DNA of 51,926 nt from a virus. Positions within the stretch are counted from its first letter, which is position 1. Each line of letters begins with the position of its first letter. Below are positions 1 to 51,926 of the stretch, one piece after another. Made by a program: the position numbers and the translations under genes. The stretch is from the IMG/VR virus record IMGVR_UViG_3300025426_000042, positions 1-51,926 of that record. One strand, given 5' to 3'. The notes under the pieces are model-generated. The model did not search any database and had not been told where the DNA came from. It saw nothing but the letters and a program-made list of their open reading frames with translations.

Positions 1-79
1 CAGAAACTCGATCTGCAACTCCTCCAAAACTTATCTCAGCTAACTGACTAGATTCAGCGATTATTTCATATACTTTCAT
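1..79 (-). CDS. N-terminal fragment of an unidentified gene (cut by left edge)
   Basis: Only the first 26 codons are in the window (begins MKVYEIIAESSQ) and the frame stays open to the left edge. The ATG at 77-79 is preceded by an AGGGAC ribosome-binding site and, 20 bases further upstream, by a T4-style late motif GATAAATA (99-106). That placement suggests a late, probably structural gene. Too little is visible to assign a family. Confidence 0.6.
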   Translation of the reverse strand, partial: MKVYEIIAESSQLAEISFGGVADRVS

Positions 80-98
80 GGCATTTGTCCCTATGTGA

Positions 99-106
99 TA
101 TTTATC
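99..106 (-). promoter_or_regulatory. T4-type late promoter (GATAAATA) for the left-edge gene
   Basis: On the minus strand the sequence reads GATAAATA, the core recognised by gp55 in T4-like phages. It lies 20 bases before the ATG of the truncated gene and directly after a hairpin (117-136) that could stop transcripts arriving from the gp55-gp46 operon. The same octamer with the same geometry recurs elsewhere in this window. Confidence 0.65.
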
Positions 107-116
107 CGCACATTAA

Positions 117-136
117 AGAAGAACTTACGTTCTTCT
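117..136 (-). terminator. Hairpin with GTAA loop, candidate terminator
   Basis: An 8-bp perfect stem (117-124 with 129-136) closes a 4-base loop that reads GTAA, a GNRA tetraloop, on the minus strand. It is followed on that strand by TTTAATG, so the T-run is short. It sits between the gene-free region and the late promoter at 99-106, where a stop for minus-strand transcription would be expected. Confidence 0.5.
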
Positions 137-194
137 GTTCTTCGCTTGCGCTCGAACTTTTCGTAGTCTATCAAAGAATAGTTAGTGATCAATT

Positions 195-207
195 AGTGCG
201 AAGCACT
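195..207. repeat. Short stable hairpin (AGTGC-GAA-GCACT)
   Basis: A 5-bp stem closes a GAA trinucleotide loop. The core GCGAAGC is a known exceptionally stable DNA mini-hairpin. It lies in the gene-free region between the candidate structured RNA core and the terminator-like hairpin at 117-136. Its role is unknown. Confidence 0.4.
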
Positions 208-236
208 TTAAATATTATCTAGATTGTTCAGTCACA

Positions 237-257
237 CTTTGCCCAGACAGGGCAAAG
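237..257. repeat. Hairpin, 8-bp perfect stem with 5-base loop
   Basis: Bases 237-244 and 250-257 form a perfect 8-bp stem (CTTTGCCC with GGGCAAAG) around the loop AGACA. No T-run follows on either strand, so it is more likely an RNA structural element or processing signal than a classical intrinsic terminator. Confidence 0.5.
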
Positions 258-263
258 AATGTT

Positions 264-292
264 TTGACATTATCTGAGTTGCACAATATCAC
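264..292 (+). promoter_or_regulatory. Possible sigma70-type promoter inside the gene-free region
   Basis: TTGACA (264-269) is separated by 17 bases from TATCAC (287-292), a perfect -35 with a 4-of-6 -10. Transcription would start near 299 and could end at the hairpin at 392-405, which is followed by TTCCTTTT, giving an RNA of about 110 bases. It conflicts with the G-U evidence that favours the minus strand, so it is kept at low confidence. Confidence 0.3.
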
Positions 293-391
293 CTTAGCGT
301 TACAGCATTACAGAGGCGGTCATCCGGTACCTCGAGCTGTGTCTTTATATGACGGCGGCTCGCAAACAAACGCTAACTTGCTTGCAAACGT

Positions 392-412
392 AGGGCTACA
401 GCCCTTCCTTTT
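392..412 (+). terminator. Weak intrinsic-terminator-like hairpin
   Basis: A 5-bp stem AGGGC/GCCCT (392-396 with 401-405) with a 4-base loop is followed on the plus strand by a pyrimidine run, TTCCTTTT. It could end a short RNA started at the possible promoter at 264-292, or simply be another stem of the structured region. Confidence 0.3.
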
Positions 413-562
413 GCCTTTAATTCCTAAAACAACCAAACCGCGGCAGCTTTGCGATCCTCGTCCTGTTAAGGATAGTGGTTGAGTACTCCTACGGCTGGAG
501 ATTTCCGTCCCTGTGATCCTAGATCCAGGTATAGAGCGCATGATGTTGGCCTGCGCTAGCTG

Positions 563-1000
563 TTAACCGTTAATTTGTTTGCCTTTGATGTGGGAGCCGT
601 GGACACGAACTGATATCTGACCGTTGTAATATTCGTCAGATTCTAATACTCTGCGTGTAAATTGTTCTCGTGCCTCTATATATGACGTTTCTGCCTTGGA
701 CTTACAATAAAATAATATCTCTCGGTGAAAGTTTTCTTGACCTAACTGCGCAATATCTTTGAGTAATTCATCGCTGGAACCATAATAGTCCTGCCAATCG
801 CTGTCAATTTTACTGCGGATTTTCTTTTTTTTCTTAGTGCCGTTTTTTAATTTTACTACTTTGTAGGTAGTTTTAGAAAATTTTGCTAGTTTTTTGCCTA
901 TGTACTTGCGCCCAGTTGATGTGTTTGTTATAAGATAAACAAACCCAATACAATCCTCGGGCAGTTGCTCTACAATTTGATTTAGATAGTACCAAGACAT
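563..1000 (-). CDS. GIY-YIG endonuclease-like protein (Seg-type homing nuclease candidate)
   Basis: The 145-residue protein has a GIY-YIG fold signature: FVY in GFVYLITN at residues 19-26, then YIG at 33-35, with a conserved-looking FHREILFY segment near residue 100 and a glutamate in SYIEAREQF near 112 that could be the catalytic acid. A lysine-rich insertion lies near residues 45-65. Free-standing GIY-YIG nucleases of the Seg type are common in T4-like phages and act as selfish homing enzymes that cut related genomes. The gene follows the small ORF upstream after only 3 bases and is last in the gp55-gp47-gp46 operon. The gene-free, structure-rich region starts directly after its stop, so an association with an intron-like or other RNA element is possible. 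Family assignment is good; homing activity and target are inferred. Confidence 0.75.
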   Translation of the reverse strand: MSWYYLNQIVEQLPEDCIGFVYLITNTSTGRKYIGKKLAKFSKTTYKVVKLKNGTKKKKKIRSKIDSDWQDYYGSSDELLKDIAQLGQENFHREILFYCKSKAETSYIEAREQFTRRVLESDEYYNGQISVRVHGSHIKGKQING

Positions 1001-1003
1001 ACA

Positions 1004-1282
1004 CTAATTAGTGTCTGCTGGTTTCTCCTCTTGTGCCTTTTGGCTTGCCTTACGTGCTCGTTTTGCCTGATCTAGATGTACACGATATTGCTGCACATGT
1101 TCTCTTCGTTGCCTTGCTATGATACGAATCTGCGCCAACCAGTAGCGCATATTTTCTCCTGCCCTGCGTGTGCCTTTTGCTTGCCAATCTTGATTTGCCT
1201 TAAAGTATTCGCGAAAAGCTGCCATGAGTTGTTCATGCGACTCTTCATTTTGATACGCAGACGGCTCAACGTGTTTACTCAT
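1004..1282 (-). CDS. Small charged conserved phage protein, function unknown
   Basis: This 92-residue protein is rich in Arg, Lys, Gln and Glu and probably mostly alpha-helical, with an amphipathic stretch around residues 40-80 (RYWLAQIRIIARQRREHVQQ). I recognise the general pattern of a small protein encoded beside gp46 in marine T4-like phages, but no function is established. It overlaps the end of gp46 by 8 bases, so it is translationally coupled to the recombination genes and is probably made early. An accessory role in recombination or replication is only a contextual guess. Confidence 0.7.
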   Translation of the reverse strand: MSKHVEPSAYQNEESHEQLMAAFREYFKANQDWQAKGTRRAGENMRYWLAQIRIIARQRREHVQQYRVHLDQAKRARKASQKAQEEKPADTN

Positions 1283-3056
1283 TGATTTCTAAATCATTCG
1301 CATAGCTGGTGTAACCATTTTCCTTAACAACCTTAAGTACATTGTTTACACGGCCCACTAATTCATCTCGATGACTGATCAAGAAAATATTCTTTTTACG
1401 TTCACGTGCCATCTTTTTAAGTACACCCAGTGCACCTTCAACACCTGATGCATCAAGTCCATTGTCAATAAGTTCATCGACAAACAAGAGATTAATACTT
1501 TGATATAGACTTTCCCACACATCTCGAAAACTCCAAGACAAACTTAGTATAAGTCTATTACGTTCTCCTCGACTGAGATTATCAAAATCTAAGTCTTGCC
1601 CCAGCTGAGTAATCTCAACAGTAAGATCGTTTTGGAATAGCACAGTATGAGGCAAGCCCATACGGTCCAAGTAGTAGGTCAATCTGTTGTTGAGATAAGC
1701 TAGGTTTTGATCTATAATCTTTTTACGTATAAAACTATCTTTGCTTGTGAGCAGTTTTAATAGGAACTCTTGATGTTCTTTTAAACTATTGAGGTTGTTC
1801 ACGCGATCCCATGAAATTTCCTGCATAGCAGTGTCCATAAGCTCGTCGATTTGCTCTTGATAAGTGTCTGTTTCATGGCTTTTTTGCACAAGTTGATTTT
1901 CAAGAGTGGTTAAATTGTTTTGATGCTTGAGAGCCTGCTCTACAGTATCGTAGTAAGTGTCGGGACGTCGGGCTATTTCTCCAATGTCCGCTAGCTCTGA
2001 GACAATTTTTCCAAGGTCCTTGGTAACCTTGTCAAAATATTTCTTTGCTTCACCTAGGTGACCCTGTGCTGTGGCAGTCATTTCTTCATGTTTGTGATCG
2101 TGCAGTTCTTGTTCACAAGCGTGACAGGTCTTACTTGCCAATAGGCCAAGCTCACGTTCATACTTCGTAACGCTTCGCTCCGCTTGCGCTATCGCGCTTT
2201 CTAACGTAGCACGTTCCTTATTCAGGCTTTTCAGCTTCGCTGCCTTCTCGTCATAAACTTTGAGCTCCGCATGCTTCGCAAGTTCTGCTTCAATGTCTAC
2301 ACTTTCAAGTTCTACAATAGCACGGCCAATCTTCTCAAGTTCACTGGCATGTTGATTACGCCAAGCACTTTGTCTAGTCAACAGATTATCAATACTCTTT
2401 TGAATATTCTCATTGCTTTTCTTTATAGCTTCAATGTTGGCAGTTTCTTGTAGTATCTCATCTTTAGTCTGACGAATCATCTCTTTGAGAGTTTCAGACT
2501 TTTCACTTAATAAGGTAATGCCCAACAATTGTTCAATAATAACTCTTTGATCATTAGCCCGCATACTTAAAAATGGTTCAGTATAGGTATTGAGTGCTAC
2601 AATATGTTTGAACATATCGTGGCTCATGCCCAATAACTCGTCTAAATCTCGTTGAGTTTCACGAACATCACCTTGTGCTTCATCTATTTCTTCTTCAGTT
2701 TGTGCAATATCGTTGACAAAAAATTGCAGAACATTGGGTTTACGTCCACGTTCTATACGATAATCTGTTCCATCTTTTTCAAATGCCAATGTAACTAACA
2801 GATTTTTATTGTTAGTTTTATTAATTAGATTATCTTTTTTAATATTAGTCAGTGCATTGCCAAATAATGCATAGCTAAGTGCATTTACAATAGTTGTTTT
2901 ACCTGTACCGTTGCGCGAACCGCTGTCATCTCCTCCTTGATCTAAGTTTTCACCTAGTACAAGAGTAAGATTTTCTTGTGCAAAGTTTACAGCTTGAGTT
3001 TGGTTACCCACACTCATGAAGTTTTTAACAGTTAATTCTTTAAGTTTTATACTCAT
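1275..3056 (-). CDS. 46: gp46, Rad50-like subunit of the recombination endonuclease
   Basis: This is the SMC/Rad50-type ATPase subunit that with gp47 resects DNA ends for recombination-dependent replication and helps degrade host DNA in T4-like phages. The 593-residue protein shows a Walker A (GSRNGTGKT, residues 46-54) and a long coiled-coil middle interrupted by a zinc-hook CxxC (Cys311, Cys314). Near the C-terminus are an ABC signature (LSRGERNR, about residue 495), a Walker B (INLLFVDELID, about 525) and a His-loop (FLISHRDE). Length is close to T4 gp46 (560). Its ATG overlaps the gp47 stop by 4 bases (ATGA), a translational coupling suited to a two-subunit complex. All key motifs are intact. 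Confidence 0.95.
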   Translation of the reverse strand: MSIKLKELTVKNFMSVGNQTQAVNFAQENLTLVLGENLDQGGDDSGSRNGTGKTTIVNALSYALFGNALTNIKKDNLINKTNNKNLLVTLAFEKDGTDYRIERGRKPNVLQFFVNDIAQTEEEIDEAQGDVRETQRDLDELLGMSHDMFKHIVALNTYTEPFLSMRANDQRVIIEQLLGITLLSEKSETLKEMIRQTKDEILQETANIEAIKKSNENIQKSIDNLLTRQSAWRNQHASELEKIGRAIVELESVDIEAELAKHAELKVYDEKAAKLKSLNKERATLESAIAQAERSVTKYERELGLLASKTCHACEQELHDHKHEEMTATAQGHLGEAKKYFDKVTKDLGKIVSELADIGEIARRPDTYYDTVEQALKHQNNLTTLENQLVQKSHETDTYQEQIDELMDTAMQEISWDRVNNLNSLKEHQEFLLKLLTSKDSFIRKKIIDQNLAYLNNRLTYYLDRMGLPHTVLFQNDLTVEITQLGQDLDFDNLSRGERNRLILSLSWSFRDVWESLYQSINLLFVDELIDNGLDASGVEGALGVLKKMARERKKNIFLISHRDELVGRVNNVLKVVKENGYTSYANDLEINE

Positions 3057-4066
3057 AGGCTATTATAAATTGACAACAGTATGTTTTTGTCGTAAGTATC
3101 GCTTTCAATGTTTATGATTTGACTTGATACAATTTGATCTACACTTTCGAATGCTTGAATATCTATGTTTGTATTAATTTCAACATCTTTCTTTTCAGCA
3201 ATCAGTGTAAGTTCTCTGATATCATAGTCGCTAATAAACTTCTCTTTGATAAAACTAGCTTCTTCATAGGTAATATCTATGTCTAGTATAACACGAAGAT
3301 GTTGCTTGGGCAAGATTATTGAGTCTGCATCATCGATCAGTTGACTTAATTTTACAGTACGGAACGTAGGTTGAGCAGGCCAAGTATGATATTCTGGAGC
3401 CCCTCCCCATTCTAACGTCATCATTCCACGTTCATCGTCCCATGCATCTGCATAATTGTGCGGAAATGCATTGCCAATATAGATCATGTTCTTTTGTTGT
3501 TGGCGTTTATGAAAGTGCCCGCTAAATCCAAGCTCATAGTTTTTAAAACTATCTAGCTGAATTTCTCCATGATCGGGCATTTGTACCATGGCATTCATAA
3601 AGAAGCTGGGTAATTCAAAGTGACCAAAGATATATTTGCCACCCTTCTTGCTTACTGACCGCCATTCTTCTCCTACAAGCCACGGACAAAGAGTGACGTC
3701 TCCAATAGTAGTAGGCTCATGTACCACAGTAACACCAGGTATATACTTTCCAAACTCCACACTGTGTATGTCTCGTTTGTCTTTGTAATACAAATCATGA
3801 TTACCAGGAAAGAAATAGAAGTTGTCAAACGCCTGGCCCAGTTTTTCCAAGGCCCTAAGGCTATAATCCATTGTAGTAATATTAAGGCTATTGCGATTAT
3901 GATGCCAATCGCCCATAAAGATACCTGTATCACACCCTTCCTCCTTTGCTTTGGCAATATACCAGTCAACAAAATCTTCACAATCTTGGTTATGTATACT
4001 ACTATTCGACTTTAAACCAAAGTGAATATCTGTAAAGACGGCTACTTTCTTGAATAAATTTGTCAT
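3053..4066 (-). CDS. 47: gp47, Mre11-like nuclease subunit of the recombination endonuclease
   Basis: This calcineurin-type metallophosphoesterase is the Mn-dependent nuclease partner of gp46. The metal-binding motifs occur in the expected order in the 337-residue protein: FTDIHFG (Asp13, His15), MGDWHH (Asp53), PGNHD (Asn89-His90-Asp91), then GHFELPSF and GHFHKRQ supplying later histidines. Length matches T4 gp47 (339). It overlaps gp55 upstream and gp46 downstream by 4 bases each, so the three are translated as a coupled set. The reading frame is intact with no missing catalytic motif. Confidence 0.95.
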   Translation of the reverse strand: MTNLFKKVAVFTDIHFGLKSNSSIHNQDCEDFVDWYIAKAKEEGCDTGIFMGDWHHNRNSLNITTMDYSLRALEKLGQAFDNFYFFPGNHDLYYKDKRDIHSVEFGKYIPGVTVVHEPTTIGDVTLCPWLVGEEWRSVSKKGGKYIFGHFELPSFFMNAMVQMPDHGEIQLDSFKNYELGFSGHFHKRQQQKNMIYIGNAFPHNYADAWDDERGMMTLEWGGAPEYHTWPAQPTFRTVKLSQLIDDADSIILPKQHLRVILDIDITYEEASFIKEKFISDYDIRELTLIAEKKDVEINTNIDIQAFESVDQIVSSQIINIESDTYDKNILLSIYNSL

Positions 4067-4896
4067 TCACTACTCTCGTCAAAACGTTTAATAGCAGCAG
4101 CATGTTCTCCTGAACCGGTTCTGCTGTAACTAGGATTCATACCATTCATTTCTAATATATCATCTCGAATATTTTGATTACGTTTTTCTGTGTTAATTAC
4201 TCTAACAAAACTATTAGTAACGGCTGCTGTAAAATATGCAAATGGATTATCTGATTTACTTTCGTCAAATTGCAATCCGATTTGTGTTAATTGTAAAATA
4301 GCCATGCCTTTCATTTCATCGTTATAGGTATAACCGCGAACATTGCCACGTGTAGCATAACGTTCACATAGCTTGATCATCATCTTAGCCAATGTATTTG
4401 TAATTTGTCCAGCATCTTTATCAAAATGACCTTTCTCTAAGTCGCCCTTCCAATGACTTTTGCCTACACATAATAATTTTTCTGGATCTTCTTCGTCAAA
4501 TTTCCAATGTTGGAATGGAGGAAAGTTAACTTTGTCTCTGTGATCTGCTAGACTTTTGGGATTTTTCTTGCGTGTGCTGTTTAATGGAATATGATCAAAA
4601 CTCATGATTCTAAAAACAACATCTGTTTTAGCTATTTTTTTGTAGTCGACTTCGCAATCGGCTTGTTTAACTTTTTCGCCTGCTGCTTTTCTGCGTTGAT
4701 ATTCTGCATCGCCTAGGCGTTTAGCTTGATTTCGTTTGGCTTCTGCTATACTTCTAATGTTAATCTTGTCCACACTAGGCAAAATCAAATCGTATTGATG
4801 ATACTTTGGATCGGTAAAACTGCAATATGAGCTTTTTGATTTGTGTATCTCTGCTAACATATCTTTGTTGTTTAGGTAATTTACTTTTGCGGTCAT
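4063..4896 (-). CDS. 55: gp55, late-transcription sigma factor (extended N-terminus)
   Basis: The C-terminal part matches the gp55 family that lets host RNA polymerase recognise late promoters: KLCERYATRGNVRGYTYNDEM, then LQFDESKSDNPFAYFTAAV and the segment NQNIRDDILEMNGMNPSY. These are the region-2-like elements shared with T4-like phages. At 277 residues it is longer than T4 gp55 (185), with about 160 extra, lysine-rich N-terminal residues of unknown role. It is first in the operon, downstream of a consensus sigma70-type promoter (4922-4950). It therefore looks early-made, and it is the plausible reader of the ATAAATA motifs found throughout this window. Confidence 0.88.
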   Translation of the reverse strand: MTAKVNYLNNKDMLAEIHKSKSSYCSFTDPKYHQYDLILPSVDKINIRSIAEAKRNQAKRLGDAEYQRRKAAGEKVKQADCEVDYKKIAKTDVVFRIMSFDHIPLNSTRKKNPKSLADHRDKVNFPPFQHWKFDEEDPEKLLCVGKSHWKGDLEKGHFDKDAGQITNTLAKMMIKLCERYATRGNVRGYTYNDEMKGMAILQLTQIGLQFDESKSDNPFAYFTAAVTNSFVRVINTEKRNQNIRDDILEMNGMNPSYSRTGSGEHAAAIKRFDESSE

Positions 4897-4921
4897 CCTG
4901 TTCTCAGTCCTTTAATGTCTA

Positions 4922-4950
4922 ATTATAAACTACGCACATTAAAAAGTCAA
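4922..4950 (-). promoter_or_regulatory. Sigma70-type early promoter of the gp55-gp47-gp46 operon
   Basis: On the minus strand TTGACT (4945-4950) and TATAAT (4922-4927) are separated by exactly 17 bases, one mismatch from full consensus. The -10 box lies 25 bases before the gp55 ATG. It directly abuts a divergent late-type motif at 4950-4957, so early leftward and late rightward transcription diverge from the same few bases. Confidence 0.85.
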
Positions 4951-4957
4951 CTAAATA
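4950..4957 (+). promoter_or_regulatory. Probable late promoter of the baseplate operon (ACTAAATA)
   Basis: ACTAAATA, a variant of the T4 late core TATAAATA, lies 23 bases before the ATG at 4981. It shares base 4950 with the -35 box of the divergent early promoter. It matches the ATAAATA set elsewhere less well (C-T in place of A-T at the start), hence moderate confidence. Confidence 0.5.
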
Positions 4958-4980
4958 TTATATCAATTTAGGAATTTAAT

Positions 4981-6048
4981 ATGGGATTTGGCGATAGCTT
5001 ATTTCAAACTGTTTCAGCCGTAGACGGCCTTGCCAGCGGTATTTCTGCTGGAGTTAATATTGCCAATAATTTAAGTTCTGCATTAAACACAGGACTCAAT
5101 ATTGCTGGCGGGGTTTCTAGTGCGTTGAGAAGTATCAATTTACCTCCAGGTGGTGATCCAACGGGTGGCCTACTAGGAGCAGCATCGGCTGTTTTTGGAG
5201 GAGATGCTAATCCTGCAGATTGGCGTGTACGATTAAGTATTGCTAATGCTCCTAGTTTTCAAGGTAGTCCGGTACTGGCACCGTTACAACAAGCTGGCGG
5301 TTTGGTATTCCCATATACACCTACAATTACTATGCAAAGTACTGCCAAATATAGTGCTATCAGTACTACTCATACAAACTATACTTTCCAAGCCTTTCAC
5401 AATAGTGATCCAGGAAGTATAACTATTACAGCCCCGATGAACGTTGAAGATGCAACAGAAGGTCTTTATTGGATTGCCGCCGTGCATTATTTACGTAGTC
5501 TTACCAAAATGTTTTCAGGAAATGATTATCTTGCAGGCAATCCTCCTCCAGTTATATTTTTAAATGGTTATGGAAACTATGTTTTTAAAAATGTTCCTGT
5601 TGTAGTAACGGCATTCCAGACAACATTGCCTAATGATTGTGATTATATCAGTGTAGCCGCACCAAACGGTGTTAGTTTTGGCGGCGGATTTGGAGGCGGT
5701 CCATTAGGAGATATTGCATCTGCAGCCAGTGTTGTTGGTGGCATTGCTGGAATCGCAAGTGCCATCCCAGGACTTGGCAGTATTGCTAATCAAGTAGGTA
5801 ACCTTGCTGGAGCGGTAGGCAACATTGCTGGAGCAGCAAATGCTGTGGGTAACTTACTTGGCGGCGGTGGCGGTGGCGGAATTAGTAGTATAGGCGGATC
5901 TGTAACCGGAGGAGTAAGCCATATACCTACTAAAAGCGAATTTACTGTAACCTTACAGCCTGTATACAGCAGAGATAGTGCAAGATACTTTAGTTTAGAT
6001 ACATTTGTATCTGGCGGATATCTAAATGCACCATTTGGATATATTTAA
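4981..6048 (+). CDS. Baseplate tail-tube cap / tube initiator (gp48/gp54-like)
   Basis: The 355-residue protein opens the baseplate gene block. A central domain of about 150 residues (NYTFQAFHNSDPGSITITAP, then YWIAAVHYLRSLTKMF and PPPVIFLNGYGNYVFKNVPVVV) has the pattern I associate with the T4-like baseplate proteins that close the hub and start tube assembly (gp48, 364 residues in T4; gp54, 320). The first 60 residues and residues about 230-300 are Gly/Ala/Ser-rich and hydrophobic, ending in a poly-Gly run, which is unusual for an ordinary globular tail protein. A late-type motif precedes it, and gp53 starts 3 bases after its stop. The choice between gp48 and gp54 is unresolved. Confidence 0.7.
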   Translation: MGFGDSLFQTVSAVDGLASGISAGVNIANNLSSALNTGLNIAGGVSSALRSINLPPGGDPTGGLLGAASAVFGGDANPADWRVRLSIANAPSFQGSPVLAPLQQAGGLVFPYTPTITMQSTAKYSAISTTHTNYTFQAFHNSDPGSITITAPMNVEDATEGLYWIAAVHYLRSLTKMFSGNDYLAGNPPPVIFLNGYGNYVFKNVPVVVTAFQTTLPNDCDYISVAAPNGVSFGGGFGGGPLGDIASAASVVGGIAGIASAIPGLGSIANQVGNLAGAVGNIAGAANAVGNLLGGGGGGGISSIGGSVTGGVSHIPTKSEFTVTLQPVYSRDSARYFSLDTFVSGGYLNAPFGYI

Positions 6049-6051
6049 TTT

Positions 6052-6351
6052 ATGGCTACTTATAAAAATACAAGTCCTTGGTATACTACACAAGTAAAAA
6101 ATAATTATCTTGATTTATTGACTATTAGACCAGTTAGTGCAGAACCTGATGATTTTTATTATGTTATAGAAGCACAGTATGCATTAAGACCTGATCTACT
6201 AGCTTTTGATTTATACGGCACATCTCAATTGTGGTGGGTATTTGCACAACGCAATATGAATATTATAGAAGATCCTATATTAGATTTTGTTCCAGGAACT
6301 GGAATTTATATTTGTAAAAAATCTAGTTTAACTAAAGTGTTAGGATTATAA
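6052..6351 (+). CDS. 53: gp53-like baseplate wedge protein
   Basis: The 99-residue protein carries the hallmark of the gp53 baseplate wedge family: YALRPDLLAFDLYGTSQLWWVFAQRN followed by IIEDPILDFVPGTGIYI, a LysM-like fold in T4. It is about half the length of T4 gp53 (196), so it corresponds to the core domain only. In T4, gp53 locks wedges around the hub during baseplate assembly. It lies between the tube-cap gene (3 bases) and the hub gene (1 base), consistent with co-translation of baseplate parts. Confidence 0.85.
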   Translation: MATYKNTSPWYTTQVKNNYLDLLTIRPVSAEPDDFYYVIEAQYALRPDLLAFDLYGTSQLWWVFAQRNMNIIEDPILDFVPGTGIYICKKSSLTKVLGL

Positions 6352-6352
6352 C

Positions 6353-8656
6353 ATGGGTGCGTTTGATGATCTTGGCGCCACAATCTCTTCTGGAGTATCA
6401 GGAGCAATAAACGCCGTATCTACAGGAATAGCATCTGGACTTTCTAGTGTAACAAACGCTATATCAGGAGTCACCTCGTCGTTAACTGGCGGTCTGTCAG
6501 GCTTAAGCGGAGTATCTTCGATTAGTAATGCATTAGCAGGTATTGCCGGTGCATTAGGAATTGCACCAGGTAGCTCATTACCGTTACCTAATCCATTATT
6601 TAGGTATGCAAGTTATAACTGTATTATTGGATTAAGTTCAATATCGGATGAGTTTTTAAGTAATCCTGATAGTACTTACAGAATTGGGTTATACGGTGAT
6701 ATAATTGCAAAATCTGCTAGTATCGAACCTTACAATCGAGTTCAAATTCCTCAAGGATCTTTTGAATTCTATATAGATGATGTTAAACTTGAAAGCACAA
6801 TCGGTCATAAAAGTGGTACGAATTCAAATGTAACTGATCTTAGTTTTAAAATTATAGAACCTTATAGCATGGGTTTATTTTATACAGCACTTCAACAATC
6901 TGCTGCTAAAAATTCGCATACTAATTGGAATGTTGCGCCATTTCTTTTAACAATTAATTTTAAAGGTAATACAGAAACTGGCATAATGGAAGATATTCCA
7001 GGCACTGATAGACAAATACCTATACAAATTACTGGTATGGATATGACAGTAAATGAAAACGGTGCTGTTTATAACTGTACTGGAATTCCTTATAATGCAG
7101 TTGCACTTAATGATGGCAATAAAAACTTTATGAGCGATGTATCAGCTAGAGGAAAAACCGTTGGAGAAATATTACAGTGGGGCGATAAAAGTTTAGAAGC
7201 TGTACTAAATCAAAAATTAAAAGAAGTAGCTGATACAAATGGTATTGAAGTTCCTGATAGAATTTTAATTCTATTCCCACAAAATTCTGCGTCAAGTGCA
7301 ACTGATCAACCATCTAGTGGTGATAGCGAATCATCTCCAGGCTCGGCAACAACGGATCCTACACCATTGCCTACAGATTTTATGACATCTTTAAATGTTT
7401 CTAATAAATCTGTAACTGACAAAGTTGATATTTTAGTTCAGGATCCATCGTCTATGAATGCCATAGGACAAGCCAAGATGGGATTTGATGAATTACGAAA
7501 AGGTGATCCACCCATTGGCGGCGAACAAGAAGTCTACGACGAAAAAAAGAAAATTAATGTTAGAAGTAAAAACGGTGTAGATCCGCAAGTTACTGAAATG
7601 AAATTTAAACAAGATACTGACATATTAAATGCTATAAATCAAACTATATTAGCTAGTCGGTTTGTTGTAGAATCTTTAGATCCTGGCAAAATTACTCCTG
7701 AAGGATACAAAGACTGGTGGCATATTGATACACAGGTATATCAATCAGGAGTAGAAAATAAAGCAACTGGATTAAAACCTAGGTTATTAGTCTATAGAGT
7801 ATTGCCATACCATGTTCATCAAAGTTCTGGACCATTAGCTCCAAGCACTAAACCTGTTGGTCTGAACGGACCACTACAATCTCAAGTAGTTAAAGAATAT
7901 AATTATATCTACACAGGTAAAAATGTTGATGTATTAAAATTTGATATAAAGTACACTAATAATTTTATAGATACATTGCCAGCAGACGGTACTTCAGGAA
8001 CACAAGATGCAAAAACTGCTGCCGATCAAGGTGGCGCAAAAGAAAAAACGCCAGTTACTCAAGAACAAGCACTTAATAATACAGGTAGTGCGCCACCCAC
8101 AAAACCAGGAACTTCACCTACCGCTGTAAGTTATAGCGCAAAACGATCACAAACTGACAGACTTGGAGGCGGAGGTGCTGAAATTGAAGCAACTCGTGCT
8201 GCTCGTGCATTTTTTGATAGAGCATTTCAAGGAACAGACATGGCGGATCTTTCATTAGAAATAATCGGAGATCCATATTATATTGCAATGAGCGGTACTG
8301 GCAATTACACAGCACAGCCTGTTACTGAAAATCTCAACGCCGACGGCAGCGTAAACTGGCAATCTGGAGAAGTTCATGTCTCAATTAATTTTAGAACGCC
8401 AATAGATATTGGATATAACGGGTTATATAATTTTCATAATCCTACACAGTCGGTAGCCATGATTAGTGGCTTATATCGCATTACTACTGTTGTAAGTAAT
8501 TTTTCAAAAAATGAATTTAAACAAACACTAACAGGTTTACGCTTACGTCTACAAGAATTGCCAGGCGGCGGATCACCAAACGCAGGTGTTGCAGCAGATA
8601 ATAATAAGATTAATACTAAAGATCCGAATAGTAACGAAGAAGATGGAACTGAATAA
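6353..8656 (+). CDS. Baseplate hub structural protein
   Basis: This 767-residue protein lies between gp53 and the gp5-like spike. Residues 1-80 form a Gly/Ser/Ala-rich, mildly hydrophobic stretch resembling the N-terminus of the tube-cap protein. It is followed by a domain opening YNCIIGLSSISDEFL and YIDDVKLESTIGHKSGTNS. A Ser/Pro/Thr linker lies near 310-335. The C-terminal domain (SLEIIGDPYYIAMSG, then SINFRTPIDIGYNG and LRLRLQELPGG) is typical of large hub proteins of marine T4-like phages. Position suggests the role of T4 gp27, but the length (gp27 has 391 residues) shows it is not a simple counterpart. The next start overlaps its stop by 1 base (TAATG). Confidence 0.7.
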   Translation: MGAFDDLGATISSGVSGAINAVSTGIASGLSSVTNAISGVTSSLTGGLSGLSGVSSISNALAGIAGALGIAPGSSLPLPNPLFRYASYNCIIGLSSISDEFLSNPDSTYRIGLYGDIIAKSASIEPYNRVQIPQGSFEFYIDDVKLESTIGHKSGTNSNVTDLSFKIIEPYSMGLFYTALQQSAAKNSHTNWNVAPFLLTINFKGNTETGIMEDIPGTDRQIPIQITGMDMTVNENGAVYNCTGIPYNAVALNDGNKNFMSDVSARGKTVGEILQWGDKSLEAVLNQKLKEVADTNGIEVPDRILILFPQNSASSATDQPSSGDSESSPGSATTDPTPLPTDFMTSLNVSNKSVTDKVDILVQDPSSMNAIGQAKMGFDELRKGDPPIGGEQEVYDEKKKINVRSKNGVDPQVTEMKFKQDTDILNAINQTILASRFVVESLDPGKITPEGYKDWWHIDTQVYQSGVENKATGLKPRLLVYRVLPYHVHQSSGPLAPSTKPVGLNGPLQSQVVKEYNYIYTGKNVDVLKFDIKYTNNFIDTLPADGTSGTQDAKTAADQGGAKEKTPVTQEQALNNTGSAPPTKPGTSPTAVSYSAKRSQTDRLGGGGAEIEATRAARAFFDRAFQGTDMADLSLEIIGDPYYIAMSGTGNYTAQPVTENLNADGSVNWQSGEVHVSINFRTPIDIGYNGLYNFHNPTQSVAMISGLYRITTVVSNFSKNEFKQTLTGLRLRLQELPGGGSPNAGVAADNNKINTKDPNSNEEDGTE

Positions 8657-10545
8657 TGGCAGAATATAATCCAAACGACAGTACAATAAATCAACCAAAG
8701 CCAGAACCCGGCCCGTTTTTAGCCAAGGTAGTTAGTCACCTTGATGCTACTTATATGGGTATGTTAGAAGTTCAGATTTTGCATGATGTTGGTAATAGTG
8801 ATAGCGAAGGGCAATTACATCAAGTAAAATACATGAGTCCATTTTTTGGAAAAACTGATGTAAAATATAACGGAAAAGACAACGACTATAATAACACACA
8901 AAAAAGTTATGGCTTCTGGGCTGTTCCGCCTGACGTAGGATCTATTGTTGTTATTATTTTTATTGAAGGTAATCCTAAACGCGGTTACTGGATAGGCTGT
9001 GTTCAAGACGAAGCAATGAATTTTATGATTCCAGGCTATGCATCTACGGAAAACAATGTAGAGCATGGACTAGACACACCGTATGGTCATGCTAAACGTG
9101 TGCCAGTAGCAGAATACAATAAAAATTATCCAGGTAATAATTCTACCACAGACAAAACAAAGATTAAAAAACCAATTCATCCGTTTGCACAACAATTAGC
9201 TGATCAAGGATTATTGTTAGACGACACGAGAGGTATTACAACTAGCAGTGCTAGAAGAGAAACGCCTAGTATGGTATTTGGTGTAAGTACACCTGGACCG
9301 TTAGATAAAAACGGCCAAACAGGTCCTTATGGAAAAATTGAACATCAAGTTAAAAATGCTCCCGTTAGTCGACTCGGCGGCAGCAGTTTGGTCATGGATG
9401 ATGGCGATGACAAATATTTACGTAAAAAAAGCCCAAGCGATGGCGGCCCAGAGTATGCTGCCGTAGAAGAAAATGAGTTAGACGGTGATGTAACTAGACC
9501 AAACAATGAATTAATCAGACTCAGAACTCGAACTGGGCATCAAATTCTGTTACATAACAGTGAAGATCTTATCTACATCACTAATAGTCGTGGTACAGCG
9601 TGGATAGAATTAACTAGCGACGGCAAAATAGATGTATATGCGCAAGACAGTATCAGTATGCACACTGAACAAGATTTTAATTTCTATGCAAACCGTGACA
9701 TTAACATGGAAGCTGGTCGCAATTTCAATATTAAAGTCACAGAAGAAATGCACACTCAAGTTCTTAAAGATCAAATTTTAATAGTTGATGGAAATCAAAA
9801 AGTTGAAATTAAAAAAGATGTAGATATAACATTTGATCAAAATTATAAACATCATATAAAAGAACAAGTTGATTGGATTTTTGATCAAGGATTCAACTGG
9901 AATATTGGCGCCAACGGTGGCGGGACATATAATTCTACGCTTAATGGAAATCAAGTTGTAAAAATTACTGGAAATATTGATGAAACTATTACCGGAAATA
10001 AAACATATACTACTCAAGGTAATTACGAATTAAACACAACCGGTAATAATAATTTTACAGCTGGCGGCAATACAAATATTAAGACAACCGGAAATAACAA
10101 TTTTACCGCGTCAGGTAATACTAGTATCAAATCGACTGGCAATCATAATGAAACAGCCACAAATATAAACATGAATAGTAGTGGTGCACCTGCTGAAACA
10201 GCAGCAGAAGCTGCAACAGCAGCAGAACCGGGAGAAGCTGCTGAAGCCGAATTGCCTAAAGTATTACAGACTAGCACATTACCAGGACCGCCTAATGGTG
10301 CCGAACTAGTACAAAGTATTATGCGTCGTGTTCCTACTACTGAACCGTACCCACAACATGAAAATTTAGATCCTACAAAATATAAACCAGATTTAACAGA
10401 TAGGGATATAGAAACTCGATACGAAGGTAATAGTTCAAGTATGGCTAAACCAGCTAGCTACTGGAAAAAATACAGTACAAATCCAGATACATTTACTAGA
10501 AATCCTCCGGTAGAGGATTCTTTCCAACAAAACAACGAGGTGTAA
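8656..10545 (+). CDS. 5: gp5-like baseplate hub/spike protein without a lysozyme domain
   Basis: Residues about 15-125 form an OB-fold-like N-terminal domain (FLAKVVSHLDATYMGMLEVQI, then GFWAVPPDVGSIVVIIFIEGNPKRGYWIG), as in T4 gp5 and VgrG-type spikes. Residues about 285-500 form a repetitive beta-prism/needle: LRTRTGHQILLHNSEDLIYI, then many GN and TGN units spaced 8-12 residues apart. The muramidase domain that sits between these parts in T4 gp5 is not visible; a 150-residue linker is found instead. An Ala/Glu-rich linker (about 510-535) leads to a C-terminal motif VPTTEPYPQHENLDP. The needle would puncture the outer membrane, and peptidoglycan cutting must be provided elsewhere. A 3-base gap separates it from gp25. 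Confidence 0.82.
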   Translation: MAEYNPNDSTINQPKPEPGPFLAKVVSHLDATYMGMLEVQILHDVGNSDSEGQLHQVKYMSPFFGKTDVKYNGKDNDYNNTQKSYGFWAVPPDVGSIVVIIFIEGNPKRGYWIGCVQDEAMNFMIPGYASTENNVEHGLDTPYGHAKRVPVAEYNKNYPGNNSTTDKTKIKKPIHPFAQQLADQGLLLDDTRGITTSSARRETPSMVFGVSTPGPLDKNGQTGPYGKIEHQVKNAPVSRLGGSSLVMDDGDDKYLRKKSPSDGGPEYAAVEENELDGDVTRPNNELIRLRTRTGHQILLHNSEDLIYITNSRGTAWIELTSDGKIDVYAQDSISMHTEQDFNFYANRDINMEAGRNFNIKVTEEMHTQVLKDQILIVDGNQKVEIKKDVDITFDQNYKHHIKEQVDWIFDQGFNWNIGANGGGTYNSTLNGNQVVKITGNIDETITGNKTYTTQGNYELNTTGNNNFTAGGNTNIKTTGNNNFTASGNTSIKSTGNHNETATNINMNSSGAPAETAAEAATAAEPGEAAEAELPKVLQTSTLPGPPNGAELVQSIMRRVPTTEPYPQHENLDPTKYKPDLTDRDIETRYEGNSSSMAKPASYWKKYSTNPDTFTRNPPVEDSFQQNNEV

Positions 10546-10548
10546 TAT

Positions 10549-10983
10549 ATGTCTAGCTTATTCACAAAAACACAAATATCTTCTCCAAATATTGCACACC
10601 ATGTTAGCTCTCGTAGATATAGGGGATTTAGTACAGTAAGTCCGCATACTGAAAATTTTGCCTTGTATGATTTTGAATTAATCAAGCAAGATTTACTTAA
10701 TAATTTTTATGTGCGTCAGGGAGAACGCCTAATGAACCCTACATTTGGCACAATCATATGGGATGTTATTTTTGAACCTTTAACTGATGAATTAAAAAAT
10801 GCTGTACTACAAAATGTAAATCAAATATTCAACAGCGATCCTCGAATTCGCACAGGCAACATAGTCATAACACCATACGATACTGGGTTAGAAATTCAAT
10901 GTGAACTGATATATGTGCTGTATAACATACAACAAAAACTTCAAATGAAGTTTGATCAAGCGAACGGACTTGCCCTACAATAA
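10549..10983 (+). CDS. 25: gp25-like baseplate wedge protein
   Basis: The 144-residue protein contains the GPW/gp25 domain: DLLNNFYVRQGERLMNPTFGTIIWD, then FEPLTDELKNAVLQNV and SDPRIRTGNIVITPYDTGLEI. This matches the conserved wedge component of contractile injection systems that binds the gp6 dimer and links sheath to baseplate. Length is close to T4 gp25 (132). It follows the spike gene by 3 bases and precedes gp6, the same order as in T4 (25-6-7). Confidence 0.9.
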   Translation: MSSLFTKTQISSPNIAHHVSSRRYRGFSTVSPHTENFALYDFELIKQDLLNNFYVRQGERLMNPTFGTIIWDVIFEPLTDELKNAVLQNVNQIFNSDPRIRTGNIVITPYDTGLEIQCELIYVLYNIQQKLQMKFDQANGLALQ

Positions 10984-11007
10984 TTAAGTACGCACATAAT
11001 TTTATTC

Positions 11008-11015
11008 AATAAATA
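11008..11015 (+). promoter_or_regulatory. Late promoter (AATAAATA) before gp6
   Basis: AATAAATA occurs in the 50-base gap between gp25 and gp6, 18 bases before the gp6 ATG, with an AGGA ribosome-binding site in between. It fits the nATAAATA late motif shared by several starts here and would raise transcription of gp6 and the 15-kb gene behind it. Confidence 0.65.
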
Positions 11016-11033
11016 CACTTATTAGGATAAATC

Positions 11034-14000
11034 ATGAGCTCAACGGATAGACAAAATAATCTTTTAATTGCTGAAAACTGGCAAAAAATTTATCAGTCTT
11101 TTAAAAACGCAAACTTTCAAAGTTACGATTTTGATAATTTGCGTCGTACAATGATTGATTATATCCGTACAAATTTCCCAGAAGACTTCAACGACTACAT
11201 TGAATCAAGCGAGTACCTTGCATTGATTGATCTTATTGCCTATATTGGGCAAAGCATTGCTTTTCGTGTAGATTTAAACGCTCGTGAAAATTTCTTAGAA
11301 CTAGCAGAACGTCGTGATAGCATATTACGATTGGCACGTATGATTGGCTACAATGCTAGCAGAAATATTCCTGCCAAAGGCTTGTTAAAATTTGGTACAG
11401 TTAGTACAACTGAAAATGTAATTGACAGTAACGGCCGCAATTTATCAGGACAATATATTACTTGGAATGATCCAAGCAATGCCAATTGGTATGACCAGTT
11501 CATTAAAGTTATAAATGCTGCACTGCCGGCAACTAGTCAATTTGGTAACCCTATAGACAGCGCAACAATCTATGGAGTTCCAACAGCTCAGTATAGATTC
11601 AATGCTTCAAACACTAATGTTCCAATTTATAATTTTAATAAAACTATTTCTGGTCGTAGTATGAATTTTGAAATTACCAGTACAACATTTAGTGGAAAAA
11701 CTTACATTTATGAAGAAGCTCCTAAAATTGGAAATAAAATAGCATGTATATATAGTGATGATGGCTTTGGTGCTAGTAGTCCAGGTACAGGGTTCTTTTT
11801 TAATTTTACACAAGGCACTATGAATACTGGTGCATTTACAGTTTCTCAGCCTACTAGTAATCAACAAATAGATATTCCTACACAGAACATTAATAATACT
11901 GATGTATGGCTTTATAGTTTAGATCAAAGTACTGGCTTAGAAACAAATTTATGGACACAAGTTCCTGCTACATCTGGTAATAACATAATTTATAATAGTT
12001 TAAGTGCAAAAATTAAAAACATTTACAGCGTAATTACCAGAGCTAGTGATGCGATTAGTTTAAGTTTTAGTGATGGAACATTTGGTAATTTACCCTTAGG
12101 AAATTTTAGAACTTATTATAGAGTAAGCAATGGTTTAAATTACACAATTAATCCAGCAGATATTGTTAATATAGTAGTATCTATTCCTTATACAAGTGCA
12201 AAAAATACAGCAGAAACACTGACAATCAGTTTAAGTCTTGCTACTAGTGTTACTAATGCTGCAACAGCAGAAACAAATGCCAGCGTTAAAACTAATGCTC
12301 CACAAACGTACTATACGCAAAATCGTATGATTACTGGAGAAGACTACAATATTAGTCCGTTAAGTGCTAATCTAAATGTGGCAAAAGTACAGGCTGTTAA
12401 CAGAACTAGTAGCGGCATAAGTCGTTATTTTGACCTAACAGATCCTACTGGAAAATACAGTAAAACAACGTTATTTGCAGATGACGGTATTATCTATAAA
12501 GAAAATTATAATTCAACTACAAATTTTACTTACATCACTCAAACTGACATTCAAGGAATTATATATAATACCATTTACGATATTTTAAATACTCCTAATT
12601 TAAGAAATTTTTATTATTCAAATTATTTAGACTTTTTGAATGTCAGTCTTAACATTCAATGGAACGCAGTAACTACTGACAGTAATACTTCTAGCGGTTT
12701 TATTAGTTTAATTTCTCCTCAATCTGGTTCAAAAAATGTGCCGCTACAAGTCGGATCATTTACAGCAACAGATTTAAAATATCTTACAGTTGGTTCTATA
12801 ATAAAATTTACAGCACCTTCGGGTTATTATTTTAATACGATTACAAATAAATTAATAGCAGGCACAGCTACAGTTCCAAATTCTTCAAACTACATATGGG
12901 CAGAAGTTGTTAGTGTTGCAGATGACGGTACAGCAAATAACACTGGAGTTTTATCTAAAACAAGTCAAGGTCCAATTGTATTAAACAAAGCGATTCCTTC
13001 TCTTGCTGTTGCAACACAGATTATTCCTCAGTTTGTAACAACGATTAGTCCTACTGTCATTACTACTATGATAGATTTAATATTTGCTAATGATAGCTTT
13101 GGTTTAAGATATGATGCTACTACTCAAAGTTGGCAAATTATTTTTGCAAATAACTTAAATGTTACTAATCCGTTTAGTCTTGGTAACCAAGGCAATACTA
13201 GTAATCTTCAATTAGACTCTAGTTGGTTGTTATTGTTTACAACAAATACTGAACAATATACTATTACTACTCGCAATTTGAGATATGTATTCGAAAGTGA
13301 TAATCAAGTAACATTTTACTTTGATAGTAATACTACTATCTATGATACTATTTCTAGTAATACAATTTCAGATACTATTAAAGTTTTAAGTATAAACACA
13401 CAGCCTGATAATACTATCCCATTTACACAAGATTTAACTTGGCAAATTGTAAGTGAGTACATTGGACAAGACGGTTATATCGACCCTAAAAAACTTGTTA
13501 TAACGTTTGCTGATTCAAACGGTAATGGAATTGTTGACAATCCTCAATTATTTTTAGACATTGTTGCTCCTTCAACTAATCCGTTGGCAAAATATATTGT
13601 TGAAAGAAAATATACAATTTCAGAAGGCCAGGAAGATTATGAATATGTAATCAATGATCCAACTACTGGACCTGTACTAATATTTTCAACACAAGCTGCT
13701 GCAGGCCCCTTAACACAATATGCTGACGATACATATTTTTATTTTATAGATACAGCAACAGTTTTTAAACTAACATTATCAACAGGCAAATTAAATCCTA
13801 CATTAGATTATGAAGTTTATATAGGACGTTCAGATTTAAAATTTCAATATGTCCATAGTGCAGACTATGATAGCAGAATTGATCCAGGTGCAAGTAACAT
13901 TATAGATATCTATGTGCTAACGTCAGATTATGATTTGGCATTTAGAAAATGGGTATCTAATGGTGCAGTTGGAACAACTCCATTACCTCCTAGCAGCGAT

Positions 14001-14516
14001 CAATTAAACACATTATTAAGTCCTAATTTAAATTTAATTAAATCTATCAGTGATGAAATTATATACCATCCTGTAAATTATACATTGTTATTTGGTGCAC
14101 AAGCTGAACCTAGTTTGCAAGCAACGTTTAATGCAATGATCAATCCTTCTAGTGCTGTATCGGCCGCAGATGTACAAACAAGAATTTTACAAGCAATTAA
14201 TACATTTTTTGCATTAGAAAATTGGAATTTTGGTGATACATTTTATTTTACAGAATTAAGTACTTACGTTATGAATCAGTTAGCACCTGATTTGATTTCA
14301 TTTGTAATTGTACCAAGTCAACCAGGATTATATTTTGGAAACTTATTTGAAATTCAATGTGCAACTGATAATATATTTTTAAGTTGTGCTACAACTAGCA
14401 ATATTGTTATTGTTTCAGGACTTACTGGAACAAATTTAAAAACAATTAGCTCGACACCCACAAACAGTCTTACTAGCAATCAGTCAGTGACTACAGCTCC
14501 AAACACAGGAAAATAA
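11034..14516 (+). CDS. 6: gp6-like baseplate wedge protein
   Basis: This 1160-residue protein begins with the conserved N-terminal helical domain of marine T4-like gp6 proteins (NLRRTMIDYIRTNFPEDFNDYIESSEY, then LDLNARENFLELAERRDS-like residues near 80-100), a baseplate-J relative. T4 gp6 has 660 residues, so this version has about 500 extra, mainly beta-rich Ser/Thr/Asn residues in the second half. In T4, gp6 dimers form the iris that opens on contraction. It has its own late promoter and ends 4 bases before the giant gene, preserving the 25-6-7 order. Confidence 0.88.
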   Translation: MSSTDRQNNLLIAENWQKIYQSFKNANFQSYDFDNLRRTMIDYIRTNFPEDFNDYIESSEYLALIDLIAYIGQSIAFRVDLNARENFLELAERRDSILRLARMIGYNASRNIPAKGLLKFGTVSTTENVIDSNGRNLSGQYITWNDPSNANWYDQFIKVINAALPATSQFGNPIDSATIYGVPTAQYRFNASNTNVPIYNFNKTISGRSMNFEITSTTFSGKTYIYEEAPKIGNKIACIYSDDGFGASSPGTGFFFNFTQGTMNTGAFTVSQPTSNQQIDIPTQNINNTDVWLYSLDQSTGLETNLWTQVPATSGNNIIYNSLSAKIKNIYSVITRASDAISLSFSDGTFGNLPLGNFRTYYRVSNGLNYTINPADIVNIVVSIPYTSAKNTAETLTISLSLATSVTNAATAETNASVKTNAPQTYYTQNRMITGEDYNISPLSANLNVAKVQAVNRTSSGISRYFDLTDPTGKYSKTTLFADDGIIYKENYNSTTNFTYITQTDIQGIIYNTIYDILNTPNLRNFYYSNYLDFLNVSLNIQWNAVTTDSNTSSGFISLISPQSGSKNVPLQVGSFTATDLKYLTVGSIIKFTAPSGYYFNTITNKLIAGTATVPNSSNYIWAEVVSVADDGTANNTGVLSKTSQGPIVLNKAIPSLAVATQIIPQFVTTISPTVITTMIDLIFANDSFGLRYDATTQSWQIIFANNLNVTNPFSLGNQGNTSNLQLDSSWLLLFTTNTEQYTITTRNLRYVFESDNQVTFYFDSNTTIYDTISSNTISDTIKVLSINTQPDNTIPFTQDLTWQIVSEYIGQDGYIDPKKLVITFADSNGNGIVDNPQLFLDIVAPSTNPLAKYIVERKYTISEGQEDYEYVINDPTTGPVLIFSTQAAAGPLTQYADDTYFYFIDTATVFKLTLSTGKLNPTLDYEVYIGRSDLKFQYVHSADYDSRIDPGASNIIDIYVLTSDYDLAFRKWVSNGAVGTTPLPPSSDQLNTLLSPNLNLIKSISDEIIYHPVNYTLLFGAQAEPSLQATFNAMINPSSAVSAADVQTRILQAINTFFALENWNFGDTFYFTELSTYVMNQLAPDLISFVIVPSQPGLYFGNLFEIQCATDNIFLSCATTSNIVIVSGLTGTNLKTISSTPTNSLTSNQSVTTAPNTGK

Positions 14517-14520
14517 GTAA

Positions 14521-17500
14521 ATGGCCATTAATAATAACATTAACGGTGAAAAAGGACTTAGTGCAAATCTATTACCTAAGTTTTATCAAACACTAGCCAA
14601 CAAAAAGTTTTTACAATCGACAGTTGATCAATTATTTCAACCAGGTACGCTGACAAAAACTACAGGATATATTGGTAGAGAAAATGCTAAAGCTAGTACA
14701 GGTGCAGATGTATATGTTAAGGCGGCAGATGCGGTAAGACAAAATTATCAATTAGAGCCTGGAATAACTATAACTGATAATTTAGACAACATAACATTTT
14801 TTAAAGATTATGTTGATTACATTAATCAAATTAACGTGTTTGGCGGAAATACTACTAACCACGCACGTTTAAATAAACAAGAATTTTATTCTTGGGATCC
14901 TCATATTGATTGGGATAAGTTTGTTAATTTTCAAAATTACTACTGGTTACCTTATGGTCCTGATACTATTACTATATATGGCCCAAAAGCTACTATTAGT
15001 ACATCTTATAAAGTGTCCATTCAATCTGAAGGTGCCAACAATCAATATATTTTTACACCCGACGGAGCAACTCCAGACCCTGTATTAAAATTATACAGAG
15101 GTCAGACATATACTTTTAAAATTAATAGTCCTGGAAATCCGTTTAGTTTTAAAACAACTCGTGAAACTGGCACTAACCATCGTTATTCTTATATCGATGC
15201 AATAGATAATTATGGAGTGGAAGTAGGCACTGTTACGTTTACTGTTCCAGAGACAGCTCCTAGTTTATTATTTTATCAAAGCGAAACTGATATAAATCTC
15301 GGAGGCATTGTTGAAATATTTTCAATTGAAGAAGACACTAGCATCGATGTATCCTCTGTAATTTTAGGAAAAACTTCAATTACATTACCCGATGGTACTG
15401 TATTAAGCAACGGTATGAAAATTAAATTTGGCGGAAAAGTAACTCCTGCCGAATATGCTAACGGTCAGTTTTATGTAGAAGGCGTTGGTACAGCAATTAA
15501 ATTAATCCCTGAAACAGTATTAGAAGTTGTGAGTACTTATTCTACGAATGAGTCTGTGCCATTCGATAGTGTAGGATTTGATAAAGAACCTTGGGAAAAT
15601 GCTACAGGATATGCCGGATCTCCTGACTATATTACAATCAATAGAGCAAGTAGTGACCATAATCCATGGTCAAGATATAATCGTTGGTTCCATCAAGATG
15701 TTATTAATGCCAGTGCAGCATATAATAACAACACTCCTGTATTAGATCAAACAGCACGAGCTACAAGACCAATTATTGAATTTCAAGCAGATTTACGATT
15801 GTTTAATTTTGGTACAAAAGCTATTATAGATGTTGATATTTTAGATAACACTACAGGCAATACAAGTTTAAACAAAGATGCAATTCCAGTTTTTACAGCC
15901 ATAGAAGGTCGTTCAGGTTATAACGAGCCTACAACAGTGGCTAATGTATCTATTGCGTTGTCGCCAGGCATGCTGGTTTTATTTACGGGAGATCCTGATC
16001 CTCTTGTACAAAATAAAATTTTCCGTGTAGAATATGTAGATGTAAAACACTTAAATGGAGGAAGCAATCAGCTTCATTTGGTTGAAATAGCTAATCCAGA
16101 ATTAAATCAAGTAGTATTAGTTAAACAAGGAAAATTTCAAGGGCAAATGTTCTGGTATAACGGAACAACTTGGGTACAAGCTCAGCAAAAAACATCAGTA
16201 AATCAGACTCCGTTGTTTGATATCTTTGATAGCAACGGCGTAAGTGTAAGTGATAATACTGTTTATAACGGTAGTACGTTTGCTGGAACTCCTATATTTT
16301 CTTATAAACAAAGTTCTGGAGCCGCAGATACTGTTTTAGGTTTTCCCTTAAGTTATCAGAATGTCAATAATATAGGTGACATTGTTTTTAATTTTAATTT
16401 AGTAACTGATTCGTTTGAATATAAAAAAACGGCTATTGTTGAAACACAAAAAATTGATTCTGGATTCTTATCCAGTTTAGATTATGCAGGTAACACTAGA
16501 TATTTAAATGGCTGGCAAACTTGCGAAGTTGATACAGTTCAAGCTGCAGTAAGAATTTATAAAAATTCAGGATTGACTAATAATTTTAAAATAGATATCT
16601 ACGATGATATTAATAATTTGTCAGATCTAGTTGTTAGAATTTATATTAATGGAAAACGATTAAACCCTAGCTTATGGTCTGTAACTAACAAAGGTTTATA
16701 TAAAAATATTCGATTAGTTAATCCTATCGCATTAACAGATGTGTTAACTATTAGAGCGTTTTCTAAACAACCTATTAATGGTAACGGATATTACGAAGTA
16801 CCAGTTAACTTACAAAATAATCCATTAAATGGAGAAATTGGAGATTTTACACTAGGAGAAGTTATTAATCATGTTGATAGCATTATTGATAACTTATATC
16901 AAAATACTGTAAACTCGAATAAAAAAGAAACAGTTCAGTTCATCGGAGTGTTTCCGGGTAATAGCGATTTGCGTGATCTTGGAAATATAACTCCGTACGG
17001 AACAAAATTTGTACAACATAGCGGCCCGCTAAGTTTAGGAATTTATCACACTACATCCGAAACTAATAATATAATTAAATCTATTGAACAATCAAGAGAA
17101 GATTACAATAATTTTAAAAGAAATTTTATTAGCACCGCTACTAATTTAGGAGTAGACGGGGATCCTGTAACAATTATCAATCAAATTTTACAAAAATTAA
17201 ATGCAGCCAAGCCAAATGTTGCTCCTTACTATTTTAGTGATATGGTGCCGTACGGCGCATGTATCATAACCGATTTAACAGTAGTTGATTATAGAATTCG
17301 ACAATATCCATTAAGCACGGTATTCACATTGGATTCATTGAGTAATAAAGCAGTAGGAATTTATTTGAATGGTGTACAATTAATACATGGACAGGATTAT
17401 TCTTTTAGTGATCAAGGATTTGTTATTATTGATTCTAGTGTTAATCTTGTTAATGGTGATACAATTAGTACGTACGAATACGATAGTACAGATGGATGTT

Positions 17501-20500
17501 TTGTTCCTGCTACACCTACTAAGTTAGGAATGTGGCCTGCGTATGCTCCAAAAATTTATACAGATACTACACTTATAAATCCACAAACTGTAATCCAAGG
17601 CCACGACGGCAGTATTATTTTAGCATATGGCGATTATAGAGATGCATTATTATTAGAACTAGAAAAACGAATTTTTAATAATATTAAAGTCAAATATGAT
17701 ACTAGTATTTTTGATGTAACAGATTTTATCCCTAGTTATAATAGATCTACGGATTATAGTTTAACAGAATTTAATGAAATTTTAGCTCCTAATTTTTATA
17801 AATGGACTAGTTTGATTGGTAAAGATTTGACTACCCCGTTAAACTATGACAGAACAAATAGTTTTACATATAACTATTCTTTAAATGCCGCACCCGACGG
17901 AACAAGTTTACCGGGATACTGGAGAGGCGTGTATCGTTGGTTATTAGATACTGACCGTCCTAATATTTGTCCTTGGGAAATGCTAGGATTTAGTATTCAG
18001 CCAGCATGGTGGAATTCAGTATACGGCCCATCACCATACACTAGTAATAATTTGCCAATGTGGCAAGATATTTCAAAAGGCATTGTTAGAGAACCTAACA
18101 AGCCTGTCGCCTACCGACCTAAATTTGCAAAACCTTTCTTACTAGACCGATTACCAGTTGACGAATCTGGAAATTTAATTAGTCCACAATTCTCGGGATT
18201 AGCAAGTGGAATGATTCAGCCAAGTATTGATAATAATTTTATATTTGGCGACGGTAGTCCGGTTGAATCTGCTTGGACACGTAGTAGCTATTATTCATTT
18301 TCAATAATAATAGCTACAATCCTATTAGCTCCAGCTAAGACATTTGGTATTTTATTAGATAGATCTAGAATTTCTAGAAATATTGCCGGTCAACTTGTAT
18401 ATTCAGAAACTGGATTGCGTGTTAAACCTTCTGATATTTTGCTACCTAGTGTATATTCAAGCAACACTCGAGTACAGACAGCAGGTCTAATAAATTATAT
18501 TGTTGATTTAATTTTTAATTATATTTTTAGCAATAACGTTGCGGGATACAATTCATATGCAACCGATTTAGCAACTATGGATGTTAAATTAAGTTACAGA
18601 GTTGGTGCGTTTACAAATAAAAATCAGTTTAATTTATTATTAGAATCTAAGACTCCAAGTAGTTCAGGTAATGTATTTGTTCCTACGGAAGATTATACAG
18701 TATTCTTAAATAAATCTAGTAGCGTAGAAAAATTAGTTTATAGCGGCGTGGTAATAACAAAGCTATCAACTGGTTTTGAAGTTAAAGGTTATAGCATTAC
18801 TCAACCTTATTTTAAATATTATGCTCCAAACAACACTGGTATGTACATTAATGTCGGCGGTATATCTGAAAGTTATGTTGATTGGGCTGAAAATCAAACT
18901 TATACTACTGGTACACTAATTCAGTACGGCGGAAAATATTATAGAGCTATTTCAACAGTAGTTTCTTCTACCAGCTTTAATCCATTAGAATTTTCACCAA
19001 TATTATCTCTTCCTATATTAGGTGGCGCAAATGCCTATATACGAACTAGCTGGGACAAAACAAAACCTCTAGTTGCACCTTATGGTATAATGTTTACAAC
19101 AGTTCAAGAAGTGGTTGATTTCTTGATAGGGTACGGAGAATATTTAAAAGATCAAGGTTTTGTATTTGATGATTTTAATAATAATTTAAGTTCAGTAGCA
19201 AACTGGGAAACTAGTGCACGAGAATTTATGTTCTGGTCTACACAAAATTGGAGCTCAGGTCAAGATAAGTGGAGCAACTGGGAGCCTAATCAAACTTATT
19301 CTTACGGAAGTATAGTAAAATATGAAGGAGACTATTACAGTGCATTAACAAATATAGCATTGTCTTCGTCTTTTGACTATACTAAATGGGATTTGATGCC
19401 AGGATTAAGTAACATCGGTGCTAGTGTTATAAGTCTAAGTCCAAGTGCAAACGGTGTAAATTTTACTACAAATCTTACAGTAGTTGACAGTATAACTAAC
19501 AAATTTAATCCTTATGAGATTTTTAAAGTTGATGGTACTCCTCTAGAAGTTGCACACGTTGACAGTTATCGTCAAGGAAATTCTGTAACATATAATCCCA
19601 GAACTACCGATGGAATCTATGGTGCTGCATTTTATCTAGTACAAAACGAACATGTTGTGATTATTAATAATTCAACTATTTTTAACGATGTAATTTACAA
19701 TCTAGCCAGTGGTTACAGACAAGAACGTTTAAAAGTAAGTGGTTACATTACAAACGATTGGTACGGCGGATTAGATATTCCAGGATTTATTTTTGATGCT
19801 GCTGCTATCGAATTATGGCAACCATATCAAGATTATAATTCAGGAGATATTGTATCGTATCAGAATTATTATTATAGTGCAAATAAATTTGTTGCAGGAT
19901 CTCCTATATTTTCAGCTGCTAATTGGTCCCAGCTAGCCGGCAAGCCGATAAGTCAAATTTTGCCAAACTGGACTAATAGTGCTACACAATTTAAAGATTT
20001 CTATAGCTTAGAAGTTGATAGTTTTGATAGTGCACAACAAAAAATGGCTCAGCATTTAATAGGCTATCAAAAACGTCAGTATCTTGATAATATCATTCAA
20101 GACGATGTAAGTGAATTTAAATTCTATCAAGGTATGATTCGTGAAAAAGGTACACAAAATGTTCTTAACAAACTATTTGATGTATTAAGTTCTGATGCAG
20201 AAGAAAGTTTAACATTCTACGAAGAATGGGCATTGCGTGTAGGACAATACGGAGCTGCCAATGCGTTTGAAGATATTGAATTTATTTTAGACCAAGGTAA
20301 ATTTAACAGAAGCAATCCGCAAGCAACAGTATTAGTTAATAGTATTGATTCTAAAATAAATCCGTTTGTGATTCAACAAACTCCTAATGATGTTTATGTT
20401 AAACCATTAAGTTATAATTCAACACCGTTTCCTGTAGTAGAAAATTTTGAACCGTTTTTAAGAAGTGCAGGTTATGTTAACACATCAGATGTATTTTTGA

Positions 20501-23500
20501 GTTTAGGCGATATATCGCAACTTGAAAATCAAACTGTTAGTAATATCACACCTGGAGTTTACTACGTAATATTATCAGTAGGAACAACAGACTTTACACA
20601 AATAGGTGCAACTAGCAATACAGTAGGAGTATCATTCAAAGCATCGAGTACTGGAATTGGCACAGGATCTGTAGCTGTTGATGTTACACAATTAAACGAA
20701 GGTGCATATATTTGGTGTGCATTTGATAACACATTTGAAGTTAATAGTTGGAATGTTTATAGATTTACTGATACCGGAATTCGTGTTAATGCACTATCTT
20801 ACGATACAAATGTTTTAACAATTACTTGTCAAGATCTTATAAAATTTAATGTAGGTTCTTACGTAGGACTCATGCTAGATATTGATTCGCTTGTTACAGG
20901 CATTAATGGATTTTTTAAAATTACAAGTGTTACTCTTAATGTATTCACAGTATCTGCTACAGTAGTAGGACTAACCCCCCAGTTTAGCCATGCATCCAAT
21001 TTAGTTGTTTATAGTCTAATATCACAACGTGCTAGCTCTATCGATTATATAGACACAATATTGCCAAAAAATATTAAAGCTGGAGATTTCATCTGGACTG
21101 ACAATAGAGGGGATGATAAATGGTCTTCTTGGATATATAATCCTGTTTATAAAAAATCTTCAGTTCCAAACATAATATCTTCAAACAATTTACAGTTCGG
21201 TAGAACAATTGCAATGAATACGCAAGGAAATACTGCTGCTGTAAGTATGCGTTCTGGCCAAGTTAGTATCTACGACAAAGTTGGCAGATCGGTTGCATGG
21301 ACTCAACGTCAATACATACAATTGCCTTTTATTGCAAATAATAATGCTAATAACCTAAATGTACTTGCAACTACACTTGCTATTAGCCCAGACGGCACTT
21401 GGTTAGCTACTGGTTCTCCTTTAGCTGGATTTGTAGCAACTAGATATGTTGGAGCATACCAATCTGTCAATACTTATTTGGCAGGAGATATTGTATCATA
21501 CTTGAATATGTATTATAAAGCTGTATTTCCAGTACCTGTAAATTCAACTCCAGATACAGATTTATATTATTGGAATTCTATTTTTTATATTCCTGTAGAT
21601 TCAACAGCTAGTAATTCATCATTATCGCAACAAGGTGCTACTAGTTTATATAAAAAAGATGCTAACAATGTTTATCAGTTAGTCGATAGTATCATAAGTC
21701 CATTTCCATCAGTCGGCGAAAAATTTGGATCTAGTTTAGTATTTGGCACTGACACGTTGTTTATTGGCGCCAGCGGATTTAATAACGGAACCGGAAGAGT
21801 TTATAAATTAGTTTATAATACTGTTGAAGAATTCTATACATTTTATAATGATGTTGGTAGTTCAGGCAAGACTCTTAAAGTATTAAGTTCTAGTGGAATA
21901 GTAGCTGGACAAACAATCAATGGCGTTGGCTTTAATAAGGGACAGTTAGTTGACTCGGTGTTAACCAAATTAGTATTTTCAGCTATCATTGGATTGCCAA
22001 ACTATATTAGAGATATACAAAATAATAATATTTCATTAACAACAATTACTACAGGAACTATTGTTTCAAGTTCGGAAATTTTTTATAATACAACTGTAGT
22101 AAGTACCGGAGTGGATAATTCAGGTAGCAGCTATATCTTGGTTAGAAGCACACAAGATTTGCCGCCGACTGTATCAACTGTGACATTTAATAATGGTAGT
22201 GTGTCGTTTAGTGCTATAGTTAATGCTGTAGTCAGCGCATCTACAATTATTTTAACACAAGCACCTGACTCTACACCAGACGGAAAATTAACATTTACAA
22301 GGCTAGCATGGCAATATGATTCTACAGGAAACTTAACTGGATACGAAGAATCTAGTAATTTTGGATGTAATATTTCATTAAGTTCGGATTCAACTAAATT
22401 AATTGTGTCTGCTAGTCAGGGAATTTCTGGAAAAGTATACATTTTTACAAATACAAACAGTAGCTGGTTATCTGTACAACCACCGTTAGTTGGTTTAGAT
22501 AATAGCTTTGGTACAAGTACATCTATATCAACTGACGGCAATTTTATTGCAATAAGCAACGAATTATCAACAACTACTAAAATAAACGAACATGGTAATG
22601 TTGGTGTATATGAACTTACTAACGGACAATATGTTAAAGTACAAGATATAAAAGACTATTATCTCGACCTGGGTAGCAACTTTGGTTCCAAAGTTGCTTT
22701 CATGAACAATTCAAGTACTCTTATAATATACAGTGAAAATGCTGCCGGAGCAATTGAAACAACATTTGATGTATACTCTTCTTTATTAACAGATAGCCAG
22801 ACGGTGTATGGTACACCATATGTATCGGATCCTGCTTCTAATAAATCTCTAGCAGAAACTACTTTTGATAAAAATTCTACACAATTTAGTACCACGGTTG
22901 TTGGCAGTGGACGAATTGATGTATATGATAGATATAATGATGCATGGGTTTATAGCGAAAGCATAATAAATGAAGATCAACAATTAGATGGATTCGGTCT
23001 AGGATTTGCTGTTGGCAACAACAATATTTTTGTAGGATCTCCGTTAGCAACAGTTAAAACTAATACCAATTCTGGTATAGTATATGCGTATACTAAACCG
23101 TTAAATTCTTTAAGTTGGACACAATATAGATCGCAAATTGATGTAGTAGATATTAGTAAACTTAAAAAATCATTCTTATACAATCGAATTAATAATGAAT
23201 TAGTAACATACTTGGATGTGATTGATCCAATCCAAGGAAAAATTGCCGGCCCAGCCGACGAGGAAATAAAATTTAAAACATTTTACGATCCTGCAGTTTA
23301 TTCTTATTCAGACGGAACTGTTGGAGTAACAGTTAGCAATGGTACATATTGGTCTAATAATCAGTTAGGTCAGCTATGGTGGGATCTGAGAACAACTAAA
23401 TTTGTTACACCGTATTTTTCAGATGTTGCTTATAGAAACAATGTGTGGAATCAACTTGCACCTGGTGCTAGTGTTGATATGTACGAGTGGATTTCTACAA

Positions 23501-26500
23501 ATCTAACTCCAAGTCAATGGGATGCTCAAGCTGATACTCCTGCTGGACTAGCTTTAGGTATTAGTGGCACAAGTTTGTATGGTAATAGTGCATACACAGT
23601 TCGTCAGCGTTATAATTCGGTGACACAGAAATTTGTAAACACTTATTATTACTGGGTAAAAAATAAAACACTAGTTCCTAATGTAAACGGCAGACATATT
23701 TCTGCTCAAGCAGTATCTAATCTTATTGCTAATCCAAAAAATTCTGCATACACTTATATGGCATTACTCGGCAAAGATTCTTTTAGTCTAGTTAATGCGT
23801 ACCAATATCTTAACGATACTAAAATTGCACTGGCTGTTGAATACTGGAATACTGATAGTATACATAGAAATATACATAGCCAGTGGAAATTAATTAGTAC
23901 TGATACAATTGTTGATTTACCCCATACTATTGAACAAAAATGGATAGATAGTTTGTGCGGAGTTGATGCTGCTGGCCGACCTGTTCCTGATATTAATTTA
24001 CCTGCTAAATTAAAATACGGTATTGAAAATCGTCCACGTCAAGGTATGTTTGTTAATAGAGTCGAAGCTCTAAAAGAATTTGTAGAAGCAGCCAATATTG
24101 CATTAGCGTCAGATCAAATTGTTAAAAATTATAATTTAACTGGATTGGAATCTTACGATACAGAACCTACAACAATTACTGGCTTGTATGATACAACGTT
24201 GGATACTTCAGTAGAATTATCTTATATTAATACCGCATTATTCCAACGTCCTTCTATAATTCCAGTTATTACAAATGGCAATATTACAGGAATAACAGTA
24301 GTAAGTCCAGGCAAAGGATACTTAGTTGCACCTTACATTGATATTGTCGGTACAGGAAAAGGTGCCGTTGTCCGAGCAATTATTGATACATTAGGTAGAA
24401 TTGTAAATGCAACTGTAATATCTCCAGGTTACGGTTATGATAACACTACTACATGTACAGTTAGAGATTATAGTGTACTAGTACATAGCGATGCACAAGC
24501 CGCTGGAAACTGGAGTATATATTCTTTTGACCCAACTTATATCGATAACGCATCGGGATTAATCGCAGGCCTATGGTCTAGAATTTTAACACAAAGCTAC
24601 GATGTTAGAAATTATTGGAGTTACATTGATTGGTACGGTTCTTATACTGATTTGACAGGAAAAGTATTGTATACAGCTACTCAATTTACAGCAGCAGATC
24701 ATAGCGTACAAACTTATGCTGATTTAAATTCTATTTCAGTATCAGTTGGTGAAATTGTTAAAGTACTAACAGTTAATACTGGTGGTTGGGAACTTTTGTA
24801 CAAGTATGCTGATTCTACTAGCATAGATTGGACATTAAGTTATAGTGTTGTGGGTATACAAAACGGAACTATTCAGTTAAGCAGTAGTTTGTATCAAACT
24901 GATTTTACCGCTGTAGGATACGATGCAAGTATATACGACGGCGGAGCATTTGATGTTAAAGCTGCAACAGAGTTAAGAATAATTCTAACAACATTAAAGA
25001 ACAATATTTTTATTAATACACTAAAAAGCACTTACTTAGATTTATTCTTTAGAAGTGTTCGTTATGCACACAGCGAACAACTTTATCTTGATTGGATTTT
25101 CAAAACAAGTTTTGTTCGAGCAACACATAATGTAGGAACATTAGGTCAACCAGTTTACTATCCTGTCGATAATCTAAGTAACTTCCAAGATTATGTAAAC
25201 GAAGTCAAGCCATATAAAACTAAAATTAGAGAGTATATTAGTGATTACACAGCATTAGATACAGCAGAATCTACAGTAACAGATTTTGATTTGCCTCCAG
25301 TCTATTCAAATAATCAATTAAGTTTGATTCATACACAAGTGGTTGATGAAACAATTACTGTAGATTCAGCGCAAGTAAACACATATCCTTGGAAATTTTG
25401 GTTAGATAATGCCGGCTATAGTGTTATTGATTTGAAAATTGTCAACGGCGGATCTGGCTACATCACTGAACCGCAAATTGTTTTTTCAAGTTCTAGCGGA
25501 TCTGGTGCAACAGCAATAGCATATTTTACCAACGGTACTATTAATAGACTAATACTACTAACTTCTGGAAGCGGATATTTAACTGCTCCAACTGTAAGTA
25601 TTGTTGGCGGGTTAGGCGCTAATGGTGTAGTTGCAAAAGCAGTTGCAATAATAGGCAACGGCGTAGTAAGATCTAATCTTACTGGAATAAAGTTTGATAG
25701 ATTAACTTATAACAACTACATTACAAATATAGATGTTACAAATACATTTACTGGTTCAGGATCTTTATTACAATTTCCGTTAGAATGGTCTCCTGATATT
25801 AGGGTAGGACAGTCTTCAGTTACAATCAACGGCATACTTGTATTGAGAGAACTATACAAATTGTCAATTGTAAGTTCGACTAAATCTGGATATACAAAAT
25901 ATTCAGGAACAATAACATTTACTACACCACCATCCGCTGGATCTGTTATTGTAGTGAAGTATAAAAAAGATATTTTGTTATTAAACGCCGCAGATAGAAT
26001 TAATTTTTTCTATAATCCTGTAACAGGTGAGTTAGGAAAAGATTTAAATCAATTAATGACCGGTATAGATTACGGTGGAACTGTTGTAGGCAATCTTGGA
26101 TTTGATGCTGGTCAAGGCTGGGGAGAATTTACATACGCTGCTCAGGGTTGGGACATATTTGATCCAGCATTTAATGATTATATTGTAACAGTTGATTCTA
26201 ACACTACTTATAATTTCACATTACCTTATACTCCATCACTAGGTACAGAAATTAACGTATACTATACTGAAAGAATTTCAACATCAGTTGTATCTGACGG
26301 TGAACAAACGTTATACCCGTTTAATTTGTATCTATTCCCAGTAGAAGCAACAGTTAAGACAACAGCAGTTTCTCAAGCGCCCGCACATATCAGCACAATG
26401 ACTAGTGTTGCTAATCCAGAAATTGATTTATTTTCTATCTCTACAAATGTGCAATCTTCTTTAATTGCAATGGCAGGTATTACAGGACAATCAACTATTA

Positions 26501-29500
26501 CATTTGATACTATAACAAATATAGTTATTGGACAATATGTGTCTGGTGCTGGTGTAGTATTTGGTACAACTGTTGTTAATTATACAGAAAATGAAATAAT
26601 TTTATCCAATAATTTGTTTTTAGATGCTACTGGATCTTATACATTCTTTTCTTTAGGTAAAATCTTAACTGTTACTGACACTTCGAATATTGAAGTAGGA
26701 ATGGGAATAGTTGGAAATGGTTTTAACACACAGTATGTGACTAAAGTGCAAAATTCTACAACTTTATATATAAGTTCTCCACCTTCTTCTATTATACTAA
26801 GCGGAGAAACTGTAACATTTAGTGGAAATGTTGCAGGATCGGCAATTCTTTATTTGAATTCAGTATCTAATATAAATGTAAATGATATTGTATCTTGTGC
26901 GGTTAATTCTGTTCTTGGGTATAATACAACAGTATTGTCGATAGATACTGTAAATTCAACAGTTGAGCTAAGTCAAATATTATATTCTAGTGTAGTTAAC
27001 GGTGTTGATTTTATTTTTACTAGAGCATTGCAGCAACCGACTGAAGCAACATCTTTTCCGAATGGAACATTGTTATTAACTAATCCTGTTCCGGCTGGTA
27101 GCACACTTATTATTTCTGGATATATACCACCGACTCGCATAGATGCAGAAGATTTTGATACAAATACTGGAACGTCTCTGTCAAACCCGTATGCTATTAT
27201 GCCTTCGGTAACAATATCAAGAGTTAGTTCTCCGTATCTAACAGTTAATACATTTGCAAACGGCGACATGACTTATACAATCAATGTACCGCTTGCATAC
27301 GCTACTGAAAATGATGGTAGTATAATTGTGTTACGTCAAAGTACTAGCGACGGAACTATTGCATCAACAGATGCAGATACGTATATAACTAGCGGCGATT
27401 TAACAAATTTAAAAGGAGTCTATCTTACAGCATCGGGCATCAATGCCGATGATGTTATTATAGATGGAGATGGTTTTGTTACCCCTACAACTAGCCCTGC
27501 TCCCGAAGAAGTTGTTCCAGGACAAGTAGTGGATGCACTTGTGGTTAAAGTATATGAAAGACCTACGTCAGGTAGCGCAAAGATTGATGTTGAAAATTAT
27601 ATTGCATCGGGAAATACTGCAACTTTTAATTTAAAAGAATTTCCAAGTAGTGAACGTTCAATTATTGTTAAGGTTGACGGAACTATTAAAACATTTAACA
27701 CTGACTATACAGTAGATTATAAAAACCAAACAGTTGTACTTAATACAATTCCGCCTGCAGGACATATTGTAACTATCTTTAATATTGGTTTTGCAGGAGA
27801 AAATATTTTAGACATTGATTATTTTGTTGGTGACGGAGTAACAACTGAGTTCATTACAAAAGCTCCATGGTTAGATAGTATTTCGTCTGCGGTTTATGTT
27901 AATGGTGTTGCAAATAATGTTCAATTGTTTAAGACAGATAGTTCATATTCATTAAGCAATTTAGTTGGTATTAGATTTATCAATGTACCTACTGTAGGTT
28001 CATTAATTAATTATATCATTGTTAACGGTAATCAAAATACATTTGCAATAACTAACACAGAAACTGTTGCTACAAACGGAAATTCAGCCTATACTTTAGA
28101 GTATCCTATTGGTGATCAACTACCTAACGAACCTAACATGATAGTTCGGGTTAATCAACAAATCCTTCCAGGACCAGTATCGTTATATTTTACTATTGGC
28201 AGCAATAGATTAACATATAGTATTGATAATAATCGTGTAACTCCTTATACAGTATCTGCTGCAGACGTTGTAGTCAGTGTTGACGGTGTTATTCTAGTAG
28301 ATGGTAAAGATTATGTACTTGATTTAGGTGGAGTATCAATAAAAATTACCAGAGAAATTTATAAACAATACTCGGGTAAACAACTTGTAATTAGTGTAAA
28401 CACTGGTCAAGGATATGTATATAATCCTTCTACTAAACAGATAATATTCTCTAGACCGTATTTTGGTACAGATATTGTAGAAGTATTCAGCGCATATAAA
28501 CATGACACTTTAGATTTACAAAGAACTGCTATTACAGTTGATTCGAGTATAAATCTAACACCGGATTCTATGGAATTTAATTCTTATCAATCAATTATTG
28601 GTGGTACAATAGTTCTTGATAGAAGTGTATTAAATGAAAGATACATCTGGGTAATTAAAAACACAGTATTATTAACTCCTGGTGTTGATTATAAATTAAA
28701 TGACGATCACCTGAGTATTAAATTAACTGTTAATCCAACTATTACTGATACAGTTACATTGATAACATTTGGTAGTAACATTATTAAGTCTGGAATATCT
28801 TATATGCAGTTTAAAGATATTCTTAATCGCACTACTTATAAACGTTTGAATGCTAGTAAACGTACAACATTAGCAACTGATCTGCATTGGAATAGCCAAT
28901 CGATTGTTTTAGAAGATGCTAGTAACTTTGAACAGCCTGTACAAAACGTAAATATTGCAGGAGTTATTGAAATACGCGGAGAACGTATAGAGTACTTTGG
29001 TAAGATTGGAAATACATTGATAAACCTACGTCGAGGTACATTAGGAACTGGTGTTAATACTTTAGTTAAAGCCGGAACTCACGTACAAGACATTGGTAGA
29101 GTAGAGACTATACCATATCAAGATTCTGTTAGTACCAGTACTATTGTTTCAAACGGTACAGATACGGTGCCACTGGGATTTATTCCTAAATCAGTTAACG
29201 AAATTGAAGTTTTTGTAGGCGGTTACGATACCAGTGCTGTGTGGGCAACTAATACTGAATATACTGCGGGTACAATTGTTAATAACGGCAGCTACACATA
29301 CCGTTGTATTGTAACACACACTAGCGGAACTGTATTTGCTAATGATTCCTCATATTGGGCATTCTTTATTGGAAACATCAGACTTAAGAAAGAATCTTAT
29401 AAAATGTTTAACGTAGATGTTGCTCCTTACAGTCCTGCCGGTGATGTAACCTTTCCTGCAGACTTTTCAGTAGACGGTACAACAGCTAAACTAACATTGA

Positions 29501-29652
29501 CTAATTTATTATTAATTGGAACTCAAATCACAGTAGTAAAAACTACCGGACTAGCATGGGATAGTTCAACTAGTATCATATATGATGATAGCAAAATTGC
29601 ACAATTTTTAAAAGCTGCTCCAGGAATTTGGTACTCCGCTTATAAGAATTAA
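14521..29652 (+). CDS. Giant 5043-residue baseplate/virion structural protein (gp7 position)
   Basis: One uninterrupted 15.1-kb frame fills 29% of the window. The N-terminus (LLPKFYQTLANKKFLQSTVD, then NITFFKDYVDYINQINVFGGN and HIDWDKFVNFQNYYWLPYGP) resembles very large virion proteins of marine T4-like phages, and the position after gp6 is that of gp7 (1032 residues in T4). Repeated modules are visible: five CBM5/12-like units near residues 1455, 1587, 1766, 2313 and 4908; FG-GAP-like propeller repeats about 2225-2860; GxGY..P.I repeats at 3251-3317 and 3640-3711; and VGxxVxGxG modules near 2450 and 3980-4080. A VNEVKPYKTKIREY helix sits near 3565. It is probably a baseplate arm that also touches carbohydrate on the cell surface. 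Structural role is confident; gp7 homology is inferred from position only. Confidence 0.75.
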   Translation: MAINNNINGEKGLSANLLPKFYQTLANKKFLQSTVDQLFQPGTLTKTTGYIGRENAKASTGADVYVKAADAVRQNYQLEPGITITDNLDNITFFKDYVDYINQINVFGGNTTNHARLNKQEFYSWDPHIDWDKFVNFQNYYWLPYGPDTITIYGPKATISTSYKVSIQSEGANNQYIFTPDGATPDPVLKLYRGQTYTFKINSPGNPFSFKTTRETGTNHRYSYIDAIDNYGVEVGTVTFTVPETAPSLLFYQSETDINLGGIVEIFSIEEDTSIDVSSVILGKTSITLPDGTVLSNGMKIKFGGKVTPAEYANGQFYVEGVGTAIKLIPETVLEVVSTYSTNESVPFDSVGFDKEPWENATGYAGSPDYITINRASSDHNPWSRYNRWFHQDVINASAAYNNNTPVLDQTARATRPIIEFQADLRLFNFGTKAIIDVDILDNTTGNTSLNKDAIPVFTAIEGRSGYNEPTTVANVSIALSPGMLVLFTGDPDPLVQNKIFRVEYVDVKHLNGGSNQLHLVEIANPELNQVVLVKQGKFQGQMFWYNGTTWVQAQQKTSVNQTPLFDIFDSNGVSVSDNTVYNGSTFAGTPIFSYKQSSGAADTVLGFPLSYQNVNNIGDIVFNFNLVTDSFEYKKTAIVETQKIDSGFLSSLDYAGNTRYLNGWQTCEVDTVQAAVRIYKNSGLTNNFKIDIYDDINNLSDLVVRIYINGKRLNPSLWSVTNKGLYKNIRLVNPIALTDVLTIRAFSKQPINGNGYYEVPVNLQNNPLNGEIGDFTLGEVINHVDSIIDNLYQNTVNSNKKETVQFIGVFPGNSDLRDLGNITPYGTKFVQHSGPLSLGIYHTTSETNNIIKSIEQSREDYNNFKRNFISTATNLGVDGDPVTIINQILQKLNAAKPNVAPYYFSDMVPYGACIITDLTVVDYRIRQYPLSTVFTLDSLSNKAVGIYLNGVQLIHGQDYSFSDQGFVIIDSSVNLVNGDTISTYEYDSTDGCFVPATPTKLGMWPAYAPKIYTDTTLINPQTVIQGHDGSIILAYGDYRDALLLELEKRIFNNIKVKYDTSIFDVTDFIPSYNRSTDYSLTEFNEILAPNFYKWTSLIGKDLTTPLNYDRTNSFTYNYSLNAAPDGTSLPGYWRGVYRWLLDTDRPNICPWEMLGFSIQPAWWNSVYGPSPYTSNNLPMWQDISKGIVREPNKPVAYRPKFAKPFLLDRLPVDESGNLISPQFSGLASGMIQPSIDNNFIFGDGSPVESAWTRSSYYSFSIIIATILLAPAKTFGILLDRSRISRNIAGQLVYSETGLRVKPSDILLPSVYSSNTRVQTAGLINYIVDLIFNYIFSNNVAGYNSYATDLATMDVKLSYRVGAFTNKNQFNLLLESKTPSSSGNVFVPTEDYTVFLNKSSSVEKLVYSGVVITKLSTGFEVKGYSITQPYFKYYAPNNTGMYINVGGISESYVDWAENQTYTTGTLIQYGGKYYRAISTVVSSTSFNPLEFSPILSLPILGGANAYIRTSWDKTKPLVAPYGIMFTTVQEVVDFLIGYGEYLKDQGFVFDDFNNNLSSVANWETSAREFMFWSTQNWSSGQDKWSNWEPNQTYSYGSIVKYEGDYYSALTNIALSSSFDYTKWDLMPGLSNIGASVISLSPSANGVNFTTNLTVVDSITNKFNPYEIFKVDGTPLEVAHVDSYRQGNSVTYNPRTTDGIYGAAFYLVQNEHVVIINNSTIFNDVIYNLASGYRQERLKVSGYITNDWYGGLDIPGFIFDAAAIELWQPYQDYNSGDIVSYQNYYYSANKFVAGSPIFSAANWSQLAGKPISQILPNWTNSATQFKDFYSLEVDSFDSAQQKMAQHLIGYQKRQYLDNIIQDDVSEFKFYQGMIREKGTQNVLNKLFDVLSSDAEESLTFYEEWALRVGQYGAANAFEDIEFILDQGKFNRSNPQATVLVNSIDSKINPFVIQQTPNDVYVKPLSYNSTPFPVVENFEPFLRSAGYVNTSDVFLSLGDISQLENQTVSNITPGVYYVILSVGTTDFTQIGATSNTVGVSFKASSTGIGTGSVAVDVTQLNEGAYIWCAFDNTFEVNSWNVYRFTDTGIRVNALSYDTNVLTITCQDLIKFNVGSYVGLMLDIDSLVTGINGFFKITSVTLNVFTVSATVVGLTPQFSHASNLVVYSLISQRASSIDYIDTILPKNIKAGDFIWTDNRGDDKWSSWIYNPVYKKSSVPNIISSNNLQFGRTIAMNTQGNTAAVSMRSGQVSIYDKVGRSVAWTQRQYIQLPFIANNNANNLNVLATTLAISPDGTWLATGSPLAGFVATRYVGAYQSVNTYLAGDIVSYLNMYYKAVFPVPVNSTPDTDLYYWNSIFYIPVDSTASNSSLSQQGATSLYKKDANNVYQLVDSIISPFPSVGEKFGSSLVFGTDTLFIGASGFNNGTGRVYKLVYNTVEEFYTFYNDVGSSGKTLKVLSSSGIVAGQTINGVGFNKGQLVDSVLTKLVFSAIIGLPNYIRDIQNNNISLTTITTGTIVSSSEIFYNTTVVSTGVDNSGSSYILVRSTQDLPPTVSTVTFNNGSVSFSAIVNAVVSASTIILTQAPDSTPDGKLTFTRLAWQYDSTGNLTGYEESSNFGCNISLSSDSTKLIVSASQGISGKVYIFTNTNSSWLSVQPPLVGLDNSFGTSTSISTDGNFIAISNELSTTTKINEHGNVGVYELTNGQYVKVQDIKDYYLDLGSNFGSKVAFMNNSSTLIIYSENAAGAIETTFDVYSSLLTDSQTVYGTPYVSDPASNKSLAETTFDKNSTQFSTTVVGSGRIDVYDRYNDAWVYSESIINEDQQLDGFGLGFAVGNNNIFVGSPLATVKTNTNSGIVYAYTKPLNSLSWTQYRSQIDVVDISKLKKSFLYNRINNELVTYLDVIDPIQGKIAGPADEEIKFKTFYDPAVYSYSDGTVGVTVSNGTYWSNNQLGQLWWDLRTTKFVTPYFSDVAYRNNVWNQLAPGASVDMYEWISTNLTPSQWDAQADTPAGLALGISGTSLYGNSAYTVRQRYNSVTQKFVNTYYYWVKNKTLVPNVNGRHISAQAVSNLIANPKNSAYTYMALLGKDSFSLVNAYQYLNDTKIALAVEYWNTDSIHRNIHSQWKLISTDTIVDLPHTIEQKWIDSLCGVDAAGRPVPDINLPAKLKYGIENRPRQGMFVNRVEALKEFVEAANIALASDQIVKNYNLTGLESYDTEPTTITGLYDTTLDTSVELSYINTALFQRPSIIPVITNGNITGITVVSPGKGYLVAPYIDIVGTGKGAVVRAIIDTLGRIVNATVISPGYGYDNTTTCTVRDYSVLVHSDAQAAGNWSIYSFDPTYIDNASGLIAGLWSRILTQSYDVRNYWSYIDWYGSYTDLTGKVLYTATQFTAADHSVQTYADLNSISVSVGEIVKVLTVNTGGWELLYKYADSTSIDWTLSYSVVGIQNGTIQLSSSLYQTDFTAVGYDASIYDGGAFDVKAATELRIILTTLKNNIFINTLKSTYLDLFFRSVRYAHSEQLYLDWIFKTSFVRATHNVGTLGQPVYYPVDNLSNFQDYVNEVKPYKTKIREYISDYTALDTAESTVTDFDLPPVYSNNQLSLIHTQVVDETITVDSAQVNTYPWKFWLDNAGYSVIDLKIVNGGSGYITEPQIVFSSSSGSGATAIAYFTNGTINRLILLTSGSGYLTAPTVSIVGGLGANGVVAKAVAIIGNGVVRSNLTGIKFDRLTYNNYITNIDVTNTFTGSGSLLQFPLEWSPDIRVGQSSVTINGILVLRELYKLSIVSSTKSGYTKYSGTITFTTPPSAGSVIVVKYKKDILLLNAADRINFFYNPVTGELGKDLNQLMTGIDYGGTVVGNLGFDAGQGWGEFTYAAQGWDIFDPAFNDYIVTVDSNTTYNFTLPYTPSLGTEINVYYTERISTSVVSDGEQTLYPFNLYLFPVEATVKTTAVSQAPAHISTMTSVANPEIDLFSISTNVQSSLIAMAGITGQSTITFDTITNIVIGQYVSGAGVVFGTTVVNYTENEIILSNNLFLDATGSYTFFSLGKILTVTDTSNIEVGMGIVGNGFNTQYVTKVQNSTTLYISSPPSSIILSGETVTFSGNVAGSAILYLNSVSNINVNDIVSCAVNSVLGYNTTVLSIDTVNSTVELSQILYSSVVNGVDFIFTRALQQPTEATSFPNGTLLLTNPVPAGSTLIISGYIPPTRIDAEDFDTNTGTSLSNPYAIMPSVTISRVSSPYLTVNTFANGDMTYTINVPLAYATENDGSIIVLRQSTSDGTIASTDADTYITSGDLTNLKGVYLTASGINADDVIIDGDGFVTPTTSPAPEEVVPGQVVDALVVKVYERPTSGSAKIDVENYIASGNTATFNLKEFPSSERSIIVKVDGTIKTFNTDYTVDYKNQTVVLNTIPPAGHIVTIFNIGFAGENILDIDYFVGDGVTTEFITKAPWLDSISSAVYVNGVANNVQLFKTDSSYSLSNLVGIRFINVPTVGSLINYIIVNGNQNTFAITNTETVATNGNSAYTLEYPIGDQLPNEPNMIVRVNQQILPGPVSLYFTIGSNRLTYSIDNNRVTPYTVSAADVVVSVDGVILVDGKDYVLDLGGVSIKITREIYKQYSGKQLVISVNTGQGYVYNPSTKQIIFSRPYFGTDIVEVFSAYKHDTLDLQRTAITVDSSINLTPDSMEFNSYQSIIGGTIVLDRSVLNERYIWVIKNTVLLTPGVDYKLNDDHLSIKLTVNPTITDTVTLITFGSNIIKSGISYMQFKDILNRTTYKRLNASKRTTLATDLHWNSQSIVLEDASNFEQPVQNVNIAGVIEIRGERIEYFGKIGNTLINLRRGTLGTGVNTLVKAGTHVQDIGRVETIPYQDSVSTSTIVSNGTDTVPLGFIPKSVNEIEVFVGGYDTSAVWATNTEYTAGTIVNNGSYTYRCIVTHTSGTVFANDSSYWAFFIGNIRLKKESYKMFNVDVAPYSPAGDVTFPADFSVDGTTAKLTLTNLLLIGTQITVVKTTGLAWDSSTSIIYDDSKIAQFLKAAPGIWYSAYKN

Positions 29653-29679
29653 CGATAAAATGCCCAGATAATACTACCA

Positions 29680-29687
29680 GATAAATA
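29680..29687 (+). promoter_or_regulatory. Late promoter (GATAAATA) after the giant gene
   Basis: GATAAATA lies in the 55-base gap after the giant gene and 20 bases before the next ATG. Spacing to the start is nearly the same as at 99-106 and 11008-11015. It would start transcription of the fibre genes afresh after 15 kb of upstream message. Confidence 0.7.
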
Positions 29688-29707
29688 TTAGATAAAGAGA
29701 GATTAAC

Positions 29708-30319
29708 ATGCAGACTAACGACGCAACCGGAATTCATATAGAAGGTCATATAAAGATCTTTGATCCTGTTTCTAAAGAAATATATATTAACAAACGTAAT
29801 GCAATTCACTATGAAAACATGAGTATTGCATTGGCAAGTTCACTTGCAAATTCAACTACAGGTGGATTTGTTTATCAAATGGACTTTGGAAATGGCGGAA
29901 CAGCAATTGATCCTACAGGTATTATTACATATTTGACACCTAATACTAGTGGTTCTAATGCCAGTTTGTATAATAAAACTTATAGCAAGATAGTTGATCC
30001 CACTAGTGGAACTAATACAGATCCTACTAGAAATTTTACAGAAGTTAGACACGTTACCGGTACAAATTATACTGATATTTTTGTTACATGTTTGTTAGAT
30101 TACGGTGAACCTAGCGGACAAAGTGCGTTTGATACTGTTAATAATACAAATAGCACATATACATTCGATGAATTAGGGTTACGATCTTATAGCACAACAG
30201 GTGATAGTTTATTATTGACACATGTTATTTTTCACCCTGTGTTAAAAAGTTTAAATCGTCTAGTTCAAATAGATTATACGGTACGTATTCAAAGCCTAAC
30301 TGGCTTAGTTTCAGTATAA
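29708..30319 (+). CDS. Virion structural protein of unknown role, between wedge and fibres
   Basis: This 203-residue, beta-rich protein begins with HIEGHIKIFDPVSKEIYINKRN followed by AIHYENMSIALASSLA, then FQMDFGNGGT-like residues near 60 and LDYGEPSGQSAFD near 140. I recall similar proteins next to the fibre genes of marine T4-like phages, annotated only as structural. T4 has gp8 near this position, but I see no gp8 resemblance. It has its own late promoter and is followed after 10 bases by the first fibre gene, so a connector between baseplate and fibre is a reasonable guess. Confidence 0.6.
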   Translation: MQTNDATGIHIEGHIKIFDPVSKEIYINKRNAIHYENMSIALASSLANSTTGGFVYQMDFGNGGTAIDPTGIITYLTPNTSGSNASLYNKTYSKIVDPTSGTNTDPTRNFTEVRHVTGTNYTDIFVTCLLDYGEPSGQSAFDTVNNTNSTYTFDELGLRSYSTTGDSLLLTHVIFHPVLKSLNRLVQIDYTVRIQSLTGLVSV

Positions 30320-30329
30320 GGAGAAATAG

Positions 30330-32546
30330 ATGACATATCAAGTTCAATTTACTGATTCTACTAATCCTAATAAACAACCAATTAAGGTTGCAGACGGAAC
30401 CGTTAATACTAGTGCTACTAGTCTTGGTTTTGCTGGCCGAGGATATCCAGGATATGCTCCAATAATTGCAGACGATTTACTTCATTTATTAGAAAATTTT
30501 GCAGCACCTACCGCACCAATCAATCCTGTTCAAGGACAGTTGTGGTATGATACTAGTGTTAACGTACTAAAAGTTTATGATAGTACAAGTTGGTCAACTG
30601 CAGGCAATCTAAAAAAGAGTTCTAGTGCACCTGCAATCGCTAACAGTATTGCTGGAGACCTATGGGCTAACACTGCAACTAATCAATTATATTTGTTTAC
30701 TGGTGGGTCTTGGGTACTTATAGGCCCTCAGTTTAGTTCAGGTACAAATACCGGACCGATTGTTGATTCTATAATTGATACAAACAACGTTACACACTAT
30801 GTTATTGGAATGTATGCTAATAATAATTTAATTTCAGTTATTAGTAAAGAAAAATTTATTCCAAAAATTCCAATAGCCGGATTTAGCACAATTTACGAAG
30901 GGATCAATTTAAGTTCAGTTGATGCTACATATAATTCGACTACAAATCCGTATCCTACTAGATTTTATGGAACGTCAAGTTCGTCAGATGCTTTATTAAT
31001 TAATAACATTGTTGTTGAGTCGGCTAATTTTTTAAGAAGCGATGTTATTAGTACATCTAACAATCAATTAAATGTTAGATCTGATCAAGGATTACAACTT
31101 GGTGCAAATTTAGGATTTGTTATTGATGTTGAAAATGGAACCCCAACAATTAAATCTACCCTAAGCGGAACAAATCTTAATATAAATTTAACCAGCGGCA
31201 ATGTTATTAGTACAGTATTGCACGTTGATGCACGTAATAGAGTATCAATTAACGGAATAGCACCACAATCTGAACTAGATGTTTCGGGATTAATTACAGC
31301 TAGTTCTGGTTTAAACATTACTGGAACTACTAATAGCACATATACTAGAGCAACGCCTTTTACAACAGCCACTGGTAGTATTGTTACTCAAGGCGGTTTA
31401 AGTGTAGGCTTAGATAGTAATTTTGGAGGAAAACTTACTGTTTACGGACAAGCAACTCTTAGTAATGTAGATTCTAGTGGCACTCCTATTCCTGCAGCAG
31501 TTTTAGTACCAGGGTATACAACTAATTCTGCAGAAGCAACGTCATTGAATTTACCAAATGTTTCAGTTCCATTATATGATATTGGTACTGCTACTAGACC
31601 TTTTAGAAATATATATGCTACAAATTTTTCAGGTAACTTTGCAGGAACATTTACAGGAACACTGGAAGGTAGTACAAACGGTACAGCTGCCGGATTAGCA
31701 AGTCCAACAGTATTCAGTATTATTGGAGATGTAATTAGTAATAAAGTTAGTTTCAACGGACAAACTGAAAATGGTACTGCAATTTTTAGTACACAAATAA
31801 GTGAAAACTTTGTATCGTCTAAGACACCTGCAACTGATTCATTTGATACTGATTCAGTTTTAATATATAGAACAGGTACAGGATTGTTACAAATGCCAAA
31901 ATCGGTGTTGTTATCTCATGTTCCTGTAATACCTGTTGGAACTATATTACCGTTTGCCGGTACAGTTGTACCAACAGGATATCTGTTATGTGACGGTTCT
32001 GAAGTTTTAATTAGCGAATACTCAACATTGTATTCAAAAATTCTATTTACTTATAAAGATAGAACTTTATTAAAAGGCGCAAGCACATTTGCATTGCCCG
32101 ATTTAAGAGGAAGATTTCCACTTGGCGCCGATAATATGAACAATGGGACTACTGTACCTAGTTCAGATGGATCTGGTAATTTAATTAGTACTACAACAGA
32201 CTTAAACGGCAACGCAAGTTCTTCTGCTAAACGAGTTAATGAATCTACAGCGAGTGTTGTTGGATTAGGAAATACATCTGCTACAGGTACTACTCAATTA
32301 ACATCTAGTAATTTACCCGATCATACTCATACACTTAATAATGGACACAGCCAATATTTTGCTGTGAATACTCCCAATGAAGCTCCTGATAGTACAGCTC
32401 AACCAAACAAAGGAACTACTGGCGGAGCTGGTACAGGTTCTGCAATTTTAAATACAGGCGGAGTAAATGGTAGTTCAAATTCTCCAATTAACATTATGAA
32501 CCCGTATTTGACTATCAACTATATAATTTTTACTGGTAATATTTAA
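30330..32546 (+). CDS. Tail fibre 1 with phage tail-collar domain
   Basis: This 738-residue fibre has an N-terminal domain of about 130 residues (IIADDLLHLLENFAAPTAP, then PVQGQLWYDTSVNVLKVYD and GDLWANTATNQLYLF) that is shared with the next two genes. The middle is a Ser/Thr/Asn-rich beta shaft. Residues about 530-600 form a tail-collar domain (VPVGTILPFAG-like start, PTGYLLCDGSEV, then FALPDLRGRFPLG), and the C-terminus contains SSNLPDHTHTLNNGHSQ, a His-rich motif typical of gp12-like short fibres that trimerise around metal. It probably binds a surface receptor. A clear AAGGAGA site precedes the ATG. Confidence 0.82.
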   Translation: MTYQVQFTDSTNPNKQPIKVADGTVNTSATSLGFAGRGYPGYAPIIADDLLHLLENFAAPTAPINPVQGQLWYDTSVNVLKVYDSTSWSTAGNLKKSSSAPAIANSIAGDLWANTATNQLYLFTGGSWVLIGPQFSSGTNTGPIVDSIIDTNNVTHYVIGMYANNNLISVISKEKFIPKIPIAGFSTIYEGINLSSVDATYNSTTNPYPTRFYGTSSSSDALLINNIVVESANFLRSDVISTSNNQLNVRSDQGLQLGANLGFVIDVENGTPTIKSTLSGTNLNINLTSGNVISTVLHVDARNRVSINGIAPQSELDVSGLITASSGLNITGTTNSTYTRATPFTTATGSIVTQGGLSVGLDSNFGGKLTVYGQATLSNVDSSGTPIPAAVLVPGYTTNSAEATSLNLPNVSVPLYDIGTATRPFRNIYATNFSGNFAGTFTGTLEGSTNGTAAGLASPTVFSIIGDVISNKVSFNGQTENGTAIFSTQISENFVSSKTPATDSFDTDSVLIYRTGTGLLQMPKSVLLSHVPVIPVGTILPFAGTVVPTGYLLCDGSEVLISEYSTLYSKILFTYKDRTLLKGASTFALPDLRGRFPLGADNMNNGTTVPSSDGSGNLISTTTDLNGNASSSAKRVNESTASVVGLGNTSATGTTQLTSSNLPDHTHTLNNGHSQYFAVNTPNEAPDSTAQPNKGTTGGAGTGSAILNTGGVNGSSNSPINIMNPYLTINYIIFTGNI

Positions 32547-32547
32547 A

Positions 32548-34479
32548 ATGAGCTATACTATAACGCATACCGATGGAACCACATTAACTGTTATTCCTGA
32601 CGGGCAAATTAATCAAACAGCATCGGATCTGACACTTGTTGGCAAAAATGCTACAGGTTATGGTGGATTTTTTAATGATAACTTTATACGTCTTTTAGAA
32701 AATTTTGCCAACACTACCCAACCAAATTATCCTGTAGTCGGACAGCTATGGTACGATACTTCGGAGAATCGTCTAAAAGTATATGCCAACGGCGGTTTTA
32801 CTGGTACAAGCGGAACTATTGTAAGTCCAACACCTCCTAGCGGAATAACTATTGGAGATATTTGGATTGACAATGCAAATGGTCAGTTATATTTTAATGA
32901 TGGGATATCGACAAAATTAGCAGGACCTTTGTATAGTAGTAGTCAGGGAGTTAGTGGATTTAACATAGAATCTGTAGTTGATATTAATGGTCAAAGTCAT
33001 ACTATTGCTGTGTTGTATGTTGCTGGTACAATATTAGGTATTTTTAGTAAAAATACTTTTATTCCTGCTAGCCCAATTGCAGGCTTTACAAGCATGGCGC
33101 AATTTATAGGCTATCAAACAAATAATATGTTAACAGTTGTATCAATTACTTCGGGTAACATGAGCGTAGGACAAGTTGTTTCTGGTATAAATGTATTATT
33201 GAATACACAAATTACTAGTCAGTTATCCGGAGATACAGGCAGTACAGGAACTTATACAGTTAGTACAAGTGCAACTGTTGGGTCTTCAGGTAGTCCTTCA
33301 ACATTAACAGCAACAAGCGATGTCATACATGTTGGATTTAACACAAGTTCTTATCCTGGTGTAATTTTCAATGCAATTGCTACTGAAGCAAATGCTTTAT
33401 TAGCTGCAGATGGTAGTTTAAAAACAGCAGAAAGTTTTTTAAGTGTTGACGGAAATAGTACAACTAACGGATCAATTACAATACAAAATGCCAATCCGTT
33501 AACACTTGGTATAAATTCTAATGTTACGTTAAAATTCAATACTTTTAATAATACATTTCAATTACAATCAAATGTTATAAATCAAAATTTTGAAATTAAT
33601 TTGCAAACATCTGGTAGTCTACAAACAGCAATGCATTTTGATACTCAGCATCAGCGTGTGGGAATTTATAATATTAATCCCCAGGCAATGTTAGATGTTG
33701 CAGGCGATGTAATTATTGAAGGAAATCTAACTGTTAATGGTACAACTGAAACAATTAGCAGTACTACAGTAACCATTGCGGATAAAAATATAGTATTAGG
33801 ACAAACTCAAACTCCTACAGATACTACTGCCAGTGGCGGCGGAATAACAGTTGCTGGTCTCACAAATAAAGTAATATCCTGGAGTGCTTCTGCAAGTAAT
33901 AGCGGCAGTTCATCTAATGCAGGTTATTGGAATTTTTCAGACTTTGTTAACGTTGGATCATCGGGAACTAGTGCCGGATACTACCTAAACGGGCAACCAG
34001 TAGTAAGTGTCAATACAAATAATACTCAGTTTAGTCTAGGATCTAACATAACTGGATCTTCGCTAACTAGTGTAGGTGTGCTAACAAATTTACAAGCAAG
34101 TAATTTATATTTTAACGGTAGTACAATTAGTTATGTAAATGGCTCCCAGTCAACCGGTACTGTATATCTGGCTCCAAAAGGCAACGGCACAGTTGATGTT
34201 TCAGGCGCAAGAATTAGCAATTTACAAAGCCCTCAATCTAGTTTGGACGCTGCTAACCAACAGTATGTAATTACCCAAGTAACTACAGCACCGTTAGGCA
34301 TTGGATTAATAACCACAGGATATAATAACACTACAATTGGAACATCATTATTGAGCAAGATTTTTCCTCCTAGCGAGCACGGAAATTCAACAATTTGTAG
34401 GGTTCAATGCTCAGATAGCACACTAAAAGAGTACATATTAATAGGCGGAACGTGGAGTTGGCAATTTGATATTGTCTAA
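32548..34479 (+). CDS. Tail fibre 2 (paralogue of fibre 1)
   Basis: The 643-residue protein shares the fibre N-terminal domain (FFNDNFIRLLENFANTTQP, then PVVGQLWYDTSENRLKVY) with its two neighbours but differs after residue about 140. A VGQVVSGINVLLNTQI module near residue 210 resembles modules in the giant protein. Near 390-440 is a trimeric-fibre motif (LDVAGDVIIEGNLTVNGTTET, then TVTIADKNIVLGQ). The C-terminus, ending GTWSWQFDIV, has no recognisable receptor domain. It starts 1 base after fibre 1 stops, so the two are co-translated. Confidence 0.75.
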   Translation: MSYTITHTDGTTLTVIPDGQINQTASDLTLVGKNATGYGGFFNDNFIRLLENFANTTQPNYPVVGQLWYDTSENRLKVYANGGFTGTSGTIVSPTPPSGITIGDIWIDNANGQLYFNDGISTKLAGPLYSSSQGVSGFNIESVVDINGQSHTIAVLYVAGTILGIFSKNTFIPASPIAGFTSMAQFIGYQTNNMLTVVSITSGNMSVGQVVSGINVLLNTQITSQLSGDTGSTGTYTVSTSATVGSSGSPSTLTATSDVIHVGFNTSSYPGVIFNAIATEANALLAADGSLKTAESFLSVDGNSTTNGSITIQNANPLTLGINSNVTLKFNTFNNTFQLQSNVINQNFEINLQTSGSLQTAMHFDTQHQRVGIYNINPQAMLDVAGDVIIEGNLTVNGTTETISSTTVTIADKNIVLGQTQTPTDTTASGGGITVAGLTNKVISWSASASNSGSSSNAGYWNFSDFVNVGSSGTSAGYYLNGQPVVSVNTNNTQFSLGSNITGSSLTSVGVLTNLQASNLYFNGSTISYVNGSQSTGTVYLAPKGNGTVDVSGARISNLQSPQSSLDAANQQYVITQVTTAPLGIGLITTGYNNTTIGTSLLSKIFPPSEHGNSTICRVQCSDSTLKEYILIGGTWSWQFDIV

Positions 34480-34498
34480 AAATTAAAAGCTAAAACGG

Positions 34499-34506
34499 TA
34501 TAAATA
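34499..34506 (+). promoter_or_regulatory. Late promoter (TATAAATA) before fibre 3
   Basis: This is an exact match to the T4 late consensus TATAAATA, in the 49-base gap between fibres 2 and 3. It lies 22 bases before the ATG, with an AAGGAACGAG ribosome-binding region in between. It is the best-matching member of the late motif set in this window. Confidence 0.75.
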
Positions 34507-34528
34507 CTAGGAATAAGGAACGAGCGAG

Positions 34529-36055
34529 ATGTCATATACGATTAAGCATTATAATGGTACTTTACTAACTACAGTTGCGGACGGTACCGTTGATACAAGC
34601 ACCGATCTTACCCTAATTGGTAAAAATTATGCCGGTTACGGCCAGTCACAAAACGATAATTTTGTGTGGTTATTAGAAAATTTTGCTAACACCACCCAAC
34701 CACCCAACCCACTAGCTGGCCAAGTTTGGTTTGACAGTGCAAATTTAAAATTAAAATTTTACGACGGAAGTCAATTTAGAACGGCTGGCGGCACCGAAGT
34801 AAGCAATGTACAACCCACAGGGCTAACAACAGGCGATTTATGGTTTGATACAGCTAGTGATCAGTTATTTGTATATAACGGTACAACTTTTACACTAATT
34901 GGCCCACAAGGTATAGCTGGTGCATTGCCAACCGAGATGCAGAGTATTTCGGTTAAAGATCTCGAAAACGGTGCAACACATGATATTATTCAAGCTATTG
35001 TAAACGGACAAGTAGCTTTTATTATTAGTCCCGATACTATTCCATTTACATTAGATCCTTCGATTAATTCTATTACAGGATTTGATAAAATACATCAGGG
35101 TATTACCCTAGCATACACAAGAAATTCTGATAACGGCATAACAAACAGCAGTTCTAGTTATAGATTTTGGGGAACAGCTACAAATGCAGAAAAGTTAAAT
35201 GGACTTCCGGCCAGCAGTTATTTGACATCAATAAATCCGTCATTCAGTACATCCGTAAGTTTTTCAGATTTTGGTTATACAGTAGGCGGCTCAGGTGGCA
35301 CTTATTCTACAAAATTACAAGTGAGTATTGTTAATAACGGACAAACTCCGTTAATTTCAAATAAAATTAGCGATTCTATTTTATTCCAAACAACTAATAA
35401 CAATTCACCAATAACATATTATCCATTGACAATTAAAGGTACTGATTTATTACCAGGAGGTCAGTTACCTGCAAATGGTTATACTAGCACTAATATAAAC
35501 AATATTGGTAGTAGTTCAGCAACATGGGCTAATGTGTATGCGACTAATTTTATTGGTACAGCTACTAATGCTAATTATTTGTCTTTAGGTGGTACACCTG
35601 TATCTGCTACTACAGCCAGTAGTGCAAATACAATTGTTGGTAGAGATAGCAACCAAGATATTTTTGCAAATGTTATTCACGGTACAGCTACTACAGCAAA
35701 CTATGCTGACTTGGCTGAAAAATATCTTGCTGATGCCGAATATGAAACTGGTACAGTTGTTAGCATTGGCGGCAAAGCTGAAATTACAGCCAGTACTAAG
35801 GGCGATTTAGCCATTGGTGTTATTAGTGAACATCCTGCGTTTAGAATGAATCAAACACTAGTAGGCGGCGTTTATGTAGCATTAAAAGGACGAGTTCCAG
35901 TCAAAGTAATTGGCCCGATCACTAAAGGTCAAAGATTATCTGCTAGTAATAATGGATACGCAGAATTGGCTACTGATAACACATTGGTGTTTGCCATAGC
36001 GTTGGAAACAAATTTAACAGATTCGATAAAAAATGTCGAGTGTGTTATACTTTAA
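34529..36055 (+). CDS. Tail fibre 3 (paralogue) with a different C-terminal domain
   Basis: The 508-residue protein has the shared N-terminal attachment domain (NDNFVWLLENFANTTQPPNP, then LAGQVWFDSANLKLKFYD and GDLWFDTASDQLFVYNG). Its C-terminal 110 residues (ADLAEKYLADAEYETGTVVSI, GVISEHPAFRMN, VALKGRVPVKVIGPITKGQRL) resemble a beta-rich domain that ends many marine phage fibres and is distantly like the peptidase-G2 region. I see no catalytic residues I would vouch for. It has its own TATAAATA promoter. Confidence 0.75.
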   Translation: MSYTIKHYNGTLLTTVADGTVDTSTDLTLIGKNYAGYGQSQNDNFVWLLENFANTTQPPNPLAGQVWFDSANLKLKFYDGSQFRTAGGTEVSNVQPTGLTTGDLWFDTASDQLFVYNGTTFTLIGPQGIAGALPTEMQSISVKDLENGATHDIIQAIVNGQVAFIISPDTIPFTLDPSINSITGFDKIHQGITLAYTRNSDNGITNSSSSYRFWGTATNAEKLNGLPASSYLTSINPSFSTSVSFSDFGYTVGGSGGTYSTKLQVSIVNNGQTPLISNKISDSILFQTTNNNSPITYYPLTIKGTDLLPGGQLPANGYTSTNINNIGSSSATWANVYATNFIGTATNANYLSLGGTPVSATTASSANTIVGRDSNQDIFANVIHGTATTANYADLAEKYLADAEYETGTVVSIGGKAEITASTKGDLAIGVISEHPAFRMNQTLVGGVYVALKGRVPVKVIGPITKGQRLSASNNGYAELATDNTLVFAIALETNLTDSIKNVECVIL

Positions 36056-36063
36056 AATAAATA
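36056..36063 (+). promoter_or_regulatory. Late promoter (AATAAATA) before the proline-rich fibre
   Basis: AATAAATA overlaps the very end of fibre 3 (36055) and lies 22 bases before the ATG at 36086, with AAAAGG as ribosome-binding site. It would drive the proline-rich fibre together with the two coupled oxygenase genes, which have no promoter of their own. Confidence 0.65.
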
Positions 36064-36085
36064 GTTTTTAAATAAAAGGTAGAAC

Positions 36086-39000
36086 ATGGCAACAACCCCA
36101 TCAGTTGGATCAAAAATTCTTGCTAGTGATTATAATGCATTGCAATCAAAAGTTGCTTCTGTAATGGGGGTAGGATCTGGTACATATGGTTATGGTCAAA
36201 CTAGTCCACAATACACCAGTAGTCAGATAGTCGGAAACCCTACAATTACAGTCACTCAGTGGAGAAATCTACGTAACGATTTAATTAACGCATATACACA
36301 CCAAGGCAGTATTGGAAATTTAACAATTCCATCAATTCCAACTACATCTGCAAAAGTTACATCAGCAGATTATGCATTATATTCAGCATTGGCAACTTCA
36401 ATTTATAACAATGTAAATGCTACACCGCCGTCAAGTCAAGCTAGTCTTACTTCATTTTCGTCAGGACAACGTACTACTGCATGGAACGGAACAGTTCATC
36501 ATACAGTAACTTTAACATTTGCTTCAGCAGCGGCTGCTAGATACTATTTTAATTCTGGTGGAAATTTTCAATTCAGTGCTAGCCTGATCAATTATCCTGG
36601 TTATCCAGGCCACGGATCTGCTGATGCCAGTTATGCCAAGGATGCAGACTGGAACATGTTATTGACTAATATTGGAACAATTACGTTTAATATAAGTGGT
36701 ACATCTACTACAGGATCTTATACAACTATTGGCAGCAGTATTGGATTTTACCAACTAACTACTACACCACAGAATATCTTTCAGAAGAAAACATCGAGTC
36801 CATATTATACAAATAATCAATATGATATTTTAGCAAGCATTAATGCTGGTGGAACTGTAATAACTTTTGATATTCAATTTGCTGACTTGTCAACTGGCGG
36901 GACAGATGAAAATATTGAAGGTACGCTAACTAGTCTAGTACAAGCATATTACGCTACCGGATCTAGTGTTCAAGTTAATTTACCTAGTTATAGTGCTACA
37001 ATGACTGGCGGCACAATAGTAACTCCACCACCACCTGCACCTCCACCACCTGCGCCACCACCACCTGCACCTCCACCACCTGCGCCACCACCACCTGCGC
37101 CACCTCCACCTGCGCCACCTGCACCGCCTCCACCGCCCAGCTACGGTGCATTTACTATTAGCCCTAGCCCAGTATATGCTGGACAATCAGTTACAGTGAG
37201 TGCAGTTGCAAATAGTGCAACGGGTCTAGCATATTCTTTAATTGTGTATGATACAAACAATAACAGAGTAGTTAATACAACAGGTACAATTTCAACTAAT
37301 CCACAAACAGTTACCGGATCGTTTACAGCATTATATAGTGGTCAACCTTATCTAGCTTCGTTTGATATCAATGGATTAACAACAGAAAGTCAGTCTATAA
37401 GTTTTGGCATACCAACTACCAGTGCACTAACAGCATCTCCTAATCCAGTAAGTGACGGTGGAACAGTAACTATGAATGCAACTGCAACTAATTTTGCTCC
37501 AGGATCAACGTGGTCAATAGTTGCAACAGCAGCACCAGCTAGTGGAGGTGCAACAGTTCTTAATGCAACTGGTACAATTTCAACCAGTCCGCAAACATTA
37601 TCAGGTACATTCACTGGTTATTATAGTATTGGCAATTACGGTCCATATTCAAGTATACTTACAGTTGGTGGCGTTGGAAGTTCTGGCCCAACCATAACAG
37701 TGTCCGCACCACCTGCAATTAGTCTTAGTAATTTTGCATTCTATAGTGGATCAAATCCCGTTACTACTGTAGTTGGTGGTACCAGTGTAACATTACGAAT
37801 AACAGTTTATAATGCAGTTGGACAAATTTGGAACTGGTTGGCTAGTAGCGGCGGCCAAACTTATATTGCTAATGGAACATCTGGCACTATTAGTACTAAC
37901 CCACAAACAATTATTAGCAGCCCATTTTCAGTAGTTTATACAGGTTTGGTCGTTAACGGATCGTTTGATATAACTGGATACATACCCGGTGCAGTGGGTA
38001 TAGCTTTAACAGTAACTGATCCAACACCTCCACCACCTCCACCACCTCCACCACCAACAACTTACGGAGCATTTACAGCTAGCACAACTAGTCCTACAAA
38101 CGGTCAAAGTGTAACAGTATATGCTGTGGTCAATTATCCACAAGGTCAATCATATTCGTTAGAAGTATTTAATAGTGCAAGTACTACTATAATATCTCAA
38201 ACTAGCACTTTAAACAGTACTGGTTCGTCGCAGACAATTTCGGGATCATTTACTGCATCTTCTAGCGGTTCTCCTTACCATCCTTATTTTAATGTTTATG
38301 GATTATCGACAGAAACCGGTCCAACTATAACTGTACCACCACCGCCACCAAGCTATAATGAAATTGTATCAGGACCCAGCACAGTTTATGTTAACCAAAG
38401 TTTCAACGTTAACTTGTCTGGCGGCGCACCGTACGCTACAGTACAGTGGTCTGGTGCAGCCAGTGGATCTGCTACGCTCGATGGTTCAGGTAATGGAGTC
38501 TTTGCCGGAGTATCATTCAGCAGTATAGGCACTTATAATTTTACCTTTGTCTTTGGAGTAACAATTGATGTTAGAACATATTCTGTCCAGGTAATTAATC
38601 CACCACCACCTGCGCCAACAGTAACAGCAAGTGGTGCACCAGTACCAAATACAACTATGTACTCAGGTACAGGTTATTTTTATGATGTTGCAGTGACTTC
38701 AACAAATGCTACTAGCGGAAGTTGGAGTGATACAGCCGGACACAGTGGTGCTGTTAATTTTATAGGCGGATTAAGTTCAGGCTTTAGCTTTACTATTTCT
38801 GGTTTACTCACTCCTGGATCTTATACAATATCAATTACAGTAACTGGTCCAGGCGGCTCAGCATCTACAAGTATTGGATATACACTAGCAACAGCACCGG
38901 CCCCAACATTAACATTCGTTAGTGTTTCTCCTACTAGTATTTCTGGATCGGTTGGCGGCACAGTAACTGCTTACTATACAACTACTGGAGTTCCAACTGG

Positions 39001-39196
39001 CGGATTCTGGTACTGTTCAGGATCTGCCGGAACACTGGTAAGTACAACAGGATTTACACCAAGTAATCCAAACGGATCATTAAGTGTATATATTCCTCCA
39101 GATTCAGCAGCCGGTACTCAAACTATCGGTGCTGATGACTATAATACTCAAGTAGATCCAACCGGCGGCAGCTCGATTTCGTTTACTATTACCTAA
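36086..39196 (+). CDS. Proline-rich, Ig-like-repeat tail fibre/structural protein
   Basis: This 1036-residue protein begins with a virion domain (KILASDYNALQSKVASVMGV, residues 8-28, and TVTQWRNLRNDLINAYTHQG near 57-75) known to me from marine phage structural proteins. A proline tract at residues 314-351 consists of six PPPPA units, then PPA and PPPPP. Shorter tracts lie at 648-657 (10 Pro), 751-755 and 839-844. Between them are Ig-like modules with recurring YGAF, GQSVTV and GTISTNPQT motifs. The layout suggests rigid rods joining adhesion domains on an exposed fibre. Its stop overlaps the prolyl 4-hydroxylase start by one base (TAATG), pointing to a functional link: the prolines may be the enzyme's substrate. 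That link is inferred. Confidence 0.75.
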   Translation: MATTPSVGSKILASDYNALQSKVASVMGVGSGTYGYGQTSPQYTSSQIVGNPTITVTQWRNLRNDLINAYTHQGSIGNLTIPSIPTTSAKVTSADYALYSALATSIYNNVNATPPSSQASLTSFSSGQRTTAWNGTVHHTVTLTFASAAAARYYFNSGGNFQFSASLINYPGYPGHGSADASYAKDADWNMLLTNIGTITFNISGTSTTGSYTTIGSSIGFYQLTTTPQNIFQKKTSSPYYTNNQYDILASINAGGTVITFDIQFADLSTGGTDENIEGTLTSLVQAYYATGSSVQVNLPSYSATMTGGTIVTPPPPAPPPPAPPPPAPPPPAPPPPAPPPPAPPAPPPPPSYGAFTISPSPVYAGQSVTVSAVANSATGLAYSLIVYDTNNNRVVNTTGTISTNPQTVTGSFTALYSGQPYLASFDINGLTTESQSISFGIPTTSALTASPNPVSDGGTVTMNATATNFAPGSTWSIVATAAPASGGATVLNATGTISTSPQTLSGTFTGYYSIGNYGPYSSILTVGGVGSSGPTITVSAPPAISLSNFAFYSGSNPVTTVVGGTSVTLRITVYNAVGQIWNWLASSGGQTYIANGTSGTISTNPQTIISSPFSVVYTGLVVNGSFDITGYIPGAVGIALTVTDPTPPPPPPPPPPTTYGAFTASTTSPTNGQSVTVYAVVNYPQGQSYSLEVFNSASTTIISQTSTLNSTGSSQTISGSFTASSSGSPYHPYFNVYGLSTETGPTITVPPPPPSYNEIVSGPSTVYVNQSFNVNLSGGAPYATVQWSGAASGSATLDGSGNGVFAGVSFSSIGTYNFTFVFGVTIDVRTYSVQVINPPPPAPTVTASGAPVPNTTMYSGTGYFYDVAVTSTNATSGSWSDTAGHSGAVNFIGGLSSGFSFTISGLLTPGSYTISITVTGPGGSASTSIGYTLATAPAPTLTFVSVSPTSISGSVGGTVTAYYTTTGVPTGGFWYCSGSAGTLVSTTGFTPSNPNGSLSVYIPPDSAAGTQTIGADDYNTQVDPTGGSSISFTIT
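37025..37138 (+). repeat. 15-bp minisatellite encoding (PPPPA)6 plus PPA-PPPPP
   Basis: Tandem units of 15 bases (CCxCCACCACCTGCx, with third-position differences such as CCT/CCA and GCA/GCG) encode six PPPPA repeats followed by PPA and five Pro. The tract is far richer in C than the AT-rich neighbourhood and has essentially no G outside the Ala codons. The third-position variation shows the protein repeat is kept while DNA identity drifts. Slippage could change the repeat number between strains. Confidence 0.9.
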
Positions 39197-39783
39197 TGGA
39201 TTTTGAAGTTTTAAATGATACTCCTAGAGTAGTCTATTATCATAACGTACTCACTAGCAGTGAGTGCGATTATGTTATTGCCAACATAGATAACTTTGAA
39301 AAATCTATGGGGTTTGATCTTGAAACTAAACAGTCAAAACCCACAGAGTGGCGTACTAGTAGCGGTTATCATGATTTTAATGATAAATTTAAGTATATTA
39401 CAGAACGATCGGCAGAGTTGTCTAATTACCCGTTTGCTAATATAGAACAATTGCAAGTATTACAGTATAAACCAGGCGAGTTTTATAAACCACATAATGA
39501 TTATTTTAACTTTCCTCCCACTATTGTGTCCACTGATAACGACAGAGTTGCCACAATAATTTTTTATTTAAATGATGATTTTACAGGTGGCACTACAGAA
39601 TTTCCTACGTTAAATATCAACGTTAAACCTAGAAAGGGTTCTGCGTTATTTTTTGATTACAAGTATACAGCTGAAATAAACAAACTAACATTACACGGCG
39701 GAATGCCAGTAGATTCAGGTGTAAAATACGTCGCTACATCTTGGATACGTGGCAATCAATGGAGGCATGCCGATGGGCCTTAA
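39196..39783 (+). CDS. Prolyl 4-hydroxylase (2-oxoglutarate/Fe(II) oxygenase)
   Basis: The 195-residue protein is a compact P4H catalytic domain. The double-stranded beta-helix motifs are complete: YKPGEFYKPHNDYF gives the HxD iron ligands (His100, Asp102), VATIIFYLNDDFTGGTTEFP is the conserved middle, and LHGGMPVDSGVKYVATSWIR supplies the distal His167 and Lys177 for 2-oxoglutarate. The family uses O2 and 2-oxoglutarate to hydroxylate proline in peptides. Its ATG overlaps the stop of the proline-rich fibre by one base, so the two are translated together. The PPPPA tract of that fibre is the obvious candidate substrate. P4H-like genes occur in other marine phages, where targets are also unproven; a ribosomal protein or elongation factor of the host is an alternative. 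Confidence 0.9.
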   Translation: MDFEVLNDTPRVVYYHNVLTSSECDYVIANIDNFEKSMGFDLETKQSKPTEWRTSSGYHDFNDKFKYITERSAELSNYPFANIEQLQVLQYKPGEFYKPHNDYFNFPPTIVSTDNDRVATIIFYLNDDFTGGTTEFPTLNINVKPRKGSALFFDYKYTAEINKLTLHGGMPVDSGVKYVATSWIRGNQWRHADGP

Positions 39784-40387
39784 TTACGTCGATACAGGTT
39801 ATAAAACAATCTTTAGAGTTGATAACGCACTGGATTCTGACACTTGCGATCAACTCTATAATTTTATGATCACAAACAAATTGAATTTGCAACCAACAGA
39901 CAGCGTTTTACCTTGGTTTGATGACGAAACATATATTCCTTGGGACCTAGCAGATGTCGAGTTAAAGAAAAAGATTGTTAATTATAGACGATTGGTTACA
40001 GAAATAGTTTCTGAAAAATTCAATAAAACTCTTTATCCAGAGTTTACTCATCTTGTATTATGGCGTACTGGACGACAAATGGCTCGCCATAAAGATGATG
40101 GATACGAATTAAATGATCCACTTGCCGCAAGAAAAGTCAGCTGTGTTACATATCTGAACGATAACTTTACTGGTGGCGAAACATTTGTTACCAATGAAAC
40201 AGGCACGGATTATATTAGCAAACCTGTTAAAGGATCTTTTGCCTGTTATCTGAGTGACAGTACAAACGAGCATGGTGTGAATCCTGTGTTATCAGGAATT
40301 CGTGTTACCATGCCAATTTGGTTTTGCGATGATATAACCAAATCCGAAGACGTTAGGCTTGCGGATATTATCAAATCTTTATCATAA
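39773..40387 (+). CDS. Second 2-oxoglutarate/Fe(II) oxygenase
   Basis: The start is taken at ATG 39773, 7 bases after a strong GGAGG (39761-39765), giving 204 residues and an 11-base overlap with the P4H gene; an upstream GTG frame is unlikely. Iron ligands are visible in ARHKDDGYE (His106, Asp108) and NEHGVNP (His167), with Arg177 (SGIRVTMPIW) positioned to bind 2-oxoglutarate. The motif VTYLNDNFTGGETFV matches the P4H neighbour's middle motif, so the two are distant paralogues with different basic residues at the co-substrate site (Arg here, Lys there). The protein could hydroxylate another position or residue of the same fibre. Substrate unknown. Confidence 0.82.
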   Translation: MGLNYVDTGYKTIFRVDNALDSDTCDQLYNFMITNKLNLQPTDSVLPWFDDETYIPWDLADVELKKKIVNYRRLVTEIVSEKFNKTLYPEFTHLVLWRTGRQMARHKDDGYELNDPLAARKVSCVTYLNDNFTGGETFVTNETGTDYISKPVKGSFACYLSDSTNEHGVNPVLSGIRVTMPIWFCDDITKSEDVRLADIIKSLS

Positions 40388-40405
40388 AATAATCACCTCT
40401 ACCCA

Positions 40406-40434
40406 TTGACAAGATAATTAAAGTAGTATATTAT
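40406..40434 (+). promoter_or_regulatory. Sigma70-type promoter of the glycosyltransferase cluster
   Basis: TTGACA (40406-40411) and TATTAT (40429-40434) are separated by exactly 17 bases, in the 66-base gap after the second oxygenase and 19 bases before the next ATG. It is the only consensus-type promoter seen within the long plus-strand block. The genes behind it could therefore be made early, before fibre synthesis. Confidence 0.8.
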
Positions 40435-40453
40435 ACTAGCTACGGAGTTATCT

Positions 40454-40804
40454 ATGGACGAAAGAATCGAAAAAGCCTTTGGTGTTGCTAACTACATGGC
40501 TACATTATCAAATCAAAGACGTATTATTTTAGAAGAATACAATCAAAATTTGATACACTATATCAATGGTGCAACATTTAAAATTACCTACGAATTAATT
40601 AGTTTTGTAAAAACACTAGTTGATTTGGGTAAAACAGAAAATATTGTACTTGTCGACAGCAATAATTTTCCAGTACTAATTGATAATTTAGAAGATTTTC
40701 TAAACAGTATTGTATCAACATATTTAGAAACTGTGTCTACGTATGCTGACAAGTTTAACGAAATAAAAGTTAAACGTAAGATTGCAGACATAGTGGATCT
40801 ATGA
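40454..40804 (+). CDS. Small helical conserved phage protein, function unknown
   Basis: The 116-residue protein is predicted mostly alpha-helical (KAFGVANYMATLSNQRRIILEEYNQ, then FKITYELISFVKTLVDLG), with no cysteine, signal peptide or catalytic motif. I recognise the type from marine T4-like phages but know no function. It follows a sigma70-type promoter and overlaps the first glycosyltransferase-like gene by 4 bases, so it is the leader gene of that cluster. Confidence 0.75.
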   Translation: MDERIEKAFGVANYMATLSNQRRIILEEYNQNLIHYINGATFKITYELISFVKTLVDLGKTENIVLVDSNNFPVLIDNLEDFLNSIVSTYLETVSTYADKFNEIKVKRKIADIVDL

Positions 40805-41640
40805 GTCAGGGCATCGTAATTTTTGCTCAAAATAATGCTGATATAGATTACATAAAACTGTCAGTATTTTCAGCACGTCAAGCACAACGATATCTTGATT
40901 TGCCTGTAAGCATAATCACAGACAGCAGAGGATGGTTAGAACAAAGCTGTCCTGATCACCTGTTTGATCAAATTATAGATGTAGACTATACAGTGTCTGC
41001 ACAGCGTAAAAATTTCTTTGATGGTGCGTTGACATCTAAAACACTTGAGTGGCGAAATTTTGCACGTAATAGAGCATATGATTTGACCCCATACGATACT
41101 ACTCTAGTAATTGATAGCGATTATATTATCAACAGCAGTATTTTAAAACCCGCATTTGATAGGGATATACCATTACAAATATATTCAAATAGTATAGATC
41201 TTGCCGAGTGGCGCAACACTGATGAATTTGCTCGTATCAACATGTTCAGTGTTCCTTTTTACTGGGCTACGGCATTTATATTTGAAAAAAATAAAACTAC
41301 TGAAGCGTTTTTTGATCTAGTTGCTTATATAAAAACCAATTGGAATTACTACCGAATGCTTTATAATATAGATGCTATGTTGTTTAGAAACGATTATGCA
41401 TTTAGCATTGCTATACATATTATGGGCGGTGATAATTTTGTTACAGAATTACCTGGCACAATGACATATACTAAAGATAAAGATTTATTGGTTAGTATGC
41501 AAGACAATCAATTACAATTCTTACTCGAGAAAAAAGATTATGTGGGCGAATACATTGCCGCAAAAACACAAGGAATAGATGTTCACGTAATGAATAAATT
41601 TAGCCTTAGTAGATATATCGACGGAGGTACAGGTGTCTAG
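40801..41640 (+). CDS. Glycosyltransferase-like protein A1
   Basis: The 279-residue protein looks like a GT-A-fold nucleotide-sugar transferase of GT8-like style. The N-terminal strand is GIVIFAQNNADIDYIKLSVFSA, followed by LPVSIITD and, near residue 103, a DxD metal motif in TTLVIDSDYIIN. A later aromatic stretch (FYWATAFIFEKNKTTEAFFD) and IHIMGGDN fit the acceptor half. No membrane segment is seen. It is paralogous to the next gene and lies two genes behind the oxygenases, so it might add sugar to hydroxylated fibre or to other virion proteins. Fold assignment is moderate; donor and acceptor are unknown. Confidence 0.65.
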   Translation: MSQGIVIFAQNNADIDYIKLSVFSARQAQRYLDLPVSIITDSRGWLEQSCPDHLFDQIIDVDYTVSAQRKNFFDGALTSKTLEWRNFARNRAYDLTPYDTTLVIDSDYIINSSILKPAFDRDIPLQIYSNSIDLAEWRNTDEFARINMFSVPFYWATAFIFEKNKTTEAFFDLVAYIKTNWNYYRMLYNIDAMLFRNDYAFSIAIHIMGGDNFVTELPGTMTYTKDKDLLVSMQDNQLQFLLEKKDYVGEYIAAKTQGIDVHVMNKFSLSRYIDGGTGV

Positions 41641-42463
41641 AGGATTTTTAGTTTTAGCTCAAAATACTGAGGATGTTGATTATGTTCGACAGGCTTATGC
41701 ACTGGCATTGAGTATTCGTAATAGTCAAACTATAACGAGTATATCGTTAGTAACAGATGATCCTGTCCCTGAAGAATACCAACTTGTATTTGATAATATA
41801 ATTCCTATTCCATTTGGCAACACTGATACAGTATCTCCATATCGGGCAGAAAATCGTTGGAAATTGTACCATGCAACTCCGTATGAAGAAACAATTGTTT
41901 TAGACACAGATATGTTGTTGTTAGAAGATATATCATCTTGGTGGACTTATTGCAACAATTATGATATAAAATATACCAGTCGAATTCGCAATTATAAAAT
42001 GGAAGTTGTTGAGGATCGTGTTCATAGAAAGGCATTTATTGCTAATCATCTGACTAGTCCATATAGTGCACTACACTATTTTAAAAAATCTCAAACAGCT
42101 TATGAGTTTTATCGAGTGTTAGAATTTGTCTGTAATAATTGGGAATGGTGTTGGAATAAGTTTGCACCTGAAGAATATCAAAATTGGTTGAGTATGGATC
42201 TCGCGGCAGCAATAGCAATAGAAATTACAGGCATGCAAGAACAAATACTAGATGTTAATAGTCCATTGGAATTTGTGCATATGAAAACACATTTACAAAA
42301 TTGGCAAGTTAATTCAACTAGCTGGCAAGATTTTGTATTAACTAATTTTGGTAATAATTTATCTGTATCAAATATATTGCAACATAAAGTATTTCATTAT
42401 GTAGATAAAGATTTTTTAACTGACGAAATTATTAGCAAATTAAAGGATATTTCACATGGCTAA
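41633..42463 (+). CDS. Glycosyltransferase-like protein A2 (paralogue of A1)
   Basis: This starts at GTG 41633, supported by GGAGG 5 bases upstream and an 8-base overlap with A1. The 276-residue protein repeats the A1 plan: GFLVLAQNTEDVDYVRQAYALAL, then SISLVTDD, and a DxD motif in ETIVLDTDMLLLEDI near residue 90. The second half has FKKSQTAYEFYRVLEF and LAAAIAIEITG, matching A1 spacing. Two related enzymes in tandem could act in sequence on one glycan or on two acceptors. Activity is inferred. Confidence 0.68.
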   Translation: MSRGFLVLAQNTEDVDYVRQAYALALSIRNSQTITSISLVTDDPVPEEYQLVFDNIIPIPFGNTDTVSPYRAENRWKLYHATPYEETIVLDTDMLLLEDISSWWTYCNNYDIKYTSRIRNYKMEVVEDRVHRKAFIANHLTSPYSALHYFKKSQTAYEFYRVLEFVCNNWEWCWNKFAPEEYQNWLSMDLAAAIAIEITGMQEQILDVNSPLEFVHMKTHLQNWQVNSTSWQDFVLTNFGNNLSVSNILQHKVFHYVDKDFLTDEIISKLKDISHG

Positions 42464-43094
42464 AGTTTTTCGTAAACGTAAAATTATAGAAGATCAGCCA
42501 ACAGTACAAAAATATTATGTACATTATGATCCAACATCTAATCAAATTATAAGCGTTAATAATCATAGGCACGACAGCTATACACATGCTGTAGAAGTTT
42601 CTTTTGATGAATACGATAGACTAGTTACAGGTAGAGATAAATTTAACGACTTTCATATTGGAGTTGTAATTCAATCAGACGGATCTGCTGTAAACGGTTT
42701 AGTATCTAAAAAAATAATACAAGAGCATAATTTTAAAAATAGATTTTTAGTATGGATAGATCAAGAACGAGACTTGGCAGATATCTATGTACACTGGGAT
42801 CAGTTTAACGAGCATTGGGTATTTTTTGTATCAGACGATTTTAGACAAAAATATTACGATAACAAGTTACCTATTAGTACAATAAGTTTCTTTGTTACAC
42901 TGGGAAAAGATCCTAATTTTTTATTAAGATCTATAGAAATAGACTTAAAAAAATTAGTCGAAGATAAAGTTGTTATTAAATTTGAAAATAAATGGGAAAA
43001 AAATCTCGATATGGTTTCTTTAACCGCTAACTTATCAAGTTTACGTTATTCATTAAAAGTTTGGAAATTAAATGAGCAAGATCAAAGTAATTGA
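42456..43094 (+). CDS. Unknown protein within the glycosyltransferase cluster
   Basis: The 212-residue mixed alpha/beta protein (KYYVHYDPTSNQIISVNNHR at residues 19-38; DLADIYVHWDQFNEHWVFFV near 108-127) shows no motif I recognise. It overlaps both neighbours, by 8 bases with A2 and 23 bases with the next gene, so it is part of the same translation unit. A basic N-terminus (AKVFRKRKI) is notable. It could be a virion or chaperone component served by the transferases, but nothing in the sequence proves it. Confidence 0.6.
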   Translation: MAKVFRKRKIIEDQPTVQKYYVHYDPTSNQIISVNNHRHDSYTHAVEVSFDEYDRLVTGRDKFNDFHIGVVIQSDGSAVNGLVSKKIIQEHNFKNRFLVWIDQERDLADIYVHWDQFNEHWVFFVSDDFRQKYYDNKLPISTISFFVTLGKDPNFLLRSIEIDLKKLVEDKVVIKFENKWEKNLDMVSLTANLSSLRYSLKVWKLNEQDQSN

Positions 43095-43968
43095 ACAAGA
43101 TATTGTTTTCCTCAGCTATGACGAACCTAATGCTGAGAAAAATTATGCAGATTTATTAACTAAAGTGCCATGGGCTAAACGTGTGCACGGAGTTAAAGGT
43201 AGTGATGCCGCACATAAAGCCTGTGCAGCAAAATGTGAAACAGAATACTTTGTTACTGTAGACGGTGACAATATTGTCGACCCTGCATTTTTAGAAGTTG
43301 AAATAGACTTAGATGAATTAGGATTGACCAAAGATTATGTTTTTAGTTGGTGCGGAAAAGTTCATGTAAATCATCTAATGTATGGCAATGGCGGTCTTAA
43401 GATGTGGACTCCTGAATTTGTCAACAACATGCGCACACATGAAAATTCAGATCCTAGCGACACCAAAGGCCTTGTTGAGTTTTGTTTTGATGAACGTTAC
43501 TATCAATTTAATGAAAATTATAGTGAAAGTTTCACGAACGCCAGTCCGTTCCAAGCATGGAGAGCAGGCTTTCGAGAAGGCGTAAAAATGAGTTTAGATC
43601 AAGGTGCTAAGGTAACAGATCTTAAAACTATATGGTGGCAAAACTACCATAGACTGCTAGTATGGTGTAATATCGGAGCAGATGTAGCCAACGGACTATG
43701 GAGCATGTACGGAGCAAGAGAAGGTGCATACTTGACCAACTGTACTGATTGGGATTATAGCAATGTACGTGATTTTGATTGGTTAACTGAACAGTGGGAA
43801 ACACAATACAGTAAAGTCACAGATGATATGTTAAGGCATGAAATTTCTGGCCTAGGAGAAACACTTAAACATGAATGTGGACTAGAGCTTTTTGATCCAT
43901 GCAAAGACTCTAGTAAATTTTTCAAAACTGTGTTTAATAACAGCCCACGAATTGTTAGGAAAAGATAA
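43072..43968 (+). CDS. Glycosyltransferase-like protein B1
   Basis: The 298-residue protein opens IVFLSYDEPNAEKNYADLLT and continues KRVHGVKGSDAAHKACAAKC, then YFVTVDGDNIVDPAF, where DGD near residue 64 is a plausible GT-A metal motif. GNGGLKMWTPEF and FQAWRAGFREGVKMSL recur in the next gene. I recall this family in marine T4-like phages, annotated as glycosyltransferase. It is unlike A1/A2 in order of motifs, so the cluster contains two distinct families, each duplicated. Donor and acceptor unknown. Confidence 0.65.
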   Translation: MSKIKVIEQDIVFLSYDEPNAEKNYADLLTKVPWAKRVHGVKGSDAAHKACAAKCETEYFVTVDGDNIVDPAFLEVEIDLDELGLTKDYVFSWCGKVHVNHLMYGNGGLKMWTPEFVNNMRTHENSDPSDTKGLVEFCFDERYYQFNENYSESFTNASPFQAWRAGFREGVKMSLDQGAKVTDLKTIWWQNYHRLLVWCNIGADVANGLWSMYGAREGAYLTNCTDWDYSNVRDFDWLTEQWETQYSKVTDDMLRHEISGLGETLKHECGLELFDPCKDSSKFFKTVFNNSPRIVRKR

Positions 43969-44669
43969 TGTACGATATTGCATTTATCAGTTACAACGAA
44001 ACTCAAAGTACAAGTAAATATATTGAACTTGTAACATCCTTTCCGTACAATCGTACTGTAAGAGTTAACGGTATCAAAGGTATACATCAAGCACATATAG
44101 AAGCAGCCAAACAAGTAAAATCCAATATGTTTTATGTAGTAGATGCTGATGCAAAACTGTTGCCTAGTTTTAAATTTGATATTAAATTAGATCCCAGCGA
44201 AGAGGATATAGTACATGTTTGGCGAAGTATTAATCCAGTCAATGGTTTAGAATACGGATATGGCGGAGTAAAACTTCTTCCTACAAAATTAACATTGAAT
44301 TTGGATATTAAAACTTTAGATATGACTACCAATATAAGTAGCAGATTTAAAGTAATGCCTGATGTCAGTAATATTACACAATTTAATACTGATCCGTTAA
44401 GCACATGGCGTAGTGCATTTAGAGAATGTGTAAAATTATCTAGTAGACAATCTAACGAAGAAAGTCAACATAGATTATATACTTGGATACACTTGGGCGG
44501 CGATGAAACGTTTGGAGAATATTCCAAAGGTGGTGCTAGTGCAGGGCAATGGTATGGAACAACTTATAAAGATGATCCGGACGCACTGGCCAAGATTAAT
44601 GATTATGATTGGTTAGAAGAACAGTTCAAAGCGCATATTGAACTGTTTCCTCCGGAGACTTTTAAATAA
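43968..44669 (+). CDS. Glycosyltransferase-like protein B2 (paralogue of B1)
   Basis: The 233-residue protein matches B1 motif by motif: IAFISYNETQSTSKYIELV, VNGIKGIHQAHIEAA, YVVDADAKLLPSF (DAD in place of DGD), YGYGGVKLLPTK, STWRSAFRECVKLSS and DYDWLEEQFKAH. It is about 65 residues shorter, lacking the B1 tail. The ATG shares a base with the B1 stop (TAATG). Its 3' end overlaps the convergent thyX gene by 8 bases, leaving no room for a terminator between the two transcription units. Confidence 0.65.
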   Translation: MYDIAFISYNETQSTSKYIELVTSFPYNRTVRVNGIKGIHQAHIEAAKQVKSNMFYVVDADAKLLPSFKFDIKLDPSEEDIVHVWRSINPVNGLEYGYGGVKLLPTKLTLNLDIKTLDMTTNISSRFKVMPDVSNITQFNTDPLSTWRSAFRECVKLSSRQSNEESQHRLYTWIHLGGDETFGEYSKGGASAGQWYGTTYKDDPDALAKINDYDWLEEQFKAHIELFPPETFK

Positions 44670-45339
44670 GCTCAGTAGTCATTGGGAAGATATCAGCAAT
44701 GACTTTTGCACAAGCAATTGCAACTTCCTGATGTTCTTTTTGTGTGCCATTTGCACTACGTAATTCAATAAAGTGAATCCAGCTACGCAGTGTACCGTTC
44801 ATGTATAATCGACTTTCAATAAGTCCTTCGGGCAATACAGCACGAGCTTGCTCTTTGGCAATACCGTTAACAATAGCCCAATCGTATGCTTCTCTAGCTT
44901 TAGTGATCAGACTATTCTGTATATTTTCCCAACCAGCTGCAAGAAATCGATCAGCATCGTTATTAAGATCTAACTCTATACTGTTCTGTCTATTTTTGGT
45001 ATCTTGTCTGCGAGCATCTCTAAATACAAAGTTGAGATCCTTTGTTGGGTCAGCATAACGTTGGGAGAATTCTTGAAAGCTGAAACTTCTGTGTCTAAGG
45101 ATTTGTCTTGCGATATCTCTTGTAGTAGTAATCTCGATGCAGGCGGACACCATTTCGAGAGGACTCCAATGTTGGTGCTTGATAAGATATCGTATGAGCT
45201 TTTCTGAGGTTTCTGTATTAAGTTGATTGCTCGGATTACTGACTCTTGCACAGTAGGCAATGAGTTCTTGTGCATCAGAGATTCCCATGCTTGAAAATTC
45301 TTTAGTTGGCTGGCTGTAACTAAGCAATTTAACATTCAT
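44662..45339 (-). CDS. thyX: Flavin-dependent thymidylate synthase
   Basis: ThyX makes dTMP from dUMP using methylene-tetrahydrofolate, NADPH and FAD, supplying thymidine for AT-rich phage DNA. The 225-residue protein carries the diagnostic RHR-x7-S motif (RHRSFSFQEFS, residues 82-92, followed by QRY) and further family elements: HWSPLEMVSACIEI near 57-70, EQARAVLPEGL near 165 and RSWIHFIELRS near 185. The length is typical for the family. It is the last gene of the minus-strand cluster and directly abuts its upstream neighbour without a gap. Its 3' end overlaps the B2 gene. Confidence 0.95.
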   Translation of the reverse strand: MNVKLLSYSQPTKEFSSMGISDAQELIAYCARVSNPSNQLNTETSEKLIRYLIKHQHWSPLEMVSACIEITTTRDIARQILRHRSFSFQEFSQRYADPTKDLNFVFRDARRQDTKNRQNSIELDLNNDADRFLAAGWENIQNSLITKAREAYDWAIVNGIAKEQARAVLPEGLIESRLYMNGTLRSWIHFIELRSANGTQKEHQEVAIACAKVIADIFPMTTELI

Positions 45340-45660
45340 TTATAACTTCTTTCTTTTTAAAAATTTCTGTGTACTAGATTCTATATCTTTACGCACACGC
45401 TCTGTATCTAATTTAAAATCGATATTATCAATACTATCTTCATATGATTTACATATTTCGGATAGGCTTTGTTCCAATGACGGCCACCCCTCGCGCCTTG
45501 CCTTAGCTGTTATTTTAATTTCCCAAGTTTTACCATCTCTAAAATTGACCAAAACGGTTTCAAGATACCTAATAGGTAACACATTAAGTTTAACATCACC
45601 GAATACTTCTGGCCAAAGTGCTATGACATCCTTGGGAAGAGTCTTCCCAGTTCTTGTCAT
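45340..45660 (-). CDS. Conserved phage protein next to thyX, function unknown
   Basis: The 106-residue protein (LPKDVIALWPEVFGDVKLNVLP, then LETVLVNFRDGKTWEIKITAKA and NIDFKLDTERVRKDIESST) is of a type I recall beside thyX in marine T4-like phages. Beta-rich first half, basic helical C-terminus (KFLKRKKL). It overlaps the upstream gene by 4 bases and touches thyX. No function is known to me. Confidence 0.75.
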   Translation of the reverse strand: MTRTGKTLPKDVIALWPEVFGDVKLNVLPIRYLETVLVNFRDGKTWEIKITAKARREGWPSLEQSLSEICKSYEDSIDNIDFKLDTERVRKDIESSTQKFLKRKKL

Positions 45661-46262
45661 TTTACAGTTTGCTTCTTGGTCGGAACCAATTCCTCTGCTA
45701 GTCTACGATAGTTGGCAGCTTCTTTAGCAAGTTTATCAGCTTTAGAACGATATTCTTTAGCTTGCGCTTCAGGAGTTAATGCTGTTGTGGTTTCTGTTTC
45801 TACAACTTTGGCTGTAGGAGCAAGTTCGTTAACTTGTGCAACTGTTGGCTCTTTCTTCTTGTCGTTGATACCTTCACTAATAGCTAAATCGTCAACTGCA
45901 ATACCGCGTTGTTCTGCAATAATTTGATTTAGTTCGCTAAGTAAAATACCAGCACCTGGAACAGGTGTCATTTCGATAGCATCAGTTGGTGCCTTAAGCA
46001 ATCGATTGTTAACATGCAACCATGGCAACATACGACTACCGTCTGGGAACTGTGTACGATCTAATGCTTCTGCAAACTCGTTGGCTTCTTGTCCAGCTGA
46101 GCTTTCTACTAGATTAATGATAGCATCGTGATAAATGTCAGGCATGTTTTCTGTAGGAACAATTAAACAACTATATGCATCGCCGGGCAAGGTGCGATAA
46201 GCCACTAGACATTTTTTATTAGTGGCTGTAACACGGCCCACGTGTTTGAGTTCTTGGGCCAT
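45657..46262 (-). CDS. Conserved phage protein with C-terminal coiled coil, function unknown
   Basis: The start is set at ATG 46262 because AGGAG lies about 7 bases upstream and the previous gene stops 1 base before it; an ATG 15 bases further up would place that ribosome-binding site inside the coding region. The 201-residue protein begins MAQELKHVGRVTATNKK with YRTLPGDAYSCLIVPTENMP and LVESSAGQEANEFAEAL. A Thr/Glu-rich linker (about 150-170) leads to a short coiled coil (KEYRSKADKLAKEAANYRRL). I know the family from marine T4-like phages without a function. Translational coupling to the neighbours suggests joint use. Confidence 0.72.
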   Translation of the reverse strand: MAQELKHVGRVTATNKKCLVAYRTLPGDAYSCLIVPTENMPDIYHDAIINLVESSAGQEANEFAEALDRTQFPDGSRMLPWLHVNNRLLKAPTDAIEMTPVPGAGILLSELNQIIAEQRGIAVDDLAISEGINDKKKEPTVAQVNELAPTAKVVETETTTALTPEAQAKEYRSKADKLAKEAANYRRLAEELVPTKKQTVK

Positions 46263-46263
46263 A

Positions 46264-46545
46264 TTAAGCTCCTGCAACAGCGTTTGCTACAGCTTGACTA
46301 TTTGTTTGTGGTGCAGTTGGTTGAGTACCTGCTTGTGGTTGTGCAGCTTGTTGTGCAGCAACTGAGTCTAAAAATGTAGTTAACTTGGTATAAGTTTGAC
46401 CTACAGCTACCATTTCATTTGGCTTAAATGCACCGCGTGAACTGGCAATATCAATGATTACTTTCATTGCGTTTAAGTCGTTGATAGTAAGATCGTTGCT
46501 TTGAGCAGCTTCTGCTCCAGTTGGTTGATTTTGTACATCAGACAT
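46264..46545 (-). CDS. Small conserved phage protein with Ala/Gln-rich tail
   Basis: The 93-residue protein has a folded-looking core (NDLNAMKVIIDIASSRGAFKPNEMVAVGQTYTKL, about residues 21-58, split here by eye) followed by a low-complexity Ala/Gln/Pro tail to the end. A good AAGGAGA site precedes the ATG. It lies 35 bases behind the previous gene and 1 base before the next. No function recognised. Confidence 0.72.
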   Translation of the reverse strand: MSDVQNQPTGAEAAQSNDLTINDLNAMKVIIDIASSRGAFKPNEMVAVGQTYTKLTTFLDSVAAQQAAQPQAGTQPTAPQTNSQAVANAVAGA

Positions 46546-46580
46546 TAGAATCTCCTTGTTTTGATTAAGTACACATTTAA

Positions 46581-46868
46581 TTATCTTGTCTGTAAATGTG
46601 GACAGGCAATTGTGAAAAAACTCAGTTCTTTTTCACTTTCAAATCCTATACGTGTGCAATACACGATAGTGTTAGTATTATCTAGCGTAATATCTTGTCC
46701 TACATAATACCTGTTATTTAAATTTTTACGTATCCAAGCATCAAATAATTTGATTGTATTTGGACTGTATTTGTCTATAACTGTATATTTAAAATGAGGA
46801 CAGGCAAACTCTACCCTCCTCAAGTCAAAGTAATTTAAGGGGTTAGGTTTGCCGTTTTTAAGTGCCAT
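46581..46868 (-). CDS. Small conserved phage protein, function unknown
   Basis: The start is placed at ATG 46868 (MALKNGKPNPLNYFDLRR), one base after the stop of the VWA gene, because the longer frame would overlap the VWA coding region by 107 bases. The 95-residue protein has two similar CPHF/CPHL motifs (ACPHFKYTV near residue 23 and IACPHLQTR at the C-terminus), which could bind a metal or reflect a duplicated strand. No family recognised. Confidence 0.65.
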   Translation of the reverse strand: MALKNGKPNPLNYFDLRRVEFACPHFKYTVIDKYSPNTIKLFDAWIRKNLNNRYYVGQDITLDNTNTIVYCTRIGFESEKELSFFTIACPHLQTR

Positions 46869-46869
46869 T

Positions 46870-48054
46870 TTATGCCGCTTCTTTAACTTCTTCGTAGTAA
46901 GCGTATTCGCCGAATGGAGGCACAATCTTGTCATTACCGTGGATAATGAATACTGTATCACAGTAGTTTTCATCACCCCAACTACCCCAGGGATAACCGT
47001 CAGTGAACATGATAAACTTTTTAGGTTGAATATCGTGTTCCTTCATGTAATCCCAGTTGGCATCAAACTCAGTGCCACCGCCGCCCATTGGTTCGTAGTA
47101 ATCAAACTCGTCTAAATTGTAACCATCAAAGTCAGCTTCATTATAAACTTTAGTATCAAAGCACCATACTTTAATTTTAAAGTCTCTGTACTCTTCCATG
47201 ATGCCTTTAATCTCGGATAAGAAATCTTTAGCCTGTTCATCTCCAATTGATCCTGACATATCAATTGCTACACAAATATCAATAGTTTCTTGGAATTGTT
47301 GACCTGGTAGCACAGCGTTCATATGCCAACCCTTACGGTTAGGACGCATAAATGAGTAATCATTCTTAATAGTGCTTTGTATTTGTTGACGTAGTATTTC
47401 ACGCCAGTTCATCTTAGGCTCTGTCAATTCTTTAATCATGCGCTGTACACTAGCAGGAGTGTTACCAGCACCCGCGGCCTGTGCGGCTTGCATAGTAGCT
47501 TCACGCATCTCGTCTCGGATTTGTTTTAGTTCTTCTTTAGAGTATTTTGGTTTACCATCTTTGCCATCTTCTCCCCAATCAATGTGATCATCCAACAATT
47601 GACCAAGTGCGTTAAGTTCTTCTTCGTCCATTTCGTCGAAGATTTTGTCGTAAACTTCCTCAGCACCCATACCATAGTATTTGGCATCGTGGAAGATTTT
47701 GATACCATCAATATTATGATCACCAATACGGTCACGAACTAATTGTCCGTTCACACAATAGTCTGCGGCAATATTAAAAATTCGTGGGTTACGGGTTTCA
47801 CGCCGTCCCATGTGATCAAACACATTATGCAAAATTTCATGTGCAATAACAAATTCTACTTGTTTAACGCTAAGAGGTTCAAAAAATTCTCGATTAAAGT
47901 AAATGACACGGCCGTCTGTAGCAGCCGTGGTCATCCATTCAGATCCTTCTTGGATTTTAAGACGAGTTGCCAAATTACCAAAAAACGGATGGCGAAGTAG
48001 TAATCCTACTCGTGCTACGATAATTTTATCAATAATTGGATCTGTATGTGACAT
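46870..48054 (-). CDS. Metallopeptidase-like plus VWA domain protein, MoxR partner
   Basis: The 394-residue protein joins two domains. An N-terminal zincin-like region has HEILH (residues 72-76, an HExxH motif) followed by NIAADYCVNGQL, as in the DUF2201 family. A C-terminal von Willebrand A domain has the MIDAS motif DMSGS (Asp265, Ser267, Ser269) and later MFTDGYPWG. Both key motifs are intact. Such proteins pair with MoxR AAA+ ATPases, and here the ATPase gene lies just upstream. In cellular systems these pairs remodel or insert metal into target proteins; in phage the target is unknown. A CobS/CobT-like chelatase pair is an alternative reading. It has its own consensus promoter (48082-48110). 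Confidence 0.85.
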   Translation of the reverse strand: MSHTDPIIDKIIVARVGLLLRHPFFGNLATRLKIQEGSEWMTTAATDGRVIYFNREFFEPLSVKQVEFVIAHEILHNVFDHMGRRETRNPRIFNIAADYCVNGQLVRDRIGDHNIDGIKIFHDAKYYGMGAEEVYDKIFDEMDEEELNALGQLLDDHIDWGEDGKDGKPKYSKEELKQIRDEMREATMQAAQAAGAGNTPASVQRMIKELTEPKMNWREILRQQIQSTIKNDYSFMRPNRKGWHMNAVLPGQQFQETIDICVAIDMSGSIGDEQAKDFLSEIKGIMEEYRDFKIKVWCFDTKVYNEADFDGYNLDEFDYYEPMGGGGTEFDANWDYMKEHDIQPKKFIMFTDGYPWGSWGDENYCDTVFIIHGNDKIVPPFGEYAYYEEVKEAA

Positions 48055-48081
48055 TTAAACTCCTGTTTTGCTATAGTATAT

Positions 48082-48110
48082 ATTATAACACCACCCGAAG
48101 GTGGTGTCAA
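48082..48110 (-). promoter_or_regulatory. Perfect sigma70-type promoter of the VWA operon
   Basis: On the minus strand TTGACA (48105-48110) and TATAAT (48082-48087) are both perfect and separated by exactly 17 bases. The spacer itself is a terminator-like hairpin. The -10 box lies 27 bases before the ATG. It probably drives the VWA gene and the five genes behind it down to thyX, since no other promoter is evident in that run. Confidence 0.88.
48088..48107 (-). terminator. UUCG-loop hairpin after moxR, inside the next promoter's spacer
   Basis: On the minus strand ACACCACC and GGTGGTGT form a perfect 8-bp stem around a C(TTCG)G loop, the extra-stable tetraloop used in many T4 terminators. It begins 19 bases after the moxR stop and is followed by TATAATATATA, a weak T-run. 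The hairpin occupies the whole 17-base spacer of the VWA promoter and 3 bases of its -35 box. Confidence 0.75.
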
Positions 48111-48126
48111 ATAGCTTTAAATCCAA

Positions 48127-49218
48127 TTACTTTTCAGTAGCTTGTGCAATGTATTTGCCATATTTGGCATGGAAATCATCAAAGCATTTGATTTCATCTG
48201 GATCCAATGGCAACTTGTAAGTACTTAAAGCCAATTTTGTACCCATGATAACCAATTCTGTTTCAAAGTTATTCATCATAAATTCGAAAAAGCAATTAAC
48301 TTGATCATTCCAATTTTTGGCATTCTTCTCGCAAGCATCTTTCAACTCGTAACACAATGACACAGTCAAACTGTACATAGCTGAGATTTCTTTGGAATCC
48401 ATTTTCTTGACTTTGCCGCCCAAAATATCTGTAGGATTAGGCATTTTGCTAGCATGTTTACGGTGAGCCATGAACTTAATAGCAAGACCTTCACCAACAG
48501 AACCGGATACCAAGTCAGTTAATGTATCTGCATCGGTATCGTCGTCATGCAATAACTCAGATACGAAACTCCAAGAGCGTGGAGTAGCAAATGCACGTGA
48601 ACTAGACTTTGGATCAAAGTCGTACAAATCTTTCTTGCTAAAGCTCAAGAAGCCAACTACGTCTTTATGGATACGATTTTCAGCGGCCCACTCAAAGTAG
48701 TCATCCCAGTCAACAGTCATTTCCAAGTGAACAAAACGATTTGCCAACGGAGCAGGCATACGGAATGTAACACCTTTGTCAGTTTCACGGTTACCAGCCG
48801 CAACAATTACAACATTGTCTGGCAATGTATATGCACCAACTTTACGGTTGAGAATAAGTTGATAGGCAGCCGCTTGCACACTGGGTGCGGCGCTGTTCAT
48901 CTCATCCAAGAACAAGATGATACTTTTATACTTGCTAGCCAAATCTGCACTTGGCAATTCTGCTGGTGGCGCCCAACGCATAGTGCCATCATTAGAATCA
49001 AAATATGGAATACCTTTAATGTCAGTAGGTTCCCAAAGGCTCAAACGAACGTCAATTACATGTGCTTCAGATTCAGCACCAAGTTGTTTGATAATATCTG
49101 ACTTGCCAATTCCGGGAGGACCCCAAAGGAAGATTGGACGTTTGTTTTTAAAAGCCTTACGCAAAGACTTTTTAGCGCCGCTAGGGCCAACTGTGCGACT
49201 GACGATTTCGGATGCCAT
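48127..49218 (-). CDS. MoxR-type AAA+ ATPase
   Basis: The 363-residue ATPase has Walker A GPPGIGKS (residues 33-40), Walker B IILFLDEMN (about 100-108), a sensor-1 region VVIVAAGNRETD and the arginine-containing MPAPLANRFVHLEM typical of MoxR/AAA_5 proteins. It acts with the downstream VWA protein, likely as an unfoldase or chaperone that uses the VWA protein as adaptor. It has its own consensus promoter, and a UUCG hairpin separates it from the VWA gene, so the two halves of the pair can be expressed at different levels. The cellular or viral target is not evident. Confidence 0.9.
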   Translation of the reverse strand: MASEIVSRTVGPSGAKKSLRKAFKNKRPIFLWGPPGIGKSDIIKQLGAESEAHVIDVRLSLWEPTDIKGIPYFDSNDGTMRWAPPAELPSADLASKYKSIILFLDEMNSAAPSVQAAAYQLILNRKVGAYTLPDNVVIVAAGNRETDKGVTFRMPAPLANRFVHLEMTVDWDDYFEWAAENRIHKDVVGFLSFSKKDLYDFDPKSSSRAFATPRSWSFVSELLHDDDTDADTLTDLVSGSVGEGLAIKFMAHRKHASKMPNPTDILGGKVKKMDSKEISAMYSLTVSLCYELKDACEKNAKNWNDQVNCFFEFMMNNFETELVIMGTKLALSTYKLPLDPDEIKCFDDFHAKYGKYIAQATEK

Positions 49219-49274
49219 CTTGTTTCCTATCTTAGTTAAAAAAATACGTTGTTGAATTAACTCTGTATGTATAT

Positions 49275-49303
49275 ATTATACAGGCTTAGTTGCAGACAGT
49301 CAA
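49275..49303 (-). promoter_or_regulatory. Sigma70-type promoter of moxR
   Basis: On the minus strand TTGACT (49298-49303) and TATAAT (49275-49280) are 17 bases apart, one mismatch from consensus. The leader to the moxR ATG is about 55 bases. The first 12 bases from the -10 box onward (TATAATATATAC) are identical to those of the VWA promoter. Confidence 0.85.
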
Positions 49304-49313
49304 CACTTATTTT

Positions 49314-49721
49314 TTATTTTTTGTCAGTATTGGCTAATTCTTTTTGTCGTTCGTTCATGGCTTTTATCAAACCAAATTTTCTAATGTCGTCAGAAAACAA
49401 CATTAGCTCAAAACTCTTACGTTCAGAAAAGACAGTGATTGACATTGGAGTAAGATAATATGGACAGTCTACATATCTCTCCAAAAATATGATTGTTTGG
49501 GGACTAAGTTCAATAGGTTCAGTAAATGGAATCTCGTACTCTTTTAAGTCCAATTCTTTTACCAAAAACTCGTAACCATCGTCGCTAAGTCTAAAAGCAT
49601 CATCTTTGCCAACTCTTGTACTTTGCCACCATTTGCGGCCAAACAGTTTTAAATTGGCATCGTCTGTACTTTTGCCCCACTGCTGTAGGAAAATTTTGGT
49701 TAGGGTATTTCTAGATATCAT
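49314..49721 (-). CDS. Conserved phage protein, function unknown
   Basis: The 135-residue protein (TLTKIFLQQWGKSTDDANLKLFGRKWWQS, then FRLSDDGYEFLVKELDLKEYEIPF, abbreviated here, and IFLERYVDCPYYLTPMSITVF) has a winged-helix-like look in its middle but no motif strong enough to assign. Its ATG overlaps the upstream stop by 4 bases (ATGA). The type is familiar from marine T4-like phages. Confidence 0.7.
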   Translation of the reverse strand: MISRNTLTKIFLQQWGKSTDDANLKLFGRKWWQSTRVGKDDAFRLSDDGYEFLVKELDLKEYEIPFTEPIELSPQTIIFLERYVDCPYYLTPMSITVFSERKSFELMLFSDDIRKFGLIKAMNERQKELANTDKK

Positions 49722-50002
49722 TTCACGATAGTGCCAGCAGTTAACATAACTACTTGGAAATCAGTAGTTCCAAAAGTTAAGTTAAGTTTTTTGGCAAGAT
49801 TGTGAGCATGGCCAGGATTACTGAATGATACTTTTTTATATTTAGGACCTGGGTAAGAAGTAAGACTATTAAAGCTCTTTAAATTAAAAGGCTCATTCTT
49901 GTAGAATACTGCCCAGATGGCTTCAGATTCCAGAATTTGTTCTGATTTATAATTTTGCTTGTTAGTGTACTCAAGCAAGACTTTTGGTTTTGGGCGACTC
50001 AT
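49718..50002 (-). CDS. Conserved small phage protein, function unknown
   Basis: The start is set at ATG 50002 (MSRPKPKVLLEYTNKQNYKS), 94 residues, preceded by CGAGG 7 bases upstream. Starts at 50026 and 50062 exist in frame, but a late-type motif (50028-50035) lies between them and a transcript begun there would include only the 50002 start with its ribosome-binding site. The sequence (AIWAVFYKNEPFNLKS, SFSNPGHAHNLAKKLN) is of a basic mixed alpha/beta protein without a known motif. Confidence 0.65.
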   Translation of the reverse strand: MSRPKPKVLLEYTNKQNYKSEQILESEAIWAVFYKNEPFNLKSFNSLTSYPGPKYKKVSFSNPGHAHNLAKKLNLTFGTTDFQVVMLTAGTIVK

Positions 50003-50027
50003 TGCGTATCCTCGAAATATACGCATA

Positions 50028-50035
50028 TATTTATC
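50028..50035 (-). promoter_or_regulatory. Late-type motif (GATAAATA) between two small genes
   Basis: On the minus strand GATAAATA lies just after the stop of the 50037-50282 gene and 26 bases before the ATG at 50002. It matches the late motif used elsewhere and would give late expression to the two genes at 49314-50002. Confidence 0.5.
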
Positions 50036-50036
50036 C

Positions 50037-50282
50037 TTAATTCTCCCGAAACGCCCCGCCATCCATAGTTATAGTAATTACTTCATTATCTGTGGTTGTT
50101 TTAAGTTTTAATAACAATTCATTGTAGTCTTGAAGAAGCTTGTCTTGTATTTCATTAAGTGCCAAAGACAGCAATCTTGCCTGCTGAATAGTCATTTTAA
50201 CTTCTTTACTTTGACTCAACTCAGCAGCACGAAGTTGCTGAGTGAATTGTGTAATAGGCGATAGATTAATCTGATTTTGCAT
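50037..50282 (-). CDS. Small helical conserved phage protein
   Basis: The start is set at ATG 50282 (MQNQINLSPITQFTQQLRAA), giving 81 residues and overlapping the upstream gene by 17 bases; a TTG two codons earlier is less likely. The protein is a predicted helical pair (ELSQSKEVKMTIQQARLLSL, ALNEIQDKLLQDYNELLLKL) and could be a coiled-coil adaptor. The pattern is familiar from marine T4-like phages with no known function. Confidence 0.68.
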   Translation of the reverse strand: MQNQINLSPITQFTQQLRAAELSQSKEVKMTIQQARLLSLALNEIQDKLLQDYNELLLKLKTTTDNEVITITMDGGAFREN

Positions 50283-50745
50283 TAGCAAGTACCTGTTTCA
50301 TTTCAAACTCAGTTTTAAATGGTCCTTTGAATTCATTACGTTCGAGTGTAATGACTTTAGGACAAAAACTTTTAACCCAACCTTTGTTGAATTTGATAAC
50401 ATAGTAGCCTGCACAATACAAACTCTTACTGGCATTGCTTTTGGTAAACAATGGTAATTTACGTCTTACATCATACATAGCATTGTATGGTTTAACACTT
50501 GTAGCAAAACCGTGGCATTCGTTTAGGTCGGCTGGTGTAACTTTAACTTTAGGACTATTTAGGAAAAATCCTTCTCCAAACTGTTTAGTTAGGTCCTGTT
50601 TTTTGTTAAACATAACTTCGCCTGTAGTACTACTCAGTACGAATTTATTGTTTTCTTTTTTGTGTAATGTTGCGACTTTAGAACCATCTTGTTCTACAAT
50701 CCAAAATTTACCATCCACAATTGGCTTGGCGTATATAACTGTCAT
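50266..50745 (-). CDS. Conserved phage protein, function unknown
   Basis: The 159-residue protein (KPYNAMYDVRRKLPLFTKSN, then KSLYCAGYYVIKFNKGWVKS, FCPKVITLERNEFKGPFKTE) is strongly reminiscent of a protein conserved across marine T4-like phages, but no role is known to me. An AAGGAG site precedes the ATG, and the leader holds an inverted repeat (50761-50791) behind a late-type motif. No catalytic signature is seen. Confidence 0.75.
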   Translation of the reverse strand: MTVIYAKPIVDGKFWIVEQDGSKVATLHKKENNKFVLSSTTGEVMFNKKQDLTKQFGEGFFLNSPKVKVTPADLNECHGFATSVKPYNAMYDVRRKLPLFTKSNASKSLYCAGYYVIKFNKGWVKSFCPKVITLERNEFKGPFKTEFEMKQVLANAKSD

Positions 50746-50760
50746 ATTTTTCTCCTTAAT

Positions 50761-50791
50761 ATTACTTGGGCCCTGACGGCACCCGAGTAAT
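50761..50791 (-). repeat. Imperfect inverted repeat in the leader of the 50266-50745 gene
   Basis: ATTACT (50761-50766) pairs with AGTAAT (50786-50791) and GGG (50768-50770) with CCC (50782-50784), separated by one pair that is G-U on the plus strand and A-C on the minus strand. It lies between the late-type motif at 50797-50804 and the ribosome-binding site. It could be a leader hairpin, a terminator for the gene upstream or a protein-binding site. Confidence 0.45.
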
Positions 50792-50796
50792 GTACG

Positions 50797-50804
50797 TATT
50801 TATC
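50797..50804 (-). promoter_or_regulatory. Late-type promoter motif (GATAAATA)
   Basis: On the minus strand GATAAATA starts 2 bases after the stop codon of the 50807-51310 gene. It lies 51 bases before the next ATG at 50745, farther than in the other late units, and the extra space is taken by an inverted repeat. Confidence 0.5.
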
Positions 50805-50806
50805 TC

Positions 50807-51310
50807 TCATTCTTCTGCGAAATCTATGACATTGCCGTCAGCATCTGCACAGATAATACGAACAGTATCGCCTGCTTCATTTTTAATTTCGATTGGTCCC
50901 CAAACCCACCATTCTGTGTCATTTTGGTACCATGGATCGTCTTCGCGTTCTTCTAATTCATAGATGCTATTTTCATCTATGAATTCTTGAATCTCTTCTT
51001 CTTCCTCTTCGTTAAGTCCTTCGATCTCAACATCATACCAACAACCGCCGTCATACATTTCGTTAAGATCGACACTTTTGATATTATTGACTTCACAGTC
51101 GCACATATTGATACTGTCTTTCTTGCCATCTCCACCTGGTACTTCTACAAACTCGAACTCGGGAGGATTGTCGTCTGTAGTTTCTACAGTCCATTCGCCA
51201 TAACGGAAACCATTAACAACCGTAATTTTACCATCACCATTCTTTTGAGACCAATACTCATTTTCTTGACAAGATTTTTTATAATATGTACTAATAGTCC
51301 AAGTTGCCAT
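50807..51310 (-). CDS. Highly acidic conserved phage protein
   Basis: The 167-residue protein is very rich in Asp and Glu, including the run EEEEEEIQEFIDE near residue 100-112, with many Trp and Tyr residues (YDGGCWYDVEIEG, DTEWWVWGPIEI). Such composition is seen in DNA-mimic inhibitors and in Ca-binding proteins, but no specific fold is recognised. I recall acidic proteins beginning MATWT in marine T4-like phages. It lies 10 bases behind a 63-residue gene, with an AAGGAAT ribosome-binding site... order on the minus strand places it first and that small gene upstream of it. Confidence 0.7.
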   Translation of the reverse strand: MATWTISTYYKKSCQENEYWSQKNGDGKITVVNGFRYGEWTVETTDDNPPEFEFVEVPGGDGKKDSINMCDCEVNNIKSVDLNEMYDGGCWYDVEIEGLNEEEEEEIQEFIDENSIYELEEREDDPWYQNDTEWWVWGPIEIKNEAGDTVRIICADADGNVIDFAEE

Positions 51311-51320
51311 GATTTATTCC

Positions 51321-51512
51321 TTAATTATCCAAATCCATTGTGTTGTATTCTTTGATCAACACAATTAATTCTTCTTCTGTGTTGCAGACCGTTTTAGTAG
51401 TCTTCCAATCTTCTTTCTTGTCACGTCCACCAATTTCCACCATCCATGCGTTGTCGTAACGATTGATTGTAATCGATTCATTTACTTTTGCTAATTTGTT
51501 TAATTTTGCCAT
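51321..51512 (-). CDS. Small unknown protein, 63 residues
   Basis: The 63-residue protein (ITINRYDNAWMVEIGGRDKK near the middle, TVCNTEEELIVLIKEYNTMD at the end) looks like a small beta-beta-alpha domain. It has an AGAGGA ribosome-binding site, follows the right-edge gene by 1 base and precedes the acidic-protein gene by 10 bases. No family recognised. Confidence 0.65.
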   Translation of the reverse strand: MAKLNKLAKVNESITINRYDNAWMVEIGGRDKKEDWKTTKTVCNTEEELIVLIKEYNTMDLDN

Positions 51513-51513
51513 T

Positions 51514-51926
51514 TTAATCCTCTAGTTGAATATATGTTGTTGGGTATTTTGCTTGGAAAGGTTCTGCATAAGATTGTATGTTGTCTGCAATCTTTTTCAT
51601 ATCCCATGCATTACAGAATTTTAGCATACGAATACCTACTTGATCTACTGCTTTAGGTACCGCATTAGCTGTAATTGTTTCTTGAATCTTTTCTTTAATA
51701 TCTGCGGGCTGTGCTGTTAAATCACATAACTGTACATTACGCTGATAGTCTTCTAACACACGATGTTCTTGTCCATTGTGGTCGACCCACCTCTGAAGCA
51801 TGAGATTGTTCCACGCATATCCGCGGCTTTTACGGTCTTCGAACGCTTCAGTAAGACCAACTTTGTTTTTAGAACCTTTAGTACGCACACCTGGATACGC
51901 CGAGAAGACATTATCACTGGTATCAC
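51514..51926 (-). CDS. C-terminal part of an unidentified gene (cut by right edge)
   Basis: The frame is open from the right edge; a GTG at 51886-51888 could start it, but the upstream in-frame codons (VFSAYPGVRTKGSKNK) read as coding, so it probably begins outside the window. At least 137 residues are visible. NNLMLQRWVDHNGQEHRVLE and VDQVGIRMLKFCNAWDMKKI suggest a mostly helical domain. I do not recognise a family. Confidence 0.65.
   Translation of the reverse strand, partial: DTSDNVFSAYPGVRTKGSKNKVGLTEAFEDRKSRGYAWNNLMLQRWVDHNGQEHRVLEDYQRNVQLCDLTAQPADIKEKIQETITANAVPKAVDQVGIRMLKFCNAWDMKKIADNIQSYAEPFQAKYPTTYIQLED

Follow-up and report, generated by a model that had tools for sequence, protein, structure and literature searches.

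This locus raises the question of what a single open reading frame of 15.1 kb encodes in a phage genome, and whether a chain of that size has a place in a virion. In the window, meaning the whole analyzed stretch of 51,926 nucleotides (an IMG/VR virus record), the frame opens with ATG at 14521 and closes with the stop codon ending at 29652, with 5043 codons and zero internal stops. An earlier sequence-only reading had reported one frame without stop or frameshift, and its coordinates and length were exact. The start lies 4 nt past the gp6 stop (14516) and is preceded by an AGGA at a distance of about 11 nt. Compared with the relatives L167 (88.5% amino acid identity) and L090 (83.4%), with 5033–5040 codons aligned, dN/dS for the whole frame was 0.079 and 0.092, respectively, and each sub-block tested gave 0.025–0.184. 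Purifying selection was strongest in the conserved core blocks. The fastest blocks, aa 1961–2880 and 3951–4260 (dN/dS about 0.10–0.18), fit the expectation for exposed parts. Close relatives also keep this frame open and dN/dS is low, so chance does not explain it. The gene is real and uninterrupted, purifying selection on it is strong throughout, and it almost certainly encodes a structural protein of a jumbo phage tail baseplate.

Complete relatives carry a single intact frame in all but one contig. In the 345,369-bp contig IMGVR_UViG_3300027708_000012 (L095), clustered base changes introduce an in-frame TAG at 6824–6826, leaving two open stretches, one of 1737 and one of 3247 codons. This relative is otherwise near-identical, and its close relatives L092–L094 are intact at the site; the TAG could be an assembly error or a genuine broken copy.

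The PHROG 10938 profile ('virion structural protein') matched the protein in two halves, with E-values of 1.3e-244 and 4.7e-79. In IMG/VR, 47 complete, non-redundant homologous ORFs encode 4433–5423 aa, and the homologs in eight isolated jumbo phages measure 3138–4555 aa. Relatives were encoded on 333 IMG/VR stretches for the N-terminal quarter and on 497 for a middle block. Relatives lie on contigs as long as 345–356 kb (L095, L146), which makes a jumbo phage of similar size the most likely source. The protein had been described as very large even for phage structural proteins. Large it is, but the comparison of homolog lengths, which had been proposed as a check, showed that the IMG/VR range is the rule in the clade. 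Its size is ordinary there, since the family regularly spans 3100–5400 aa and the slot behind gp6 reaches 8573 aa in cyanophages (Table 1). The protein is thus a large new member of an already known family of giant baseplate proteins. Searches of bacterial and archaeal genomes returned no relatives, so a prophage context is not indicated. Literature on very large phage proteins yielded nothing on this family.

Table 1. Features of the giant protein and its neighborhood in the window, and lengths of proteins in the same family or slot
Feature	Residues or length	Window position	Strand	Remark
gp53-position baseplate wedge subunit		6052–6351	+	
Baseplate hub gp5/tail lysozyme homolog		8656–10545	+	
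Baseplate wedge subunit gp25		10549–10983	+	
Baseplate wedge subunit gp6	1160 aa	11034–14516	+	PHROG 10646, E 1.6e-296; immediately upstream of giant
Giant ORF	5043 aa	14521–29652	+	554 kDa, pI 4.7; probable gp7-slot baseplate wedge protein, PHROG 10938 family
N-terminal conserved block	1–170	14521–15030	+	common to jumbo-phage homologs
Separate module	165–275	15013–15345	+	also in cyanophage proteins annotated gp9, 29–39% identity
Conserved core	351–880	15571–17160	+	
T7-tail-fiber-like module	925–990	17293–17490	+	resembles modules of the C-terminal third
Conserved core	1010–1449	17548–18867	+	
CBM5/12-like module 1	1450–1500	18868–19020	+	Pfam PF02839, internal copies, modeled fold
CBM5/12-like module 2	1585–1629	19273–19407	+	
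CBM5/12-like module 3	1765–1809	19813–19947	+	
Best match to cyanophage gp7-slot motif FYxxKGTxxSxxFxF	1860–1901	20098–20223	+	
Variable FG-GAP repeat region	2221–2880	21181–23160	+	beta-propeller-like
Weak CBM5/12-like copy	2313–2352	21457–21576	+	inside propeller region
Conserved core	2881–3240	23161–24240	+	
GY module 1	3243–3314	24247–24462	+	many copies in cyanophage gp7-slot giants
Conserved core	3420–3600	24778–25320	+	
GY module 2	3634–3719	25420–25677	+	AlphaFold barrel
Module weakly similar to fiber-type modules	3740–3822	25738–25986	+	
Three short repeated modules	3989–4148	26485–26964	+	least conserved part
Four T7-tail-fiber-like modules	4360–4755	27598–28785	+	4360–4425, 4440–4510, 4561–4640, 4690–4755
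Small module	4775–4860	28843–29100	+	common to N-terminus of cyanophage gp7-slot giants, hhalign E 8e-6
CBM5/12-like module near C-terminus	4906–4942	29236–29346	+	
PHROG 11259 protein	203 aa	29708–30319	+	downstream of giant
Homolog, RAS14	3138 aa			
Homolog, RaK2 ORF070	3326 aa			
Homolog, GAP32_230	3341 aa			as annotated
Homolog, Vibrio 2.275.O	3771 aa			
Homolog, SCTP-2 gp140	3807 aa			
Homolog, PA5oct gp355	3857 aa			
Homolog, Atu_ph07 gp180	4449 aa			
Homolog, Phosso	4555 aa			
Homolog, CBB_236				PHROG 10938 family member
Cyanophage S-CAM1	3032 aa			gene directly after gp6
Cyanophage S-PM2	3048 aa			gene directly after gp6
Cyanophage S-RSM4	3515 aa			gene directly after gp6
Cyanophage ACG-2014f	4225 aa			gene directly after gp6
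Cyanophage P-HM1	4446 aa			gene directly after gp6; annotated gp7 'baseplate wedge initiator'
Cyanophage S-CAM8	6167 aa			gene directly after gp6; gp9-type gene next
Cyanophage P-RSM6	8573 aa			gene directly after gp6; one open frame

On the plus strand of the window the order is virion protein, gp53, virion protein X, gp5, gp25, gp6 and the giant, followed by the PHROG 11259 protein and then collar/fiber-like proteins. The minus strand carries SbcC/SbcD-like gp46/47 and the late sigma factor gp55. Nearly the same order (gp46/47/55 and gp53-position–X–gp5–gp25–gp6–giant–PHROG 11259) was found in PA5oct, a Pseudomonas jumbo phage of 287 kb. The gp53–X–gp5–gp25–gp6–giant order, with small insertions, is kept in both PA5oct and CBB, and gp6 directly precedes the giant in Atu_ph07, Phosso, RaK2 and GAP32. 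A PHROG 11259 homolog lies close behind the giant in PA5oct, Phosso and SCTP-2, and elsewhere in RaK2-like phages. Most cyanophages examined keep the order gp25–gp6–giant–gp8, and T4 gp7 likewise stands immediately after gp6. By gene order, the protein occupies the position that T4 gives to its baseplate wedge initiator, gp7. The T4 positional equivalent had been put at about 1000 residues, which is correct if that protein was meant (gp7 has 1032 aa and is five times shorter than the giant).

Other features of the neighborhood were recorded alongside. The gp6 in the window (11034–14516) has 1160 aa versus 660 in T4, and the gp6-position gene of Vibrio phage 2.275.O is annotated with CBM5/12; module accretion is therefore not confined to the giant. 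In SCTP-2 (L004:4609–13899) the gp6-position gene itself encodes 3096 aa and adjoins the giant of 3807 aa; it is possibly gp6 fused with other baseplate parts. PHROGs 12050, 11190 and 10938 (window 4981–8656 and 14521–29652) are filed under 'head and packaging', a category that is probably wrong because their genes lie among gp53, gp5, gp25 and gp6. On the minus strand, a SegE-type GIY-YIG homing endonuclease gene (563–1000) adjoins the gp46/47 genes, and a ThyX thymidylate synthase gene (44662–45339) lies downstream. A 1036-aa protein (36086–39196) had no PHROG or Pfam matches. It shows long proline runs (PPPPAPPPPA...) between domains that by eye seem Ig-type, and its gene contains the DNA repeat (CCACCACCACCTGCG)n at 37025–37119. 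Past the fiber genes, several ORFs of 210–300 aa at 40801–43968 gave no family matches, some of them glycosyltransferase-like by eye; a 2OG-Fe(II) oxygenase (39196–39783) precedes them.

Phage tail proteins assemble in the host cytoplasm, so export of the protein, which had been regarded as unclear, is no issue. That the giant is a virion protein is supported through homologs detected by virion mass spectrometry. PA5oct gp355 was detected in the virion, its record carrying the note 'ESI-MS/MS'. CBB_236, whose gene adjoins that of the baseplate wedge protein CBB_237, was identified in virions by 21 unique peptides with 7.72% coverage (PMC5259590). The 381.88-kDa phAPEC6 gp245, taken as a homolog by its size and its neighbor, baseplate wedge gp244, was identified by 17 unique peptides with 7.6% coverage (PMC7247149). 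A tail map of phAPEC6 has been published at about 25 Å.

When the giant family was aligned with T4 gp7 by hhalign, all blocks gave E-values of 0.05 or worse and probabilities of about 1% or less. A link was found by way of the cyanophages. The N-terminal part of their gp7-slot proteins matched T4 gp7 residues 730–822 (hhalign E 2.2e-5, probability 77), the match being centered on DFYxxKGTxxSxxFxF. A 42-column profile from the cyanophage sequences was slid along the giant family over about 5000 positions. Its maximum fell at aa 1860–1901 (the FYQGMIREKGTQNVLNKLFDVL region), the top of all positions with a z of 6.3, and 0 of 300 column-shuffled profiles reached this score. A profile from T4 gp7 only did not single out aa 1860. 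The position held the single best match in 18 of 56 members, including Atu_ph07 and SCTP-2, a count in which the members are related and not independent. This transitive link, together with the fixed place after gp6, makes the gp7-equivalent reading likely: the giant is probably equivalent to gp7 in position and function, as distinct from a proven homolog of T4 gp7. The earlier assignment of a T4 positional equivalent therefore holds on synteny and on the transitive motif, but not on direct similarity.

The FYxxKGT-type motif is common to the window giant and several cyanophage gp7-slot giants, which also directly follow gp6 and have GY and small C-terminal-type modules in common with it. Nevertheless, the cores cannot be aligned end to end, and the motif lies near the N-terminus (aa ~190–215) in cyanophages versus aa 1860 here. 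Direct comparison of the family with T4 gp5–gp12 and wac gave nothing convincing; one tblastn hit, T4 gp12 against aa ~1604–1729 (E 0.001, 25%), was taken as chance.

Five blocks (aa 1–170, 351–880, 1010–1960, 2880–3240 and 3420–3600) make up the conserved core, about 2,200 residues with the embedded CBM modules included, or nearly half of the protein. Identity to the named jumbo homologs was 22–31% over aa 1000–2000, and the core is conserved to the same degree among phages with very different hosts. In the jumbo homologs this core is about 25–30% identical, and the aligned part covers up to 74% of the N-terminal half. AlphaFold modeled aa 1000–2000 poorly (mean pLDDT 59) and aa 2866–3726 moderately well (mean pLDDT 71). 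Foldseek/VIA-align with the latter model found no whole-fold match. PDB sequence searches with profiles of all blocks gave convincing E-values only for CBM-bearing chitinases and deacetylases, and most BFVD matches either belonged to this family or were phage proteins with single modules in common.

The CBM5/12 modules were recognized by Pfam (PF02839, E 4e-12, above the curated cut-off) and by their modeled fold (Z ~7, 1.3 Å over 45 residues). Module 1 comes near the CBM of a chitin deacetylase (Z ~7), and module 2 resembles modules in the tail structures of phages 7-7-1 and Milano. FG-GAP_2 scored 19.4 bits in the window protein, below the curated cut-off of 23; of 22 family members, 15 gave a match (best E 6e-14). 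This long region is largely missing from RaK2 and GAP32. The barrel predicted for GY module 2 resembles a T4 gp18 sheath domain (Z 5.8 over 75 residues), its best structural match. The module at aa 165–275 is mostly missing from the named jumbo homologs; the cyanophage gp9 proteins that carry it are annotated 'baseplate wedge tail fiber connector'. A resemblance to cupredoxins, suggested by eye, received no support from Pfam.

Length varies locally. Members have between <287 and 1529 aa opposite aa 1941–2890 of the giant, and 455–1784 aa opposite aa 3720–5043. IMG/VR members have three to six CBM copies (mostly four or five), five T7-type and two GY copies; RaK2 has zero, two and zero, respectively. 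The giant is longer than the named jumbo homologs, with four or five CBM-like modules versus 0–2 and five T7-fiber-like modules versus 0–3. As the variation is concentrated in these two stretches and module counts rise, the extra length is attributed to modules accreted on a conserved core.

The module content might suggest that the giant is a large peripheral baseplate or tail-fiber protein, that is, an adhesin whose gene was inserted after gp6, with another protein as wedge initiator. Its richness in Thr, Ser and Asn, its T7-fiber-like, CBM and FG-GAP modules and the lack of significant direct similarity to T4 gp7 are consistent with this. Such an origin is nevertheless unlikely. Nearly half of the protein is a core conserved across very different hosts, selection is strongest in that core, unlike in a variable adhesin, among the phages examined the gene adjoins gp6, and a significant motif link runs through the cyanophages to gp7. 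A tape-measure-type protein, whose length sets that of the tail, would account for the extreme length, its one attraction, and is highly improbable. The giant is modular, with CBM, propeller-like and fiber-like domains, it lies after gp6, gained and lost modules spread its family over 3138–5423 aa, and in Atu_ph07 another protein, gp701, is annotated as the tape measure (PMC6102473).

The sequence-only reading had also suggested that the product may be processed. It would then be cut, like a polyprotein, into several virion proteins, and the particle would contain no 554-kDa chain. The 7.6–7.7% coverage of the homologs is too low to demonstrate one full-length chain. Direct evidence of cleavage was not found, however, and the frame is intact in the complete relatives, one contig excepted. 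The RaK2 virion proteins discussed by its authors ran near their predicted masses, the giant homolog not being singled out among them (PMC3622015). Processing is accordingly judged improbable, more so than the adhesin and less so than the tape measure.

The best explanation of the whole is probably a single-chain, gp7-type wedge scaffold with sugar-binding and fiber-type modules. The giant would be the gp7-slot wedge protein of a T4-related jumbo phage, with RaK2, PA5oct and Atu_ph07 among its relatives, enlarged by module accretion. Wedge formation in T4 begins when gp7 brings two gp6 subunits together, and gp25 and gp53 complete it. Homologs of gp6, gp25 and gp53 are present in the window. 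The giant core would most likely nucleate one wedge in the same way, with the product of the gp6 gene just before it. At T4 stoichiometry there would be six copies per virion, or about 3.3 MDa of added baseplate mass. Inserted modules and those at the C-terminus would most likely project from the wedge as fiber docking sites or weak sugar-binding surfaces. The CBM and fiber-type modules would sit at the baseplate rim, contacting sugars and docking the fiber proteins encoded downstream.

One unprocessed giant chain would thus do work that T4 splits among several peripheral proteins. T4 has separate gp8–gp12 proteins downstream of gp7, and most cyanophages examined have a separate gp8, whereas no gp8 homolog was recognized downstream of the giant within the window. 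Cyanophage gp8 sequences matched the giant only at the GY module, which is widespread and promiscuous. It is possible on these grounds that the giant has absorbed the roles of gp8 and gp10. A broader proposal is tentative and, on balance, doubtful: in T4-related phages the gp7 slot may be an open-ended mega-scaffold, in which the initiator absorbs gp8-, gp9- and gp10-like docking and the first sugar contact. Each virion would then carry six CBM-studded arms of about 0.55 MDa, and host range would evolve by gain and loss of modules.

A 15-kb structural gene is normal in a large and little-described group of jumbo phages from the environment. The giant links three sets of virion structural proteins, those of jumbo phages, of cyanophages and T4 gp7, whose database labels, 'head and packaging' for example, are unspecific. 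Should the wedge reading hold, hundreds of records could be better annotated, and the insertable modules would be candidates for receptor contacts.

Follow-up and report, generated by a model that had tools for sequence, protein, structure and literature searches.

The question raised by this locus is what five small modules resembling chitin-binding domains do in a giant viral protein: they might hold host polysaccharide, grip other proteins of the virion, or simply be tolerated in its surface loops. The window analysed here is the whole stretch of 51,926 nucleotides (IMG/VR record IMGVR_UViG_3300025426_000042, positions 1 to 51,926). A preliminary description had noticed a recurring aromatic pattern in the giant protein, read it as CBM5/12-like sugar-binding modules, and proposed that these hold the phage to surface polysaccharide or particles before receptor binding.

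The giant protein belongs to a baseplate gene cluster

As shown in Table 1, the window has the gene order gp5-like, gp25-like, gp6-like, giant, compared with gp53, gp5, gp6, gp7, gp8 for the baseplate genes of T4. With a gp6-like gene directly 5', the giant protein gene occupies the position of T4 gp7. The first 1400 residues matched PHROG 10938, a virion structural protein family, with E 4.6e-158, and the PHROG matches and neighbouring genes bore out the earlier placing of this protein in the virion, within a phage baseplate cluster. Comparison of T4 gp7 and four homologues with the giant protein by hhalign gave nothing significant. No PDB match was found for the N-terminal 700 residues and no NCBIfam family for the 8 proteins searched, and the helical segment that follows module 3 gave nothing above the Pfam cut-off. 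The best explanation of its place in the virion, to which we give about even confidence, is that of a wedge protein at the periphery of the baseplate; the gp7 position was assigned from gene order alone, and this counts against a docking function of the modules.

Table 1. Giant protein, its modules and neighbouring structural genes in the window.
Feature	Position (nt)	Residues	Strand	Basis
Baseplate hub and tail lysozyme (gp5-like)	8656..10545		+	PHROG 13211, E 8.6e-59
gp25-like baseplate wedge protein	10549..10983		+	PHROG 261, E 3.6e-16
gp6-like baseplate wedge protein	11034..14516		+	PHROG 10646, E 1.6e-296
Giant virion protein, 5043 aa	14521..29652		+	ORF; PHROG 10938 match
Module 1, CBM5/12-like, insertion site 1	18883..19014	1455-1498	+	PF02839 26.5 bits; predicted fold
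Module 2, CBM5/12-like, insertion site 2	19279..19410	1587-1630	+	PF02839 22.7 bits; predicted fold
Module 3, CBM5/12-like, insertion site 3	19816..19947	1766-1809	+	PF02839 17.6 bits; two predicted models
Module 4, CBM5/12-like	21457..21594	2313-2358	+	PF02839 17.2 bits
Module 5, CBM5/12-like	29242..29376	4908-4952	+	PF02839 28.3 bits
Three consecutive tail fibre/collar-like or structural genes	30330..36055		+	PHROG matches
Gene 1 of the three	30330-32546		+	PHROG tail or tail fibre family, E 2.5e-14
Gene 2 of the three	32548-34479		+	PHROG virion structural protein
Gene 3 of the three	34529-36055		+	PHROG tail or tail fibre family, E 1.6e-10

Five CBM5/12-like modules are found in the giant protein

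The five motifs were located exactly where they had been described, at residues 1455, 1587, 1766, 2313 and 4908, and span 18883-29376 (18870-29360 in the preliminary description). Written as a regular expression, the described pattern gave these five matches and no others in the giant protein; in 1000 shuffles of the protein the mean was 0.084 matches, and five were reached in 1 of 1000. Each module is about 45 residues long with the core W...Y..G..V.Y.G..Y. Module 4 lies in a weakly propeller-like region, and the C-terminus follows about 90 residues after module 5.

The CBM_5_12 profile search, which had been put forward as a check, gave PF02839 at 53.3 bits (E 2.9e-14; curated cut-off 26.2 bits) over four stretches in 18721-22920, corresponding to modules 1-4. 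In the Pfam scan, the C-terminal piece with module 5 fell just below the cut-off (24.4 bits, E 2.9e-5). When the modules were searched singly in six frames, all five had E<=0.001, and the cut-off was passed by modules 5 and 1 and not by 2-4. A profile derived from the modules themselves and their relatives, and hence partly circular, matched all five strongly (E 3e-18 to 9e-10), with a best E of 0.87 elsewhere among the 615 open stretches of the window.

The predicted fold resembles chitin-binding and virion-anchoring domains

Structure prediction, the second check proposed earlier, yielded a CBM5/12 fold for modules 1-3 in models covering residues 1425-1830 and 1690-1945. Over 44 residues the predicted model superposed on the chitinase A1 domain 1ed7 with 1.9 A, at a TM of 0.73 normalised by target length; a second comparison gave 1.4 A over 40, and module 3 alone, confident in two models, 1.5 A over 40. 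The top structural match of the predicted model was 8fqc_P1, the Milano tail spike gp124 (Z 8.2), to which predicted module 3 alone aligned with Z 7.1 and 1.4 A over 45. The fold matches to virion-anchoring CBM5/12-like domains had Z 8.2 and 6.8, and Z 7.1 and 6.7. Module 3 was the only confident part of the model of residues 1690-1945 (mean pLDDT 46), which makes the scaffold model too poor for a fold comparison with gp7 or BW3.

By sequence, module 2 matched the 7-7-1 fibre best among PDB entries (E 5e-4), followed by Milano gp124 (E 0.003), with chitinase A1 lower (E 0.11); as single-stretch matches, those to Milano and 7-7-1 are weak. The alignments run through VPPGTPF and LPPGPFDPANW, motifs that are reported to contact BW2 and BW3 in Milano (PMC10811340). 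With a profile pooled from the modules of all sites, E was 5.5e-8 for the best PDB match, chitinase A1; chitin deacetylases, too, ranked above the phage fibres (1e-4). The chitinase A1 domain 1ED7 and the DA1 chitin deacetylase domains 4NY2 share profile, fold, approximate length and core with the modules; unlike the CBM family 5/12 domains of enzymes, those of the window lie in loops of a virion scaffold and are not appended to an enzyme.

The modules occupy loops of a conserved scaffold

We kept 80 related loci, of which 15 were too short to count; modules 1-3 were present in all 65 relatives readable to 1820 residues or more. Among 41 non-redundant rows, the spacings between modules 1-2 and 2-3 were 132/179 in 36 and 131/179 in 5. 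Module 4 was absent in 9 of these rows, single in 26 and doubled in 6, and of 19 contigs of relatives at least 13 carried a C-terminal module. Three relatives' loci lie in MAG contigs labelled archaeon, Endomicrobia bacterium and Rickettsiales bacterium, too mixed a set for naming a host.

Clean empty sites were seen in more distant relatives, where the filled sites were all three, 1 and 3, 1 alone, 3 alone, or none. Site 2 was empty outside the window's clade, site 3 in all six isolates compared, and site 1 in RaK2, Vibrio 2.275 and 12 rows of the L102 type. Atu_ph07 (Agrobacterium), Phosso (Sinorhizobium), the PA5oct type (Pseudomonas), SCTP-2 (Salicola) and RaK2 (Klebsiella) carry a homologous scaffold with about 26-32% identity, in a giant virion protein encoded directly after a gp6-sized gene; four of them have site 1 filled and RaK2 has none of the three, sites 2 and 3 being empty in all. 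Such filled and clean empty sites in an alignable scaffold mark the modules as plug-in inserts in its loops.

Recent shuffling of modules among sites was rejected, since modules clustered by site and not by genome (7 label changes versus 33 in shuffled data). Starred branches suggested independent gains of site-3 modules in two clades; we make no such claim, because one origin per site was not rejected (AU p 0.34, 0.48 and 0.48 for sites 3, 1 and 2, from 44 columns only).

In the relatives, five fibre-like ORFs have eight tandem modules, and in all five, which were chosen because they bear modules, the array is N-terminal and begins at residue 17-26.

The chitin-contact position is changed and the modules are under purifying selection

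In chitinase A1 the chitin-contact residue is the exposed Trp687. Beneath it in the alignments stands Phe in 121 of 123 modules (modules 1-3 of 41 rows), and Trp in none; by module, Phe was present in 40/41, 41/41 and 40/41, the other two residues being Leu. CBM5 members use other aromatics, so this absence of Trp speaks against a chitinase A1-like site and not against the fold. Phe can also stack on sugars, which counts against docking.

The dN/dS ratios of modules 1-3 were about 0.25, 0.14 and 0.12, and those of the scaffold 0.11-0.15, indicating purifying selection; module 4 was the least constrained at about 0.38. These ratios are rough, since the pairs used (pS under 0.6) numbered only 18 and dS was near saturation. 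As far as they reach, they reject diversifying selection on the modules. Module-specific residues were also invariant, namely Asp1771 and Gly1628 (41/41 each).

Docking in the distal tail compared with other functions

The most likely function of modules 1-5, by analogy with known phage proteins, is that of docking or bridging sockets inside the distal tail, a reading to which we give about an even chance and which we prefer to glycan adhesion. Five copies of the small CBM5/12 beta-fold would plug into surface loops of the scaffold, and the loop around the invariant Phe would grip partner proteins, presumably neighbouring wedge proteins or fibres mounted there. The model for such gripping is the CBM5/12-like domain in Milano's tail spike. 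The N-terminal domains of Milano gp124 (8FQC) and the 7-7-1 tail fibre (9RKV) resemble the modules in sequence and fold and have the same Phe loop; they form the N-terminal part of a spike or fibre that is trimeric, whereas the modules here are internal (residues 1455-4952), so that the putative wedge protein would be the other side of a Milano-type spike joint. That N-terminal location is matched only by the relatives' separate eight-module fibre proteins.

Docking is favoured because modules 1-3 are kept in every readable relative at near-constant spacing, because they are under purifying selection, unlike a receptor-reading tip, and because the contact Trp is replaced by Phe. It is further favoured because module 2 finds its best solved matches in domains that anchor fibres to the virion, aligned over the wedge-contact loop, and because the eight-module arrays occupy the end by which Milano-type spikes attach to the virion. 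The fold also serves inside virions elsewhere: it is described in subdomain D2 of CBA120 TSP1, within the virion-attaching N-terminal domain (PMC3966878), and in the insertion domain of the T4 capsid, a bridge between neighbouring molecules (PMC3185693). Several points count against docking, namely the pooled profile's preference for chitinase A1 and chitin deacetylases, the carbohydrate-binding name of the Pfam family, the selection of the fibre ORFs for their modules and the weakness of the Milano and 7-7-1 single-stretch matches.

The main rival is the adhesion proposed in the preliminary description, in which the modules would make weak, multivalent contacts with polysaccharide on the host surface, either ahead of receptor binding or in the course of it, with 30 modules if each of six wedges carried one chain. 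We consider it possible and rather less probable. The CBM_5_12 profile matches, the fold predicted for modules 1-3 and the pooled chitinase A1 match agree with it, and the gain or loss of modules between lineages would suit an adhesin too, which again counts against docking. It is kept alive by Bacillus phage Vp4, whose baseplate wedge protein 3, Gp119, contains CBM folds and decorates cells; its homologue in Deep-Blue lacks these folds and does not decorate them (PMC11406892). Here, too, a wedge protein has modules of CBM type that are missing from a homologue. Gp119 differs from the window's protein in its Bacillus phage origin, its CBM16-like folds and its demonstrated cell binding. In the AlgoCIS baseplate protein Alg11, two CBM-like modules are proposed to attach (PMC8894135). 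Against adhesion stand the Phe at the contact position, the fixed positions and purifying selection, and the remark in the 2014 CBA120 paper that there had been no report of a tailspike head-binding domain that binds polysaccharide (PMC3966878). Of the earlier claim, the CBM5/12 assignment stood; sugar binding and adsorption stay a rival reading, against which the virion-anchoring nearest solved structures of module 2 also speak.

It is unlikely that the modules are merely passive, that is, small domains which fold well and which surface loops tolerate as spacers or stabilisers with no specific partner, a reading suited by the clean filled and empty sites and by the variable copy number and weak constraint of module 4, and opposed by the retention of modules 1-3 in all readable relatives and by invariant residues that seem to exceed the needs of fold upkeep.

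An extension of the docking reading, which we regard as improbable, is a homotypic docking code, in which the wedge-borne sockets would pair with the eight-module fibre arrays of the same phages and the number of plugged modules would set how many and which fibres mount. A chitin-binding fold would then have become a reusable virion connector in a lineage of large phages.

Implications

The CBM5/12 naming is already present in annotation records of relatives, as in PP408249.1, named chitin-binding type-3 domain-containing protein. A literature search by title or abstract start (chitin-binding or CBM in phage baseplate, wedge or tail fiber) listed none that deals with modules of this kind in the giant protein. 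Chitin-binding labels in databases invite a sugar-adhesion story for such proteins. If the modules do bind glycans, baseplate CBM adhesion of the Vp4 type would extend to large phages with a wedge-position protein of 5000 residues. Should the fold serve as a virion connector, many of the CBM_5_12 labels that phage structural proteins carry would mislead, and the site-by-site pattern of filled and empty positions would be a natural experiment on domain gain by wedge proteins.

Recurrent modules and the place of the giant protein

All five recurrent motifs named in the preliminary description were present, at residues 1455, 1587, 1766, 2313 and 4908 of the giant putative baseplate protein, and the pattern it worded matched these alone, while one of 1000 shuffles reached five matches (mean 0.084). 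The family resemblance was borne out by the Pfam CBM_5_12 profile, which scored 53.3 bits on the stretch holding modules 1-4 and, on that holding module 5, 24.4 bits (cut-off 26.2); taken singly in six frames, all five modules reached E ≤ 0.001, with modules 5 and 1 above the cut-off.

The window, an IMG/VR virus record, is 51,926 bases long. The first 1400 residues of the giant matched PHROG 10938 (virion structural protein, E 4.6e-158). Since T4 gene order is gp5, gp6, gp7, gp8, the giant occupies the gp7 place among its neighbours. No sequence similarity was found to T4 gp7 or four homologues, and we therefore infer gp7 equivalence from gene order. Judging from sequence matches, residues 167-288 look like another shared inserted domain, and residues 2195-2790 hint that module 4 may be set into a beta-propeller.

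Features of the window and of relatives' loci (L-numbers)
Feature	Coordinates	Strand	Remarks
Hub/lysozyme gene			PHROG 13211; upstream of giant
gp25-like gene			PHROG 261; upstream of giant
gp6-like gene			PHROG 10646; upstream of giant
Giant gene	14521-29652	+	5043 residues
Giant aa 167-288	15019-15384		similar to stretch in cyanophage tail fibre or spike proteins, ~32-42% identity
Giant aa 1812-1920	19954-20280		directly after module 3; highly conserved, F..G....KG in 26/26 compared rows, isolates included
Giant aa 2195-2790	21103-22890		WD40/FG-GAP-like similarity, weak: E 0.002 in PDB, under the Pfam cut-off
Giant aa 4359-4423	27595-27789		T7 tail fibre N-terminal domain PF03906, 18.6 bits, below 25.2 cut-off, E 0.0016
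PHROG 11259 protein, then three tail-fibre or structural genes			downstream of giant
Two adjacent 2OG-Fe(II) oxygenase genes	39196-40387		after tail genes; PF13640, E 4e-17 and 7e-11
Flavin-dependent thymidylate synthase gene	44662-45339	-	Thy1, PF02511, E 1e-44
DUF2201 metallopeptidase-like + VWA-like protein	46870-48054	-	E 3.6e-41
ORF adjoining DUF2201/VWA-like gene	48127-49218		start resembles ATPase P-loop (by eye)
gp6-like gene with modules	L005 10339-13935
gp6-like gene with modules	L006 10335-13931
gp6-like gene with modules	L009 11998-15861
Eight-module fibre-like ORF	L091:8112-14000	-
Eight-module fibre-like ORF	L091:1-8057	-
Eight-module fibre-like ORF	L092:4658-10339	+
Eight-module fibre-like ORF	L092:10376-16000	+
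Eight-module fibre-like ORF	L093:4459-9218	+

Predicted fold and contact loop

The CBM5/12 fold, implied in the preliminary description, was supported for modules 1-3, the models covering residues 1425-1945. The AlphaFold2 model of residues 1425-1830 (39 sequences) had mean pLDDT 62.7, with ten-residue blocks over the modules at 68-90; that of residues 1690-1945 (41 sequences) was poor (mean 46.0) except for module 3, which reached about 82-89. For the first model, Foldseek ranked the Milano receptor-binding complex 8fqc (E 3.4e-4) and the 7-7-1 phage fibre 9rkv (E 6.6e-4) top by E-value, and also matched chitin deacetylases and the chitinase A1 domain 1ED7 (1.9 Å over 44 residues, TM 0.73 by target, E 0.21). 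VIA-align gave 8fqc_P1 at Z 8.2, a match spanning two modules whose rmsd is therefore not meaningful, 9jeo (Z 7.0, 1.2 Å over 45), 9rkv (Z 6.8, 2.3 Å over 48) and 1ed7 (Z 4.9, 1.4 Å over 40), with further matches to the T4 head, an Anabaena injection-system cap and the Pam1 tailspike. Module 3 alone matched 8fqc_P1 (Z 7.1, 1.4 Å over 45), 9rkv (Z 6.7), chitin deacetylases (Z 5-6) and 1ed7 (Z 4.5). Z below 8 is modest by VIA-align's own note, and the sequence profile supports these matches.

A profile pooled from 58 modules of all sites found chitinase A1 (E 5.5e-8) and chitin deacetylases (4e-7) in the PDB, together with the phage proteins Milano gp124 (a tail spike, 1e-4), 7-7-1 fibre (2.8e-4) and F2-pyocin tail fibre (6.9e-4). 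The module-2 profile (21 rows, every second of 41) favoured the 7-7-1 fibre (5e-4) and Milano gp124 (0.003) over chitinase A1 (0.11), each of these two phage proteins being matched twice, with single stretches weak. The Milano loops aligned with module 2, VPPGTPF and LPPGPFDPANW, are described as contacting proline-rich stretches of the baseplate wedge proteins BW2 and BW3 (PMC10811340). At the position of the chitin-contact Trp of chitinase A1, modules 1, 2 and 3 had Phe in 40/41, 41/41 and 40/41 rows, the remainder being Leu. The loop that bears this Trp in chitinase A1 thus corresponds to a wedge-contact loop in Milano, and at that position the window's modules have a Phe like Milano's.

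Conservation and insertion sites

Relatives of the giant's N-terminal part were found at 341 places in the viral contigs database. Among the best 80 of these, 65 were readable to at least 1820 residues, and all 65 carried modules 1-3. In 41 non-redundant rows (drawn from 59 of at least 2500 residues, window included), the module 1-2/2-3 spacing was 132/179 in 36 and 131/179 in five, and zone 4 held no module copy in nine, one in 26 and two in six. A module near the C-terminus was present in at least 13 of 19 relatives, judged from coordinates on whole contigs. Rough dN/dS values from 18 pairs were 0.25, 0.14, 0.12 and 0.38 for modules 1-4, 0.11-0.15 for scaffold and 0.22-0.29 for the region around module 4.

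In an alignment of 35 giants, several of them near-copies, the insertion sites of modules 1-3 were all empty in RaK2 and Vibrio phage 2.275 (n=2). Site 1 alone was filled in Atu_ph07, Phosso, PAC2 and SCTP-2 (n=4; the SCTP-2 copy was recognised by alignment only, and an additional copy lies just upstream), and site 3 alone in L102 and 11 others (n=12; the L105 and L115 sequences end inside this module). Sites 1 and 3 were filled in L101 (n=1), and all three in the window's own giant, in nine members picked from its clade and in L134, L137, L138, L141, L143 and L144 (n=16). Every empty site was flanked on both sides by alignable scaffold. In a 44-column tree the modules clustered by site, and a single origin per site was not rejected.

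Gp6-like wedge proteins (loci L005, L006 and L009) also carried such modules, one each in Atu_ph07 and Phosso and three in Vibrio phage 2.275. Three fetched regions of relatives held five fibre-like ORFs, each with eight tandem N-terminal modules (1586 to >2685 aa; three extend past the fetched stretch). One such N-terminus had 52 similar records, tail fibres of cyanophages and others, all below 60% identity, and about 25-36% among the 30 matches listed.

Possible function

Docking or bridging by the giant's modules is the reading we favour, with even confidence. The modules keep fixed places, evolve under purifying selection, have Phe instead of Trp and carry a loop like that of Milano, and the T4 capsid insertion domain (PMC3185693) and CBA120 TSP1 D2 serve as precedents; the CBA120 authors call the meaning of the chitin-domain resemblance unknown (PMC3966878). 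For adhesion to glycans, proposed in the preliminary description, Vp4 Gp119 (PMC11406892) is a direct precedent; this reading seems less probable but serious. That the modules are passive inserts is unlikely.

Earlier work has established the domain family as well as CBMs in wedge proteins and CBM5/12-like anchoring domains, and the database entries of two relatives mention the domain by name. To the extent that the present searches reveal, novelty lies in the site-by-site plug-in pattern, seen in a giant protein at the gp7 position whose modules have an altered contact residue. The analysis shows the predicted fold, the placement and the conservation of these modules; their location in the virion, their partner and their ligand are inferences.
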